Below are positions 1 to 64,000 of a stretch of 64,000 bases of DNA, in pieces (positions within the stretch are counted from its first letter, which is position 1; the number at the start of each line of letters is the position of its first letter). Source of the stretch: Mesostigma viride (lineage: Eukaryota > Streptophyta > Mesostigmatophyceae > Mesostigmatales > Mesostigmataceae); contig RPFO01000579.1 in NCBI GenBank assembly GCA_009746045.1, forward strand, positions 682,160-746,159. The letters run 5' to 3'. Under the pieces are notes generated by a model. The model was given only the letters and a program-made list of their open reading frames with translations, had not been told where the DNA came from and did no database searches. The translations under genes were made by a program, and so were the position numbers.

Positions 1-304
1 GCTGTTCGTCGGTGCCATCACGGAGAATTTCGTCACCGCCAGCAAGGTCGGCTTCACGGCCGCCCTCGTTGATGACATCGAGACAGCGGGTGCAGCTGCA
101 CGTCCGCGTCGCATACCGCATCTTGTGGGAAGGGCCTCCTGGCGGGCAAAGTGTGCAGTTCTGATTGTTGCTCTTGTTGATAGGGCCGTTGCGGGATACC
201 ACGCGTGAATAAGCATCAGCCCGCTCCCTGGCCGTTGCATAATCCACTAATGGAGGCAGCGCAGACAAAAATTCTGCGTGCTGCCATTGCTCATGTTCGT
301 CCAT
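1..304 (-). CDS. Partial zinc-finger ORF, truncated by the left edge
   Basis: An ATG at 304 opens a frame that runs without a stop to base 1 (about 101 codons), so the end of the protein lies outside the window. A compact Cys/His cluster is seen at residues 50-74: C-x2-C-x6-H-x8-C-x-C-x2-C, with the core HKMRY between the His and the later Cys residues. Such knuckles occur in transposon-encoded proteins and some DNA-binding factors; the family was not identified. The first 49 residues are polar and Arg-rich with no recognisable domain. A competing plus-strand frame (2 to about 208) is also open but has no start and no motif. A transposase-associated origin is an inference, helped only by a nearby inverted-repeat element with a 9-bp target duplication. 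Confidence 0.45.
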   Translation of the reverse strand, partial: MDEHEQWQHAEFLSALPPLVDYATARERADAYSRVVSRNGPINKSNNQNCTLCPPGGPSHKMRYATRTCSCTRCLDVINEGGREADLAGGDEILRDGTDEQ

Positions 305-2766
305 CTCATAACATCAATGATGCATTTTGTACTGTAGGCTTTCCTATTCTAGCCCGCAAATGTCCCGACTGACAGCAATGCCATTAAAAAGCCAAAGCTA
401 CGGAGCTTCGTCGGTTCACTGGCGTCACAATCCGCTATTCTTAGTATTCAGGAAGGCTCGCACAACAGCAGCCATCGACGCGGCAAAAGGCCTTAAAGAG
501 TGCGCGATGAATTCATGAAATAATACAGAGGTACTCAAGTGTACCGGCCGCCATCTCGCCAGCTGCTTATTGCTTATTCTCTTATATTCTCTTTTCTTTC
601 AGTAAGGTAAAGGATCCTGAGTTCCTGACTGATCAAAGCCAGTCACGCAGGCTGGCCGGTCTGCAAGCAGGTTTGCTTATTCTTCTAGCTGACACAACAG
701 TGAAAAATTCCGCTTATGCTGCCCGATTTCACCTTTGGCGACTAGGGATTCGCCTTTGGCGACTGGGAACCCATTTCTTTGGCGACTCCGGCCTTCCCCT
801 CAAGGTTACCCACTCCTCGTTTTCTGCGTGTCTCATGAACGCCATTTTTTAAAGTGAACTGGCGTTAGTACAAGTGGAGTCGGCCAGTCGGGTCGCTCAG
901 TGCTGAATTCACAGCATGCATATCTGGCATTAGACCCTAGCCTCAATTGAAAAGGCCATGGCGTCCTTGTGTGGAGACGGTTCCGGCGATGCGCGAGGTA
1001 AACTACCTACAGTAGGTGATATATCCGTCCTTTAAAAAATCTTGGGATTTAGACAAGACCCTCAAACGCCTGCGGGACATAGGAGGAATGGATGCATCGC
1101 CCAGGCATCTTCCTTATTCCATTTTTATCAGGCGGAGCCAATTTTCGGAAGAACCGTTAGGTTCGCCAGAATTGGCGAAGCTTATAAGGCCGTACACGTG
1201 AGAAAACATAGGAATAGGGGATGAAAATCCGTCAATCCATCCATACATCCATCCATCCATCCATCCATCCACCGAATTTGTCCCGAATTTGCAAGCATAA
1301 GGGTGAGGTTCTTCCGAAAATTGGCTCCGCCGTAGAGTTTCAACGGGCAAGTTGCAAACACGCACGTTACTTGATATTGTATATTTCGGGATCCAAAAAG
1401 ACGTATACTGTACGGGCTTCGCGCCAGCCGCCAAGCCGCCAACGCTTGGCAAAGTATGAGGTACGCAGTATGAACTGCAGTATGTAGGTCAGGCTGTGAT
1501 GATGTCAGGGAGCGCTAAAAAGCCGGCTGAAGCTGCCGTGCGCGTGACGTACCGCGCGTACTGTTGCGCCACGCGTCATGTGTCAACGTAGTCAACGTCA
1601 TCCAATGCAGTGGGCAGGGAGGCAGGAAGATGACTGGCACTTAAATCTACCAGTACTCAAATCAGTCAAATGCATTATCGCTTTCGGTCAAGCATAATTA
1701 CGCCATCTCCCGATGAATAACAATTAGCATTGCATGGTGGCTGATTTGAAAAGCGTCGTCACTCGTCCGTCGTGACGAAATGAGCCAACAAGGGCAAGGT
1801 CAGGCGCTGCGATGGCAACTCGCGCCAGTGGACGGCGCGTACTGCAGGGGAGTGGCGACTGTATACACAAGCTTCAATCATGATTAATGAGACAAGACTA
1901 GCGCATAATGGATTTCGTATTGCTTTTTCGTAAGTTACTGCACGGCGTATGTATGCGAGTCAAACATCAGACTCAGACGGTCTACGCGACGGTGCCCACC
2001 TAATGTGGTGTTTGGCCACAGGACGCCACGGCGCCGTGGCCTGGAGCTGGGTGACCTTCTTGCAGGCCGCTTCGATAGGCTGTGATGACGGTTCGCTCCC
2101 AACACACCGCTTAATGAAGGTGGGGAAGTCTGACGGGCGCTCTATGCGAAGCAAGATATTGCCTGATGCCTAGAAAAGACTTGAAGGCGCCGGGTCTAAG
2201 ATCTGGATACGGAAAGTACGTTTTCGTGAGCGTGGCCCGCACTGTCACCAGTTTTTGTTACTTATGCCATTTCCAGAAACGTACAGCGTCGCTCTGCAAT
2301 GTTTAACCTCGTGTGGACGGCTATCTCGGCATGGGAACACTTTTCTGTGTATATCCACCATGTTTGCGTTGCTCCGTTTTCATCAGCCTTGTAATCTGAA
2401 CCATAAATGTCCTGTGAATTTGGCCTACTGAGGGTTCACTGCTACGTGTCGCCTGGCATGACCCGGGTTCCTTTTTTTGGTTTCTTTTTCCTTTCATTTT
2501 TTGGGTTTCTTTTGCTTTTGTTCTTTACCACTTGCACCCGTTCACCTTCCACTGATTTGATTGCCTGAGCTGGCCCTAGATCCTAGCAAACCGACCCCTT
2601 GTTGTCCTTTCAGACTTTGAAAAGCCGGCAATAATTCTGGCACACCTGTAAAACCCCTGCCCGTCGAGACGGCCTTCCCACTCCCTGACACCCCTCCCTC
2701 ACACCCTGTCCCTCCTCCTCTGCACTGCAACGTGGCACCATCTGATTGGTCGGCACTAGACCCCCC
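305..2766. other. Intergenic stretch without a recognised gene
   Basis: No ORF here has domain-like composition or splice-linked neighbours. It holds a triplicated TTTGGCGACT motif at about 736-788, an inverted-repeat element at 1131-1331, a CATC microsatellite at about 1230-1271, and otherwise unique sequence. Short ORFs of 60-110 codons on both strands look random. Confidence 0.6.
1131..1331. mobile_element. Foldback or MITE-like element with 25-bp perfect terminal inverted repeats
   Basis: Bases 1131-1155 and 1307-1331 are exact reverse complements of each other over 25 bases, beginning GGCGGAGCC. They enclose 151 bp that include a CATC microsatellite. There is no coding capacity. No clear target duplication was found at the borders, so class is undetermined; it could also be the remains of a larger inverted duplication. 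Confidence 0.55.
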
Positions 2767-3125
2767 AATTAATTAATTAATTAATAGACACGTGACTGCG
2801 TCACGTGAGCATAAGTCCTCAGTGGGAGGGGAACATGGGATGGAATGGATGGTATAAGCTATCTAGGTCCTAGTTACAGGGGTGTGGGCACCGCGGCCCG
2901 AATCGCTATGAATGCCATACTTGGTCACACGCGGAGCCCCCACAGGCTTGGGGGTGGTCTCCTTCATCACTACTTGCCATATATCCTTGCGCACCATCTG
3001 CCTCCATATAACAGACAAACCAGGAGGCTGCCCGGGGGTGAGCCCGTCACGTCTAGTGTAGCACATGTCCATGCCGAGTCTATCACGAAAAGTCCACGGG
3101 TGGCGGCCCTGCGCGGCCGGGGGAC
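2767..3125 (-). mobile_element. 5'-truncated LINE copy (3' end only)
   Basis: This is nearly identical to 59595-59970 of the longer LINE copy. It starts on the plus strand with the TTAA-repeat tail (2767-2785), the terminal hairpin CACGTGACTGCGTCACGTG (2789-2807), the 3' UTR and the last codons of the reverse-transcriptase ORF. Similarity stops near 3125 within the sequence matching GCGGCCGGGGG, which is the 5' truncation point. The coding end is no longer functional alone. Confidence 0.8.
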
Positions 3126-4699
3126 CCCCCAAACAGGCTGTCAAAACGCAAAAAGCCCCCGCCTCACCCTGTTTTGGGTGACGACGAGGGCTCTCTGTGT
3201 CCGGATTCCAGCAGAAGGGGCCCGTGTCCAGCCAAACGGGACACCGGCCCCAGTGTCTGCAAAGGGTCTGGACCTTGGCCAAAGTGGCAAGGGTCTCGGG
3301 AAGCCACCAAACTTGAGCACTGTGCACCCACTCGCGGCTCGCGGCCCTTCCCGACCGCAGCGGCGTGGATACGTGACGAACCCGTTTTTTCCCCACCCAC
3401 TATCCACCTTAATCGTCGGCCCACCCGCCCTTGCCGCCCGATGAAGGCAGATTTAGACCGTTTTTGACGTTCCAACGAGTGGCGTCGAGAAACCCTTCTC
3501 GTTGGGCGCCATTCGGGGCATGCCTAGAGACACGGGTGCCGACAAGTGCCGGCGGATGGTCACTTTTGGATAGTGGTCTTTTTTTTACACCAAAAGGAAA
3601 TTTATTTTATGGTAGTGCAAAATGAAAAGGACTTAGCCGTATACAGCATACACCTGTACGCATGCATCACCTCCACAGAAATAAACTTGGAGACGGGGTT
3701 CAAAAAGACGCACTATCCAAAAGTGACTATCCAACAAGTGCCATCGATAACCTCACCGCGACAGGTGCCAGTAGCGCCACCCTCTGAAACGCACGTGCCG
3801 GGTCGCGACAGTGGATAGGCAAAAAGGGCGTTTTTTTACCGTTGACCTGCGAGAAGCCCGTGCCGGCCAGGGAAGTTGGATAGGCACGCGCCAAAATTCA
3901 GCATCCAAGCCGGCGACTCCTGCCCACCTGCCCACCTGCCCACGCGACGTGCACCGCTGCCAACTGCTGCCAACTGTCAACCAGCACGGGGGGCAACACG
4001 CGCGGAGCCTAGCCAAGTCCAGCGTCGACTCTGTTGGGGCCGGGGGGATACCGGTAACCGTGGGAGCTCAAACTAGCTACAAGCTGCTAGGTGTGGGTGG
4101 GTTATGGCTGCGTGTAGACCTTTTGCAGGGCCTAGTTCCCTGTTCCCTGGCGTCGCTGTTTCCTGGAACAGGGCGGCTGGCCCAAGATGTGACAGGGGAT
4201 GCCTGAATCATTTCGACGGATCCGATTGAGCACCCTGTGGCATCAGGGAAGGGGGGGGGTCTCTGCCCCCCTGCCCGTTGCGCACATTCAGGGATTAAAA
4301 ACACTCCGGTGCTCTGTGACTCCCCACCGGGAGCACGTGTTTAATTAATTAATTGAACGTCGGATCGATCGCGTATGCACGATCGAGAGACAACCAGCAC
4401 AGGCCAATTAGATCTGGAAGATTCGGACAATGGCAATGTGTAGTATGGCATGTAGCCTGCAATTTCCCAGCGCCAGAAAGCGTGTGTGTGCATGCCCGGG
4501 TAAATCAATGTGACAGCCATGCATGCCTGTCATATGGTGGTTGATAGGAAGGAACATCCAGAACACATGGAGTTGTGGTACTCATGGAAAGGGACGCGCT
4601 GAATTCATCAAGCATACAGAAAAACTCATCCAAGCATACAAGGTGTGCTTTACTGCGAACTTGTGACTGTAGGTTCACACACATATTGCATCAGCCTAG
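3126..4699. other. GC-rich intergenic stretch without a recognised gene
   Basis: It holds a 9-bp-TSD inverted-repeat element (3551-3733), a small hairpin at about 3470-3502, and a TTAATTAATTAATT tail-like run near 4341 that may mark another LINE end. Overlapping ORFs on both strands are explained by GC content. It lies just downstream of the stop of the minus-strand PH gene at 4700. Confidence 0.55.
3551..3733. mobile_element. Mutator-like MITE with 9-bp target site duplication
   Basis: The ends form an imperfect terminal inverted repeat (GGATGGTCACTTTTGGATAGT on the left and GGATAGTCACTTTTGGATAGT as the complement of the right end, 20 of 21 identical), continuing into an A/T run. The same nonamer ACAAGTGCC stands directly outside both ends (3542-3550 and 3734-3742). 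Long TIRs with a 9-bp duplication are the mark of Mutator-like elements. At 183 bp it is non-autonomous. Confidence 0.65.
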
Positions 4700-7600
4700 T
4701 TACAGGAGAGACTCCTGCTCATCAGACGGGAACAGCCCCGTCCCTGGCCCAGTCATGTTAGACTGCGACCTGCTCGCACCGTCCTGCCACCCCGGAGCTG
4801 GGACAGCCTCTCCAAAGGGAGGCTGGCTGGGATCGCCCACATCCGCCCATCCCACCAAAGGAGTTGGTTTCTCGCCCACCTGGCCACCCAGCACATGGCC
4901 TCCTGTGCCCATCTCTAGGGAAACCACGCTCCCGCTGGTAGGGGCACCCCATGCCGTGCTGTCAAAGATTCCTTGACCGGCACTCCCCGCCATTGCTGGC
5001 GATTGGTTCAATGGGAAAGGGTCCACTGAAGGCATCGGGGGCTGGTCCGTAGAAAAAGCTGGCGGCACACCGACACTAGTAGCAGCATTGGTGCCGTCGC
5101 CAGCAGAAACCATGGATGGGAATGACGGCGGCGAAGGCAGCATGTCAGCAAAGTCTTCTGGGGTCGCCTCGGCTGACGTGGCCCCAGCAGCTTGTTCTCT
5201 AGTCCCGGCCGTCTCACCGGCATTGTAGAGATAGGCAGGAGCAGAGCCAGTGTCAAAGGCAGGGGCAGAGCCAAATCCAGAGGCAGACTCAAAGCCAGGA
5301 GTAGGGTCAAAGCCACGGGCAGGGTCAACGCCAGGGGTACTGTCTAAGCCCGAGTTAAACGCAGGGGCAGAGGGAGAGATAAGAGCAGGGCCAGCGTCGA
5401 CGGTGGGCCTAGTGGCGGGCGTCGACGCAGAGTAGGACATGGAAGCAGAGGGGGTGAAGTAAGCGGAGCTGTCCCCGATGGCGGCTACGGGGGTGCCGAC
5501 CGGGGTGACAAAAGGGGCAGATACGGGGGCTGTGGGTGGGGCTGATACGGGGGCAGCAATGGGGGCTGAAAAAGGGGCAGTAGCGGCTTGAACCGTGCCA
5601 CCTGTAGCGGCCGCACCGATAGCAGCATTGCCACCAATACAAGTAGCGCCAGGAGCAGCAGTACTGCCGGCAGGAGCAGCGGCAGCGGCAGCAGCAGCAG
5701 TAGTAGTAGCGGCATCATCAATGAGCACCGCAGCGATGGCCTGCGTGAGCCGGACCAGGTCCTCCTCAGCGACGCCGCAGGGGCCCAGGACGCTCTCGGT
5801 GGCCCTGCGCAGCGCGTCCGCCATAGAACCATTGTCTGCCATTGAGCGAGAGCCAGAACTGCGGAATTCGACCCCTTCAAAGCCAGGCCCAGGCCAGTGT
5901 TGAGCAGAACCACTGTGCGATGATGAGGGCGGGTGCGGTTGACCAGGGTAATGTGAGGATGGGAGTGGGGGCGGGTAGGGAGCAGTAGGCGCCGTGGCTA
6001 AGCTCTGCCGCAGCTCCGCGATTAGCTTCTCCGCTTGCTCCAATCGTTGACGTGCCGCGCAGGCTTCTTTGTGGGCTGACTCAGCCCGCCTGTTTTCCTG
6101 CAGGGTGCATACGGGTGCCAGGTGGCGCAAGATTACAGGAGGCACTTACGCGATTTTTCAGTCGAGTGAAGAAGGATACCAAGTGATCAGTAATGCTGGC
6201 ACTTCCATGGCGTCAACTGGTCTCTGCGTACTCTAGATTTGTGAGACGCTCAAGTGAATGATACAAATGAAAATGTGCCGTAAAATATCGTCGAAGCAGG
6301 CAGTAATTGAAACCATCTACTAGAGCTATGAAATATGTGTACTACGTAGTTACATGAAATAGAGCTATGAAATATGTGTACTTCGTTGTGTAGTATGCTA
6401 CTAAACAATATGCCTGCATCAAACACACGCGTTCTGGCCTGCGCTGGTTGTCTCTTTGATAATCAAACATATGTCATTGCAAATTGCTGGGGCTAATTTG
6501 AAGGAGACAATACCCACCACCCCGCACATCATATCAAATGAGAACAATACATTTACTGAAGGAGAAAAATGAAAGAACCCACTGATACACGCGACCACAC
6601 AAACACCACACAGCGACATCCAACGCATGAAAGTTATACCAAGCACAATATGTAAAAAACTACCTGGTCCAGCGCCACCACAGCGCGGTCCCGGTCCCTT
6701 CGCAGCGCCTCCACCTCCGCCTCCAACCGCGCGACGTCCATGCGGTTCCCCCGGAGCGCCACCGCAGCCGCCTCCTCTATCCCTCTGGCCTTCCTGTCTG
6801 CGTCCCCCGCCTTCCTCTCCATCTCGACCACTCTCCGCTCCGCCTCAGCGGACTTCCTTTCCAACTCAGCGACCTTTCTCTCGGCATCGGCCGCCCTCTT
6901 CTCCGCGGACGCAAGCTTCCTTTCGGCGTCGGCGAGTAATGCTCGCGTCTGGCGGGAATCGGAGACAGCGGCCTCACGCTGCGCATGTGCCGCTGCCACC
7001 GCCGCCACATCACCCCCACCGCCAACCCCAGTAGCACCACCACCAGCCCCGCCAGAGGCAACAGCACCAGCGGACCCGCCTACGGCCGCCTGCCGCTTCT
7101 CCTGGAGGGAGAGCCGCTCCTCCATTTCTCGGCACGCCCGCGCGCACCGGTCGGCAACGGCGGCTGCGTCGTGGGCCGCGTTGCGTGCAGCAGCTGCTAC
7201 TGCCTGCGCGTCCTTCAGCTCCTGGTCGCGGCGGGAGAGGAGCGCCAGAAGGGCCTCTTGGCTGGGTAGCGGGTTGCCGGCCTGCATCGACATCAATGGG
7301 ATACACGAATAAGACGCAGCAGCATGAGCAGAATGCATGAACAAGTTGCTATCGAAATCAGCACTAGGCCGAACAGCATGCGTGCATCAATAGCATGCAG
7401 CACTGTGGACGGCATGGACAGCGGTCAGCATCACTATACATTTGGCACCATGGATTGCCAGTATTCGTCCACCCCCCAAATGCTTGATGGCAGTAAGCCA
7501 TTGACCTTAGTTTCACACTACATTCACACTACCTAGTCGTGTGAATCTAAGGTCATCAAAAACTTCATCACACGCTGGAGAACCAATGACCACATGAGCT

Positions 7601-10600
7601 CGTTACGCCCAGTTCTCGTGCCATGTGCAAGTCCTCACTCCTTCCTACCAGCATGGCTGCCCTTCCCCGCGGAGGCTTCTTTGGCCGAACAAAAGCTTGC
7701 CGCGAGCAGAAAAGAGACACCCATTGGAAAATTGAGACCCAAGAAACCCTCGACAACCACCTCTTAACCTTCCCCTTTTCCCCCTCCCCCCTTCAGGTTT
7801 CCCACCCTTCAGTTCCAAACAAGATAGATTAGATATCCATCCCCCCCGAGATACCGCCTGCCCCATCTAAAAATATGCACCAGAATGAAGACACAGAGAC
7901 ACCAAAAGACATGTCTATCTGGCGATGCATTCACACGACAACTTGAAGCACTACCAACAGCACCACACACAGACACACAACCACCCACACACCACCCGTG
8001 CACATCCAACCTCAACATGTACACGCGAGTGCAGCCACACACAGCCAATGACAACAATAACCCACCGCATCGAGAGCTCCCTGCACGGGCGTGGCTGACC
8101 CCGTGGATGACGGTGAGGTCAGATTCGCGGCGTCCTCCGCGCCTGCCAACGGACTTCTCCCATCCACGCTTGTTGAGGAACTTCTGGCATCCCCGTGCCT
8201 GTCCACCGCATCCCTTGTCGCCCCTGCCGCCGCCGCCGCTGTCGCTGCCCCGGCTGCCGCAGCCAATGATGAGGAAGAGGAGGACGCGGAGGATGACGAG
8301 GAGGAGGATGCGGAGCGGGCACCCATGAGCGCCGCGGTGATCAGAGCCTGCCTCGCCTCCTCGGTGAGGTCATTGCTCACCTCCCCGGAGGACACCGAGG
8401 AGGGCGGCGAGGTTTTCCTGGCGACTTGGTGGCTGGGTTGAGCGGAGGCGGAAGAAGGGGGCGGTTCTGAAGACTGGCCGTGTGAGCCGGAAGCATGGGG
8501 CCCCCGTTGGGGGTCGGCTTTTTGAGAGGTCACGGTGGAGTAAGGCGGGGGCTGTGGTGCAGCGTTGGCGTGACCGGAGAGTACGCGACCTAATACCTGC
8601 GGGTGGACCGGGCGCTGTGGGGGGAAAGGGCGCTGCGGCGGCGGCTGCCCCTTGAGTGCTGCGACCGCGACCTCATGTTTGCCCATGATGGACACTACCG
8701 CCCTGGGGGGGAGGGGGGGGCAACAGGGGCCAGAGGGATAGAGGGAAAGAAGGGGGGGGGGCAAGGAGGGAGGGGGGGGAGGAGCAAGGAGAAAGAGGGA
8801 AAGAGGGAAAGAGGGAAAGAGGGAAAGAGGGAAAGAGGGAAAGAGGGAAAGAGGGAAAGAGGGAAAGAGGGAAGGAGGGAAGGAGGGAAGGAGGGAAGGA
8901 GGGAAGGAGGGAAGGAGGGAAGGAGGGAAGGAGGGAAGGAGGGAAGGAGGGAAGGAGGGAAGGAGGGAAGGAGGGAAGGAGGGAAGGAGGGAAGGAGGGA
9001 AGGAGGGAAGGAGGGAAGGAGGGAAGGAGGGAAGGAGGGAAGGAGGGAAGGAGGGAAGGAGGAGGGAAGGAGGGAAGGAGGGAAGGAGGGAAGGAGGGAA
9101 GGAGGGAAGGAGGGAAGGAGGGAAGGAGGGAAGGAGGGAAGGAGGGAAGGAGGGAAGGAGGGAAGGAGGGAAGGAGGGAAGGAGGGAAGGAGGGAAGGAG
9201 GGAAGGAGGGAAGGAGGGAAGGAAGGAGGGAAGGAGGGAAGGAGGGAAGGAGGGAAGGAGGGAAGGAGGGAAGGAGGGAAGGAGGGAAGGAGGGAAGGAG
9301 GGAAGGAGGGAAGGAGGGAAGGAGGGAAGGAGGGAAGGAGGGAAGGAGGGAAGGAGGGAAGGAGGGAAGGAGGGAAGGAGGGAAGGAGGGAAGGAGGGAA
9401 GGAGGGAAGGAGGGAAGGAGGGAAGGAGGGAAGGAGGGAAGGAGGGAAGGAGGGAAGGAGGGAAGGAGGGAAGGAGGGAAGGAGGGAAGGAGGGAAGGAG
9501 GGAAGGAGGGAAGGAGGGAAGGAGGGAAGGAGGGAAGGAGGGAAGGAGGGAAGGAGGGAAGGAGGGAAGGAGGGAAGGAGGGAAGGAGGGAAGGAGGGAA
9601 GGAGGGAAGGAGGGAAGGAGGGAAGGAGGGAAGGAGGGAAGGAGGGAAGGAGGGAAGGAGGGAAGGAGGGAAGGAGGGAAGGAGGGAAGGAGGGAAGGAG
9701 GGAAGGAGGGAAGGAGGGAAGGAGGGAAGGAGGGAAGGAGGGAAGGAGGGAAGGAGGGAAGAGGGAAGGAGGGAAGGAGGGAAGGAGGGAAGGAGGGAAG
9801 GAGGGAAGGAGGGAAGGAGGGAAGGAGGGAAGGAGGGAAGGAGGGAAGGAGGGAAGGAGGGAAGGAGGGAAGGAGGGAAGGAGGGAAGGAGGGAAGGAGG
9901 GAAGGAGGGAAGGAGGGAAGGAGGGAAGGAGGGAAGGAGGGAAGGAGGGAAGGAGGGAAGGAGGGAAGGAGGGAAGGAGGGAAGGAGGGAAGGAGGGAAG
10001 GAGGGAAGGAGGGAAGGAGGGAAGGAGGGAAGGAGGGAAGGAGGGAAGGAGGGAAGGAGGGAAGGAGGGAAGGAGGGAAGGAGGGAAGGAGGGAAGGAGG
10101 GAAGGAGGGAAGGAGGGAAGGAGGGAAGGGGGAAGGAGGGAAGGGGAAGGAGGGAAGGAGGGAAGGAGGGAAGGAGGGAAGGAGGGAAGGAGGGAAGGAG
10201 GGAAGGAGGGAAGGAGGGAAGGAGGGAAGGAGGGAAGGAGGGAAGGAGGGAAGGAGGGAAGGAGGGAAGGAGGGAAGGAGGGAAGGAGGGAAGGAGGGAA
10301 GGAGGGAAGGAGGGAAGGAGGGAAGGAGGGAAGGAGGGAAGGAGGGAAGGAGGGAAGGAGGGAAGGAGGGAAGGAGGGAAAGAGGGAAAGAGGGAAAGAG
10401 GGAAAGAGGGAAAGAGGGAAAGAGGGAAAGAGGGAAAGAGGGAAAGAGGGAAAGAGGGAAAGAGGGAAAGAGGGAAAGAGGGAAAGAGGAAAGAGGGAAA
10501 GAGGGAAAGAGGGAAGAGGGAAAGAGGGAAAGAGGGAAAGAGGGAAAGAGGGAAAGAGGGAAAGAGGGAAAGAGGGAAAGAGGGAAAGAGGGAAAGAGGG

Positions 10601-13600
10601 AAAGAGGGAAAGAGGGAAAGAGGGAAAGAGGGAAAGAGGGAAAGAGGGAAAGAGGGGGGATTTTTTTTGGGGGGGGGAGAAAGAAGGGAAAGAAAGGGGG
10701 AAAGCGTGTGAGCGAGGGTGTGTGGGGTGGGGAAGGAGGACTTGGAGAAAAGCCGCAGAAGCACAAATGGCCATGGAAGTGAGCGCAGGGGGTGTGAACA
10801 GGCATTGGAACAGGAAGAACAGCGGTCGTATACTATAGCAATGAATACATCATAACAATGAAGATACATTAGTGCTAGAAGTATACTGTACATGTATACT
10901 ATGCTAAGAAGTATACTGTACTTGCATGAAGTATACTGTACAAGAGTGGCATGACGTGTTTCAGATCGCTTGAGAGGAAGCATTACTCACATGGATGAGT
11001 AAGGTGCCAACTGCCCCCCGTAATGGGCCCATCTGCCTCCCGTAATGAGCCCAGTTGCCTCCCGTAAATAGCCCAACTGCCTCCCGTAATTAGCCCAGCT
11101 CCCCACCGTAAATAGCCCAACTACCTCCCGTAATGAGCCCAGCTGCCTCCCATAATGAGCCCAGCTGCCTCCCATCACTGACGTTGGGAGCTATCTAACG
11201 TGCTGCAAACCATAATTAGACACCTACTATGTCATCCATTACGATAGATAGCAAGCATCGCAGCATCGACTTAGGTCATGTGCCTCCACTCATGAGGCCA
11301 AGAGCAGGGGAAGGACGCTGAAGCCACAATGTTGGCCCACTCACAACTGTATTTGGCTTGACAAATTGACTGACTAATCTAATCAGTAATCATGCGCGTG
11401 TCCCCGTTGGTGATTCATGATGCACGCTCAAGAAAGTGCTCATACAAATCGCTGTAACTATCGCCCTGTTGACAACCTGCAAAACAATGCCTCCATTGGT
11501 AGGCCATAACGCACCATCGTCGATCAAATGCGTTGTGAGCCTGATAGATCTCCTGTGGCTCTTGGCCTTGCCCCCCATGCTAAACTGCCCGCTCCTGCGT
11601 TGTGACTCGATCACTCTCAGTGGCCCCTTACCAGATCTTGTTAACCCATTCGGTGGCCAGCTCGGGCGTTTCGGCCGCCAGGAAATACTCCTTCCTCGCG
11701 CGTGGCACCGTGAAGTCTGCCGTGTGGAGGACCCATATTATTTTTGAATGGATGGTTCCGTAGTTGTGTTTTTTAAGGGATTCCCAAGGTTCGCCATTAG
11801 ACGGTTGAGAGTTGAGCGCCCATCACAAATGTTCGGGTAATTTCACACACAATGTGTTAAGGGTTCCAACAAGGATGTGGGGAACGCGCCGATCACAAAT
11901 GTTCGGTAATTTCACACACACAATGCGTTAAGGGTTCCAATAAGGGTGTGGGGAAAGTGCGCAGGTATACAAACAAGTGCAAAAGCACGTGTAACAGCGG
12001 GTGTAATTATGTGTGCGTAAGTGGATCAAAGGCATGTGGGGCGAACTGCACAATATTATGGATAATATTCGATATGAGACTATCTATTTATAAAAAGTAT
12101 CAAAATTCAATATAATACTTTCTATTCAATAGTATATATAATAGTAAGAGTGGTAGTAATACTGTAATAGTAACAGTAATATTCTATTCTTTAAATATAA
12201 TACACTATATATTAATCAATAATATTCGATGTAATCTTATTCGATTATTCAAGGTGGCACATGATATCAGGGGTCAGGTAAAGCCTTGCTCCAAAAATGT
12301 CATCCAGAAAATAAGAAAAAAAAATGCAGCAGTCCACACAATTTGGACACAACACATCACTCCCACGCTGGCCTAAACGGGTCTACACTTGCAAAGCAAC
12401 CCCGCACAACAACACAGAGGGAGGGAAAGTGTTCAAAACTTCTACAATCGAAACTTCTTCAAATCGAATTTTCTTCACACAAAATGTGCCCCCTTCCGCG
12501 CACGTGCGCACTGCTGACATGTACAGCGAGGCAAGTTCATGCATTCCAGATAGGCATTCGAAGAGGATACAAATGCAGCACCCCTCGTACTCAGGCCCGC
12601 CACTGGCATGCCGGGATAGTTAGCCGACCAACCAACGCCGCGACCCACCCGGGTGGCAACGCGGCACACGAGGTTGCAAGGTGGCAAGGTAGCAATGCAC
12701 ATTGTAACAAGATCAATAATTGGTTTTGTCACATATCAAGCAGAGCACCAGGATGTCACATGTAAGACAAGGTAAGACAAGGGACCGTTTTATGAGGGAA
12801 AAAGAATTTCAGTGAGGCCATCGCCACGATAGCATTGCAGCCACAGTCTTACTAGAATCACTGCTCAAGTGACAGGAATTAAGACAGGTAGGGTCCATCA
12901 ACAAGGAAACGACTAAACAGTTTGTACATCCAGGAGACAAGGGGAAGATCTGTTGGGGACAATGCAACAGATTTTTCCCAATTGAAGATTGGGGAGAATC
13001 CAAAAAAATCTCCCCAATCCATTCCACTCTCGGCTAACCGACACTGGAGTCTGTTACTTGTCCCTCAACGCAACCATAAGGAAACGAGTGCTGCAAGTTC
13101 CTTGCGTTCACAAAGCACGTCCTGAACATGACAAAACAGGGTTTGCGGGGACATAACGGAGCAGGTCTGATCAAAGACCATGCCGTGGTTGAACGCGAGA
13201 ATTCTGTCCGATAATTAAAATATTATGAAATAATACAAGTTACTAAAAAATTTAAAAACTAGAGGTTAAGGGCATCCACGAGACAGTGTCATATAACTAT
13301 TATTCATAAATACGAATGACTAAATATGTTAAAAAATAGAAGTAAAGGGCATCCACGAGACAGTTTCATTTTACTACTATTCATCTTATTACTTCAGCAA
13401 CTAACAACTGAACCAAATGATAAAAAAAAGAAACGAAGAGCTATAGGAAACAGGATTTTTGACGGGGACAAGAGTGACGAGCACCGAGTTGCTACAGGAG
13501 GTTCACTCCAAATAATTGGGCCGAATGAAGGTCGACCGTCTTGAAAACCACGTGGAAAGACAGAGAAAAGGAACGCACTGCAGGTTCATTGGCGACACGA

Positions 13601-14078
13601 TGACCGTGGTAGTGCCATCAAAGTTCATGTAGCCCTTAGGCTGCCGGTCGTTCTGGTTCACCCTGCAGGGTGCGTGAATTCATACAACCAGCCCGACAAG
13701 GGTTACCGGCAGGAAAGGGTTAGATAACGCAGCAACGCAGAAAGATAGCGTGTAATAAGGCAGCATGTGACAAGACAGCGAAGGGAAGCAGCATGAGACA
13801 AGATAAGAAAGAAGTATGAGACAACACAGGAAAGAAGCATCGTGGCGGGTGCGATGTTGGATACGCTGCTTGATGTCAGGGCAAAGGCGAAAGGAAGGAA
13901 ATAACAAACACGAGGGCGTGGTCTGGCCGTACCGGTACTCTATGCGGCCAAGGGTGGGATCCAGGGAGCACCAGCGCTTGTTCCATCTTCGGATCTGTGA
14001 ATACGGAAAAAGAGCGGGACAGCGAGGACTGGGTATGAGTGAGTGAACAGGTGTGCGTGTGTGTGTGTGTGGGGGGGG

Positions 14079-14143
<65 letters not shown>

Positions 14144-14155
14144 GGGGGGGGGGGG

Positions 14156-14250
<95 letters not shown>

Positions 14251-16053
14251 GGTCGAGATATTTTTGCTGACACATCTGTGACAGATGAGAAGAATTACGT
14301 GAACGTGTACACGTGCCAGAGCGAGCTCGAGTAAACAAGAGAGATAGAAAGAGGCAGTAGGGGGGGAGGGAGAAAAAAATGGGGAAGTAGGGGGAAAGGG
14401 TTCAGGATGTGTTGAAGCGTTCACTGTGACGGGGGGGAATTCAAAGGACAAAAGGGCATGCCATCCAGGCGCTGCAGGCTATGCCCATTGCACTGAGACG
14501 ACAAGCCGCACTTCGGCTGTAATTGCCATCACAGCTGAGAATTCTTCCAACCCCGTCTTGGTCGTCAAATAATCAATTATGTTATGAATTTACTGAATGT
14601 CCTCATTTTAGGTACACGAGTTCGTGAAATCTGTTTGCTCATGTGCTTACAACCATCACCAAGGTGACGCGGTCTACGTGCTTAGTAATGAATCACCAAG
14701 GTGACGCAGTCTACGTGCTTACTAATGAACCACCAAGGTGACGCACTACCATGGGTCCATTTTCATTACAAACTTCCTGATAAAATGCCGTGGTGGAACG
14801 GAATCCCTGACCGATGGGCGGAACATCACTGCAAAACAAATTTCTTGATTGTTGACACAGGGGGAGAAAATTCATTACTAGCCAGCATGCACGTGACCTT
14901 GGCCCCCTTGGCTATCATGGCCTTCAGGCCCTGGCCACAGAATGGGCTTCATATCAACGAGACAATCAGCCCAGGCCTGACGTACGGAAGATCCCTACCA
15001 TGCAAGCTCGAGCCTGCCATTACTGGCATAGTGCGGCTCGGACCAGGTGGGGCACCAGGGTCCACAACAATCTAAATCATCATTATTATTGTTATTACTG
15101 TTCTTCTTGTTGTTGTTATTATTGTTGTTACTATTAATACATCCAGGCCTCCCCCCCCAAATAGTGATAAGTTCATTCAACAACAAATCTATGAACCATC
15201 TAGCGCTCTTCATAGCAGCCCATGAAACGAAAGAGTTCAAAAAAGTAAAAACCTTGGGCCCAGAAACTGGGGAGCCCAATCCCTCAGACACCTGTCAACC
15301 ACCGTTCATCAATTTGAAGATAACCCATGCTTCACAGAAAGCAACCTTGCACTGGCGCGAGTCACAAGTGGTCAAGGGTCGCCCTCACAAAGCCTAGCAC
15401 AGCAAAGACAGATGGGCATATGCTGCATGCCCATTATTTGAAGGCTTTGTTCATTGGGCGCCAGTGGTATCATTCTAACCTCAATACTTCCATTCTTTCT
15501 ACTATGATTCTTGTTCCAAAACGTCTGGAACAGCGAAAAGGGCTAAATTAATCTGCTACTAACACGGTATCGCAGTGTGATTGGTAAGATACAAGGCAAT
15601 TATGCACCCCTTCAAGCCACAGGCTGATGCAATACAATTGTTAAGCGCCAATCTGCAACTATTATGATGACATAGCCAGTCTCACAATGCTGGCATGCGT
15701 GATAGCCAACCAAAAACAACTGGGCCTGATGATCTCGGGTAGCGAAAAGCCTCCATTAAGACGACAGGCGGCCATGCAATTTGCCATTGCAGTTCACAAT
15801 TACAATTATGGGGTAGGCATCTGTATCCAAAACCGTCTGGTCGAAAATGCCTGGGCAACTGCGGCCTAAAAATTAAGGAAATTGCCGCCTCTAGGCGTGT
15901 AGCACGCCCTCAGCTCCACCGTCCTCAGTTCTCACAAACCCCTGGCATGCCGGCCAGATCTATATGAGAACTCACCGTGTCGGATCTCTTCAGCAAATAG
16001 CCGCTTATCAGCAGCGTTGCTGGCGGAGGTCCATCCCAATTCGATGCAAGGTT
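4700..16053 (-). CDS. PH-domain/coiled-coil protein (5' end unresolved)
   Basis: Exons read on the minus strand: 15976-16053, 13933-13994, 13579-13662, (one short exon not found), 11632-11716, 8066-8702, 6664-7281, 4700-6097. All visible junctions keep phase (0/0, 2/2, then 2/2, 0/0, 0/0). The first exons rebuild a PH domain: SGYLLKRSDT, then RRWNKRWCSLDP, then PKGYMNFDGTTT, then KEYFLAAETPELATEWV, matching the usual beta1-beta4 and C-terminal helix. The 8066-8702 exon continues that helix and becomes Pro/Ser/Ala-rich. 6664-7281 is an uninterrupted heptad-like Ala/Glu/Arg coiled coil that extends to about residue 40 of the last exon; the rest is low-complexity Ala/Pro/Ser. The order resembles land-plant PH/coiled-coil proteins (from memory), which are thought to bind membranes through the PH domain. 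The missing exon should be 3n+2 long, entered in phase 2 and left in phase 1. The start codon was not located upstream of 16053. Confidence 0.75.
8788..10656. repeat. 1.9-kb GGGAAGGA octamer array
   Basis: An almost pure purine array on the plus strand. The middle (about 8868-10378) is built of GGGAAGGA; both flanks (about 8796-8867 and 10375-10655) are built of GGGAAAGA. Only a few one- to four-base slips interrupt it. Every frame is open, so the long ORFs here are artefacts. It sits in a minus-strand intron, where it reads as pyrimidine and ends about 80 bases from the 3' splice site at 8702/8703. Confidence 0.95.
10987..11185. repeat. 22-bp tandem repeat, about eight units
   Basis: Units of the form CTGCCTCCCGTAATGAGCCCAG repeat with small changes. 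They lie inside the large intron of the minus-strand PH gene and encode nothing recognisable. Confidence 0.85.
11810..11958. repeat. Two-copy tandem repeat of about 74 bp
   Basis: The copies begin at CCATCACAAATGTTCGGG (about 11819) and CGATCACAAATGTTCGGT (about 11890) and each ends in GGTGTGGGGAA or GATGTGGGGAA. The repeat is intronic in the PH gene. Confidence 0.8.
13235..13388. repeat. Direct repeat, two diverged copies of about 70 bp
   Basis: Both copies carry AAGGGCATCCACGAGACAGT followed by an AT-rich tail with TATTCAT (about 13268 and 13345). The repeat is intronic in the PH gene. Confidence 0.75.
14071..14247. repeat. GA/G microsatellite block upstream of a PH-domain exon
   Basis: On the plus strand it is G9, (GA)n, a G run of about 24, then (GA)n again; on the minus strand it is a continuous CT/C pyrimidine tract. 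It lies 77-250 bases before the minus-strand 3' splice site of the PH exon at 13994. The Ser/Leu and Arg/Glu ORFs over it are artefacts. Confidence 0.9.
14650..14750. repeat. About 40-bp tandem repeat, three copies
   Basis: The phrase CACCAAGGTGACGC is repeated three times, twice followed by a (G/A)GTCTACGTGCTTA block. It lies between exons of the minus-strand PH gene. Confidence 0.8.
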
Positions 16054-16870
16054 CTGTTAAGACAAGGCATCGACCGGCGCATAACATCCACGCAAACGAA
16101 CGTAGGTAAGATCCCGCTCACGGCACTACTATGGACGCTAAGGTCAAACTGCCCACCTAGCCAAGCTAAAGACTCAATGGCGCGCTAAAAGCGCGTAGAG
16201 CGAAAAATACAGCCCTGTATCCCTGGGAAAGCTCGTACCGAACTTTGCATGGCGGATTGTGCTGCCGACAGTTCAGGCCCAAATTGACAAGACGCGAAAA
16301 CGAGAGAACGTTAAAAAAAACGCGTGAAATCAATCTGGCTCTGCTGCACAACTATCTGATTGTTGAATTCATCCCGATACACAGCGCGAACGCTCCTCAT
16401 GGTGCTAGTAAACGCCATAGCATGCCAGCCTCGTGTGGATCTTGTGCAGCGCATCTTCTAGGCGGGTATGACGTGCTGCTCACCGCGTATGGGTATCGTA
16501 CCACGTAAGTTTTTACGCAGGGGAACCAGAAGGGGCGTGCAGCATGGCACGCACCACGTGGCAGGTAATCGAGAGCTTTTTCCGTACCAGTCACTTTCAT
16601 CGCTGAAGCTGACAGCGCCAGGTGGCAAGTGCCATGACAAGGTTCCCCGCAACTTGCCAATCGCACCGGGGGGTAAAAGGTTGGACAGGTGGCAGAAGAA
16701 AATCAGGTGGAGCTAATTATTACAGGCATGAGGCATTTGTGGATATTGCCATTTGCCAAGCACCGTCCGTAATTGTGGTAATTATCCGTGGCACATCCAT
16801 TATTGTATTTTACCACGCAGACCAGCAGATAAGCCAAAACGCCCAAGGAGTCCGTTAATTGTTTTGGGAA
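16054..16870. other. Spacer between the PH gene (-) and the DUF3177-like gene (+)
   Basis: It must contain the first exon(s) of the PH gene on the minus strand, because the exon at 15976-16053 begins with a splice acceptor and has no start codon. I could not pick the start from the available ORFs. It also serves as the promoter side of the plus-strand gene. No repeat or TE was recognised. Confidence 0.5.
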
Positions 16871-19856
16871 ATGGCAGCGCTGCTCCAAGCCAGGTCGGTG
16901 TTATCATGTGCTCATTTGCAGTCCTCATTTCCACACGGCAATCGCAAGCTTGTCCGGGCTGTCGCTGCCATCAACCGGACTTCCAGTGCGTCCCCAAATG
17001 CCGCAACAAATTGCCGACTGGATAGCCCCCCCGACGTGGCGCGTGGTAAAGGGCAGCTTGATGTCGACACAGAACCTCGGCCAGACGCTAAGCAATCCGG
17101 CAGCGTGCTCAAACACGCTGCTCTGGGGTTATTCACAGTAGGCTGCAGCCTTCAGGCCGGCACAGCATTGGCCGATGCAGGGAATTCGCTAACTCATGGG
17201 TTGTCGCAGGTACGTCTCGTGATCTGAATTCACGACATCTGGGCCTGGCTAGGACGCAAGCAATGCAATGATGTCTGCAGTTAGTTCTGACATGTTACAA
17301 CTTAAAGACACGAGCTCGTGATCGTAATGCATGCTCCCATGTACACCGTTGGATCGTCTGTGCGCTGTGCGTTGCCAACTGCAGGCGCTGTCCTTAGGTT
17401 TCCCAGCGCTCAACCCCGAAAGTACGGACTTTGTACGGACGATTGTCTGGCTCGACTTCTGGCTTGCCGTGCTGTTCAACGTCATCGCTCCCCAATGGAT
17501 TTTTGTGGGTGCCCTCAAGGCTGATAATGGGACGTTGAAAAGGGCAAACATCGCCTATTGGCAGGTTAGTTGATCCGGGAAAAAGTTATCAGATAAAAAA
17601 ATGCCAACCAGCCTGCTCTAAAGTTTGCAGAATAGCCTGTTAATCTACTAGCCTACTTATGATCTCTCTGTTTACCCTTAATCTACTAGTCTAGTCCATT
17701 AATCTACTAGCCTACATAGTCTCTCTGTTTACCCTGGGTTCAGTCATGACGATGGCATTGGCCAAGTACTGGCAATCTCTGCACGTTGTGACTGTGGTTT
17801 CAAACTGTCTGTCTGAGGGACTACGTGTGACAGGGTGAGATACGCTGGCACATGAGTTACAACGAGGCGCCGTGTGCACTATAAGTAAGTAGGTTTCTTT
17901 AGCTTGCGTTGTCCAAAGGGATGCTGCTTTGTCTTGGGGTCATAACAACTGGCATGTGGAACGTACTCGAGCCTCAGTGTGTAGCAGGTGCTTATGCATA
18001 CCGCCATCTGGGCACCGCTGCGGAAGGCTCCTACCGCTGCACAAGCCAAGCCTTTGATACTCTGACTCTGTCAGTTTATTGGTGGGAGACGAATGGGGTG
18101 AGAAGCCGGCATAGTGAGTGGGCATTTGGTCGGTGGGAGAGTGGGCAAGTGACAGATCAGGTGCGTGGCTGTGTGCAAGTGGGCTAGCATGTATCGCGCA
18201 TGCAGCATGCTCTACGGGGTGATGGTTCTTTTTGCCCATGCTTATGGGGAGGCAGACCCCTGGACAGCGGCTTGCCTCTGGTCCTCTGACAAGTGCGTGC
18301 ACGCACCTCCACACGCTAGTGCACACCGGAGCATGACACACTGTGTCGAGGTTGGCATGCTGCTACATGGAAGTGAATTGATCGAATTTCAGTTCGTCGA
18401 TTCAATGGTAGTGGGCAGTTATCCTCTAGTTTTTCAACATGTCTTCTCTGTTGTGCCTCTGGTCACCTTGTTCTGCACGGGCATGCTCCCTCATTGAAAT
18501 CGACGTCTACTCCCCTGACTGGCTAACAAAAGGCGATTAGATTACTTCTATGCTTTCTTTTTTTACACCTCTGGCTTCCCATATGTAACCAGGGCGCTCC
18601 CTCTTGATGACCGATCCGTCTACTGCCCAAAAACCATTAACGAGATCTCAAGTATTTCTTCATGAAAGTTGCCCTCCTTGGGGTGTCCTGGCTCTTTGCC
18701 ATGACAGGCCTGCTCCCTGTTCATGGTCACCGTCTAGCTCCCAACAACCGATAACGGGATCACATCTATACATACTTTGCCCTCCTGGCGTTCTGGGTGT
18801 CTGGACCAGGCCTGCTCCCTGTTCATGGTCACCGTCTACCTCCAAATCGGTGGCTGGTCGCCCGGCTTCAACACCGAGCTGGCGAGCGTGCTGGTCACGC
18901 CGGTCGCGCTCTGGTGGTGGAAGGACCTGGGGGAAGAGATCGATGGCGCGGATGACCCCCTGACCGCCACCTGGCGCACCTGGCGCAACGTGGCCACGGT
19001 CGTGTGCCTGTGGATTGCCGCCTCACAGGTGGGCATGGTGGCCCGGGTTGGGTAGATAACGTCGCAGATTGTGGCGCGTGGCCATGGAGGTGTGCCTGTG
19101 GATCAATTGCCGCCTCGCAGGTGGGCCAGCATTCGTAATGCCCAGGTGTTAAGGCGATGTGACGCATGACCGCTCGCATGTCCCTGTGGATCGCACCTTC
19201 TCGAGTGGGCATCGTGGCCCGGGCTGGGGTAATAGTTACAGTGATGGGCTTGGGTAAATAACTGCCAGTCACGGGCTAGCGGGCGTCCACTATAGCTTGG
19301 CAAGGCAACCTCCGTTCAGGTGATTGGCATCTTTCGTGATTCTTTTTCTGTACAGCGTACATGTCTTGGTCGTTGCATCGGGTCTGTCCTATTCGTTTAT
19401 CTAGTACATCAGAAGGGTATACACCTTATTTGAAATATGGTAGCGTACTACCCACGCGTAGGATGGAATGTCACTTTGCCAAAAGCTTACAAACCCTCAA
19501 CCCTGCCCATGCCAACCCCACCACCACGGCCACCACCCTGCCAGGTGTTCACGGGCAATCAACAATGCGCGCTCGAGCCTTCATTCGCCGGCGGGATCGG
19601 CGGACCGATCCTTGCAAACCCGACGTGCGCCGCATGGCTCGAGCCCGAGTACTACTTCAACCAGCTGCTGCACCCCTGGCTGGACCCTGGCGCAGCACGG
19701 GCGGCCGCGCAGGTGGGCCTGGTGGTCTATGCGGGCCGCTGGCTGCAGCTCTTGGCATTTGAGCTGCCCGCGTGTGGGCGGTTCACGTACAAGAATGAGC
19801 GATCGTCGTCGGTGTGGCTCACGCGGGTGCTCGGGTTCCTGGGCAAGGACCAGTGA
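16871..19856 (+). CDS. Plastid membrane protein, DUF3177-like
   Basis: Four exons, 16871-17209, 17385-17564, 18810-19028 and 19545-19856, all in phase 0, give 349 residues. The ATG at 16871 opens a leader rich in Ala, Ser, Arg and Asn with few acids (about residues 1-50), as in plastid transit peptides, followed by a hydrophobic stretch at about 92-107. The rest has four hydrophobic segments, with TIVWLDFWLAVLF near 122-134, SLFMVTVYLQIGG, PVALWWWKDLGEEID and WLEPEYYFNQLLHP. The spacing of these motifs fits my memory of DUF3177, a family of small membrane proteins in cyanobacteria and plastids whose function is unknown. It is transcribed toward the epimerase gene on the opposite strand. Copies of the edges of exon 3 and of the stop-codon end lie beside it. 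The subfamily call is from memory and was not searched. Confidence 0.65.
17630..17740. repeat. Tandem TTAATCTACTAG/CTCTCTGTTTACCCT units
   Basis: Two to three diverged copies of a block containing TTAATCTACTAGCCTAC and CTCTCTGTTTACCCT lie in intron 2 of the DUF3177-like gene. Confidence 0.75.
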
Positions 19857-21297
19857 AAGAATTGTGTACTTATAGAAACTGATAGCATGATGAAAGAGCA
19901 TTATGCAGCGTGTCTGGGCAAGGACCGATGAAGGGAACAAGACAAGGGAGGAGAGTCAGGCGTAGGGAAGAGAGAGCCCTCAATGTGAGGTTTCTGAGCA
20001 CTTAGTCTGGTGACAAAGTTGTAGAAAGTAACCAGGGAGGAGGGAGCAGCATGCATAGTGTAGGGGTTCATGGGCAAGGACCAGTGAAGCGGTGAAATGA
20101 AGAAGTGAGAGGGAGCGCGTGGTTTCACCGAGATGGATTAAAGAAGCACTATCTTGACGTCAAGGGGAATCCGTCCCTTTACTATGTGCAGTACGCTATG
20201 CAGGTATGAAGAATCAAAGAGCAGGGAGCCCACCACCCTGAACCAGCTAAACTTATAACCCCAAACAATGGAGACCTGAGGACTTATGCTCACGTGACGC
20301 AGTCACGTGTCTATTAATTAATTAATTAATTAATTAATTAATTAATTAATTAATTAATTAATTAATTAATTAATTAATTAATGGAGACCTGGGTTCTTTG
20401 GGTGAGAACCAATTGAAGTACTATATGAAGTACTATATGATCACTCTGCCCAGGCGCACTGGGCACGGTCAAAGTTATCGGTATCAACAAATTGGGTATG
20501 TTGGTGTTTGTCAATGAGCTGTACAATAATCAGTCCCCATGCATATCACGATTGCAAATGTTATATTACACGTTATGTAGTACAATATAGTTAATTTTTT
20601 CTAAATATGAATTAATCTCGTGCTCCCGTTGGGGAGTCAAGTTTTCTAAATACATGCGTCATGACCAGCACGCAGACGATTTATGATTAGTAAAAAAAAA
20701 GTACACGTGACATGCTGCGAGATGCCCGCACGTGTGCAATGACACATGATCCCAAAATGCATTATAACATGTGCATGTTTGCTTTTCTCACATATACTTC
20801 AGAATGTTTTACAGTTTTCTGGGGTTGTTTGCATGAAGGGTATTCGAAACCCAGACACCATGCACGGGAAGACCGCACATGCACCACGTGCACGTTTATC
20901 CGCATGCCCCTTGTGCATCCAGGTGGCTTTCACTGGCGCCCCCGCAGCCATCATACATGCATGCTTGCTAATTAGGCGCACTGCAAAAAATGGTGCATGG
21001 TCACGCTATGCGCAAAGTCAGAGCAGAATCTGTGGCCCAAGCACCCGTCGCATCCTGTGCATACGGTTTACTGATTCAGCTTAGATGGAGCCAGGTAACC
21101 CTCGATCTACACCAGCGATAGTGCATAGTGTATACCTTGGCATCCCGCACAATTTCCTAGCCTGCACCAATTTCCTTATTGGGATAGCCAGGGAATGCTC
21201 AGTTGTGACGGCAGCAGCTAGGCACTTTGCAGTCGTAGAAGGCATCAATAGCCTCATTACACTACCTGCGACACAATACGCGAGAGATCAGTCAAGA
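19857..21297. other. Convergent intergenic stretch between DUF3177-like and epimerase genes
   Basis: It carries two degraded copies of the upstream gene's last codons and stop (about 19913-19932 and 20068-20090) and a 101-bp LINE insertion at 20279-20379. The remainder is unique, AT-richer sequence with no gene recognised; the short ORFs near 20712-21342 have no features of note. Confidence 0.6.
20279..20379 (+). mobile_element. Extremely 5'-truncated LINE insertion (101 bp) with 12-bp target duplication
   Basis: The insert starts inside the LINE 3' UTR (AGGACTTATGCTCACGTGAC), contains the terminal hairpin at 20291-20309, and ends in a TTAA tail of about 65 bp. The dodecamer AATGGAGACCTG flanks it exactly (20267-20278 and 20380-20391). 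This is target-primed insertion with almost complete 5' truncation. Confidence 0.9.
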
Positions 21298-24200
21298 CTA
21301 CGCCTCATTGACCGAAAAAGCTGCGAGCTTGCCCACGACTGACGCATGCACACCATCCATCACCTCGGCAAGACCCCCGGGGGCATCAGCAACGTCACCG
21401 CGTGGGCGTGCCGGGGGCAAACTACAGCCAGCGTTGTTGCAGCCAGCACAACTGTCAGCTGGCGTCGATCCATGATCACGGGCCTCCACGTGCTCTCGCA
21501 CCGCCTCCAAGTCCACAAAGGGCTTGTTCATGCCCCCTGGCTCTCGAAGTGCAGTGTGGAGGAAGGGCATGAAGCGGCTCGTGGCGTTGCCGTCGCCGTA
21601 GAGCAGCGTGGGCTCGAACCGCTTACCTGCGTGCGGGGTGGCCGCGGAGATGGTGACAGCATGGGAAAATGGGAGAGGATGAGAGGGTCGTACACTGAGA
21701 AAAAGGAGAGCAGCGCGGGCTCGAAACGCTTGCCTGCGGGACGGAACCAACCAAAAAAACGAGAGGCGGAAAGAAGCCAGAGTTGCAACTAATAAGCATG
21801 AAGAAATTACATCACGGGACATGGCAATGGAGCGTCCTTCCTAAAATATAGAGCGGACGACGGTGGCGAGGATGAGGGATGGAGCAGTACCAGGCCGGCA
21901 GGATAAGATTAAGCACAACGAGGGGGAAACCGAGGCGCTTACCCGGCAGGGAAGAACAACCCGGCAGAATGCAGAACGGAAGGCAGCCACTCTCATGAGG
22001 GCAGGGTAAAAACAGGCATTCAATTAGTCAAGGCATGCAAATCGAAGACGAATTCAGCTAAGCGAGGCAGTCGATCAGACTGCGCAGCCGACGTTACCTA
22101 TATCGGCCTCCCCTTCAGCCGAAAGCTTCATAAAGCAGCCCCTCACCAGGGGATTACTCCAGGAGTGGATTACGTTACTTCTATCACGAAATTCCCTCTT
22201 CTGCGTTAACACCAAGAAAAAAAAAAACACCACAGCTCAGAGAATATAACTCCACGATAAACCTCCAGCGTGCCTATAGGGCGAGGAGGTCAAGTAAATG
22301 CACAGCTCGCCACAAAATTCTCCCTGAGCGCCGCCCCCCCCACAACGAATGCTCATGCAAGAACTCTACAACGACCTTCAGCCTAAACTGATAGTAGTAT
22401 ACGTTATGTTTATAGTCTACAGTCACAGGGCCTCGCGCTTCTCAGTTCTCACCAAAATTGTCTTTCAGCGCCGCCTCCAGATTTGCCTCCGTCACGTTCT
22501 CCAGCCTCATTAACGACGCCCGCGCGCCCGCCCGGTTGGCCTGCCTGCCCCCGATGCTAATCGAAGGCACCCCCAGCGCGCATGCCTCCCTGGTCCCTGC
22601 GCTACTGTTGCCCACCATGCACCCGCAGCTGCGCATGAGGACTGCAAACTCGGGAAACGGCATCGTGGTCACGGGGCGGATGAGCTGCTGCGGCGCCGCC
22701 ACCCGGCCATCCACTGCCAGGAGGCCGTTCCCTCGTCCCCCCATGACATCTCTCCTGTCCGCCACCATGTCGAGCACATTTTCCCCAGAATCGGGGCCCC
22801 GATCGCGGCTCTCTTGTGCCCTGTTGGAGTCTCCCTCGCCCGCCCCAGTAATGGGCACATCTTTCCAGTCCAACCCCGAGTGGTCATTCCCTTCCGCACC
22901 CTGGGCGCACACATCCTGATCATGTCCCCCCAGATTGCCATTCCCTTCTGCACGGAAGGGCGCAACTCTCCCGGCCTCCCCTGTGTGTACATCGCTCTCG
23001 TCTGCTCCCACATGGCCGTAGTTCCATACCGATGGACCCGGCACCATGCCCGGCATCAAGTAGCCACTGGCCACGTCCCCACTGGCCAAGTTCCCAATGG
23101 CCAGGTTTCCGCTGGGCCCGTTTGCGCGGGGCATGTCTTCAGCGGGCACATTTCCCCCGGGCACGTTGATCCCTGGGATAGCACCATGAGATGCCGGGGG
23201 TTCCATGTCTGCCGCGCCGTCGAGGCCCCCACTTTCTGAGCTGGAGCCTTTCTCCCGCCTGGGACCGGAATGCTGCGCAGATTCTGGGTGGTACCCGTGC
23301 CCACCCCCATGTGGGTTCCGTGGAGCGCAATCATGGGCCGAGCGCCGTGACGGCTGCAAGAAGCGATGAATCTCCGCGATCAGCGCCTTATTCCCAGGGT
23401 CCGTGTTGGGATAGAATAGGAGCGTGCGGAGGCCCATGCGCGTGGCGACGGTCAGGATTATGCGGAACTCCCGCACGGACGCCTCCATGTCGTTCGTGTC
23501 CGGGTGGTGCTGCACGAGGAGGAACTTGCGCGGCTCCACACTGTAGTGCTGCAGGACCTCGTCCTCTGATCGGCTCATCGGCAGGTGGACGTTGCCCAGC
23601 AGGACGTCGTAGGAAGGGCACCCCGCCAGGCACACGCGCGACGGGTGCTCGCCCAGCTGGAGCACGCGCCGGCGCGCCTCCTCGTTGCAGACCAGGTGGA
23701 AGTGGGCCAGCTTTGTGATCGCGTGGCGGAGGACACCGTCGGCGCTCCCGGATAGCTCACCGCCCTCCAGGTGGAGCACGCGGATGCCTGACAGGGAGGC
23801 AGCGGAGACGGCCGCGAACGCATCGTAACGGTCCCTGTTTGGGGGGGGGGGGGGGGGGGGGGGGGCGTGTTACATGAATAAAATGTTACTACTGTACATA
23901 TGCGGTACATACACTGCGCATATACTGTACATAAACTGTAGTATTTGGATGAGATCAAATGGATAAGATGTTAATGTGTTCATGTTAAAGAGATTTGTGA
24001 GACTTGTTGTGCTTTGGTCATGGTGGGTGGGAAGGAGGGGGGGGGGGGGGAGTGGCATGGAGGGAGAGTGTGGGCATAGGGGTGTTGTCTCCTTGATAGG
24101 GGTGTGCTCATATTTATTATCAATTAGTGGTATGTTCTCGTGATGATGGTAATACTCTCATGGGTGGGGGAATATGAGAAAACGAGGATTGACAGCGCTA

Positions 24201-25772
24201 TGTTCTCATGGTAGTGATAGGGGTGGGGGGAATAGGAGGAAATGAGGTAATTCCTGGGTAATTAGGGTTATAAGTACTATGTTCTCATGGTGGTGGTATG
24301 GTATTGGTGAGCCAAGGGTACAAACGTGTTCCGAGAAGAGGCAGGAAGATTGTGTTCAATGGGATCGATGTCAGTCGATCTGTGGGGGCAGGGGGGCGCA
24401 TTTACGGATGTGAGGGGCGGTGCGGTGAGTTGGTCAGAAGCAATAAGACTTGCTTAACCCTTGGACTTTGTCCAACTCCCCCCTATAAACAGGGGCCAGA
24501 TGGAGTAGGTGTTGCTTCATAGGAGTTGCTTAACCCTTGCACTGAGTCCGAATTCCCCTCTGCAGATAGGGGCCAGATGGAATAGGAGTTGCTTAAATGG
24601 CGAGACAAAATGTAGTGTGGGGTAGCGGAAATAAATGCAGCTGAGCTGTCGCTAACAGATGGTGACAATACCACAAAAAGCTACTTGCGTCGTGACGACG
24701 CTTGGAGCTGGCTCCTGGGCACTGCGATGGCATCATGATTCATACATTATTCATTGCTGATGTGAGCTCATGATCCAGCCGAATCGATGACTTTGCTGTG
24801 ATTAAACGGCCGACTCAAAACTATAGCTCATTGATTGAACAAATGACTTCGCTGTGATTGAATGTGCTCAATTAAGCCATAGCTATGATGAAACGAGCAT
24901 GGGGATAACCTCATTCTAATCCAGTTGGGGCCCGATTGAATAGATGCTAGCAGTTAGCCAGCTGTTGTTTGCATGCACCAGGGTGAAGTAAGATGAATAA
25001 AAATAGAAACAGTTGGGAACTTACTGATAGTGTATAGGTGCCTGCGGTCGACTTATAAACATACTAATGAAACATACTAATGAAACGTACTAATGAAACA
25101 TAAAAACTTGCATGCGGACCAGCTCGAAGCATATACATGAAATTGTGACAATGGACACCTGTCGCTGCTGGAAGGCTCGTGTGATAGAGTGTAATCAATA
25201 ATTAGGATATAGTGCAATCATCAATTAGGGTGCTACAAATGCACATTCCATGAGCATTAGGAGACTCTGGTACACTAAGCACACAGCTAGCAGGGGACAT
25301 TAGGACAAGTGGATTGATAAATCAGTAGACCATCTACCCATAGACAATAGCATCGTCAAAGGCCCTGTGGGCACTTAATGGGCATAAAGCCCCGGTTGAG
25401 GATTGCAGCCTAGCTGGGCGATAAAAATAGCATTATCTATGGGGACACCTACCCGTGGACGACGACAATGTCCGGCCTCAGCTGCCGGAAATTGGACGAG
25501 AGTTTGATCATGGCCATCGCGACACTGTCCACCATGGACTCGGAGGAGTCGCCCGCGACCAGCGTGTTGGTGGCGATAGACACGGGATATCGGGCCCGAA
25601 TCGTCTCGACCGTCCAGCCGAACTCCATGAGGAGGTGGCACCCAATCACCAACAGCTGCAGCTCCACCTTGCTGTCCTCATGCAACGCGGCGACGAGCGG
25701 CTCGAGCTTGGACCAATCCGCCCGGTTGGACGTCACCACGCACACCCGGGAACGCTCGTGCTGCTGGCCCAT
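21298..25772 (-). CDS. UDP-N-acetylglucosamine 2-epimerase (GNE/NeuC type, epimerase only)
   Basis: Three exons (25453-25772, 22453-23834, 21298-21626) join in phases 2 and 1 to give 676 residues. The family converts UDP-GlcNAc to ManNAc plus UDP, the entry step to sialic acids. Seen in order: RVCVVTSNRADWSKLEPL near the start; DIVVVHGDRYDAF across intron 1; LHLEGGELSGSADGVLRHAITK; LAGCPSYDVLL; QHHPDTND near 215-222; GCMVGNSSAGTREACALG; and FGKRFEPTLLYGDGNATSR across intron 2. These match the animal GNE epimerase domain and bacterial NeuC; no kinase domain follows. A low-complexity insert of about 215 residues (about 272-487, rich in Gly, Asn, Pro, Asp) splits the C-terminal half inside exon 2. 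The start is chosen at MGQQHERSRVC; a TATATAA-like box (minus strand) lies only about 20 bases upstream at 25791-25800, so a further 5' exon is possible. The animal-like rather than plant-like affiliation could reflect transfer; not tested. Confidence 0.85.
24120..24610. repeat. Diverged tandem duplications in epimerase intron 1
   Basis: Two sets are seen: three copies of a TATGTTCTC(A/G)TGGTGATGGTA-like block (about 24129-24300), and two copies of an 80-bp block containing GCTTAACCCTTG and AGGGGCCAGATGGA (about 24450-24535 and 24525-24595). A further pair with GACTT(T/C)GCTGTGATT is at about 24790 and 24845. Confidence 0.7.
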
Positions 25773-26452
25773 ATTGCCGGTAAACTTACCGCCTATATAA
25801 GATGTTTTCGACGCGTACACTAGCTGGGAAGGCGGCACTTCAGGTAGCCGGGGCTTTAGCCATGCTCGTCCCAACGCACGCGGATAGTGCTTCTCACGTA
25901 AAATGGCGCCAACCACACTGCGACGAGCTGAGCTGCCTCATTTGTAGGCGACTGTCAATTGTACTGGCCACACGATGCCCGTCGGTCTTTCATATCCCTA
26001 CATGTAAAGACTGTCAATGGTTAATTACGTCAGCGGCGCGCTGTCTCTGCAACCTGCCATTGTCCGCACAGAAGTCACTGCTGACAAGTTACCCAGGGTC
26101 AAATCCAAAGTAATGACCATGATTATCCATCAATCTGTTACGTGTTAATTAATCCATCAAACCAGAGACGAACAGAACGCGCTGGATGCGAGGTATATTT
26201 AGCGACAGGCTGATCCTGAGACGCGCTGCGCAAGCATTCCATTCAGCACGAAATACAGGAAAGCGACACTTTCTATTGCTTTCGACTACCGTAATCTTGC
26301 CCCTAGTGTACCGACCTCCAGTGTAGATAAATCTGTTCTCAATCTCAAATCAAGTGGAGCAATATGGAATTGTTTGAGGACGCCCCGTCCTCACAACCTG
26401 TTGTTGTGTTGTTGTACTGTACTGTAGGAGGTGCCCCACTCAGTGTCGGGTA

Positions 26453-26684
26453 CAGGCATTCACGCCTTAAGTTGGGTTCGAGGTTTTGAGGGGGGTCAAC
26501 CCAACTTAAGGCGTGAACCCAACTTAAGGCGTGAATGATTCTACTAAATTCTACTAGTTTGAACTAAAGATACTTTAAAACTTTATTCTGAACTACTTTG
26601 AACTTGGAATGCCGAAACCCTATTTGACCCAACTTAAGGCGTGAACACAACTTAAGCCAACCCAACTTAAGGCGTGAATGCCTG
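26453..26684. mobile_element. Tc1/mariner-like MITE with 26-bp perfect TIRs and TA target duplication
   Basis: The left end (26453-26478, beginning CAGGCATTCACGCC) is the exact complement of the right end (26659-26684), and both are flanked by TA (26451-26452 and 26685-26686). The 232-bp interior repeats CCAACTTAAGGCGTGAA several times and has no ORF. A half copy, CAGTCATTCACGCC, follows at about 26695. Confidence 0.75.
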
Positions 26685-27696
26685 TACCCCACTCAGTCAT
26701 TCACGCCTTCAGGCGCGACTCACATCAGGCATGAGGCTTGGTGAACTGCGACGGTGAACTGTAGGTGAACTGGGTCGACGGCCGGGTCGTCGGTCCTATT
26801 ATAAGCACCGGCGCTTCACCGGCCCTTCACGTCTTCGAGTTCTCTGAATCACATGGGCGCAACTCACTGCGCAAGGGTCGCAACCACGTACGTCCAGTCG
26901 AGTACCTAGTGAACTGCTCGCTAGTGATCTGAGTGAACTGGCTCTGGAGGCGCGGGAAGTCGGCCCAGATTTCGCGGGAAAGGCGGGGCGCAAACGTCAC
27001 TGAAGCAAGTGCATGATGCATCCGGGCCAACATGCACGTGTTGTCCAGCCGGCTGTAAACCACTAATTTCTGCACCACTAATTTATCACAGCCGACTACA
27101 GAAATATGATAAAAACGCGCCGTTGACCTGTCGTGCATGTCGCTTCTCCAGCTACCTGTCTGCGTTCGCTTTTTTTGCAAGTTTTTCCAGGTGTTGGTGC
27201 GAGTGCTTCTCTGTCAATATTGTTTCAAAGCCGGTTTGTTTATTGGCTGGGGACGACCCCAGAGCCGCCCGCCGTCACATGCACAAAACATGGCACATGG
27301 CGCAAGAGGCGTTCGGTTATTTACTGGAGAAAATTGGCCCGATCAGCGAGCCGAATCTCCAGACAACAGCGGGCAAGGGCTCCGGTTGGACGTGGTAAGA
27401 CCCGAGCAAATGCTCATGGGTACATTATGAGAATGGCTTTCTCATAGCTGCGACTATGGTACCTTGGAGCGGGTATATGGCATCGCTTCAAACACGTGGT
27501 CCAAAAATGGGGAACGCCCTGGCATTCTGCGAGAACTTGTAGAAACAGCAAACAGCGGGCGTATGTTCCGGTTGGACGCCTATGGTAACCTGGACAGTGT
27601 ATACGTCGTCGCTGGCTCCCTGCAAACACAGTGCCCTGCCCACCCATACGTGCATGTGCACATGTGGCATGTGCGCATGCACACGCACATGCACTA

Positions 27697-28058
27697 CACG
27701 CACACGCACACGCACACGCACACGCACACGCACACGCACACGCACACGCACACGCACACGCACACGCACACGCACACGCACACGCACACGCACACGCACA
27801 CGCACACGCACACGCACACGCACACGCACACGCACACGCACACGCACACGCACACGCACGCGCACGCGCACGCGCACGCGCACGCGCACGCGCACGCGCA
27901 CGCGCACGCGCACGCGCACGCACACGCACACGCACACGCACACGCACACGCACACGCACACGCACACGCACACGCACACGCACACGCACACGCACACGCA
28001 CACGCACACGCACACGCACACGCACACGCACACGCGCACGCACACGCACACGCACATC
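27697..28058. repeat. CACACG/CACGCG hexamer array
   Basis: About 60 hexamers; the block at about 27855-27920 has CACGCG instead of CACACG. His/Thr, His/Ala and Val/Cys ORFs over it are artefacts. Confidence 0.95.
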
Positions 28059-28066
28059 TAGAGTCC

Positions 28067-28323
28067 CTCCCTCCTCCCTCCCTCCCTCCTCCTCCCTCCC
28101 TCCCTCCCTCCCTCCCTCCCTCCCTCCCTCCCTCCCTCCTCCCTCCCTCCCTCCCTCCCTCCCTCCCTCCCTCCCTCCCTCCCTCCCTCCTCCCTCCCTC
28201 CCTCCCTCCCTCCCTCCCTCCCTCCCTCCCTCCCTCCCTCCTCCCTCCCTCCCTCCCTCCCTCCCTCCCTCCCTCCCTCCCTCCCTCCCTCCCTCCCTCC
28301 CTCCCTCCCTCCCTCCCTCCCTC
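28067..28323. repeat. CCCT tetramer array
   Basis: About 64 CCCT units with regularly spaced single-base losses (CTCCTCC at about 28090, 28139, 28190, 28240), suggesting a higher-order unit of about 50 bp. It lies directly against the CACACG array and downstream of the S1 gene stop. Confidence 0.95.
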
Positions 28324-28540
28324 ACACACACATTCTTTTCATGGATGGGCATCTGATTTCCCATATTAGAGTGGGCATAAGCAAGAGTTTGTTTAATACC
28401 TTAACTCCTCACTTCATTTTGCAAATGTGAGTCAACTTTTCAGAATTATAATAATGGAAATTCCATTAGCTTACCAATCAGCCAATGTTTTCTAATGCAC
28501 ACGCGTGGCCACCAATGACCAACGACGAAGCAAGCAACGG

Positions 28541-30206
28541 CTACAAGTCATCGAAGAGCGCCTCATTGCCACCGTCATCATCGTCGTCATACCGCTTCCC
28601 CATGACCCCAATGAACTGCGAATAATCCTGCCCACCACTAACATCTGCGCTGCCATCATCCCCATCGTCCTTCTTGACATCCCTGTCTCTCCGCCGCGCC
28701 CGCTTGTCCTTAATCCCGACACCCGTCTCGCTCTCGCGGCCCCTCTCCTCGCCACTGGCCCCTCCCTCGCCCTCCGTCCCCTCCAGGGAATCCGATGACG
28801 GGGGCCGCGCCACGCCCCTGCCAGCTGTCACGATCGTGTCCCTCGGCACGAGCTTGACGGCGATCCGGCGGCGGCGGTTGAGCGTGTCGGGGTCGGCGCC
28901 CTCAGGGAGGACCTCGACGCGGCAGGGGCTGCGCAGGCGAGGCACAAAGTATTCGCCGCCGGCCTCCAGCTGCATATACCGGCGGGGAAAGAAAAAACTA
29001 GGCAAATCGGCAGGTTAAGTAGGCCTGCTACTAAGGTTAAGGTCAAAGTAAAGTTAAGGTTCAGGTGCAGGTTCAGTTTACCTAGACCGGCTTCTAACCG
29101 CAAACTCAAGTGGTTCCTTTCTGAGATAATTTGTCATACACAAGAGATGAAGCACGGTTACTTCAAAAGTGATGAACATGTTGTCGGAAAGGATAAGGGT
29201 GCCGCCATACGAGTTCACAGAACAACGAATCCATTCGTCAAACCTTGGTACTGAATATTTTCTAGGCCATACAAACCCAAACCCATCCTCGGCACCAGTC
29301 ACATGAGCATGAGGTAGAGTAGCATACTGATGAGAAACAATCACAATCACATTATAACCATGACACTTACCACCATTTACTAACCGGCCGACGCATAGCC
29401 ATCTCATCCTCATTTTAAGTATAATATTCACATCCTCGGCGGAGACCCCTTCTCAGTACCACACCATTCGACACTGTTATTACAATACCATGCCATTCGA
29501 CACTGTTATTACAATACCATGCCATTCGACACTGTTATTGCAATGATTGTTGTCATACTTACATCTTACATCCTCGGCGGGGACGTAGCCGTCCAGCTCT
29601 CACCCCATCTCCATACCATACTGACTATGACGATAGCAAATTTAAAACTAATGCTAAATATACTTTCGCTAGTACTGCTAAATATACTTTCACTAGTACT
29701 GCTAAAGATACTTTCACTAGTACTGCTAAATATACTTTCACTAGTACTGCTAAATATACTTTCAATACCACCGCTAAAATCACTACTGCAAATAATACTC
29801 ACATCCTCGGCGGACACGTAGCCGTCCAGCTGGCACCCCATCTCGACAAACATGCCGCCCCGGGGCTTGCCCGCCTCGAGCTCGTCGCTCTCGCTTCCGT
29901 CATCCGCCACAAACTTCTTCACCTTGGCCGCATGCACCTGTCCCTCCTCCAGATCCTGCCCGACAACATGTGTGGAGACATGAGACAAGCAAAGGGGTAA
30001 CAAGGGGCTTGAACAAGTCACAGGTAGACAACAAGGGACGAGGGACGAAAGGCCCCTTGCCTCATCCTGTGGGGTTCCGACCGCGAGCCCCATTGAGTGA
30101 CTCAGTAGAGGCAGAATGATCAACAAAGAGGGTCAGGGGATACCTGGCCCGTGGCCAGATCCTGCGTGTCCTCACGCAGGCACAAAATAATAATAATAAT
30201 AATAAC

Positions 30207-30238
<32 letters not shown>

Positions 30239-33200
30239 CAACACACAGTAGAAACAAGTATGAGTTGACAATGACAGCTGTATGATAAGTAAACACAGCA
30301 GAAACAACAAGGAAACAAGGTGATTAAGTCACAACAGTTACCGAAGGGCTCATCATGGGGTTTACCAAAGGGTGAGACATCAAGCCTCATGCAAGTCCTT
30401 CAGGACCGCACGTGCGGAAATACGCAGAGTACAAATTGCTTCAGGACCGCAAGTGTGAGGCATGAAAAGGTGCACAAAGTCACATACGAACGTAATCAAG
30501 GAATAGATTGACGTCATACAGGGTCAAAAGGCACCTGACATTCGCACCAGTCCTGCGTGTCCCTCGGGGACACTGGAGTCATGAATTAACAGCTAACACA
30601 CAGGCACGCAATAAGACACCCATGACCAGATGAGCAAGTAAACAATTCACTAAACAACTGACGTAATAACAAACTGACTAAGTCAATTAACTGACAAAGT
30701 CACAAATCAACCAAGTCCCCCTCGTAGTGGGCCCACACTCCACGCACAAGCACAGAGTCAGAACTCAGGCGACAAGGAACATTCCCAGTCATGAGCCGCA
30801 ACTTAGCAAAGTTGTTAACCTACGAACCTACGAAAGAGCATAGGGATCTAAAGACACTTACCACCCACCAGCCATCCAACCAACCATCTCCCCAATCCCC
30901 CCCCCCCCCCCCCCCACTCACCACCGCATGTACATTCGCACACATGCACGGATTAATTAACGCACACATATGATCAGCCACCAGCCATCAGCCACCAGCC
31001 ACCACCGTGTCTAAGCACACACACATGCACGCATGCCCCCCCCCCCCCCCCCCCCAAAGTTCTTGGAAAGAAACAAACTAGGCACCTTGAGGCGGAAGCG
31101 CCGCTGCTCCACCTTGCCGCCGCTCTTGAGGGAGAGCCGCAGCGTCTTGCGCCGCGCGTCGACCGCGATCACGCGCACACGCACACGGGTGCCGCGCTCG
31201 AGCCGCCGATCCGTCGGCTTACGCTCGCCGATCTCGCTCACGTGGAGCAGCCCGTCCTGTTATAGAGGGGATGGGCCCACATGCGCATATAAAATGGGTT
31301 GTTTCCCGTGTCAATGGCATGAATACACCCAATACCCATGTCACTCAGGTAGAGAGCCCGTCCTGTTAGAGGGGATGGGTCGATATGCATGAGGCAACCA
31401 TGAGGCAATAATGAGACCACTACTTATATATAACAATACACAACTACTTCTAGAGGCAACAATGAGACCACTACTTATATAACAATACACAACTACTTCT
31501 AGAGGCAACGATGAGACCACTACTTATATAACAATACACAACTACTTATATAGGCAACCATGAGACCACTACTTATACATAGCAATACACAACTACTTAT
31601 ATAGGCAACAATGAGACCACTACTTATATAACAATACACAACAAATACTTATACAGGCAACAATGAGACCTTTACTTATATATGTGTGTATCATGGGTTA
31701 ATACGTGTACCGGTTGAGAACCTTTTCAATGCAAATGACGACGATATAAACCGATCTCGCTCACGCGGAGCCAGCCATCCTGCTATAGAAAGAATGGGTC
31801 AATATGCGTGTACAGTATCATCCAGCGCACAGCTTGTAATGACACCGACACAAACCGATCTCGCTCACGCGGAGCCGTCCTGTCGTGATTCCAATATTTT
31901 GATAGTTTGTCATAAGGATCGCTGCGATGCAGATGTTCAGATGTTCAGATATTCAAAAGTTCAGAAGTTCAGAACACCTGGGAATTGCTTTACTACAATC
32001 GGCCTGGCAGGTGCGGCAGGCAGTCCTATTATATTCATGGGTCCTATTAAACTTTAGGGATCCTACTGTGTTGAATGGTCCTATTATAGTAGCAGTGCAT
32101 GAGTCCTACCATATTACATGGGTCCTATTTCTAAATGGGTCAATGCACGTATCGTTCGTTGGAGCAACGTTCAGGCCAACAGAAAACTGGGTGCTGCAAA
32201 TCTCTCTGTTGGCTCGGTTCACCAATCTCACCCACACGCAGCAGCCTGTGCTTTGCCGATTGGATGAATCGTTTGCAACTACGCCCAAGCAAGCAGACCC
32301 CTGACCCCATGGAGGCCGCCCTCCGGGAGCTAGAATAATACATAGAATAACTATTTGAATAATCATTGATAGCCCAGGGACGGTCACACAAACGAATTGC
32401 AGCGCGCTGGGTGTCGCAACGCCAATCTCAGTCACGGGGAGCTAGCCGTCCCTGATTGGGCGGGCGGGCAGCACATACTGGATAGATTGTGGGGATAGGG
32501 GAAGGTTAGTCTGTATACGGGTGTTTATTTTGTGCTCCCTACCGCCACACGAATGGACCCTGTTCGTCACCTTAACAAGAACGTGGCATCTGGGCACTAG
32601 CAAACCGTCCTGTTAAGATGGGCGGGCAGGCACGTGAAAGGATTGTCGCGAAGCTTTGTTGTAAGCTACTGTGGCATATAATGTTTATTGCAGTACACAG
32701 TGACTAAGCGACTGTTAGCGGATAGGGGGACGCTGTAAGGAAGCTCTGAAGCTTCAATTTTTCTTTCTTACCTAAAAGCTTTTTCATTCCATTCACAGTA
32801 TAACGCCCTTTCCTGCAGGATAAGGGGGACCATGGACATGGATCCATTAGAAACGGTAAGTAGGACCTACCATGTACAATGGCGAGGGGAGGGAAGATTG
32901 CTGTCCTGTTACCGCGGCACAAAGCACCGGATGGTGGCTCAGGATGCTGCCTCGCCCCCCTCCCAAAGCCCGAAAAAAAATAAATAAAAAATGATTGACA
33001 ATACGTATAGTAGCAGTAATGACGATAGTAATAGTGAAACAAAGAATGTGATAAAAGTAATAACAGGAATCTAGATAATAATATTAGGCATCCTTCAACA
33101 GGACATACTTAGGGCTTACGGAGTAGACATATTTGAAATTTTGAACTATGATGGTCCTGCACATGGCAACGATACGCATGACCGAGAAGAACCGGCCCGC

Positions 33201-35027
33201 AGTCCTATTCGATACATGAGCTATGTGAAGCGGCGAGGTAGATATGGTAGTTCAGGGGGTTGCCTTGCGGGGCCGTAGGGCAACCCACCTGGCTATTCAA
33301 TACACGAGCTCTTTGTGGCGGCGACCCATCTCGTCGTCAGAAAGCAACAACCGTGAAAACGCTAGCTGCCCAAATCCGAGATTCCGCGGAACACAGAAAG
33401 TAAGAAAACCTAGAAGCTACCAGCAAGGAATCGAACGTAGGACCTGTGGCATGATTTCGCGGCTGTGTGAGTCTCCCGATCCGAAGGCATCTCACTTAAC
33501 GTGTCGAAACACCCCAACTGCGAAAAACCTCTTTACCGGAGAGGGGTGCCAATATGTCCGATATTGCTGAATCTATAGAAGATGACTCACCACTAGACGT
33601 AAGTGCGCAGGTGTACTACGCACGGACCTACACGATATTCTAGTATCGCCGAAGTAGGCAGGTTGACCACGGCTGGAATCTGGTTTTAGTGTAACGTACA
33701 AACCTAGAGGACGTAGCCGAATCTAACTAATACCAACCGATCTTACATCGTCGTCAGAAAGCAACAACCGTGAAAACGCTAGCTGCCCAAATCTGAGATT
33801 CCGCGGAACACAGAAAGTAAGAAAGCCTAGAAGCTACCAGCTAGGAATCGAACATAGGACCTTTGGCATGATTTCGCGGCTGTGTGAGTCTCCCACCTGG
33901 CTATTCGCTACACGAGCTCTTTGTGCGGTGACCCACCTGGCTCGCGCCGACGTCGACGATGCACCCAAACGGGAAGCACGCGCGCACGCGCCCGTCCAGC
34001 ACCTTGCCGCGCCGGATCTCCTCCAGAGGGACACGGTCCGGCCCCTCACGCGTGATTGGCCCAGACTCCTCTACCCGTGCGCCAGCATTACTATCGTTGC
34101 CCTGCTTTCCGCCAGCATTATTGTTGTTTTTTACCTGCCTGGAGCCGCCTTGACGGGGGGGGGAGGAGGAGGCATTACCGCTGTCGTTGGTGGCGCCGTC
34201 GGCAGAGCCTGATGCTTTCGGGCGGCCCGCTGCGTCTTTTTTCTTGTTGTTGGGCTTGGCCTTGGGGGGGTTGTCGTCAAAAAGGGAGATGGTGTACCTG
34301 CAGGGGGGGGTGGGTGTGATGGTGGCATGTGTGTGTGCGTGTGGGGGGGGGAATCGATGAATTTCAAAAGGGGAGGAGGATTGTTCATGCAACCCCTTAG
34401 GGCACGACGAGCACAGCAACTTCCAGTCGGCCACTGCAGCGGTTGCCAGTATCCATGTTCAAGCAGCCACCAGGCGCTTGAGTGCGCGCCGAGGCTATGC
34501 TGCACGCTGAAGCTAGAGTGCACGCCGAGGCACGGGGTGGAGTGGCAGAGTGTGCGCCTGCAAACACGGCCTATATATCCCGACAGTTAGGGCGTACATT
34601 GAGCGTGGGCACAGGTATCATTACAGAGATATCCCGGGGACCCTGGGGCATTCATCATAATAGATTGAAGGATACGGGTTAAGTTGGACACGAAAAGGAG
34701 GAATGGGGCTGCCGGTAACGTGATAGCAACCTTTTAAATGTCGCAGCAGCGACGACAGTCGAGACCGCCGGCTGGCCTGGCTGGGACTTACCGAGTGCCA
34801 CGTACGGGTTTTGCCCCTGCAGCGCTCTTCTTTGCGTCGCTGCCGCCAGCACTGCAGATGCACCGGAGAGGTGCCTCGGTATGCTTCCGTAGGGGGGCTG
34901 TCAGCTGTCTGCTGGAGCTTTTCACTGCCCGGCCCAGACTAGACTTGAGCTTGGAGGGGGCCGCTGTCAAACAGCCAACTTGAGCAGATGCAGCATTTAG
35001 AAGCCCAATTGGATTCGCTGGGGCCAT
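28541..35027 (-). CDS. Plastid-targeted S1-domain RNA-binding protein
   Basis: Five exons (34792-35027, 33937-34297, 31086-31256, 29803-29955, 28541-28969) join in phases 2, 0, 0, 0 to give 449 residues. The first exon is a typical plastid transit peptide: MAPANPIGLLNAASAQ, then Ser/Lys/Arg-rich with almost no acids, and a possible cleavage site near RCICSAGG. A Lys/Asn/Gly-rich linker follows. The first S1 domain spans intron 2: EEIRRGKVLDGRVRACFPFG, then DVGASQ joined to DGLLHVSEIGER and VRVRVIAVDARRKTLRLSLK. A second, divergent S1-like segment spans exons 4-5 (LEEGQVHAAKVKKF, GGMFVEMGCQLDGYVSAED). The C-terminus is acidic. This architecture recalls plant RLSB/PDE338, which bind plastid mRNAs; the orthology is an inference. 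The start is divergent from the codanin-like gene 720 bp away. Confidence 0.85.
29640..29775. repeat. 24-bp tandem repeat, five to six units
   Basis: Units of the form CTAAATATACTTTCACTAGTACTG lie in the last intron of the S1-domain gene, between two copies of an exon-4 edge. Confidence 0.9.
30186..30243. repeat. AAT microsatellite
   Basis: An (AAT)n run with two AAC variants lies in the intron between S1-gene exons 3 and 4. Confidence 0.9.
31395..31690. repeat. About 50-bp tandem repeat, six units
   Basis: Each unit reads AGGCAACAATGAGACCACTA followed by CTTATATAACAATACACAACTACTT with variants. It lies in intron 2 of the S1 gene, between degraded copies of the exon-3 acceptor. Confidence 0.9.
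33325..33480 (-). repeat. Dispersed short repeat, copy 1
   Basis: This copy shares about 150 bp with 33742-33896 and, in the opposite direction, with 43582-43718. On the minus strand it contains CCGCGAAATCATGCC, a GTTCGATTCC segment that looks like a Pol III B box, and a shared end TTGCTTTCTGACGACGA. A SINE-like origin is possible; no A box or tail was recognised. Confidence 0.7.
33742..33896 (-). repeat. Dispersed short repeat, copy 2
   Basis: This is the second copy of the family at 33325-33480, about 90% identical by eye, lying just inside the S1-gene intron downstream of the exon-2 donor. Confidence 0.7.
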
Positions 35028-35747
35028 TACTTCCCACAACAACTGGTACCAAGGTCCTGACAACCAAACACAGCTCAGTTTATAGAGAAACGGGGGCACA
35101 ACCAGAAAAAGGCAATAGATGCCGCTATTCAAATAAGCCGTAGCCCATTTGCATATACCAAGCGAAAACTCCACACGTTTCTAGCTTTTTCGGATTTTGG
35201 CAAGCCTGCCCTATGTCACAAAAGCATGCAAAGTGCTCACTTCGGCATGAGACGGCAAGATATCGTAAATTCCACGCATGAAATGGCCATTGCCACTGCA
35301 GTAGCAGAGATGCGCACTGTGGCAAGCCTGTGGTGTTACTCCAAGGAAAATGGATCGATCGATAGCCTAACGTGTCAAGACGTGGCAATCGGCAGAATTA
35401 ACAAAAAATCGATCACCATGGACGGCAGGTGGCCGCAAAAGCGCGCACGACGAGCCAAAACCTGTTTGAGTCGACTATCACCCACTTATTACTCGCCAGG
35501 TGGAGGCATGAGATGCGGCCAAATACACCGAATGCTGGCAGCCATGACAGTGCTGCCGGGCTTTTGAGAGAAATCAGAAATGCCTTAACCGGTGCGAAAA
35601 ATTCCAAGATTTTGCGGTTAAGTTTGAAAATCCATGGCCGGCCATATGGCCTAGCATACTGAGATCCAATGTCTGTGCGTGACATCATGTATATCTTGAA
35701 TAACATACACGTCTGGGACCTTTCTTTTTGGCGGGCGTCCCCGCAAA
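35028..35747. promoter_or_regulatory. Divergent spacer between S1-domain and codanin-like genes
   Basis: The two start codons (35027 on minus, 35748 on plus) point away from each other with 720 bp between, so both promoters must lie here unless there are untranslated first exons. No TATA box, CpG-like island or TE was convincing. The short ORFs inside are not supported. Confidence 0.5.
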
Positions 35748-38700
35748 ATGGAAGGGCCAAGTCGGTTTCTTCCCCTAGAATTATCGATGAAAGAAGCGGA
35801 ATGGGGATATGCTGACGAGTCGGCGATGGAAGATGCCGACGAAGATGCGCTGGAAGACTCCGCCAACACGGCAGAAGGAAAGCTATTGGAAGCTTTCCTC
35901 AAAGAAGAGGTATCTTTGAAGGCCCTTCTGCAGTGGGTGAAGTCACCGGGGTTCAACCTTCCCGAGCCCCACGCGTACCTCGGCAGCTCCCTATCTCGAC
36001 ATGTGTTCGCATCATACTGTGCAAATTTCATTGCTCAGTCGTGCGAACGAGCAATTTGGAGCAGCGCTAGCCAGTCGCCGTTCCCCCGAAGCAGTCTACC
36101 TAGCCACGACACGCCCGACGGGATTACCACCGCCGAGAATGTCTCCGCGTCTCCCGCAATCCCCCCGGACGGCCTCCGACAACGCAGCTGGGGCGATCTG
36201 CGTGCAAACGACACGCCACCACCTGCTTCAATCTCCAGGGCTGCACCAGGGAGGCCGCTCGCTTATGCTGGTGACGTCCAACAGCAGCCAGGCCCCAGCG
36301 GCGCTAATCCTGGAGCACGCCCTGCGACGGCCAGCGGCGCTCCCTCTCTGGCCCCAGGAACCGCGCGGATCAGCGCCGATGCCAGCGCACCATCCGCGAT
36401 CTCAAATGCTAGCAAGCCGCAGTGGGCCAGCCTGGCCAACCGCCCAGGGCATGCGCTGGTTCCTCCAGGCCTAGCCGCCAGAGACACCGCCTCGGGTGAT
36501 GTAGCACGGCCTAACACCAACCCAGGTGATGTCACACGGCCTCATGTCGCCCCAGCTGACGTGGCAATACCACGACCAACTGCCAATCCAGGTGATATGG
36601 CGCCGTCACGGCCTCGTGCCGCCCCAGGTGACGCCGGGCGGCCTACAACGACCTCAGCTCAGTGGCCGCTGCAAGGCAAGCCGGCCGTGACTTTGGACGC
36701 GCGCGCGGTTAGGCCTCACGCATCTGGAGGGGCTGGCAGGGACAGCGGCGCGCCCAGGGACGCGGCGGTATCCCTGGATGACCGGGACTTCCCCTCGCTG
36801 GGTGCTGCCGTCGTCACGAAACCCGCACGGGCGGGGGAGGCTCCTTGCAGCCGCAACCAGGCAAGGGGTGCTTGCTATCGTTACAACTTACACAGAAACA
36901 TGCTTCCTAGTGTGTATACTTTCTATAGTAAGCATGTGTTCTATTAAGTATAAAAATAAAATGACTAGCCAGTTCATTTAAGTTATGGGGTCGCTTTGCC
37001 CAGTTCTAGTTTGGAGAAGAGAACAAGTTGCTGTCTCCCACTCTAGCTTAGTGTTGTTGAATGAGTACATGTGATTATCTGTGTGAACATGATCTGCTAT
37101 GGCAGAGACTAGGCGTATATTTATGGTATATCTATTTATGGCAGAAACTAGGCGTATATTTATGGTATATCTATTTATGGCAGAGACTATCTGTCTATTT
37201 ATGGTTAGTTGATATGGTGGCTGCAAAGGAATCCTGTGCTGTGTCATGCACAAGTGGCTAGCCAGGTCGATCCCATCGTACTCTGTCTATCTATTTGAAT
37301 AGCCAGGTTGATCCCATCTTACTCTGTCTATCTATTTGAATAGCCAGGTTGATCCCATCTCACTCTGCCTGTCTATTTGACTAGCCAGGTCAACCCCATC
37401 TCACTCTGTCTATCTATTTGACTAGCCAGGCCGATCCCATCTCACTCTGTCCATCTCCTGTACAGGTGCTGCTTGCACCTGGGTTGCGGGCTGCACTAAG
37501 GCGTAGAGGTCTGATGCGGTGTTTCCCTGCTTCTAGCCGTGTGGCGCGCTTCTTAGTGGTACCGTTGAGTCATCATATCCAAGACCTGCCTTTGAATGGA
37601 AGCAGCAGCGGGGGCCACAGTGCGGCGCAGACAGGTGCAGAGAGGGGCAGAGAGAGGCAGAGGGGGGCAGAGAGAGGCAGCGAGAGGCAGCGAGAGGCAG
37701 CGAGAGGCAGAGAGAGGCAGAGAGAGGCAGAGAGAGGCAGAGAGAGGCAGAGAGAGGCAGAGAGAGGCAGAGCGAGGCAGAGAGAGGCAGAGAGAGGCAG
37801 AGAGAGGCAGAGCGAGGCAGAGAGAGGCAGAGCGAGGCAGAGAGAGGCAGAGAGAGGCAGAGAGAGGCAGAGCGAGGCAGAGAGAGGCAGAGAGAGGCAG
37901 AGAGTGCCAGAGAGAGGCAGAGAGAGGCAGAGGAAGGCAGAGGAAGGCAGAGGAAGGCAGAGGAAGGCAGAGAAAGGCAGAGTGAAGCTGAGAGAGGCAG
38001 AGGGAGGCGGACAATGGCAGGAGGCAGATAGCTGACTGACTTGTATGGCCATCAAATGTACTTGCATCAAGTGTGGTAGTCACTTCATAGTAGTATGTTA
38101 GTAGCTTCATCCATTAACTGTGTATATATGGCAGCTGCGATAGTAGTTTCCTGTCACTTCTGATGTACCTATTTGTCTCTCGATATCGCGGCACTCCCGC
38201 TGCTTCCCTGTATTCTATTTTTGTCTCCACGGCCACCATGGGTGACGCTTTCCAGAAGAAACGCATCGCCCCCACGGCCACCGCGGAGCCCACGGTGAAC
38301 CAGGCCTTTGTGCGAGCGCAGACGCTGCCGCCGGAGACAGCAGCAGGGGTGGCCCCGAGAGCCAACGCCAATGCTAGTGCTGGTGCCACGGCTAGTCCTA
38401 ATGCTAGCGCTTCTGCCGACAATTCCACTCCCAATCCTTCTCCTAATGCTGTCTCCGCTGCTGCCGCTGCCGCTGCTGCTGCTAGTGCCAGCGGTAATGC
38501 TAGCACCAGTGCTACAGGTAATGCTAGCTCTGTTTCCAGCGTTGCGACGCGGACGCCAGAACCAATGGACTCCATCACAGCCTCGGGGCCTCGAGTTGGG
38601 GTTGGGACGACGGCTGCGCCAAAAGTTGAGGCAGGGACCGGGTCAACGGGGGCTGGGGCCGGGTCAATGGGGGCTGGGGCCGGGGCAGTGGGGGCTGGGG

Positions 38701-41700
38701 CTATTGGGCCTGGGGCTGCGCCTGGCTCTCAGGCACGTGATCCGAGCGGTGAGGCAGTGGCGTCAATGAATGGCTCCTCCCAAACTACCGGGCGCGGCCC
38801 GAGTGGGGTGCCAGAGCCCGTGGGTGCGGAAGATGCCAGCATTGACAGTCGTTCTGGTAATGGCGGCATGGATAGCAGCGGTGGTGGTGATAGTGGCGGT
38901 GATCACAGCTGTGGCGGTGAGAGCGGGGCGGGCAGATCGGGGGATGCTGCTGGCGGCAGTGGCTGTGGCGGCCGCAGTGGAAGTGGCAGTGGTGGCAGTG
39001 GTGGTGGTGGTGGCGGTGGTGGCGGCGGTGGTGATGGTGGTGGCGGGGGTGGCAGTGGCAGCAGGGATGGTGGCAGCAGCAGAATCTCTCGGGGGATTGT
39101 TGTCCTGGAGGATCTGGCGGCTGGAGTCGCGGGAGAGGGCACGGTGGAGCCTGCTGGCGACCTGGCAACGTCCCTGGATGCGTCTGGCGGTCCGTTTGCA
39201 CAGTGGCCTACGGCGGTCATGGTGAGTTCAATATAGTATGTGTGCGTGCGTATGTAAATTTAGTATGTGCCAGTGCGTGTGTACCAGGTTCGGGTATGGT
39301 TCGTGCATGAATTCTTTGATGAAGTGTCCCCAACATCAAACTGAAATGGGCGGGCTAGCCATTCGGCTGGGGGGGGCAAGCCTTTGCTGTGAATTATTTT
39401 AGTGCTAAACTTTGTGCTATCAATTCAAGAACATCCTAATTACTGAATTTTTCAATCTGGAGGACCCTCGTCACAGTATGCGACTCTCACCCAATAACTA
39501 ACCACCCACCCACCCACCCACCCACCCACCCACCCACCCACCCGCCCGCCGCCCGCCCGCCCACCCGCCCGCCCGCCCGCCCGCCCGCCCGCCCGCCCCC
39601 GCCCGCCCGCCCGCCCGCCCGCCCGCCCGCCGCCCCCGCCCGCCCGCCCGCCCGCCCGCCCGCCGCCCGCCCGCCCGCCCGCCCGCCCGCCCGCCCGCCC
39701 GCCCGCCCACCCACCCACCCACCCACCAACCAACCAACCAATCAACCAACTAACTAACTAACTTAAGTATGCATACTAGTATTCAACTGATGCAGTAATT
39801 GCATATTTGATCAGTTAAGTTACTGAAATCTACCCAGCATTGGTATCCTGGCCTGGCCACCACCATCTATCTAACTAGATACGTCGATCCCATCTCACTC
39901 TGCCTATCTATCTGAATAGCCAGGTCGATCCGCCGGCAGGATGGCAAGACCATCAACTAGCCAACCATACTGCCAATAGAATAAGCAAAAGTATTCAAAT
40001 GCTTGAACCTCGCCATCCCGCACCACGCCATACCACGATCACCCTGGCAGGCCGCCAAGCCCGTTGTGCCCCGCCGACCCACGCACCGGGTGGCCCGCCT
40101 GCATGCGGCCTTGCTCTCCCGCCGCCTGCTCCCCCACACGCTGGCCCAGATGCAGCAGCTGCTGCGATGGGTCGGGTCCTGGTCGGGGGAAGATGACAGA
40201 AGCAGAGACGGCGATAGGAACCAATGCAGGCACAGGGATGGAGGCCTGGATCAAGCCGGGGATATAGGCCGAGATGTAAGGCGGGATATAGGCCAAGCTA
40301 TAGGGCGGGATATAGGCCGGGACAGAGGCCAGGATGTAGGTTGGGATATAGGCCGGGAAGAAGATGGGGATAATAGCCGGGATAGAGATAGCCAGGATAG
40401 AGACCTGGATTACAATGACAAGCCTTTTATTCGTGAACATCGTGAGGTGCTGAACGGCAGGGACGGCAGGGATGGCGGTCCTGCTGGACCAGGTCCTGGT
40501 GCCAACCCTAATCGACTAGGTGGCAAGTGCGCCGAGGAGGGAAGGGCTGGCCAGGACAGCTCGGCATGCTGCGGGGAGGGGAGGGGAGGGGAGGGTGCAT
40601 GCGCGGAGGAGGGGAGGGCGGAAAAGGAGGGGAGGGGGTCAACGTGCACGGAGGACGGGTGGCGCGGGAACGGCGGGGCGGAGGGCGCTGAGGACAGTAT
40701 GGCGGGGAGGCGCGGCCCTGGGTGTGCGGGGGAGCCAAAGGAAGGAGAGGACGAGCCGGGGTGGGATGAAGAGCTGGAGGACCTGAGGGTGTATGCCAGG
40801 GACGCGCGGGAGGTCGCCCTGTACGCTTGCCTGGTCCTGGAGTCAACCGCGTGCTATCGGCTGGTGACGGCAGGTAAACCAACTCGGATTAAATCACGTG
40901 ACGGGAGTTAGGGCGCTACCAGCTTGTGACGGCAGGTCGGGCCACGCGCTACCGGCTGGTGGCGGCGGGTAGGGTATGATTTCTGCGACGATATACGTTG
41001 CAAGTGTTTGCGTTTGCAAATTGGCTACATTTCTTCTTAGCAGGGACATGAGAAATTGCCGGTGCTTTTATCAATTTAGGTCGGGCGCCCAGCGGCCGGC
41101 TTGTGACGGCAGGTAGGGCGCCGTGCTACCGGCTGGTTGCCCATCGTGGCGGATGGAGTGTGGTGCCCACACACAGTTTTTCCTGATTGTGGCACAAGAT
41201 TCTGGCATATCTTCCTGATTGTGGCACATGATTCTGGCAAAGCATCTGGCGTATGTTCCCGATTCTGGCATGTTTCGGTGGCATCCTTCGGCAGCGGGCG
41301 ACGCCCTCTCCAACCATCTATTTCCTAATCAAAATTACGACTCTATAATGTACAATATATATACCATGTTAGCGTTGGATTTGGTTATGTTTGGGTGCCT
41401 TCACTCTGCTGTAAATAATGATAATTTTTAACATATATATAAACCATACTAAGCATTATAGATACTGCTGCTACCTTTTGACCATGGTGGCATATGCATG
41501 GTCGTTGGCTTCCTTCCTTCCGCAGCGGGTGACGCCCTCCTGAGGCCACTGCTGGCAACCGCGGCAGTCCCACGGCTTCGGCCCGCTCTTGCGCACCGAC
41601 TGAGGCTGTCGCTGGACGAGTGGGAGGCGGCTGCACTGCGCTGTGAGGACTGGTGCAGTTGATATTACTGACCTAATGCTAGTAATGCTCCAGCCAGTAC

Positions 41701-44700
41701 TGTACGTTAGTTCTTAGCGGTATTCGGTGGATGAATAGGATGCCGCCCCTCTGTACCGTTAGAATGGCATTGTTTAATTATAGGGACATTGATAGTGATA
41801 CAGGTGCCAGTCCTACTCACTAATTCTTTTTTTTGTTTTACGTATACTGGTATTGCTAATAATACGGCTCCCAGCCGAGCTCACTAATTCTCAACATTGT
41901 GAGCTGGATGAACGGGAGGCTGCCGCTGTGCGCTCTGTGGGTTGGGTAACTATGCGGGGGAATCACCTTAACATTTTAGCGTCATTACTACCCATGCTAG
42001 GTTTTATTTGCCACCCACTGCATCGCACTGAGAGGGCTACTACCATGTGCTAGAGGTAGAACTGATTTTAAGGACCATGCGGCTACTTTTAAGTAGTATG
42101 ATTCTTACTAATTATTCTTCCTGTCCATTCTTAAGGACCATGCGGCTACTACCACGTGGTGTGGTTCTTGCGGATGATTGGATGATTCTACCTGTCCATT
42201 CTTAAGGACCACGCGGCTACTTCCACGTGGTGTGGTTCTTACTAATGATTCTACCTGTCCATTCTTAAGGACCACGCGGCTACTTCCACGTGGTGTGGTT
42301 CTTACGGATGATTCTACCTGTCCATTCTTAAGGACCACGCGGCTACTTCCACGTGGTGTGGTTCTTGCGGATGATTGGATGATTCTACCTGTCCATTCGT
42401 AAGGACCACGCGGCTACTTCCACGTGGTGTGGTTCTTGCGGATGATTCTACCTGTCCGTTCTTAAGGACCACGCGGCTACTTTCACGTGGTGTGGTTCTT
42501 AATAATGATTCTACCTGTCCATTCTTAAGGACCACGCGGCTACTTCCACGTGGTGTGGTTCTTGCGGATGATTCTACCTGTCCATTCTTAAGGACCACGC
42601 GGCTACTTCCACGTGGTGTGGTTCTTGCGGATGATTGGATGATTCTACCTGTCCATTCTTGAGGACCACGCGGCTACTTCCACGTGGTGTGGTTCTTGCG
42701 GATGATTCTACCTGTCCGTTCTTAAGGACCACGCGGCTACTTCCACGTGGTGTGGTTCTTGCGGATGATTCTACCTGTCCGTTCTTAAGGACCACACGGC
42801 TACTTCCACGTGGTGTGGTTCTTAATAATGATTCTACCGTTCCATTCTTAAGGACCATGCGGCTACTTCCACGTGGTGTGGTTCTTGCGGATGATTGGAT
42901 GATTCTACCTGTCCATTCTTAAGGACCACGCGGCTACTTTCACGTGGTGTGGTTCTTACGGATGATTCTACCTGTCCATGCTTAAGGACCATGCGGCTAC
43001 TTCCACGTGGTGTGTTTCTTACGGATGATTGGATGATTCTACCTGTCCATGCTTAAGGACCACGCGGCTACTTCCACGTGGTGTGGTTCTTGCGGATGAT
43101 TGGATGATTCTACCTGTCCATTCTTAAGGACCACGCGGCTACTTCCACGTGGTGTGGTTCTTGCGGATGATTGGATGATTCTACCTGTCCATTCTTAAGG
43201 ACCACGCGGCTACTTCCACGTGGTGTGGTTCTTACTAATGATTCTACCTGTCCATTCTTAAGGACCATGCTGCTTCTTTTTTAGTTAATTTCCTGGTCAT
43301 TAAGACATAAAGGCACACTCGAGGCACCCAGCCATCGAGCACGGGCTTGGTGGTGTTCCCGCCTTCCCCCGCCACGTTGGCCACCTGGCGGGCCAACGTG
43401 GCGGTGCGTGAAGTGATGACCACAAAGGGAGTTCTCATCTGTTGATCAACCTGCTTGATGATGTTTCCGCCCGCGCCAGGTGGCCGGGAAGGCGCTGAGC
43501 TGGCGGGTGGGGGCAGTGCATTCTTCCAACCCTTTGACGCGGAGCAAGATTCGAGACATCAGTTTCGATCCAACCAGGTAGGCCGCAAAATCATGCCAAA
43601 GGTCCTGTGTTCGATCCCTTGCTGGTAGCTTCTGAGCTTTCTTATTTTCTGTGTTCCGCGGAATCTCAGATTTGGGCTGCTAGCGCTTTCACGTTTGTTG
43701 CTTTCTGATCTGACGACAAGGTAGGCCCCCTATTTCCATTACAGTGGTATCTCTTCAGGCATCCATTTCAGTTCAACCAGGTAAGCCCCCTATTTCCATC
43801 ACAGTGGTAACTTTTCAGGCATCCACTTCAGTTCAACCAGGTAGGCCCCCTACTTCCATTCCAGCGGTATCTCTTCAGGCATCCATTTCAGTTCAACCAG
43901 GTAGGCCCCCTATTTCAATATCTCTTTAGAGTTCAGGCATTCGTTTTGACCCAACCAGGTACTCCATTCTCTGATGCTGGCCGTGTTTTTCGTCCAACCG
44001 GGTAGGCTGCCCGTCCATCATTTGAGACACCACTGCCAACTCATTTAGGTAGACGGTTCTTATCATTTGAGACACCACTGCCAATTCATTTAGGTAGACG
44101 GTTCTTATCATTCGAGACACCACTGCCAATTCATTTAGGTAGACGGTTCTTATCATTTGAGACACCACTGCCTGTTCATTTAGGTAGACGGTTCTTATCA
44201 TTTGAGACACCACTGCCAATTCATTTAGGTAGACGGTTCTTATCATTTGAGACACCACTGCCAATTCATTTAGGTAGAGGTTCTTGGAACCTCTGGGGGC
44301 ATCGAGTGCGTTCCAGCCAGGTACGCCATACTTGAATTGTATTTCTCCAGGCATCCGTTCCCATGTTGTTAGTGCACCCGTGTTGTTATAGTGTCCCCAT
44401 GTCGCTGCCGCAACTAGTTAGTACTCCTTGTTGAGTGCATACTGGGACTACTGCGACTACTTCGGGTGTTGGATTGCTAGCCACCCATCACCCACTACGC
44501 CTCCCAGGACCGTTTCCTCAACCGTGAGCGCAACCTCAAAATTTGACTTAGCGGGGATTTAAAAAGTGGAGGGATTTCAGGCTGACAAATCTATTATGCG
44601 ACTCTTCTTTGGCCACGTATCTAGGCACGTGCGAATAATATCCTGCCCTCTGTTGCTGCCACATCTCCCAGGACCGCTTCCTCAACCGCGAGCGGTGCCG

Positions 44701-47700
44701 CGACAATTTCTCCAGTGCCATCAACAACTGCGCGCCCTCTCTCTCCTCCACCAGCAAGGGGCGCGTGTTCTGGGACCTGCTCGCGGGCGGCAGTGCCATT
44801 GCTGGTGGTAGTGCCATCAGCCGCAGCGGGGGGGGAGATGTGGTGAGTTACGTGGTCAGTAGTCACGTGGTCAGGTGGTAATGCCGTTGCTGGTGGTAGC
44901 GCCATCAGCCGCTACCGGGGCACGGGCCACGGGGGGGGGGGGGGGGGGGGGGGGGGCGGGATGCGGTGAGGCAAAGCATGCTGTCCGTTTGTCCCGATTA
45001 CAACGTTCCTCATCGACCAGTGTTGAAAGCCGATTCAATAAGTAGAGCCTGATAGTCTATGCATTCTGTCATGATGTTCTGCCTTCCCGCCCCTTTGCCA
45101 ATGGGGGCACCTGCCTGGTACCCTGGGCCGGCTGGCGCCATGACGGCAGGTGGCGGCGGCGTTGAGCCAGGCGCAGGAGCAGTTCAGCTCTATCCAGGCG
45201 ATGGTGGGGGAGCTGCTGGCGGACCTGCGGCCGGACAACTATGCGTGGTTTGCGGGTGGGTGCCTCTCCGTTACAATCTCGGATTTATCTACACAAATGT
45301 GTCTAATGTGTTCTAGTAGTCCAGATAACTACGCGTGGTTCGTAGGTGGGTGCTGATTTAGGGCGTGCATGTAGTATTATAGAGGTAGGTAACAGTTGTG
45401 TAACGGCGGCTGGATAACCATGTGTGGTTCGCACGTGGGTGCTGCTTTATTGTGACCATGCATATCGAGTCGTAGTCAAATAGCAAATAGTAAATACTAC
45501 TATAGCTGTATGCATGAAGGTATTTACCGATAAGACAAATGCTACATACTTATTGTAGTATTTAGTTATAGTAGTGCATAGTAGTATATAGGTATAGTAG
45601 TACATAGTAGTAAACCATTATTGTAGGACATAGCAGTATACTACTATAGTTATAGTAGTATACTAGTATAGGTATAGTAGTTGTGGCCGGATGTCCACGC
45701 ATGGCTCGCAGGTGGGTGCTGCTCAGTTGTAATTGTGCATATATCCACACCAACATTTCTAATCTACGCTAATATTCCAGTACTCTACGCGTGGTTGGCG
45801 GGCGGGTGCTGCTGTGTAGTATTATCATTCCAGCATGTGTAGAAGTCGCAGTGGCCATGGCAGGTGGAAAGAGTCTAATCTTGGACTGGATGCAGGTGTG
45901 GATTTGAAAAGGAAATGACCAGCTTGGATGGAAAACTCTGTTCAACCAGTGCTGGTACGTCGGTGCCATACCAGCAAAGGCCTTAGTCTTGCTGGTTCTT
46001 TTCGACAGCTGAGCCTGCAGTCCGTAGCAACTCAAATTGTTTGCCCTGTTCGCGTCTCGATAGGCTGAGGCTGCAGTCCATAGCAACACCACTTGTCCGC
46101 CCTGTTTGCGATTCGATAGGCTGCAGTCCTCCATAGCAACACTCCCATTATTACGTTTACAGTTTGTGATGTTCTTCGTTCATGGTGTTGTTCGCAGACA
46201 CCGCGCCACTCTGGCACCTTGTTTCGATGATCGCGACGTTTATCCCTATGACAGACTTCTCGACATGCCTCATACCTACCCCTATAATCCCCCCCCCCCC
46301 ATTTCGATCTGCTTCAGACCTAGCCTGCCCCCCCCCCCCGTATCTCATATCTCCAACCACCACCAAAAACGCATCAACACGAAAACCGCATCACCACAAA
46401 TTATGCATCACCACCAAAAACTTCACCCTGGCAGACGTGTTCGTGAAGCGCATCCGCCAGGTCAGCCGCATGGGCGAATCAGACGAACAACTGCTCAAGG
46501 ACTTGGGCGCTGCTGCCACCTGCACGCCGTCCAAGCTGCTCTCCCTGCACAACCGCCTGATGGGTGGTGACCAGCTGTCGTCCTCCACTGCCGCCTTCCC
46601 CTCCTCCGCCGCCCCCTTCTCCTCCTCTTCTTCCTCGGGCTCTACTGCCACACCATCATCATCCTTGACTCGTGGGCCCAGGGGATCTATCCCCTCCTCC
46701 TCTAACCCCTCTTCCAACTCCTATAACCTGTCCTCTTCTTCCTTCCCTGCCCTCGGGGGGCCCTCGCCATCGGGGGCTGCGCGTGGGCCTGTCTCCAACG
46801 AGGGCCAGGTCTTGAAACAAAGCAAAGGGGGTGGGGCCGGGGGCAGGGGTGGGGCTGGGGGCGGGGCCGGGGGCAGCATAAGCTCTGCCTCCGAGTCCTG
46901 GGGGAGAAGAATTAATCCTGGGATGACGGCAGCTAGTGTGGTGGAGTTGCAGCGAGAGAACCAAGGGTCATTTCAGCCCCAGCTGGTCTCGCAATCAGGA
47001 CGGTCCTCCTCCACAGGTTCCGTCCGGCCTGCTGGCGCCGGTCACGCAAACACCCCGATGTCTGGTCACTCTAGCGCCCTCATACCCTCCACGGGCGGCG
47101 CGGCGAGCAGGAGGGTCAACCCCGCGCAAGCCTGGGGGGGGTCCGGGGGCGGGGGGGGAGGCGTTGGGGGAGGCAGTAAGGGTGCAAGTAGCACCGGGGG
47201 AGGGGCAGGGGCTGGGGGGCCCGGTGGGGGGGCCGATATTGGAAGTGGCGGAGCGGGAGGCATGGGCAAATCGGGTCCCAGTGGTTCTGCCCAAATGGTC
47301 AAGATGGTTAGTGGAAGTCAAAGGAACATTGGAGGCAGCGGAGGTGGTGGTGGTGGTGGCGGTGGTGGCGGTGGTGGCGGCGGTGGTGGTGGCGGTGGGG
47401 CGAGCCTGCGTGTGACGGCAGTAGCTCGGGTGGTGCGCCGGTTCCCTCCGTCGCTGCGGGTGTACGCGCTATTTTTGGAGGCGGCGGACAGCCACGTTCT
47501 CAACAGTCACATCAAGGAGGCGGTGGCACGGCATATGCAGGAGATGGTGGCGTACGTTTACGATTTCCCTTTTTCTTTCCCCCTTACTATATCGGAGTTT
47601 TGCTTAGTTAATACTTCTAAGTTAGCTTAGTTAAGCTTGCTTAGTTAATACTACTACGAAGTGACCACAGGCACGTGCAGAAGATGGTGGAGAACATTGG

Positions 47701-50700
47701 TATGTTCACATTAGATGAAGCTTTGGTTCTAGTTCTAGTTGGTTATTTGTCGGGCCTTTTAATCTGTGACCACATGCACATGCAGGAGGCGGTCGAGTAA
47801 GCTGATAGTGTTTGTTTCTTCTTTCTTTAAGTGGTTGGTGCTTTCCTTGCTCAACATGTACATGCAGGAGGTAGTGGAGTATGTTGCTAGCCTCCCTTTG
47901 GTCAAGTTTAAGGTTGGTGCATTGCCTGGTTAATTCTCGTGATTACAGGCACATATAGCTCATGGTCGGGTATATTGATTGGTTAAGGAGGCAGTCAACC
48001 CTACTTCCATCATCATCGTAGTCTGTTTATCCATGTTTTTGGTGTTTAATTACATCCGCGATATGGTATTTGCAGCTGGGGTCAGTGGACTTCGCCTTTA
48101 CAGGCGGAGTACAAAAGAGATGGTGCATCAGGCACTTCCTCCTCCTCCACCTCTTGGTGGCACTAAGTGCTAATGGATTCTACCGAAGATGCCCCTTTCA
48201 ACCGCCCATCATACTTTCGCGCACGTTTCCTCAACTACTCATTAGCCTTTCGAATATGTCTCTTGCGCCATACGTTCTCCTTCCTCCTTCCGCCTTCCTG
48301 CAGGGTGGCCAGTGGCTCCTCTGCCAGCCCTGCGCTGGCGTCGGCGTTCACCGAGTGTGTGCTCGGCCTCAAGGCGCTCGCGTGCCTGCTGGGGTGGGTG
48401 CAAGCATTTTCATTCTTACTGTGTACTCCTATACTACACTAGTGTGTATGATAGGATGATGCATGCCATCAATGCTCGGTGCCGAGGTGCTCGCGTGCCT
48501 GCTGGGGTGGGTGTCGAATAGCAATTAATGAATTAGTCAACTTAATCTTGTCGAAGCATGTATGCTCATGATGCTGGGCTAATGGCGCTTGCGTGGGTGC
48601 CGATGCTTCAGATTAATGATATTCAAGATTTTAACGTGCCCAGCATCGTTAAAATTTTTGACCATCTACCAGACAAACGAGTTTGGGTATGCCGATGGAC
48701 GAGTTTGGGTATGCCGAGTGGTTCTGCATTGTCGCTCTTGTCCGGCTCAACCTTTCATGAGGCACGAAACAACGCCACTTGTCGGTTTGCGTCGCGACGT
48801 CACGTCATCAAACCACCGCGATGAGACAAATTTGAATATCAGCTCGCTCCGCCATTCTCGCCAGTGCATGTACAACTTTGAGACGTTTTCTCTTCCACGG
48901 GTCTAGAATACACGCTCGCCATCTTCAGTGTGGTCACATAGCCATCGGCGCCGCGTCAACCTCCCACCCAGCACCTCCTGGCCTCTCCCTCGTGCCCTTT
49001 CCCTCTACTGCCATTAATCTGCTTGTGCTGGCCACCCTTGCCCTTCCCCTTCCCCATCACAAATCTGCTTGTGTCGACCGCTCTTTCGTCGTTGCCGTGA
49101 GCGTTTTCTGGTTTATCCCTTTTCCCCCCTTGAGCATTACCTCTCTCTCATGAGCTTACCTCTAATTTCTTGCATTACCTTTCTATGAGCTTACCTCTCA
49201 TTTACCTCTCATGAACCTCTCATTTACCTCTCCTTCATGGGCTTACCCCGTTACCCCCTGCCACACACCTGGGCATGGGCCTTCGCAGGTACCTGGCCTA
49301 CGGGGACACCGAAGCCGCCACCAGCGAGGCGCTGCCACCCAGCTTATGGCGTTCCAGCGGTCACCCGCCCACCCACCGCGCCACATCAGCATCTGCATGG
49401 CAGGCACCCCGCGCCCCCCCCGTGGATCTGGCGCTAGTTCTCAAGGAGGCGCTGCGTGAGGGGACCCTGACGCTGAACGTGCCCTGGGCGCTGGAGCTGC
49501 TGCGCTGGCAGGTGGTCAGTTGAAAGATTTGTTGCGAACCTGTGTGTGCCAGGTGGTGGGCGTGACCTCGGTAGCTCTCCGTCATTTGGGCTGTTCAGCG
49601 CGAGTATATTGTCGAGGCAAGCAGGATATATAGCAGAGCAAGTATATTCTACTATGCTACTGGCAGCCGGTGCTTTGGCTACAATGTGGACAGCTTGCTT
49701 ACCGACGATGCTTTCATATGGACACGCTCGCGCTATGATCTGGAGATAGCGTACCAACGCTGCCGCCGGTGGGGTTCAACCTGCTGTAGGCGCTGCAGAC
49801 CATGGATGGGTGTCCCGCTGCATGGGCTTATTTCATGTGTCCTGTTGGATGCTTTCCTGTCTTATGCGCCCTGTTTGATGTCACTGCGTCAGCCTTGTTG
49901 GGAATCGCACTCCTAGTGCTGCTTGCCTGTTGTATCTTTGTTTATACTAGTATATTTATTTGTTTTGTTTGTTTATAAGTAGATACGTGCGCATGCCGGG
50001 GTGGCTGTACCGATAAAACATTGTGCAAACATTCGCTGCCCCAGCCAGGAGAAGAGATTGCCTTTGCTACATCAATTTCTGTTCAGTTCAGTCAACACTG
50101 CTGTATTTATCCCTTACCCGCTGTGTGGCTAGTTCAACATCGTATAAAACGTCGCAGTGGCCCACACCTTGCGTGGCCCCTCATGCAGGCAAGGGAAGGG
50201 GCCCTGGTTTCTCGATCAGATGATTTACAGGTGTCTGTCTCATCACATACCCTTAGTATCCGGAATACAGACATCAGGAATAGCAAGTGATGTATAACAA
50301 GTGATTAACAGGCGTCTGTCTCATCACATACCCTTAGTATCCTGAGTACAGAAACCAGGGGCTCCTCGCCATGCCCCCTTTGGCCTGCAGCCAAGAGAAG
50401 GAGTCCTGGTCTCCTCACCAGAAAGCGCTGGCCCATTTGTCGCCGCGGTGGCGGATCAAGTGCCCGCCCTGATGGAGCTGATGCGCATCTACCGCCATCC
50501 GAGGCTGCGGCCAACGCACTCCTACTTCAACGTAAGTTCGGACCTTTTGGTAAGTGCAGGCTTCACCCCTAAGCCATTATAAGTTCAAACCTTTTTCAAC
50601 TGTAGGTGGTAAGCTGCGGCCCAGCGCACCCCTATGTCAGTGTAAGCCCACAGTTGTTGTCATGGTAGGTCGCGTCAGAGATGGGGCGAAAGCAGCATTA

Positions 50701-51528
50701 GTAAATACGTATATTTAGTCTTGAAGTAAATACATATATTTAGTCTTGAAGTAAATACATATATTAAGTCTTGAAGTAAATACATATATTAAGTCTTGAA
50801 GAAAATACATATATTTAGTCTTGAAGTAAATACATATATTTAGTCTTGAAGTAAATACATATATTTAGTCTTGAAGTAAATACATATATTTAGTCTTGAA
50901 GTAAATACATATATTTAGTCTTGGAGTAGATACATATATTTAGTCTTGAAGTAAATACATATATTTAGTCTTGGAGTAGATACATACATTTAGTCTTGAA
51001 GTAAATACATACATTTAGTCTTGAAGTAAATACATTATTTCGTCTTGGAGTAAATACATATATTTAGTTTTGGAGTAAATACATATATTTAGTCTTACTC
51101 ACTTAGTCTTGAAGAGATCCTGCTTACGTTGGATCCGGATCCGAATGTACCATATCCTGCCCATCTTGTCTGTGTTTTTAATTCATTTATTGACACGCAA
51201 ACTGCGTCACGTGAGCATTCACCCTCATGTCTATGAGAGACCCCAGGCTGTGAAACCTTTTTTTTTCCGTAGCGGTCACAAACAGCACTGGACAGCCTTC
51301 TAAACAGCGCGTGATAGCATTCCAGGGCCGCCCAGTGGGGGCTTGTGCGAGTCATCAAGGAAAGGCTGTGGAGCAGGCAGTGCTGTGCGGCAGGGGGTTG
51401 TGAAGGCAGAATGTTCTGCTGGCATACATTTGCACCGTGTTCTGCTGGCAGACCTTTGCAGCATGGGGAAACCCTCTTCATGCTTGAAGCATTATTCACA
51501 AGTATGTCCGTCATCGTCGTCATCGTCG

Positions 51529-51609
<81 letters not shown>

Positions 51610-51610
51610 G

Positions 51611-51656
<46 letters not shown>

Positions 51657-51681
51657 GTCATCATCATCATCATCATCATCG

Positions 51682-51760
<79 letters not shown>

Positions 51761-54630
51761 TAATAATAATAATGTGATACACTGCCATCACATAATAGAA
51801 GTTATCATCACATAATAGAAGTTATCATCACATAATGATAACGGTACACTGTCATCAAGCTTCGAGGCATGCGCCCAGTTCCTTTCGCAGGTGCGGCATT
51901 AGGAGTCATCCTTAGATGAGAACGATTACCCTTTTTACCTTTTCAAGCCTTCGGTGTGCTGCTATAAGATAGAGGTGTGTCAAAAGCGTTGGCCTACTTA
52001 GCCTACATTAGGTTCCTAACTTAAAATTAAAAATCGTTTGCTGGCCCTTTGCTTGTGCAGGCGAACGCGCTGTGCGTCACGGCGGCACTGGAGGGCTTCT
52101 TCCGGGAGGTGGGTTTGGACGCCGAGATATTCCGGATATTGGAGAGAGAAGACATGTCCAATGTCGAGGTGCTTCCTGGTAGCTCCCCTGGCGCATCGTG
52201 GTCTGAAGAGAGCAGCCGAGGCCCTCTAAAGAGGAGCCAGCTCTCCACCCAGGGCAAATTGGGCAGCCAGCACTCTCCAATTGCAGGGTCTCCCTCTTTG
52301 GAGCATCCGTCGGTGGTTGCCAGGACGGATTTGGCCGGAGGGTCTGCGAATGATTTGAGGAGGGGAAGCTCTGGCCGGAACGTGGTAGACGAGGAGCGCG
52401 AGGAACCCCATGCTGGAAGGGATGGCGAATTAGTCGATGATGAAGATGATGACGAGGAGGACGAGGAGGAGGTTGATGGGGATGGAAGTCGGTCAAACTT
52501 GCGGCACAGTAACAGCGGGCGCCTGATCAGCACAAAGGGCAAGAACGGCTCCCACGGCAGCGTCCGGTCCAGGGATGGCAGCATAAGGTCCTGGGACAAC
52601 CGGGCAGGCGACGGGGGCGGCGACAGTGACAGCAGCGACGACGATGGGGGCGGCGAGGACGGAAACATGCTGGACAACAACGAGGAGGAAGAGTGTGGCG
52701 GTGGTGAAGGGGTGGCTGAGAGCGTGAAAGGGCCAGCTGGCGGCTTTTATTCGCGGCTGCGGGGTGACAAGGAAGCCGCCGCTGGCGATGGGGATGGTGG
52801 CGTGCTGCCACCGCTTGGGCTGGACTTTGCAGAGGGCATCGTCGACCGGAGGTTTCGGCAGAATGTGTGCCCGTTGCTGGAGGTAATTTTTTTTTGTTTT
52901 TTTTTTTAATAGGAGAAGATTGTGCCAGTAGCGTGTGCCCCCTGCGGGAGGTAACTTGTTCTACTATATATTACCTAGTATATTACCTAGTCTATTACCT
53001 AGTCTATTACCTAGTAAATTACCTTGTATATTACCTAGGTACCAGTGGGTTCGGGTTATAGCACGGGGTCCTGATCCCACATAATAGGCATTTCGCTTCG
53101 TGGTAGTGGTTACATGGTACGCCTTATAAAGATAATGCTGCCTGCTTTTGCATGGGCGCTACCCTCTCCATAGTAGGGCGCCACCCTCTCCTGAGTTAGG
53201 GCGCTGCCCTCTCTTGAACAGGGCGTGACCCTGTCCTGGACTCAGTGCACTAGAACGGTCCTAGCCCCATTGCATGGGGCACGATCAAGGGATGCGCGTT
53301 TCTGGCAGGGATGGGCGGTGCAGCAGGAAAATTTGTGGGCTTGCTTGATCTTTTGAGATAGCCGAGGCCAACGTGGCTACCCTCTGATCTTATTCAACTG
53401 AGTCGGGCTTGGCTGATCCGATCAGATAGCCGAGGCCAACGTGGCTACCCTCTGATCTTATTCATTGAGTCGGGCTTGGCTGATCCGATCAGATAGCCGA
53501 GGCTAATGTGGCTACGTGTAAATTTTGTTCAGCCAAGTGGGGCTTGCTTGATCTGTGCACTTGTCCATGTCATTGTCGGTGCTGTTGTCACTGATGATGC
53601 TGTTGTTCTTCTTGCTGCTGTCATCAAGCGAAGTACTAAAACCGGTTGCTGCTTGTAGTCCTTGGCTTTCATCCATGACACTGCTGCTACTGTTTCATCA
53701 CCGCCATTTCTGTTTCCGTCATCACCATTGCGGCTCTTGTTTTATCATGGCCATTTCTGGGTCATGTCATGGCCAGTGTCGTTGCTGTTGTCATCAATGC
53801 CGCTCTCTATTCCATCTCCCGCATTCCTTGCTTCTCTTTGTTCTACCATAGCCATCCCTGTGTCATGTAGTGACCTTCCTCTCCCCCCCCCCTTCCATCT
53901 ATTCCCCTGGGTGCCGGTGGGCAGGGTCTTCGCACGACCCTCGCGAGAGCCAACCGCCACCCCACCGCGGGGCCGTCGCCCGCCGTGACCCCCTTTGCGA
54001 CTCCCCCAGTGGTTGCGCCGATATCCAACACCCCCGCGGTCATGCCACGGGCGCTTGGGCAGAAGCATCCGGGGGCCCACCCGCCGCCCCGCAAGATCGT
54101 CCCGGTGGCGCCACTGAGCGCGGAGAAGAGCACGGCAGGAGCAAGTGCGGCGGCAGCAGGAGACTCAATCAGCGACAACCGTCTGGTCGCGTCGGGGACT
54201 GGTTCCCAGTTATTGGTATTGGGCAGCAACAACCCATCCGGAAGCAGTGTGTCGGGGTCATCCACCGTGGCTTCGACATGGCCACCGCTGCTTCATCCAC
54301 CACCCTCGTCTGTGGGCCAAGAGTCAGTACAGTCAGCCCAGGTGGCCGGGCTGCCGGCTCCCTCCGCGGCCTCACTGCCTGCCCATCCATCGGCTGGGGG
54401 GGGGCGCTTGATATCAACGATGATAGGTGGTGGTTCCCAGGGTGTTTCCTTGATGCAGGGGAGCCCTGCTGGTAGCTCCCAGGGTGGGGTACCGAAGAGG
54501 GTCGGCACTGCCAAGGATGCCACATCAGCATCCTCCGCCTCAGCAGCACCAACAATAGCAGGAGCAGCAACAACTGCAGCAACAGCAACAGGAACAGCAA
54601 CAGCAACAGCTACAGCTACAGCTACAGCAA

Positions 54631-54662
<32 letters not shown>

Positions 54663-57600
54663 ACAGCAGCAGCAGCAGCAACAGCAACAGCAGCAGCAAC
54701 AGCAACAGCAACAGCAGGAGCAGGAGCAGGAGCAGCAACAGCCGCATCGTCATCGCCGTCGTCAATTGCGGCTCGGTCGTCATCGCAAGTCGGCACACCT
54801 CGCGCCGGTTGGGCGTCGTCACCTGAAGACATCGCAGCGATCAAGTTGCGGCTGCAGGTAATGGCAGTAGGCGACGTATTTTATTGGGAGTATGCTGGTT
54901 GCGGCTGTGTGTGACAGAAGTAGGAAAAGTATCTCGTGACCACATCAAATATTTTTCAATCAAGTTGCGGCTGCAGGTAACCACTCGATTGTTACCTATG
55001 TTTTGTTGTCCTGGCAACTCGAATAAGCAGTAGCTTGCCTCTTTTTTGAATAGCATGCGCTGGCCGCGGCTGCAGGAACCACTCCCCTTACCTCCAACTG
55101 AGACCATCCCCAGCCTTAAACCCAAACCCAAACCCAAACCCAAACCCAAACCCAAACCCAAACCCGAACCCAAACCCAAACCCAAACCCAAACCCAAACC
55201 CAAACCCAAACCCAAACCCAAACCCAAACCCAAACCCAAACCCAAACCCAAACCCAAACCCAAATCCAAAACCAAAAATAAAACCAAAACCAAAACCAAA
55301 AGCAAAACCAAAACCAAAACCAAATCCAAATCCAAACCCGCACTTAAACCCAAACCCAAACCCAAACCCAAACCCAAATCCAAACACAAACACAAACACA
55401 AACACAAACACAAACACAAACACAAACACAAGCCCCCATCCCAATCCCCACCTCGTCATTTGCATTTATGGACTAAGAGCCATTTCACTACTTTGAGTAG
55501 CTCTGGGCAAAGCATCTCTGGACACAGTTTGCCTCTGCACGCATTTCCGGGAATCTCATCAGCCCAATTCGAGTCATTATTCTCAGTGTTGCTACTACTG
55601 CTGATTCTCGTGAGTCTCTGAGCAACAGTCTTCCCCCCCCCCCCCCCCCCCCCCTTATTACAGCGCGTGTTTGTGGACCAGCAGCTGCAGCTCTCTGGCA
55701 TTGAACTACGATACCTGAAATGCATGCATGTCTCTCTTCCGTACCCCCCTTTAGTACATCCATCCGAGTGCGCGTTCATGGACCAGCAACCACAGCTTAT
55801 AACCAAGTATTTGATTACCTAAAACGAAAATATGTGCCCTCTGTGCGCATGCCTGTCTCCCCCCTCCCTCCCCACACCCCACACCCCTCCTCTTTATTGC
55901 ATCCATCCCAGCGCGCGTTCATGGACCAGCAGCCCCAGCTGCGCCCCGTGTACGACTTCGTCGTCAACACACTGCTGGCGAACGCGGTGGCGGCCGCAAG
56001 GGAGGCCGTGCTGCCCTCCATCGCCCTGCCAGCTGGCAGCATAGCATTGTTTGACACAGCTGGCAGCCTGGTACCCTCATTCACCACGGCATCAACTGTC
56101 ACTACCATGCCATCGCATGCCATGGCGTCTGCTGGCAGCACGATGCCCTTTGCCCCAATGCTTTCAGCTGCCACCGCGGTGACCGCTGCCTCGGCGATGC
56201 CGGCGGCAACCGCCGTGCTGCCCTCCACGGTCATGACGGCAGCTGGCACGACCGTGCCGTTTGCCAGAGTTGCACCGATGGCGCCGGCGCCGGCGCCGGC
56301 TGCCACAGCACTGCTGGCCACTCCGACAATGGCACCATCCGCCTCGGCCTCGCCTGCTGCCATGGAGGTGCCGGCGGGCAGCCTCATGGCCACGAGCAAC
56401 GCTGCTGCTGCCAATATCAGCAACGCTGCTGCACACATTGTCAGCGACACTGTCATGAGCGATGCCATCGCAAATCCCGATCGACTTCCGCCGGACCGCT
56501 GCACCCCCAGCGCCAACCCCTTGGAAGCACCCGACAGCAGAGTCTCCCCCCAAGACAGGCTGGTGTCCCCCGGCCCGCTTGACGCAGAACACCGCACGCC
56601 AATGGATGGCGATGGGGCTAGGATGGGAATCACAAGTCTGAAGGAGGCAGCAGGTGTGAGTGGGGCTGGGAGTGCTAATGCTGGCAAGCGCGCAGGCACC
56701 GCTGTTTCAAATCCTGCCATGGGATCCGGTGGCTCAGCACCCAACGCGGCCCTCGACTCTCCAAGTCGTGGCACAGTCCATAGTACCTTCAATTCTGGTG
56801 GGAGTTCCCATGCTATTCACTTGGGCGCAGGCCTCGTTAGTTCTATTCCTGCCCTACATCCTGGCACGGACCCTAGCAATTTTACATCTAATGGGGGTCA
56901 TATTGACCCTTATTCTGGCGCACCGGGAGGCTTTGTGTTCAGCCACCTGCCCGTCCTCGGCTGCCCCGGGGACCTGCTGGCGTCGGCGGTGGCGTCGCAA
57001 GCCCAAGTGTTCACGCTGAGGGACGCTGCGGCTCGTGCGCGTGCGGACGAAGGTCCGTCTTTCCCTCTTTCGTTTCCCGTTCTTGATGTCGCCGTGGGTA
57101 TGTGTGTGCTTTCTTGATTTCTTCGTGTGTGTGAATGATAATGTGCGTATGCGAAGGAAGGTCCCAACGTTCTTCTTTTCCTTCCAAGGACTTGGTGTGC
57201 GTCTCTATCTGAGCCTGTGTGTGTATGTGTGTGCATGTTCATGCATGCTGAGGATGGGGGTGGAGAAGGGGAAGGGGATGAGTGGTGTACAAAATTACAA
57301 TAATTTATACAGAAAGTTCCTGTTTCATCGTGTCTTTTTTTTTTTTTTCTTTTCTTTTGCCTAAGCTTTTTCCTTTTTGTAGAGCTTGTGTATCCTTTTG
57401 AGTGTTTCTGGTTGTTTTGAAGGGGGAGGGTGAAGGGAGGGATTTTTCCCAAAAAGTGGGTCTAAACCTTGCGTTAAGCAAGATTACAAAAGGGTGAAAG
57501 TAATAACACACCAGGGGGAGGGGAAGGGGCCAGGGGAGCTCAGTCTATTATACTAATCAACTTGGCACTGCGCCATATTTTGCTGTACATATTTGGTAAA

Positions 57601-58655
57601 GCAGTAAGTTGAAGGGATTTTTCACAGCCTCATATATGGCTGTATGCATGTTCGGCAATGCAGCACAATCATGTACTAAAGCTGGATTTGGCATGGTATC
57701 CCGTTTTTAATTTGGTATATCGCAACGCCCTAAAGTTGCTATTGCAGCATCCTAAATTTGCTATTGCTTCTATATGCATTTGACACCTTGCCCCGACCCA
57801 AACCCTGCAGGTGGGGAGGATGCGGCGGACGCCAGCACGGGACTCCCCGACATCTCTCCCGCATCCATGCACCGCCAGCTGGCGGCCAAGCGGGAGGAGA
57901 TGCGGCTGCAAACAGTCGCGAACAAGGCAAGTGGCCAAGTTTCTGACGTGCTAGCGAGCAAGGCAAGCGGTTAACCATGGTGCAAGCAGTAGTGAAGAAG
58001 GCCAGTGAACACCTATTTGCCTCTACTAGCAGACACGGAAAGTGTATATGTCATGATAGTGCTATTGCTATTGCAATCGCATATGCGAGCAAGGCTGTGT
58101 CAAGCACTCAAGCTAAAACCATTGTCAGTGCTAGCCCAAGTGCTAACAGTCACTGACAAACTGCTGGACGACTGCGGACAAGTGCCGACAATTGTTAATA
58201 AGATTTTTTTTAATGCCGATAAATGCTCAGTTTCTGACCTTGCCGTATACGTGCACTGGCATGCACGCACTCACGAATACACACTCCCCCCCCCCCCTCG
58301 ATCTCCCCATGGTTTCTCCCCTGACCATCCACCTCCCCCTTTCTGTCTCCCTTCCTATGCCCAGGATATTGCTGCGGTCATCAAGGCCACACTGGCGTCC
58401 GCCACCGCCTTCGCCCTCGACCACTTCACCTCCAATGTGCGCCCAGCGCTCCGCTCCCTCTCGCCCCCTACTGTGCTTGCTCAGCGCCAAGTCCTCCCGA
58501 CCGCCCTCGCGATGGCCGTAGAGGCCGCGCAGGCCGCAATCTCGTCCAGGCTGCAGGCTGCCCTCCAGGGGGAGGTGGCGCGTCGGATACAGGAGGAGGC
58601 CGAGCGCCAGGCGAGGGCGGCGCGCCAGCAGCTACTTCGACAGGGCAGCAGATGA
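35748..58655 (+). CDS. CDAN1: Codanin-1-like protein
   Basis: Sixteen exons: 35748-36860, 38256-39221, 40051-40873, 41526-41642, 43480-43577, 44672-44842, 45150-45255, 46435-47551, 48304-48393, 49289-49511, 50391-50531, 52061-52882, 53925-54857, 55912-57052, 57811-57926, 58365-58655. All 15 junctions keep phase; the protein is 2755 residues, over twice human codanin-1. Block order follows animal codanin-1 as I remember it: LKEEVSLKALLQWVK near the start; ARLHAALLSRRLLPHTLAQ; ALYACLVLEST; FFQPFDAEQDSRHQF-RSNQDRFLNRER over introns 5-6; DVFVKRIRQV and SKLLSLHNRLMG; AFTECVLGLKALACLLG; LNVPWALELLRWQ; RRFRQNVCPLLE; and FMDQQPQLRPVYDFVVN plus a DIAAVIKATLASATAFALDH end, as in the codanin C-terminal domain. 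Ser-, Gly-, Ala- and acid-rich inserts (in exons 2, 8, 12, 13, 14) explain the size. In animals it binds histone chaperone ASF1 and nuclease CDIN1. Introns 1 and 15 are GC-AG. Confidence 0.85.
37085..37205. repeat. About 37-bp tandem repeat, three units
   Basis: Units carry GGCAGA(G/A)ACTA and TATTTATGG blocks and lie in intron 1 of the codanin-like gene. Confidence 0.85.
37255..37465. repeat. About 45-bp tandem repeat, five units
   Basis: Units contain GCCAGGTTGATCCCATC, then CACTCTGTCTATCTATTTGA. Two further units of the same family occur in intron 2 (about 39868-39932), so the family has spread between introns of one gene. Confidence 0.9.
37633..38000. repeat. Decamer AGAGAGGCAG array, about 35 units
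   Basis: The array is a near-perfect 10-bp repeat in intron 1 of the codanin-like gene, drifting to AGAGGAAGGC at its right end. Arg/Glu-rich plus-strand and Leu/Ser-rich minus-strand ORFs over it are artefacts. Confidence 0.95.
39503..39728. repeat. CCCA/CCCG tetramer array
   Basis: About 55 units: CCCA at both ends and CCCG in the middle, in intron 2 of the codanin-like gene. The minus strand is rich in GGGC and GGGT runs and could form G-quadruplexes. Confidence 0.95.
42055..43270. repeat. 60-70-bp minisatellite, about 18 units
   Basis: Each unit reads TTCTTAAGGACCACGCGGCT, ACTTCCACGTGGTGTGGTTC, then TTGCGGATGATT with or without an extra GGATGATT, giving two unit lengths. AAGGACCAC and GTGGTGTGGTTCTT inside each unit are partly complementary, so units may fold. 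It fills most of intron 4 of the codanin-like gene; both strands carry open ORFs by chance of unit length. Confidence 0.95.
43582..43718 (+). repeat. Dispersed short repeat, copy 3, at a splice donor
   Basis: This is the same family as 33325-33480 and 33742-33896, in the opposite orientation. It begins within five bases of the exon-5 donor of the codanin-like gene. The nonamer AGGTAGGCC occurs at 43576-43584 and again at 43719-43727. Confidence 0.7.
43719..43965. repeat. About 60-bp tandem units carrying copies of the exon-5 donor
   Basis: Each unit contains CAGTTCAACCAGGTAGGCCC or a close variant, and TTTCCAT(T/C)ACAG, so each has both donor-like and acceptor-like sites. The model is the true exon-5 end at 43559-43582. 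Confidence 0.85.
44015..44282. repeat. 45-bp tandem repeat, six units
   Basis: Units read TCATTTGAGACACCACTGCC, then AATTCATTTAGGTAGACGGT, then TCTTA. Each has a donor-like AGGTAGAC. The array lies in intron 5 of the codanin-like gene. Confidence 0.9.
50695..51100. repeat. 25-bp tandem repeat, about 16 units
   Basis: Units read GTAAATACATATATTTAGTC followed by TTGAA. The repeat is in intron 11 of the codanin-like gene. Confidence 0.95.
51190..51235 (-). mobile_element. Decayed LINE 3'-end scrap
   Basis: ATTGACACGCAAACTGCGTC followed by ACGTGAGCAT matches the LINE 3' terminus with a damaged hairpin. It shows an older round of insertion, inside intron 11 of the codanin-like gene. Confidence 0.6.
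51508..51762. repeat. CAT trinucleotide array
   Basis: About 85 CAT units with a few CGT or CAG changes. Poly-Ser, poly-Ile, poly-Asp and poly-Met ORFs over it are artefacts; it is in intron 11 of the codanin-like gene. Confidence 0.95.
53150..53525. repeat. Two sets of tandem repeats in codanin intron 12
   Basis: A GGGCGC(T/C)(A/G)CCCTCTCC motif repeats four times (53154-53245), and a 60-bp block with GATAGCCGAGGCCAACGTGG repeats three times (about 53355-53520). Confidence 0.85.
55117..55430. repeat. AAACCC hexamer array
   Basis: About 50 units; AAACCC dominates at both ends of the main block, with AAAACC and AAATCC in the middle and AAACAC at the right end. It lies in intron 13. It resembles but does not equal plant-type telomeric AAACCCT. 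Confidence 0.95.
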
Positions 58656-58904
58656 ACAGCAGCACACTCCGTTATTGATGTGTCACGCACATAGTTACAA
58701 TCAAGAGTAGACCTGGAGTGGAAATGTTGATTCCGCAGACAAGTCAGTACCCAAGTTTCGTCGATTTGATTATGCTTAGCACGGTTGCTGTGAGTAGTGA
58801 TGCATACGATATTTGTAACTTTCGTGTAATTATTTTCTAATGAGATTAGCATAGTACTCCGTGGCATGCCCATGTGCATGCAAGTACTTACTTACTGTGA
58901 GTAG
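58656..58904. other. 3' flank of the codanin-like gene
   Basis: Unique AT-rich sequence between the codanin stop and the first LINE relic. It should contain the polyadenylation site; no single signal stands out. Confidence 0.5.
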
Positions 58905-59565
58905 TGAATTACACATGCATCATTGCCAAGGTCATCCGCATCGGCCTGGCCTGGGCCAGGCTCCGTTCGCTCAACACCTACTGGCGCTGGAAGGGCCTGG
59001 GCGAGCACCGTAAGCGCATCCTCTTCAAGGTCCTCGTCCTCACGGTGCTTACGTATGGCGCCGAGGCATGGACACTCACGGACACACTGGCGGCTAAGCT
59101 AGACGGCACGGTTTACAGGATGCTCTGACAGGTCCTGAATGTAGGGTTTTCCAAGCATAGGTCATTAGAGTCTTTGTATCAGGGTATGCCTCGCATTAGG
59201 ACGAGATTAGGCAGCGTAGGATAGCATTTGTAGGACATCTTGCTCGCACCAGTCAGGTCGACACCGCCCTTGGTCTGGCCGGCCGGCCCCCATGCAGCGG
59301 CTTGGCCAACCAGGGCGGCACATCCTGACCTGGCCTGGCCCCAAGGACATTCCTAGAAAGCTAGGTAAGCCTGCCATGAACTACATCCAGATGTTGCTGG
59401 CCGACCATGTGGTCCCAGCTTAGTTTGAACACCGCATTCACTCCCTCTCTCTTCTTTGGACTGCCATGCAGAACAAGAAGCGGTGGCAGAACATTGTCCA
59501 GGCTCACACGCCAGCCCCTGTGGGCAAGCCCCCTCCCCCCTAGCGGAAGGGGCGTTTTGCTTAAT
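58905..59565 (+). pseudogene. Degenerate LINE reverse-transcriptase C-terminus of a second family
   Basis: A 74-codon stretch ends VLVLTVLTYGAEAWTLTDTL then LDGTVYRML and a stop. It is the counterpart of the region after the polymerase domain in the neighbouring LINE (TILTYGAETWTL), but the DNA is clearly diverged. Downstream, broken frames still resemble the GHLART and GRPP-like tail, up to about 59560. It is a dead, 5'-truncated copy. Confidence 0.65.
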
Positions 59566-60149
59566 AGTGTAGTAAGGGTTTTTCTAGACTAGATTAATTA
59601 ATTAATTAATTAATAGACACGTGACTGCGTCACGTGAGCATAAGTCCTCAGTGGGAGGGGAACATGGGATGGAATGGATGGTGTAAGCTATCTAGGTCCT
59701 AGTTACAGGGGTGTGGGCACCGCGGCCCGAATCGCTATGAATGCCATACTTGGTCACACGCGGAGCCCCCACAGGCTTGGGGGTGGTCTCCTTCATCACT
59801 ACTTGCCATCTATCCTTGCGCACCATCTGCCTCCATATTACAGACAAACCAGGAGGCTGCCCGGGGGTGAGCCCGTCACGTCTAGTGTAGCACATGCATG
59901 TCCATGCCGAGTCTATCACGAAAAGTCCACGGGTGGCGACCCTGCCGCGCGCGGCCGGGGGCACGCCAGGTGAGGACATATCGCCCAGGCTGGGCGGGCT
60001 TGGTGCCAGCTAGTCTATCTGATGTATCTACCTGATCTGTGCGGGCCAGGTGCCCGGCTAGGCCCAGGCGCCTGTGCCTAATAATGTGGGAAACATAGGG
60101 CAAATCAGCGTACAAATCCTCATTACTAATGTGCAAACCAAAGGGGATG

Positions 60150-62177
60150 TTAAGGGCCTTGCGCAGCATCTTGGTGACGGCGCCGTCGAGTCGTTGCTCC
60201 AGCTGAATCCTGCATCAGTGTCCACGTCTCGGCGCCGTAGGTCAGGATCGTCAGAATGACGACCTTGAAGAGGTCACGCTTGACGATCCGGGGTAGGGCG
60301 GGGTTGCTCCACCAGCGGCGGTGGTCATGGAGGTGCGCCCACGCCATGCCGATCCGTGTCGTCATGTCGTCCTCGCAGTCGGGAAGCCAACTGCCGAGCA
60401 GCTTGAAGCGGCCTGAAGGAGGGTAGTTGACCTCGGCATCGTCTAAGAGGCGGAGTGTGGGTGGGGGCCCTGCCATGCCGAGGGCCAGGGCCTCCGTTTT
60501 GGGGCTGATTTCTAGACCAACCGCCCGAGCCTCGAGCGCCAGGCAGTCCAGCCAAAGTTGGGCAGACTCCGGCTTCTCGATGAGCGTGATGTCGTCGGCA
60601 TAAATGAGGTCAGCTAGTAAATTCTGCTTGTTAGTCGGCCCCCCTTCCCCAAGCTCGTTCGTGATCGCTAGGCCAGGGGCACGGCCTGCAATGCTAGCAA
60701 AGCGAGCACGTGCCTGGCGCATAACATAATCCACTACAATAATAAACAGGTACGGCGACAGGACGCAACCCTGCCAGACGCCGGTCTGCAGTGGGCATGG
60801 CGGGGTAATGCCGTGTTGAGTGCGCACCGAAGTGGTCGACCCCTCATACAGCGTGCGGATGACGGTAATCAGGGGAGTGGGGACGCGAGCGCGAGCAAGT
60901 ACAGCCCATAGAGCGTCCCAGAGGACAGAATCAAAAGCCTTGATGAAGTCGACGAAGATCAGGATTGCGGGAAACTCACCAGGTTGCAGGAGAGCGATTT
61001 CCTCGAAGAGGCGACGCGCGACGAAGATGGCCATGACGGTGTTGCGCCCAGGACGGAAGCCCATTTGACTTTCCCCAAGGTGACAGTCGAGAGCAGAACG
61101 AAGGCGGTTGAGGATCATGCGCATGAACAACTTAAGTGCGGCGCTCTGGATGCAGACTCCTCTGTAGTTGGCGGGGTCGTCAGGGGAACCTTTGTTTTTG
61201 TACAGCATAATACGGTAGCTGTGCTGCCACTCAGGAATCGGCGGCGCGTCGGCAAGCAGGATCCGGTTGCAGACGTCAAGCAGGAACCCCGTGAGCGCCG
61301 TCAGCTTAATCACCGGGGCTGGGAGCTGGTCAGGTCCAACGGCGGCATAAAAGCGGAGTTGCTTGGCGGCGGTGCTCAGCTCGAGCTCGGTGAACGGCGG
61401 GAGCTCGTTGGGGTCGGCCAGGGGTTCCGTCAGGGCTGGGTACGTGTAGTCCTGCTCAGCGGCGGGCGGCGTGGGCGGCGCAGGGACGTCCGCCGGTGCT
61501 ACTGCCAGGCGTGCGGCCGCCAGAGGGCCAAGCGGCGGAGGCGGCGGGGGGGCGCCGAGCAGCCGGGACTGGGAGGAATACCACTGGTCGAGCTGCTGCT
61601 GCGGTGAGCCAGAGAGCGTCCGCGGCGCCGGCTGCGCGCCGCCGGCGGGCCGTTGGGCGTGACGCAGGCGGGTCCAGGCGTACTTGCCGTGCTGGTCCTT
61701 GAGGTGGGCGAAGTACTCGCGGACATGAAGGTCCTCCTGCTCCTTGGTCGCCTGCCGGATGGCCGAGTGGTAATCGGCTTTGAGGCGGGCGTAGCGGGCG
61801 GGGTCGCTGTTGTCGCGCAGGGCTTGCCGGGCCTGGATGACGGCGGGGAGCCGGTGCAGGCTGGTGAAGCGGGGCGGGCGGCGGGGGGGCAGTAGGGCCC
61901 CGGCCGCGGGCAGCTTGTCAGCGAGGTGCCGAAGGGCCGATGCCGGGCCGGCAGCGAACAGCTGGGCGTGGCTGGCCGGGATGTCCAGCGCGTCGACGAA
62001 CGCCTCGTTGGGGGCGTGCTGACAATGATCCGCCAGTACCCGGTGGTAGCGTGGCGTTGGCGTCCAGCAGCAGAGCGAGGTAGTTGCGACCAGGGATGCC
62101 GTTCGCCAGGTTCTCCAGCGCTGCAAAGAAGTCCTTGCGGTCTTGTTCTGGGTGGCCGGAGTGGGGTGCGTAACCAA
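60150..62177 (-). pseudogene. LINE reverse transcriptase ORF, frameshifted
   Basis: A 675-codon frame with reverse-transcriptase landmarks: a NYRGVCIQSAALKLF block, QMGFRPGRNT, FVDFIKAFDSV (first catalytic Asp), and the LIYADDITL active-site box, followed by KTEALALGM. It breaks near 60205: against the copy at 62740-62765 it has four extra bases after CAGGA, so TLTQELEQRLDG becomes a false tail and stop. The true C-terminus (LRKALNIPFGLHIS, then RRLGLAGHLART) continues in another frame to about 59900. At the other end a second shift near 62045 separates it from the endonuclease frame. The copy cannot make a full protein. Confidence 0.85.
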
Positions 62178-62365
62178 CGCCCACCGCCAGGGCGTAGGTC
62201 GAGTGGCCCTCCATCGAATGAAAAGTGGCCACGAGGAGCCGAGCGTTGACCAGCTGGGGTTTGCCCATGTGGCGTACGGCGAGCGGGGAGCAGAGGAGAC
62301 CGACGCCCCCGTTCCCGGTGCCGTCGCCGCCTCCGTAGTAGAACCGCCAGCCGGACTCTAAGCTA
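62040..62365 (-). pseudogene. LINE endonuclease domain fragment
   Basis: In the frame offset from the reverse transcriptase, GGVGLLCSPLAV, then VGVGYAPHSGHPEQDRKDFF, and LLLDANATL are the middle and later strands of an endonuclease/exonuclease/phosphatase fold. The N-terminal catalytic Glu region is lost to the 5' truncation. Confidence 0.7.
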
Positions 62366-62377
62366 TCTAGACTAGAT

Positions 62378-62651
62378 AGCTTAGAGTTAGGTTCGTTCAA
62401 CTACGCGGCTTCGCCCACCTCGATCCACCCATCCAGCAAGGAATATGTGCTACATGATCTCCCAACGGAGACATGTTATAATTTTAATTTAATTGCCAAG
62501 GTGATGTAATAAAGAACTGGCCAGCGCTCACAAAGTTGTCCACATGCAAAATTCGCCCATGGCATGCTTCCTGTTTTTGATCCCGTACCAGTAACACATT
62601 AGATTACTTGTGTGCTTGAATTTAATCTTAGATAGCTAGCATCCATCCATC
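62378..62651. other. Unique spacer between two LINE copies
   Basis: AT-rich with no ORF of interest. A CATCCATCCATCC run at its right end (62641-62651) adjoins the next LINE copy; similar CATCCATC runs follow that copy's 3' end and may be its target duplication. Confidence 0.5.
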
Positions 62652-63350
62652 CTGGTGGAGCAACCCCGCCCTACCCCGGATCGTCAAGCGTGACCTCTTC
62701 AAGGTCGTCATTCTGACGATCCTGACCTACGGCGCCGAGACCTGGACACTGACGCAGGAGCTGGAGCAACGACTCGACGGCGCCGTCACCAAGATGCTGC
62801 GCAAGGCCCTTAACATCCCCTTTGGTTTGCACATTAGTAATGTGGATTTGTACGCTGATTTGCCCTATGTTTCCCACATTATTCGGCACAGGCGCCTGGG
62901 CCTAGCCGGGCACCTGGCCCGCACAGATCAGGTAGATACATCAGATGGACTAGCTGGCACCAAGCCTGCCCAGCCTGGGCGATATGTCCTCACCTGGCGT
63001 GCCCCCGGCCGCGCGCGGCAGGGCCGCCACCCGTGGACTTTTCGTGATAGACTCGGCATGGACATGTGCTACACTAGACGTGACGGGCTCACACCCAGGC
63101 AGCCTCCTGGTCTGTCTGTAATATGGAGGCAGATGGTGCGCAAGGATAGATGGCACGTAGTGATGAAGGAGACCACCCCCAAGCCTGTGGGGGCTCCGCG
63201 TGTGACCAAGTATGGCATTCATAGCGATTCGGGCCGCGGTGCCCATGCACACCCCTGTAACTAGGACCTAGATAGCTTACACCATCCATTCCATCCCATG
63301 TTCCCCTCCCACTGAGGACTTATGCTCACGTGACGCAGTCACGTGTCTAT
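62652..63350 (+). mobile_element. 5'-truncated LINE copy, coding end intact
   Basis: From TGGTGGAGCAACC it follows the longer copy's C-terminal region in the opposite orientation, with an open frame to 63264 (ETWTLTQELEQRLDG, LRKALNIPFGLHIS, RRLGLAGHLART). It shows what the frameshifted copy should read there. The 3' UTR, hairpin (63327-63345) and a short TTAA tail follow. Confidence 0.85.
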
Positions 63351-63670
63351 TAATTCATCCATCTATTCTAATTAATCCATCCATCCCATTCCACTCGACT
63401 GTCCTGAGGACTTATGTTCACCAAAGGCTGTTACGTGCTTCATTGAATTTAATGGCTGTACGCCCCCCCTATAGGCCGTGGTGCCCGCAACCCTGCATCT
63501 ATGAGAAGCTAGCTAGGTAGTAATCCATCCCATTTCGTTTCCATCTCACTGATCAGGACTTATCCTAGCGCATTATCCATTCCATCCCATGTTCCCCTCC
63601 CACGTACTGATCGAGGACTTATGCTCACGTGATGCAGTCAGGTATATATTTATTAATTCATTCTCTTCGC
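63351..63670 (+). mobile_element. Two further decayed LINE 3' ends in tandem
   Basis: GAGGACTTATG recurs at about 63414 and 63604, each preceded by the CCATCCCATG- or CCATTCCA-type 3' UTR and, in the second, followed by a damaged hairpin (63615-63642) and a TTAATTCATT tail. With 63270-63350 this makes three head-to-tail 3' ends. Confidence 0.7.
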
Positions 63671-64000
63671 TAGCGTGACGATTACGTCTACGTTTAATTT
63701 CCTCCCGGGGTCAGATTGAGAGCTCAGATGTGAATACATGCCCATGACAGGGTCAATAGTTTGATCAAATGATACAGCTCAATTGCTCACTTTGCACGTT
63801 AGAATGTTACTTGACCAAAGCTGTTGTGAAACATTTGGCACAACAATTCATGATAATTCAGAATGGCCTGGGCGGAACGATTCCCATATAGGCCGGTTCA
63901 TACTAAATAGAATAGTAACTAGACAAGTACCTATAAAATTTGACTGCGCAAAATGCAAAGAAACCTCAGCACGTGTGGCCGTCCACCCTCTCGTTCTCTC
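63671..64000. other. Right end of window, nothing recognised
   Basis: No ORF, repeat or TE could be supported here. Confidence 0.5.

Follow-up and report, generated by a model that had tools for sequence, protein, structure and literature searches.

Worn copies of exon edges in the introns of a codanin-like gene of Mesostigma viride and their probable origin in short local duplications

In a codanin-like gene of the single-celled green alga Mesostigma viride, the last coding bases of an exon and the adjoining splice site appear to recur, in degraded form, within the introns, which raises the question whether this recurrence exceeds chance and by what process the introns might have come to hold such copies. 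The gene (35748..58655, + strand) lies in a window of 64,000 nucleotides, i.e., the whole stretch of DNA analysed here, and was modelled by hand on the basis of its open frame and splice sites. Its 16 exons (35748-36860, 38256-39221, 40051-40873, 41526-41642, 43480-43577, 44672-44842, 45150-45255, 46435-47551, 48304-48393, 49289-49511, 50391-50531, 52061-52882, 53925-54857, 55912-57052, 57811-57926 and 58365-58655) encode 2755 amino acids in a frame that is complete and open throughout, and are separated by 13 GT-AG and 2 GC-AG introns. The piece encoded by exons 13/14 matches the Pfam family Codanin-1_C (E = 6e-5), a match absent from the remaining five pieces of the protein. As its 23.5 bits are under the curated cut-off of 27, and as no relative was found by protein searches (the roughly 8000 candidates with the most words in common being scored in each), the name is kept at "codanin-like". 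An Rfam search of positions 28000-59000 and a tRNA search across the window gave no match.

With respect to chance, the last 35 exon and first 8 intron bases of each donor (positions -35 to +8) were searched in the exon's own intron and compared with 200 dinucleotide shuffles. Copies of the donor edge beyond the shuffles, on the same strand and downstream, were found in 12 of the 15 introns (3-9 and 11-15; at most 1/200 shuffles each), while in introns 1, 2 and 10 no donor copy was significant against the dinucleotide shuffles. The best scores amounted to 24-57 in the 12 positive introns, compared to 13-20 in the reverse complement of the same intron and at most 25 in other introns. When the query was slid along the exon, a score of at least 26 was obtained for 11/15 queries ending at +8 and for 1/15 ending at -30; for exon-interior queries (ending at -40 and further inward) it was obtained for 0 of 7 to 15, and for inverted matches at no position. 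Local matches in these introns were 30 direct and 0 inverted at a score of at least 22, and 33 direct and 3 inverted at a score of at least 20; among the 30 direct matches two are purely intron-side (donors 2 and 11) and four purely exon-side (one each for exons 3, 6, 8 and 9). At least one clear edge copy is present in 13/15 introns (3-15, intron 10 via its acceptor alone), with 12/15 donors being copied vs. 5/15 acceptors. The proposal of the sequence-only reading that degraded exon edges recur in almost every intron of this gene is thus borne out, also by comparison with shuffled introns. The copies are moreover polar: amongst exons 2-15, ends are copied downstream in 8/14 and upstream in 0/14 cases, and starts upstream in 3/14 and downstream in 0/14 cases, as is predicted by head-to-tail duplication. 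A copy of the exon 2 start was marginal (2/200 shuffles in one run, 1/200 in another).

Proceeding along the gene, with all copies on the + strand, the end of exon 3 is followed by four copies (40915-40937, 40942-40971, 41097-41115 and 41122-41137; scores 31, 35, 33 and 27). Exon 4 has a copy of its start and acceptor (41287..41308; 0/200 shuffles, alignment), which had escaped the sequence-only reading, and a copy of its end (41903..41940, score 31), with a weaker second one at about 41722-41759 seen by eye alignment only. The start and acceptor of exon 6 are copied at 44501..44545 (score 50, 0/200), and its end and donor at 44887..44970, with a G run within (scores 50 and 25). Four copies of the end and donor follow exon 7 (45321-45353, 45406-45442, 45682-45728 and 45785-45809; scores 36, 39, 29 and 35). 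The end of exon 8 is copied at 47670-47698 and 47862-47885 (score 28 each) and more weakly, by eye, at 47775-47796 and 47946-47968, where the match at 47777-47793 is in another register; that of exon 9 is copied at 48473-48513 and 48572-48595 (scores 57 and 22). Exon 11 shows copies of its start and acceptor (50184..50220; score 31, 0/200) and of its end and donor (50613..50646, score 30), exon 12 of its end and donor (52933..52960, score 31), and exon 13 of its end (54959-54980 with an identity of 22/22, and 55066-55076; scores 44 and 22). The start and acceptor of exon 14 recur at 55761..55797 (score 54, 0/200), with an older copy aligned at about 55665-55705, and its end and donor at 57143..57164 (score 24; 1/200 and 0/200 in two runs), whereas exon 15 has a copy of its end and GC donor (57981..58007, score 29; likewise 1/200 and 0/200) and weaker ones, by eye, at about 57945-57962 and 58075-58093. 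For the weaker copies the anchors were set visually and in some cases miss by a few bases, which affects the eye alignments, the identity profile and the acceptor and spacer tests described below. The positions originally listed for the copies were in general recovered, including the starts of exons 6, 11 and 14; however, those at 41722, 47945, 57945 and 58075 fell below the cut-off and rest on eye alignment, and that at 47768 was matched in another register only.

The end and donor of exon 5 recur in an array (43719..44327, scores 23-32), consisting of a tandem repeat of 60-bp units at 43719-43916 followed by copies at 43935-43961, 43988-44010 and 44309-44327. Directly 3' of the exon 5 donor lies a dispersed repeat detected by blastn (43582..43708, strand not assigned), of which an S1-domain gene in the same window holds two more copies in the opposite orientation (33754-33880 and 33337-33463; blastn 92% and 90%, 127 bases). 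The repeat is flanked on either side by AGGTAGGCC (43576-43584 and 43719-43727), and we infer that this pair is a target-site duplication which repeats the exon 5 donor.

Edge copying is not confined to the codanin-like gene. In the S1-domain gene (28541..35027, - strand), whose spliced product is identical to the Mesvir1 model P0001, the donor of exon 29803-29956 and the acceptors of exons 31087-31256 and 29803-29956 are copied (1/4 donors, 2/4 acceptors). An unnamed gene (18478..20088, + strand; 1/3 donors, 1/3 acceptors) has its acceptor at 18810 copied at 18708, with older copies at about 18590 and 18478, and also has copies of the donor after 19028 and of the stop codon (20064-20088, identity 24/25). 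In a gene which we take to be sugar-epimerase-like (21301..25793, - strand; 1/2 donors, 1/2 acceptors), the last acceptor is copied at 21707-21738 and the second donor at 22313-22338. These three genes together have 3/9 donors and 4/9 acceptors copied, and all four genes 24/48 splice borders (15/24 donors and 9/24 acceptors, one acceptor being marginal) and 1/4 stop codons. No edge copies were found in the segments at 4703-8674.

Comparison of the copies with one another showed the exon tails to be similar (p < 0.01 in 15/21 pairs), whereas the spacers were homologous in 1/37 pairs (exon 5 array left out) and, between introns, alike in 1/120 sampled pairs. The intron part of the repeated unit is homologous at exon 5, partly at acceptor 18810, and in one exon 7 pair. 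Similar tails with unlike spacers imply that either the copied segments were short or the tails were slower to decay; an even decay of tandem units of about 100 bp was rejected, as simulation reproduced this combination in 0/25 settings. Introner elements and target-site duplications resemble the situation at exon 5, where a dispersed repeat adjoins the donor and is flanked by a short repeat containing the donor sequence, but unlike introner or transposable insertions the edge copies have no element in common, exon 5 being the sole exception. With intronic minisatellites and tandem repeats, many clean arrays of which are present in these introns, the copies share their local, same-strand arrangement; however, they are few, worn and spaced and, exon 5 apart, mostly missed as arrays by Tandem Repeats Finder.

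Similar duplicates are found away from the junctions. In 17 kb of intron interiors of the four genes, masked for edge copies and clean arrays, short duplicates were 27 direct and 1 inverted, the direct ones having a median length of 27 and a median shift of 64 and including a few G-rich or small-array remains. Of the interior windows, 69/698 (0.10) had a direct duplicate on one side, as compared to 0.04-0.22 of the junction windows, depending on group and assumed decay, after the reference had been artificially decayed by 15-25% substitutions and 3-5% indels (the author's choice); the value of 0.22 was reached by the codanin-like donors under the mildest decay. With decay of the reference allowed for, junctions are therefore not clearly enriched over interiors, and a junction hot spot is not clearly supported. 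Duplicates were present in 53/644 windows of presumed intergenic DNA vs. 100/549 windows of the codanin-like introns.

Taken together, the introns in this stretch have probably grown in large part because short pieces of local DNA were repeatedly duplicated in direct orientation, and we read the edge copies as the visible part of a pervasive local duplication. The duplicated pieces would be tens of bases long and land at a distance of about 20 bases up to a few hundred, most likely by slippage or unequal exchange or, alternatively, by break repair that copies nearby DNA. Should a duplicated piece extend across an exon-intron border or stop codon, the site in use would continue to be the original, outermost one; the gene would therefore survive, and the inner copy would be free to decay. 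Later insertions and new duplications would separate the copies. As suggested by the decay test, edge copies would stand out because their exon side remains unchanged as a reference, while duplicates within the intron lose both sides. Direct orientation, polarity, occurrence in four genes, the interior duplicates and decay in the absence of coding constraint were all observed, and the stop codon copy also argues for local duplication, since it is not expected of a splice-site mechanism. The excess of copied donors in the codanin-like gene counts against it, since a symmetric process alone does not predict such an excess. Also counted against it were the unlike spacers, the unlike flanks of the perfect exon 13 copy, the value of 0.22 vs. 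0.10, the fewer intergenic duplicates, the no more than 3/9 donors and 4/9 acceptors copied in the other three genes, and the lack of copies at 4703-8674. Accordingly, of the intron growth by tandem duplication across junctions originally proposed, the direct orientation, the polarity and the 60-bp array after exon 5 lend support to duplication as such, whereas neither a junction-specific process nor a single evenly decaying unit is upheld.

A rather unlikely alternative is that junctions in Mesostigma viride are hot spots at which RNA, R-loops or splicing intermediates direct copying of only the last 20-40 exon and 5-10 intron bases, so that exon edge and splice site are pasted about 100 bases into the intron and intron growth is coupled to splicing or transcription; no description of such copying was found in the literature searched. 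In line with it, the copies have the tail and not the spacer in common, the flanks of the exon 13 copy are unlike, and the ungapped identity of 29 true-copy pairs has fallen to background by -31 and +11. However, part of the drop beyond +8 would follow from the lack of constraint on intron sequence downstream of the donor, the units after exon 5 repeat intron DNA together with the exon tail, one of four stop codons was copied likewise without a splice site, and comparable duplicates occur within intron interiors.

Still less probable is that the copies are decoy or regulatory donor sites maintained by selection, even though in registered copies the +1 base is kept in 23/24 and the +2 base in 20/24 cases and tails are more alike than spacers. 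In copies registered by their donors, GT is kept at 43/48 positions, little better than the nine preceding exon bases (171/216), and the +2 base agrees in 14/23 copy pairs; GT is thus neither strictly kept nor clearly favoured, and introns 1, 2 and 10 are devoid of a donor copy. Differences between copies are, in addition, equally distributed over the codon positions (48:54:49), i.e., without coding constraint, and of the 18 sites at which the copies agree against the exon, 11 are third positions, which is what synonymous drift of the exon would produce; coding or selected copies were rejected on these grounds. The same absence of constraint weighs against mini-exons or recursive splicing sites with acceptors of their own, which we regard as very improbable: an AG does lie left of some copies, e.g., in the exon 5 array, but the highest acceptor score to the left of a copy averages 1.73 over 29 copies, which matches the value for random intron places (1.63, P 0.44), and the published model of the S1-domain gene skips that gene's copies. 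In the gene models used, each intron starts at the first donor and ends at the last acceptor, with the copies inside and no new intron between them, and the edge copies look non-functional. False duplicates created by collapsed or repeated reads are the least credible explanation, with no observation in their favour, as the copies are unequally degraded and mostly have unlike DNA between them; a published genome of the same species was based on 113-fold PacBio coverage as stated in PMC6947507, and the window may stem from another assembly.

Among known systems, a tandem duplication across an intron-exon boundary that includes the splice signals, as outlined for a potato RdRp gene (PMC4974935), is similar to the duplications proposed here, but represents one recent event with a new intron, in contrast to many old events inside existing introns, none of them new in the models used. 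The duplication of exonic AGGT segments resulting in intron gain, as summarised for the Rogers model, ATP2A1, 24-bp arrays in fission yeast and Drosophila (PMC4974935, PMC2891723), likewise comprises short tandem duplicates with splice motifs in which splicing out of one copy preserves the coding sequence; there, however, an exonic segment creates an intron, whereas here the copies lengthen a pre-existing one. None of the titles and abstract openings in the literature searched described a gene with edge copies in the majority of its introns, which does not prove that such a description is lacking.

In Mesostigma viride, repetitive elements are given as 30.1% of the intron space and the mean intron length as about 1142 bases (PMC6947507). 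The edge copies suggest that part of the remaining intron space consists of old local duplications that escape repeat finders. With a legible reference preserved in the exon, exon edges could be used as dated probes for the rate at which introns lengthen, in this alga and perhaps in other genomes.

The codanin-like gene (35748-58655, plus strand) has 16 exons, a complete open reading frame for 2755 aa, and introns between 307 and 1837 bases long. Introns 1 (36861) and 15 (57927) start with GC and not GT, the GC being likewise carried by the copies of exon 15. The name of the gene, as all gene names used here other than S1, is descriptive; when the protein was divided into six segments, one matched Pfam Codanin-1_C, weakly and under the cut-off. 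The sequence-only reading had held that exon ends recur with their donors, in worn form, in nearly all introns of this gene, and comparison with shuffled introns bears this out: when the donor region (-35 to +8) was scored against its own intron and 200 shuffles thereof, the real match was reached by at most 1 of the 200 shuffles in 12 of the 15 introns. The signal was highest at the junction and absent from exon interiors, reverse complements and other introns of the gene gave background-like scores, and matches with a score of at least 22 were direct in 30 cases and inverted in none. At the acceptors, copies are clear at exons 4, 6, 11 and 14 and marginal at exon 2, while the same shuffling and resampling tests revealed none at the remaining 10 of 15; the start copies described for exons 6, 11 and 14 thus hold, and that of exon 4 joins them.

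Edge copying is not confined to the codanin-like gene. In a test of four genes performed like the donor test, with 200 first-order resamplings and a copy counted at no more than 1/200, copies were found at 15 of 24 donors, at 9 of 24 acceptors if marginal exon 2 is included, and at one stop codon out of four, and none at the one start codon tested. Donors and acceptors with a copy numbered 12/15 and 5/15 in the codanin-like gene, 1/4 and 2/4 in the S1-domain gene (28541-35027, minus strand), 1/2 and 1/2 in the sugar-epimerase-like gene (21301-25793, minus strand), and 1/3 and 1/3 in an unnamed plus-strand gene with an exon at 18810-19028. The S1-domain gene was spliced from sequence and frame, and its product is identical, letter for letter, to protein P0001 (449 aa; source name jgi/Mesvir1 Mv17885, taken to denote the streptophyte alga Mesostigma viride). 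In the DNA following the unnamed gene (19857-20088) its coding end and stop codon are copied, once with 24 of 25 bases and once, worn and recognised by eye, near 19910. The segments at 4703-8674 showed no edge copy in a single scan, which returned two matching windows inside a segment and 14 in an adjoining satellite. About 240 copies of GAGGGAAG form a satellite at 8733-10656. Elsewhere, 58900-60700 contains stretches which, read by eye, we take to be reverse-transcriptase-like.

With respect to origin, the ends of exons 2-15 of the codanin-like gene are copied into the following intron in 8 of 14 cases and never into the preceding one, and their starts into the preceding intron in 3 of 14 and never into the following one. 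This polarity agrees with head-to-tail duplication, as does the fact that no copy is inverted; such duplication can be seen directly at exon 5, where each of the 60-bp units found from 43719 on consists of exon tail, donor and intron DNA. Directly after the true exon 5 donor lies a roughly 130-base dispersed repeat (43582-43708) with the 9-base AGGTAGGCC on both sides and two further copies in the S1-domain gene (33754-33880 and 33337-33463); its insertion at this donor would have shifted the old intron start 143 bases downstream. The repeat includes a tRNA B-box-like stretch; neither ARAGORN nor Rfam recognised it.

The edge copies are probably a record of intron growth through short local duplication. 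That they are instead made by a mechanism centred on splice junctions appears unlikely, even though the donor bias, the unlike spacers (the DNA between successive copies) and the location of the best copy 90 to 140 bases away at 7 of 12 codanin-like donors speak in its favour. Outside clean arrays and edge copies, which were masked, the interiors of 24 introns (17 kb) contain, at a score of at least 28, 27 direct duplicates in 13 of the 24 introns vs a single inverted one (median length 27, median shift 64). Duplicates were present in 69 of 698 one-sided 36-base interior windows (score 24) and, with the exon reference undecayed, at 12/15 codanin-like and 3/9 other donors and at 4/15 codanin-like and 3/9 other acceptors. 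Upon decay of the exon reference by 15, 20 and 25%, assumed levels that lie near the 13-21% observed at codon positions 1 and 2, the rates became 0.22, 0.15 and 0.07 for codanin-like donors, 0.15, 0.09 and 0.06 for other donors, 0.13, 0.08 and 0.04 for codanin-like acceptors, and 0.21, 0.13 and 0.07 for other acceptors. Therefore, most of the high rate found at the edges of exons is expected simply from a reference that has been preserved, with a possible modest excess at codanin-like donors over the interior rate. Two-sided windows contained local duplicates about twice as often in codanin-like introns (100/549) as in presumed intergenic DNA (53/644), the values being 8/279 in other coding segments and 36/395 in the partly repetitive codanin-like exons.

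Even decay of complete units some 100 bases long should leave spacers as similar to each other as tails, the exon-end parts of the copies. With exon 5 left out, however, similar pairs between copies amounted to 1/37 for spacers and 15/21 for tails (unrelated control pairs, 1/120 and 0/120), and even decay of such units was rejected, as no combination of substitutions and indels among the 25 simulated produced both patterns. Of the proposed tandem duplication across junctions, the polarity, direct orientation and exon 5 units stand, but the spacers do not conform. In the young pair 18708/18810 the exon side is identical at 38 of 40 bases; on the intron side, where the alignment has 21 gap columns, 48 of 62 aligned bases match. 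The duplicated segments would mostly have been short and later separated by insertions; slower decay of the tails is a possible alternative for the unlike spacers.

Differences between exon and copy are distributed over the codon positions as 28:25:49 in 30 matches and 34:36:54 in 24 registered copies, and those between copies as 48:54:49 on 150:149:147 sites. Since the latter are even, the copies lack coding constraint, and the excess at third positions is to be attributed to the exon. At 18 sites the copies share a base that differs from that of the exon, and 11 of these are third positions. GT is retained in 43/48 base comparisons vs 171/216 for the nine bases before it, the +2 base is shared by the two copies in 14 of 23 pairs, and a search left of the copies revealed no acceptor signal.

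Of two Mesostigma viride genome papers, PMC7027972 contains no words in intron- or splic- in its main text, and PMC6947507 no word in splic-; the intron passages of the latter are confined to length and repeat share, except for one that concerns non-coding RNA from introns. Duplication across the border of an intron and an exon is known as a single event (PMC4974935), of which the edge copies described here represent a recurrent, gene-wide form, and the record of intron growth that they would constitute is visible because the exons hold still.
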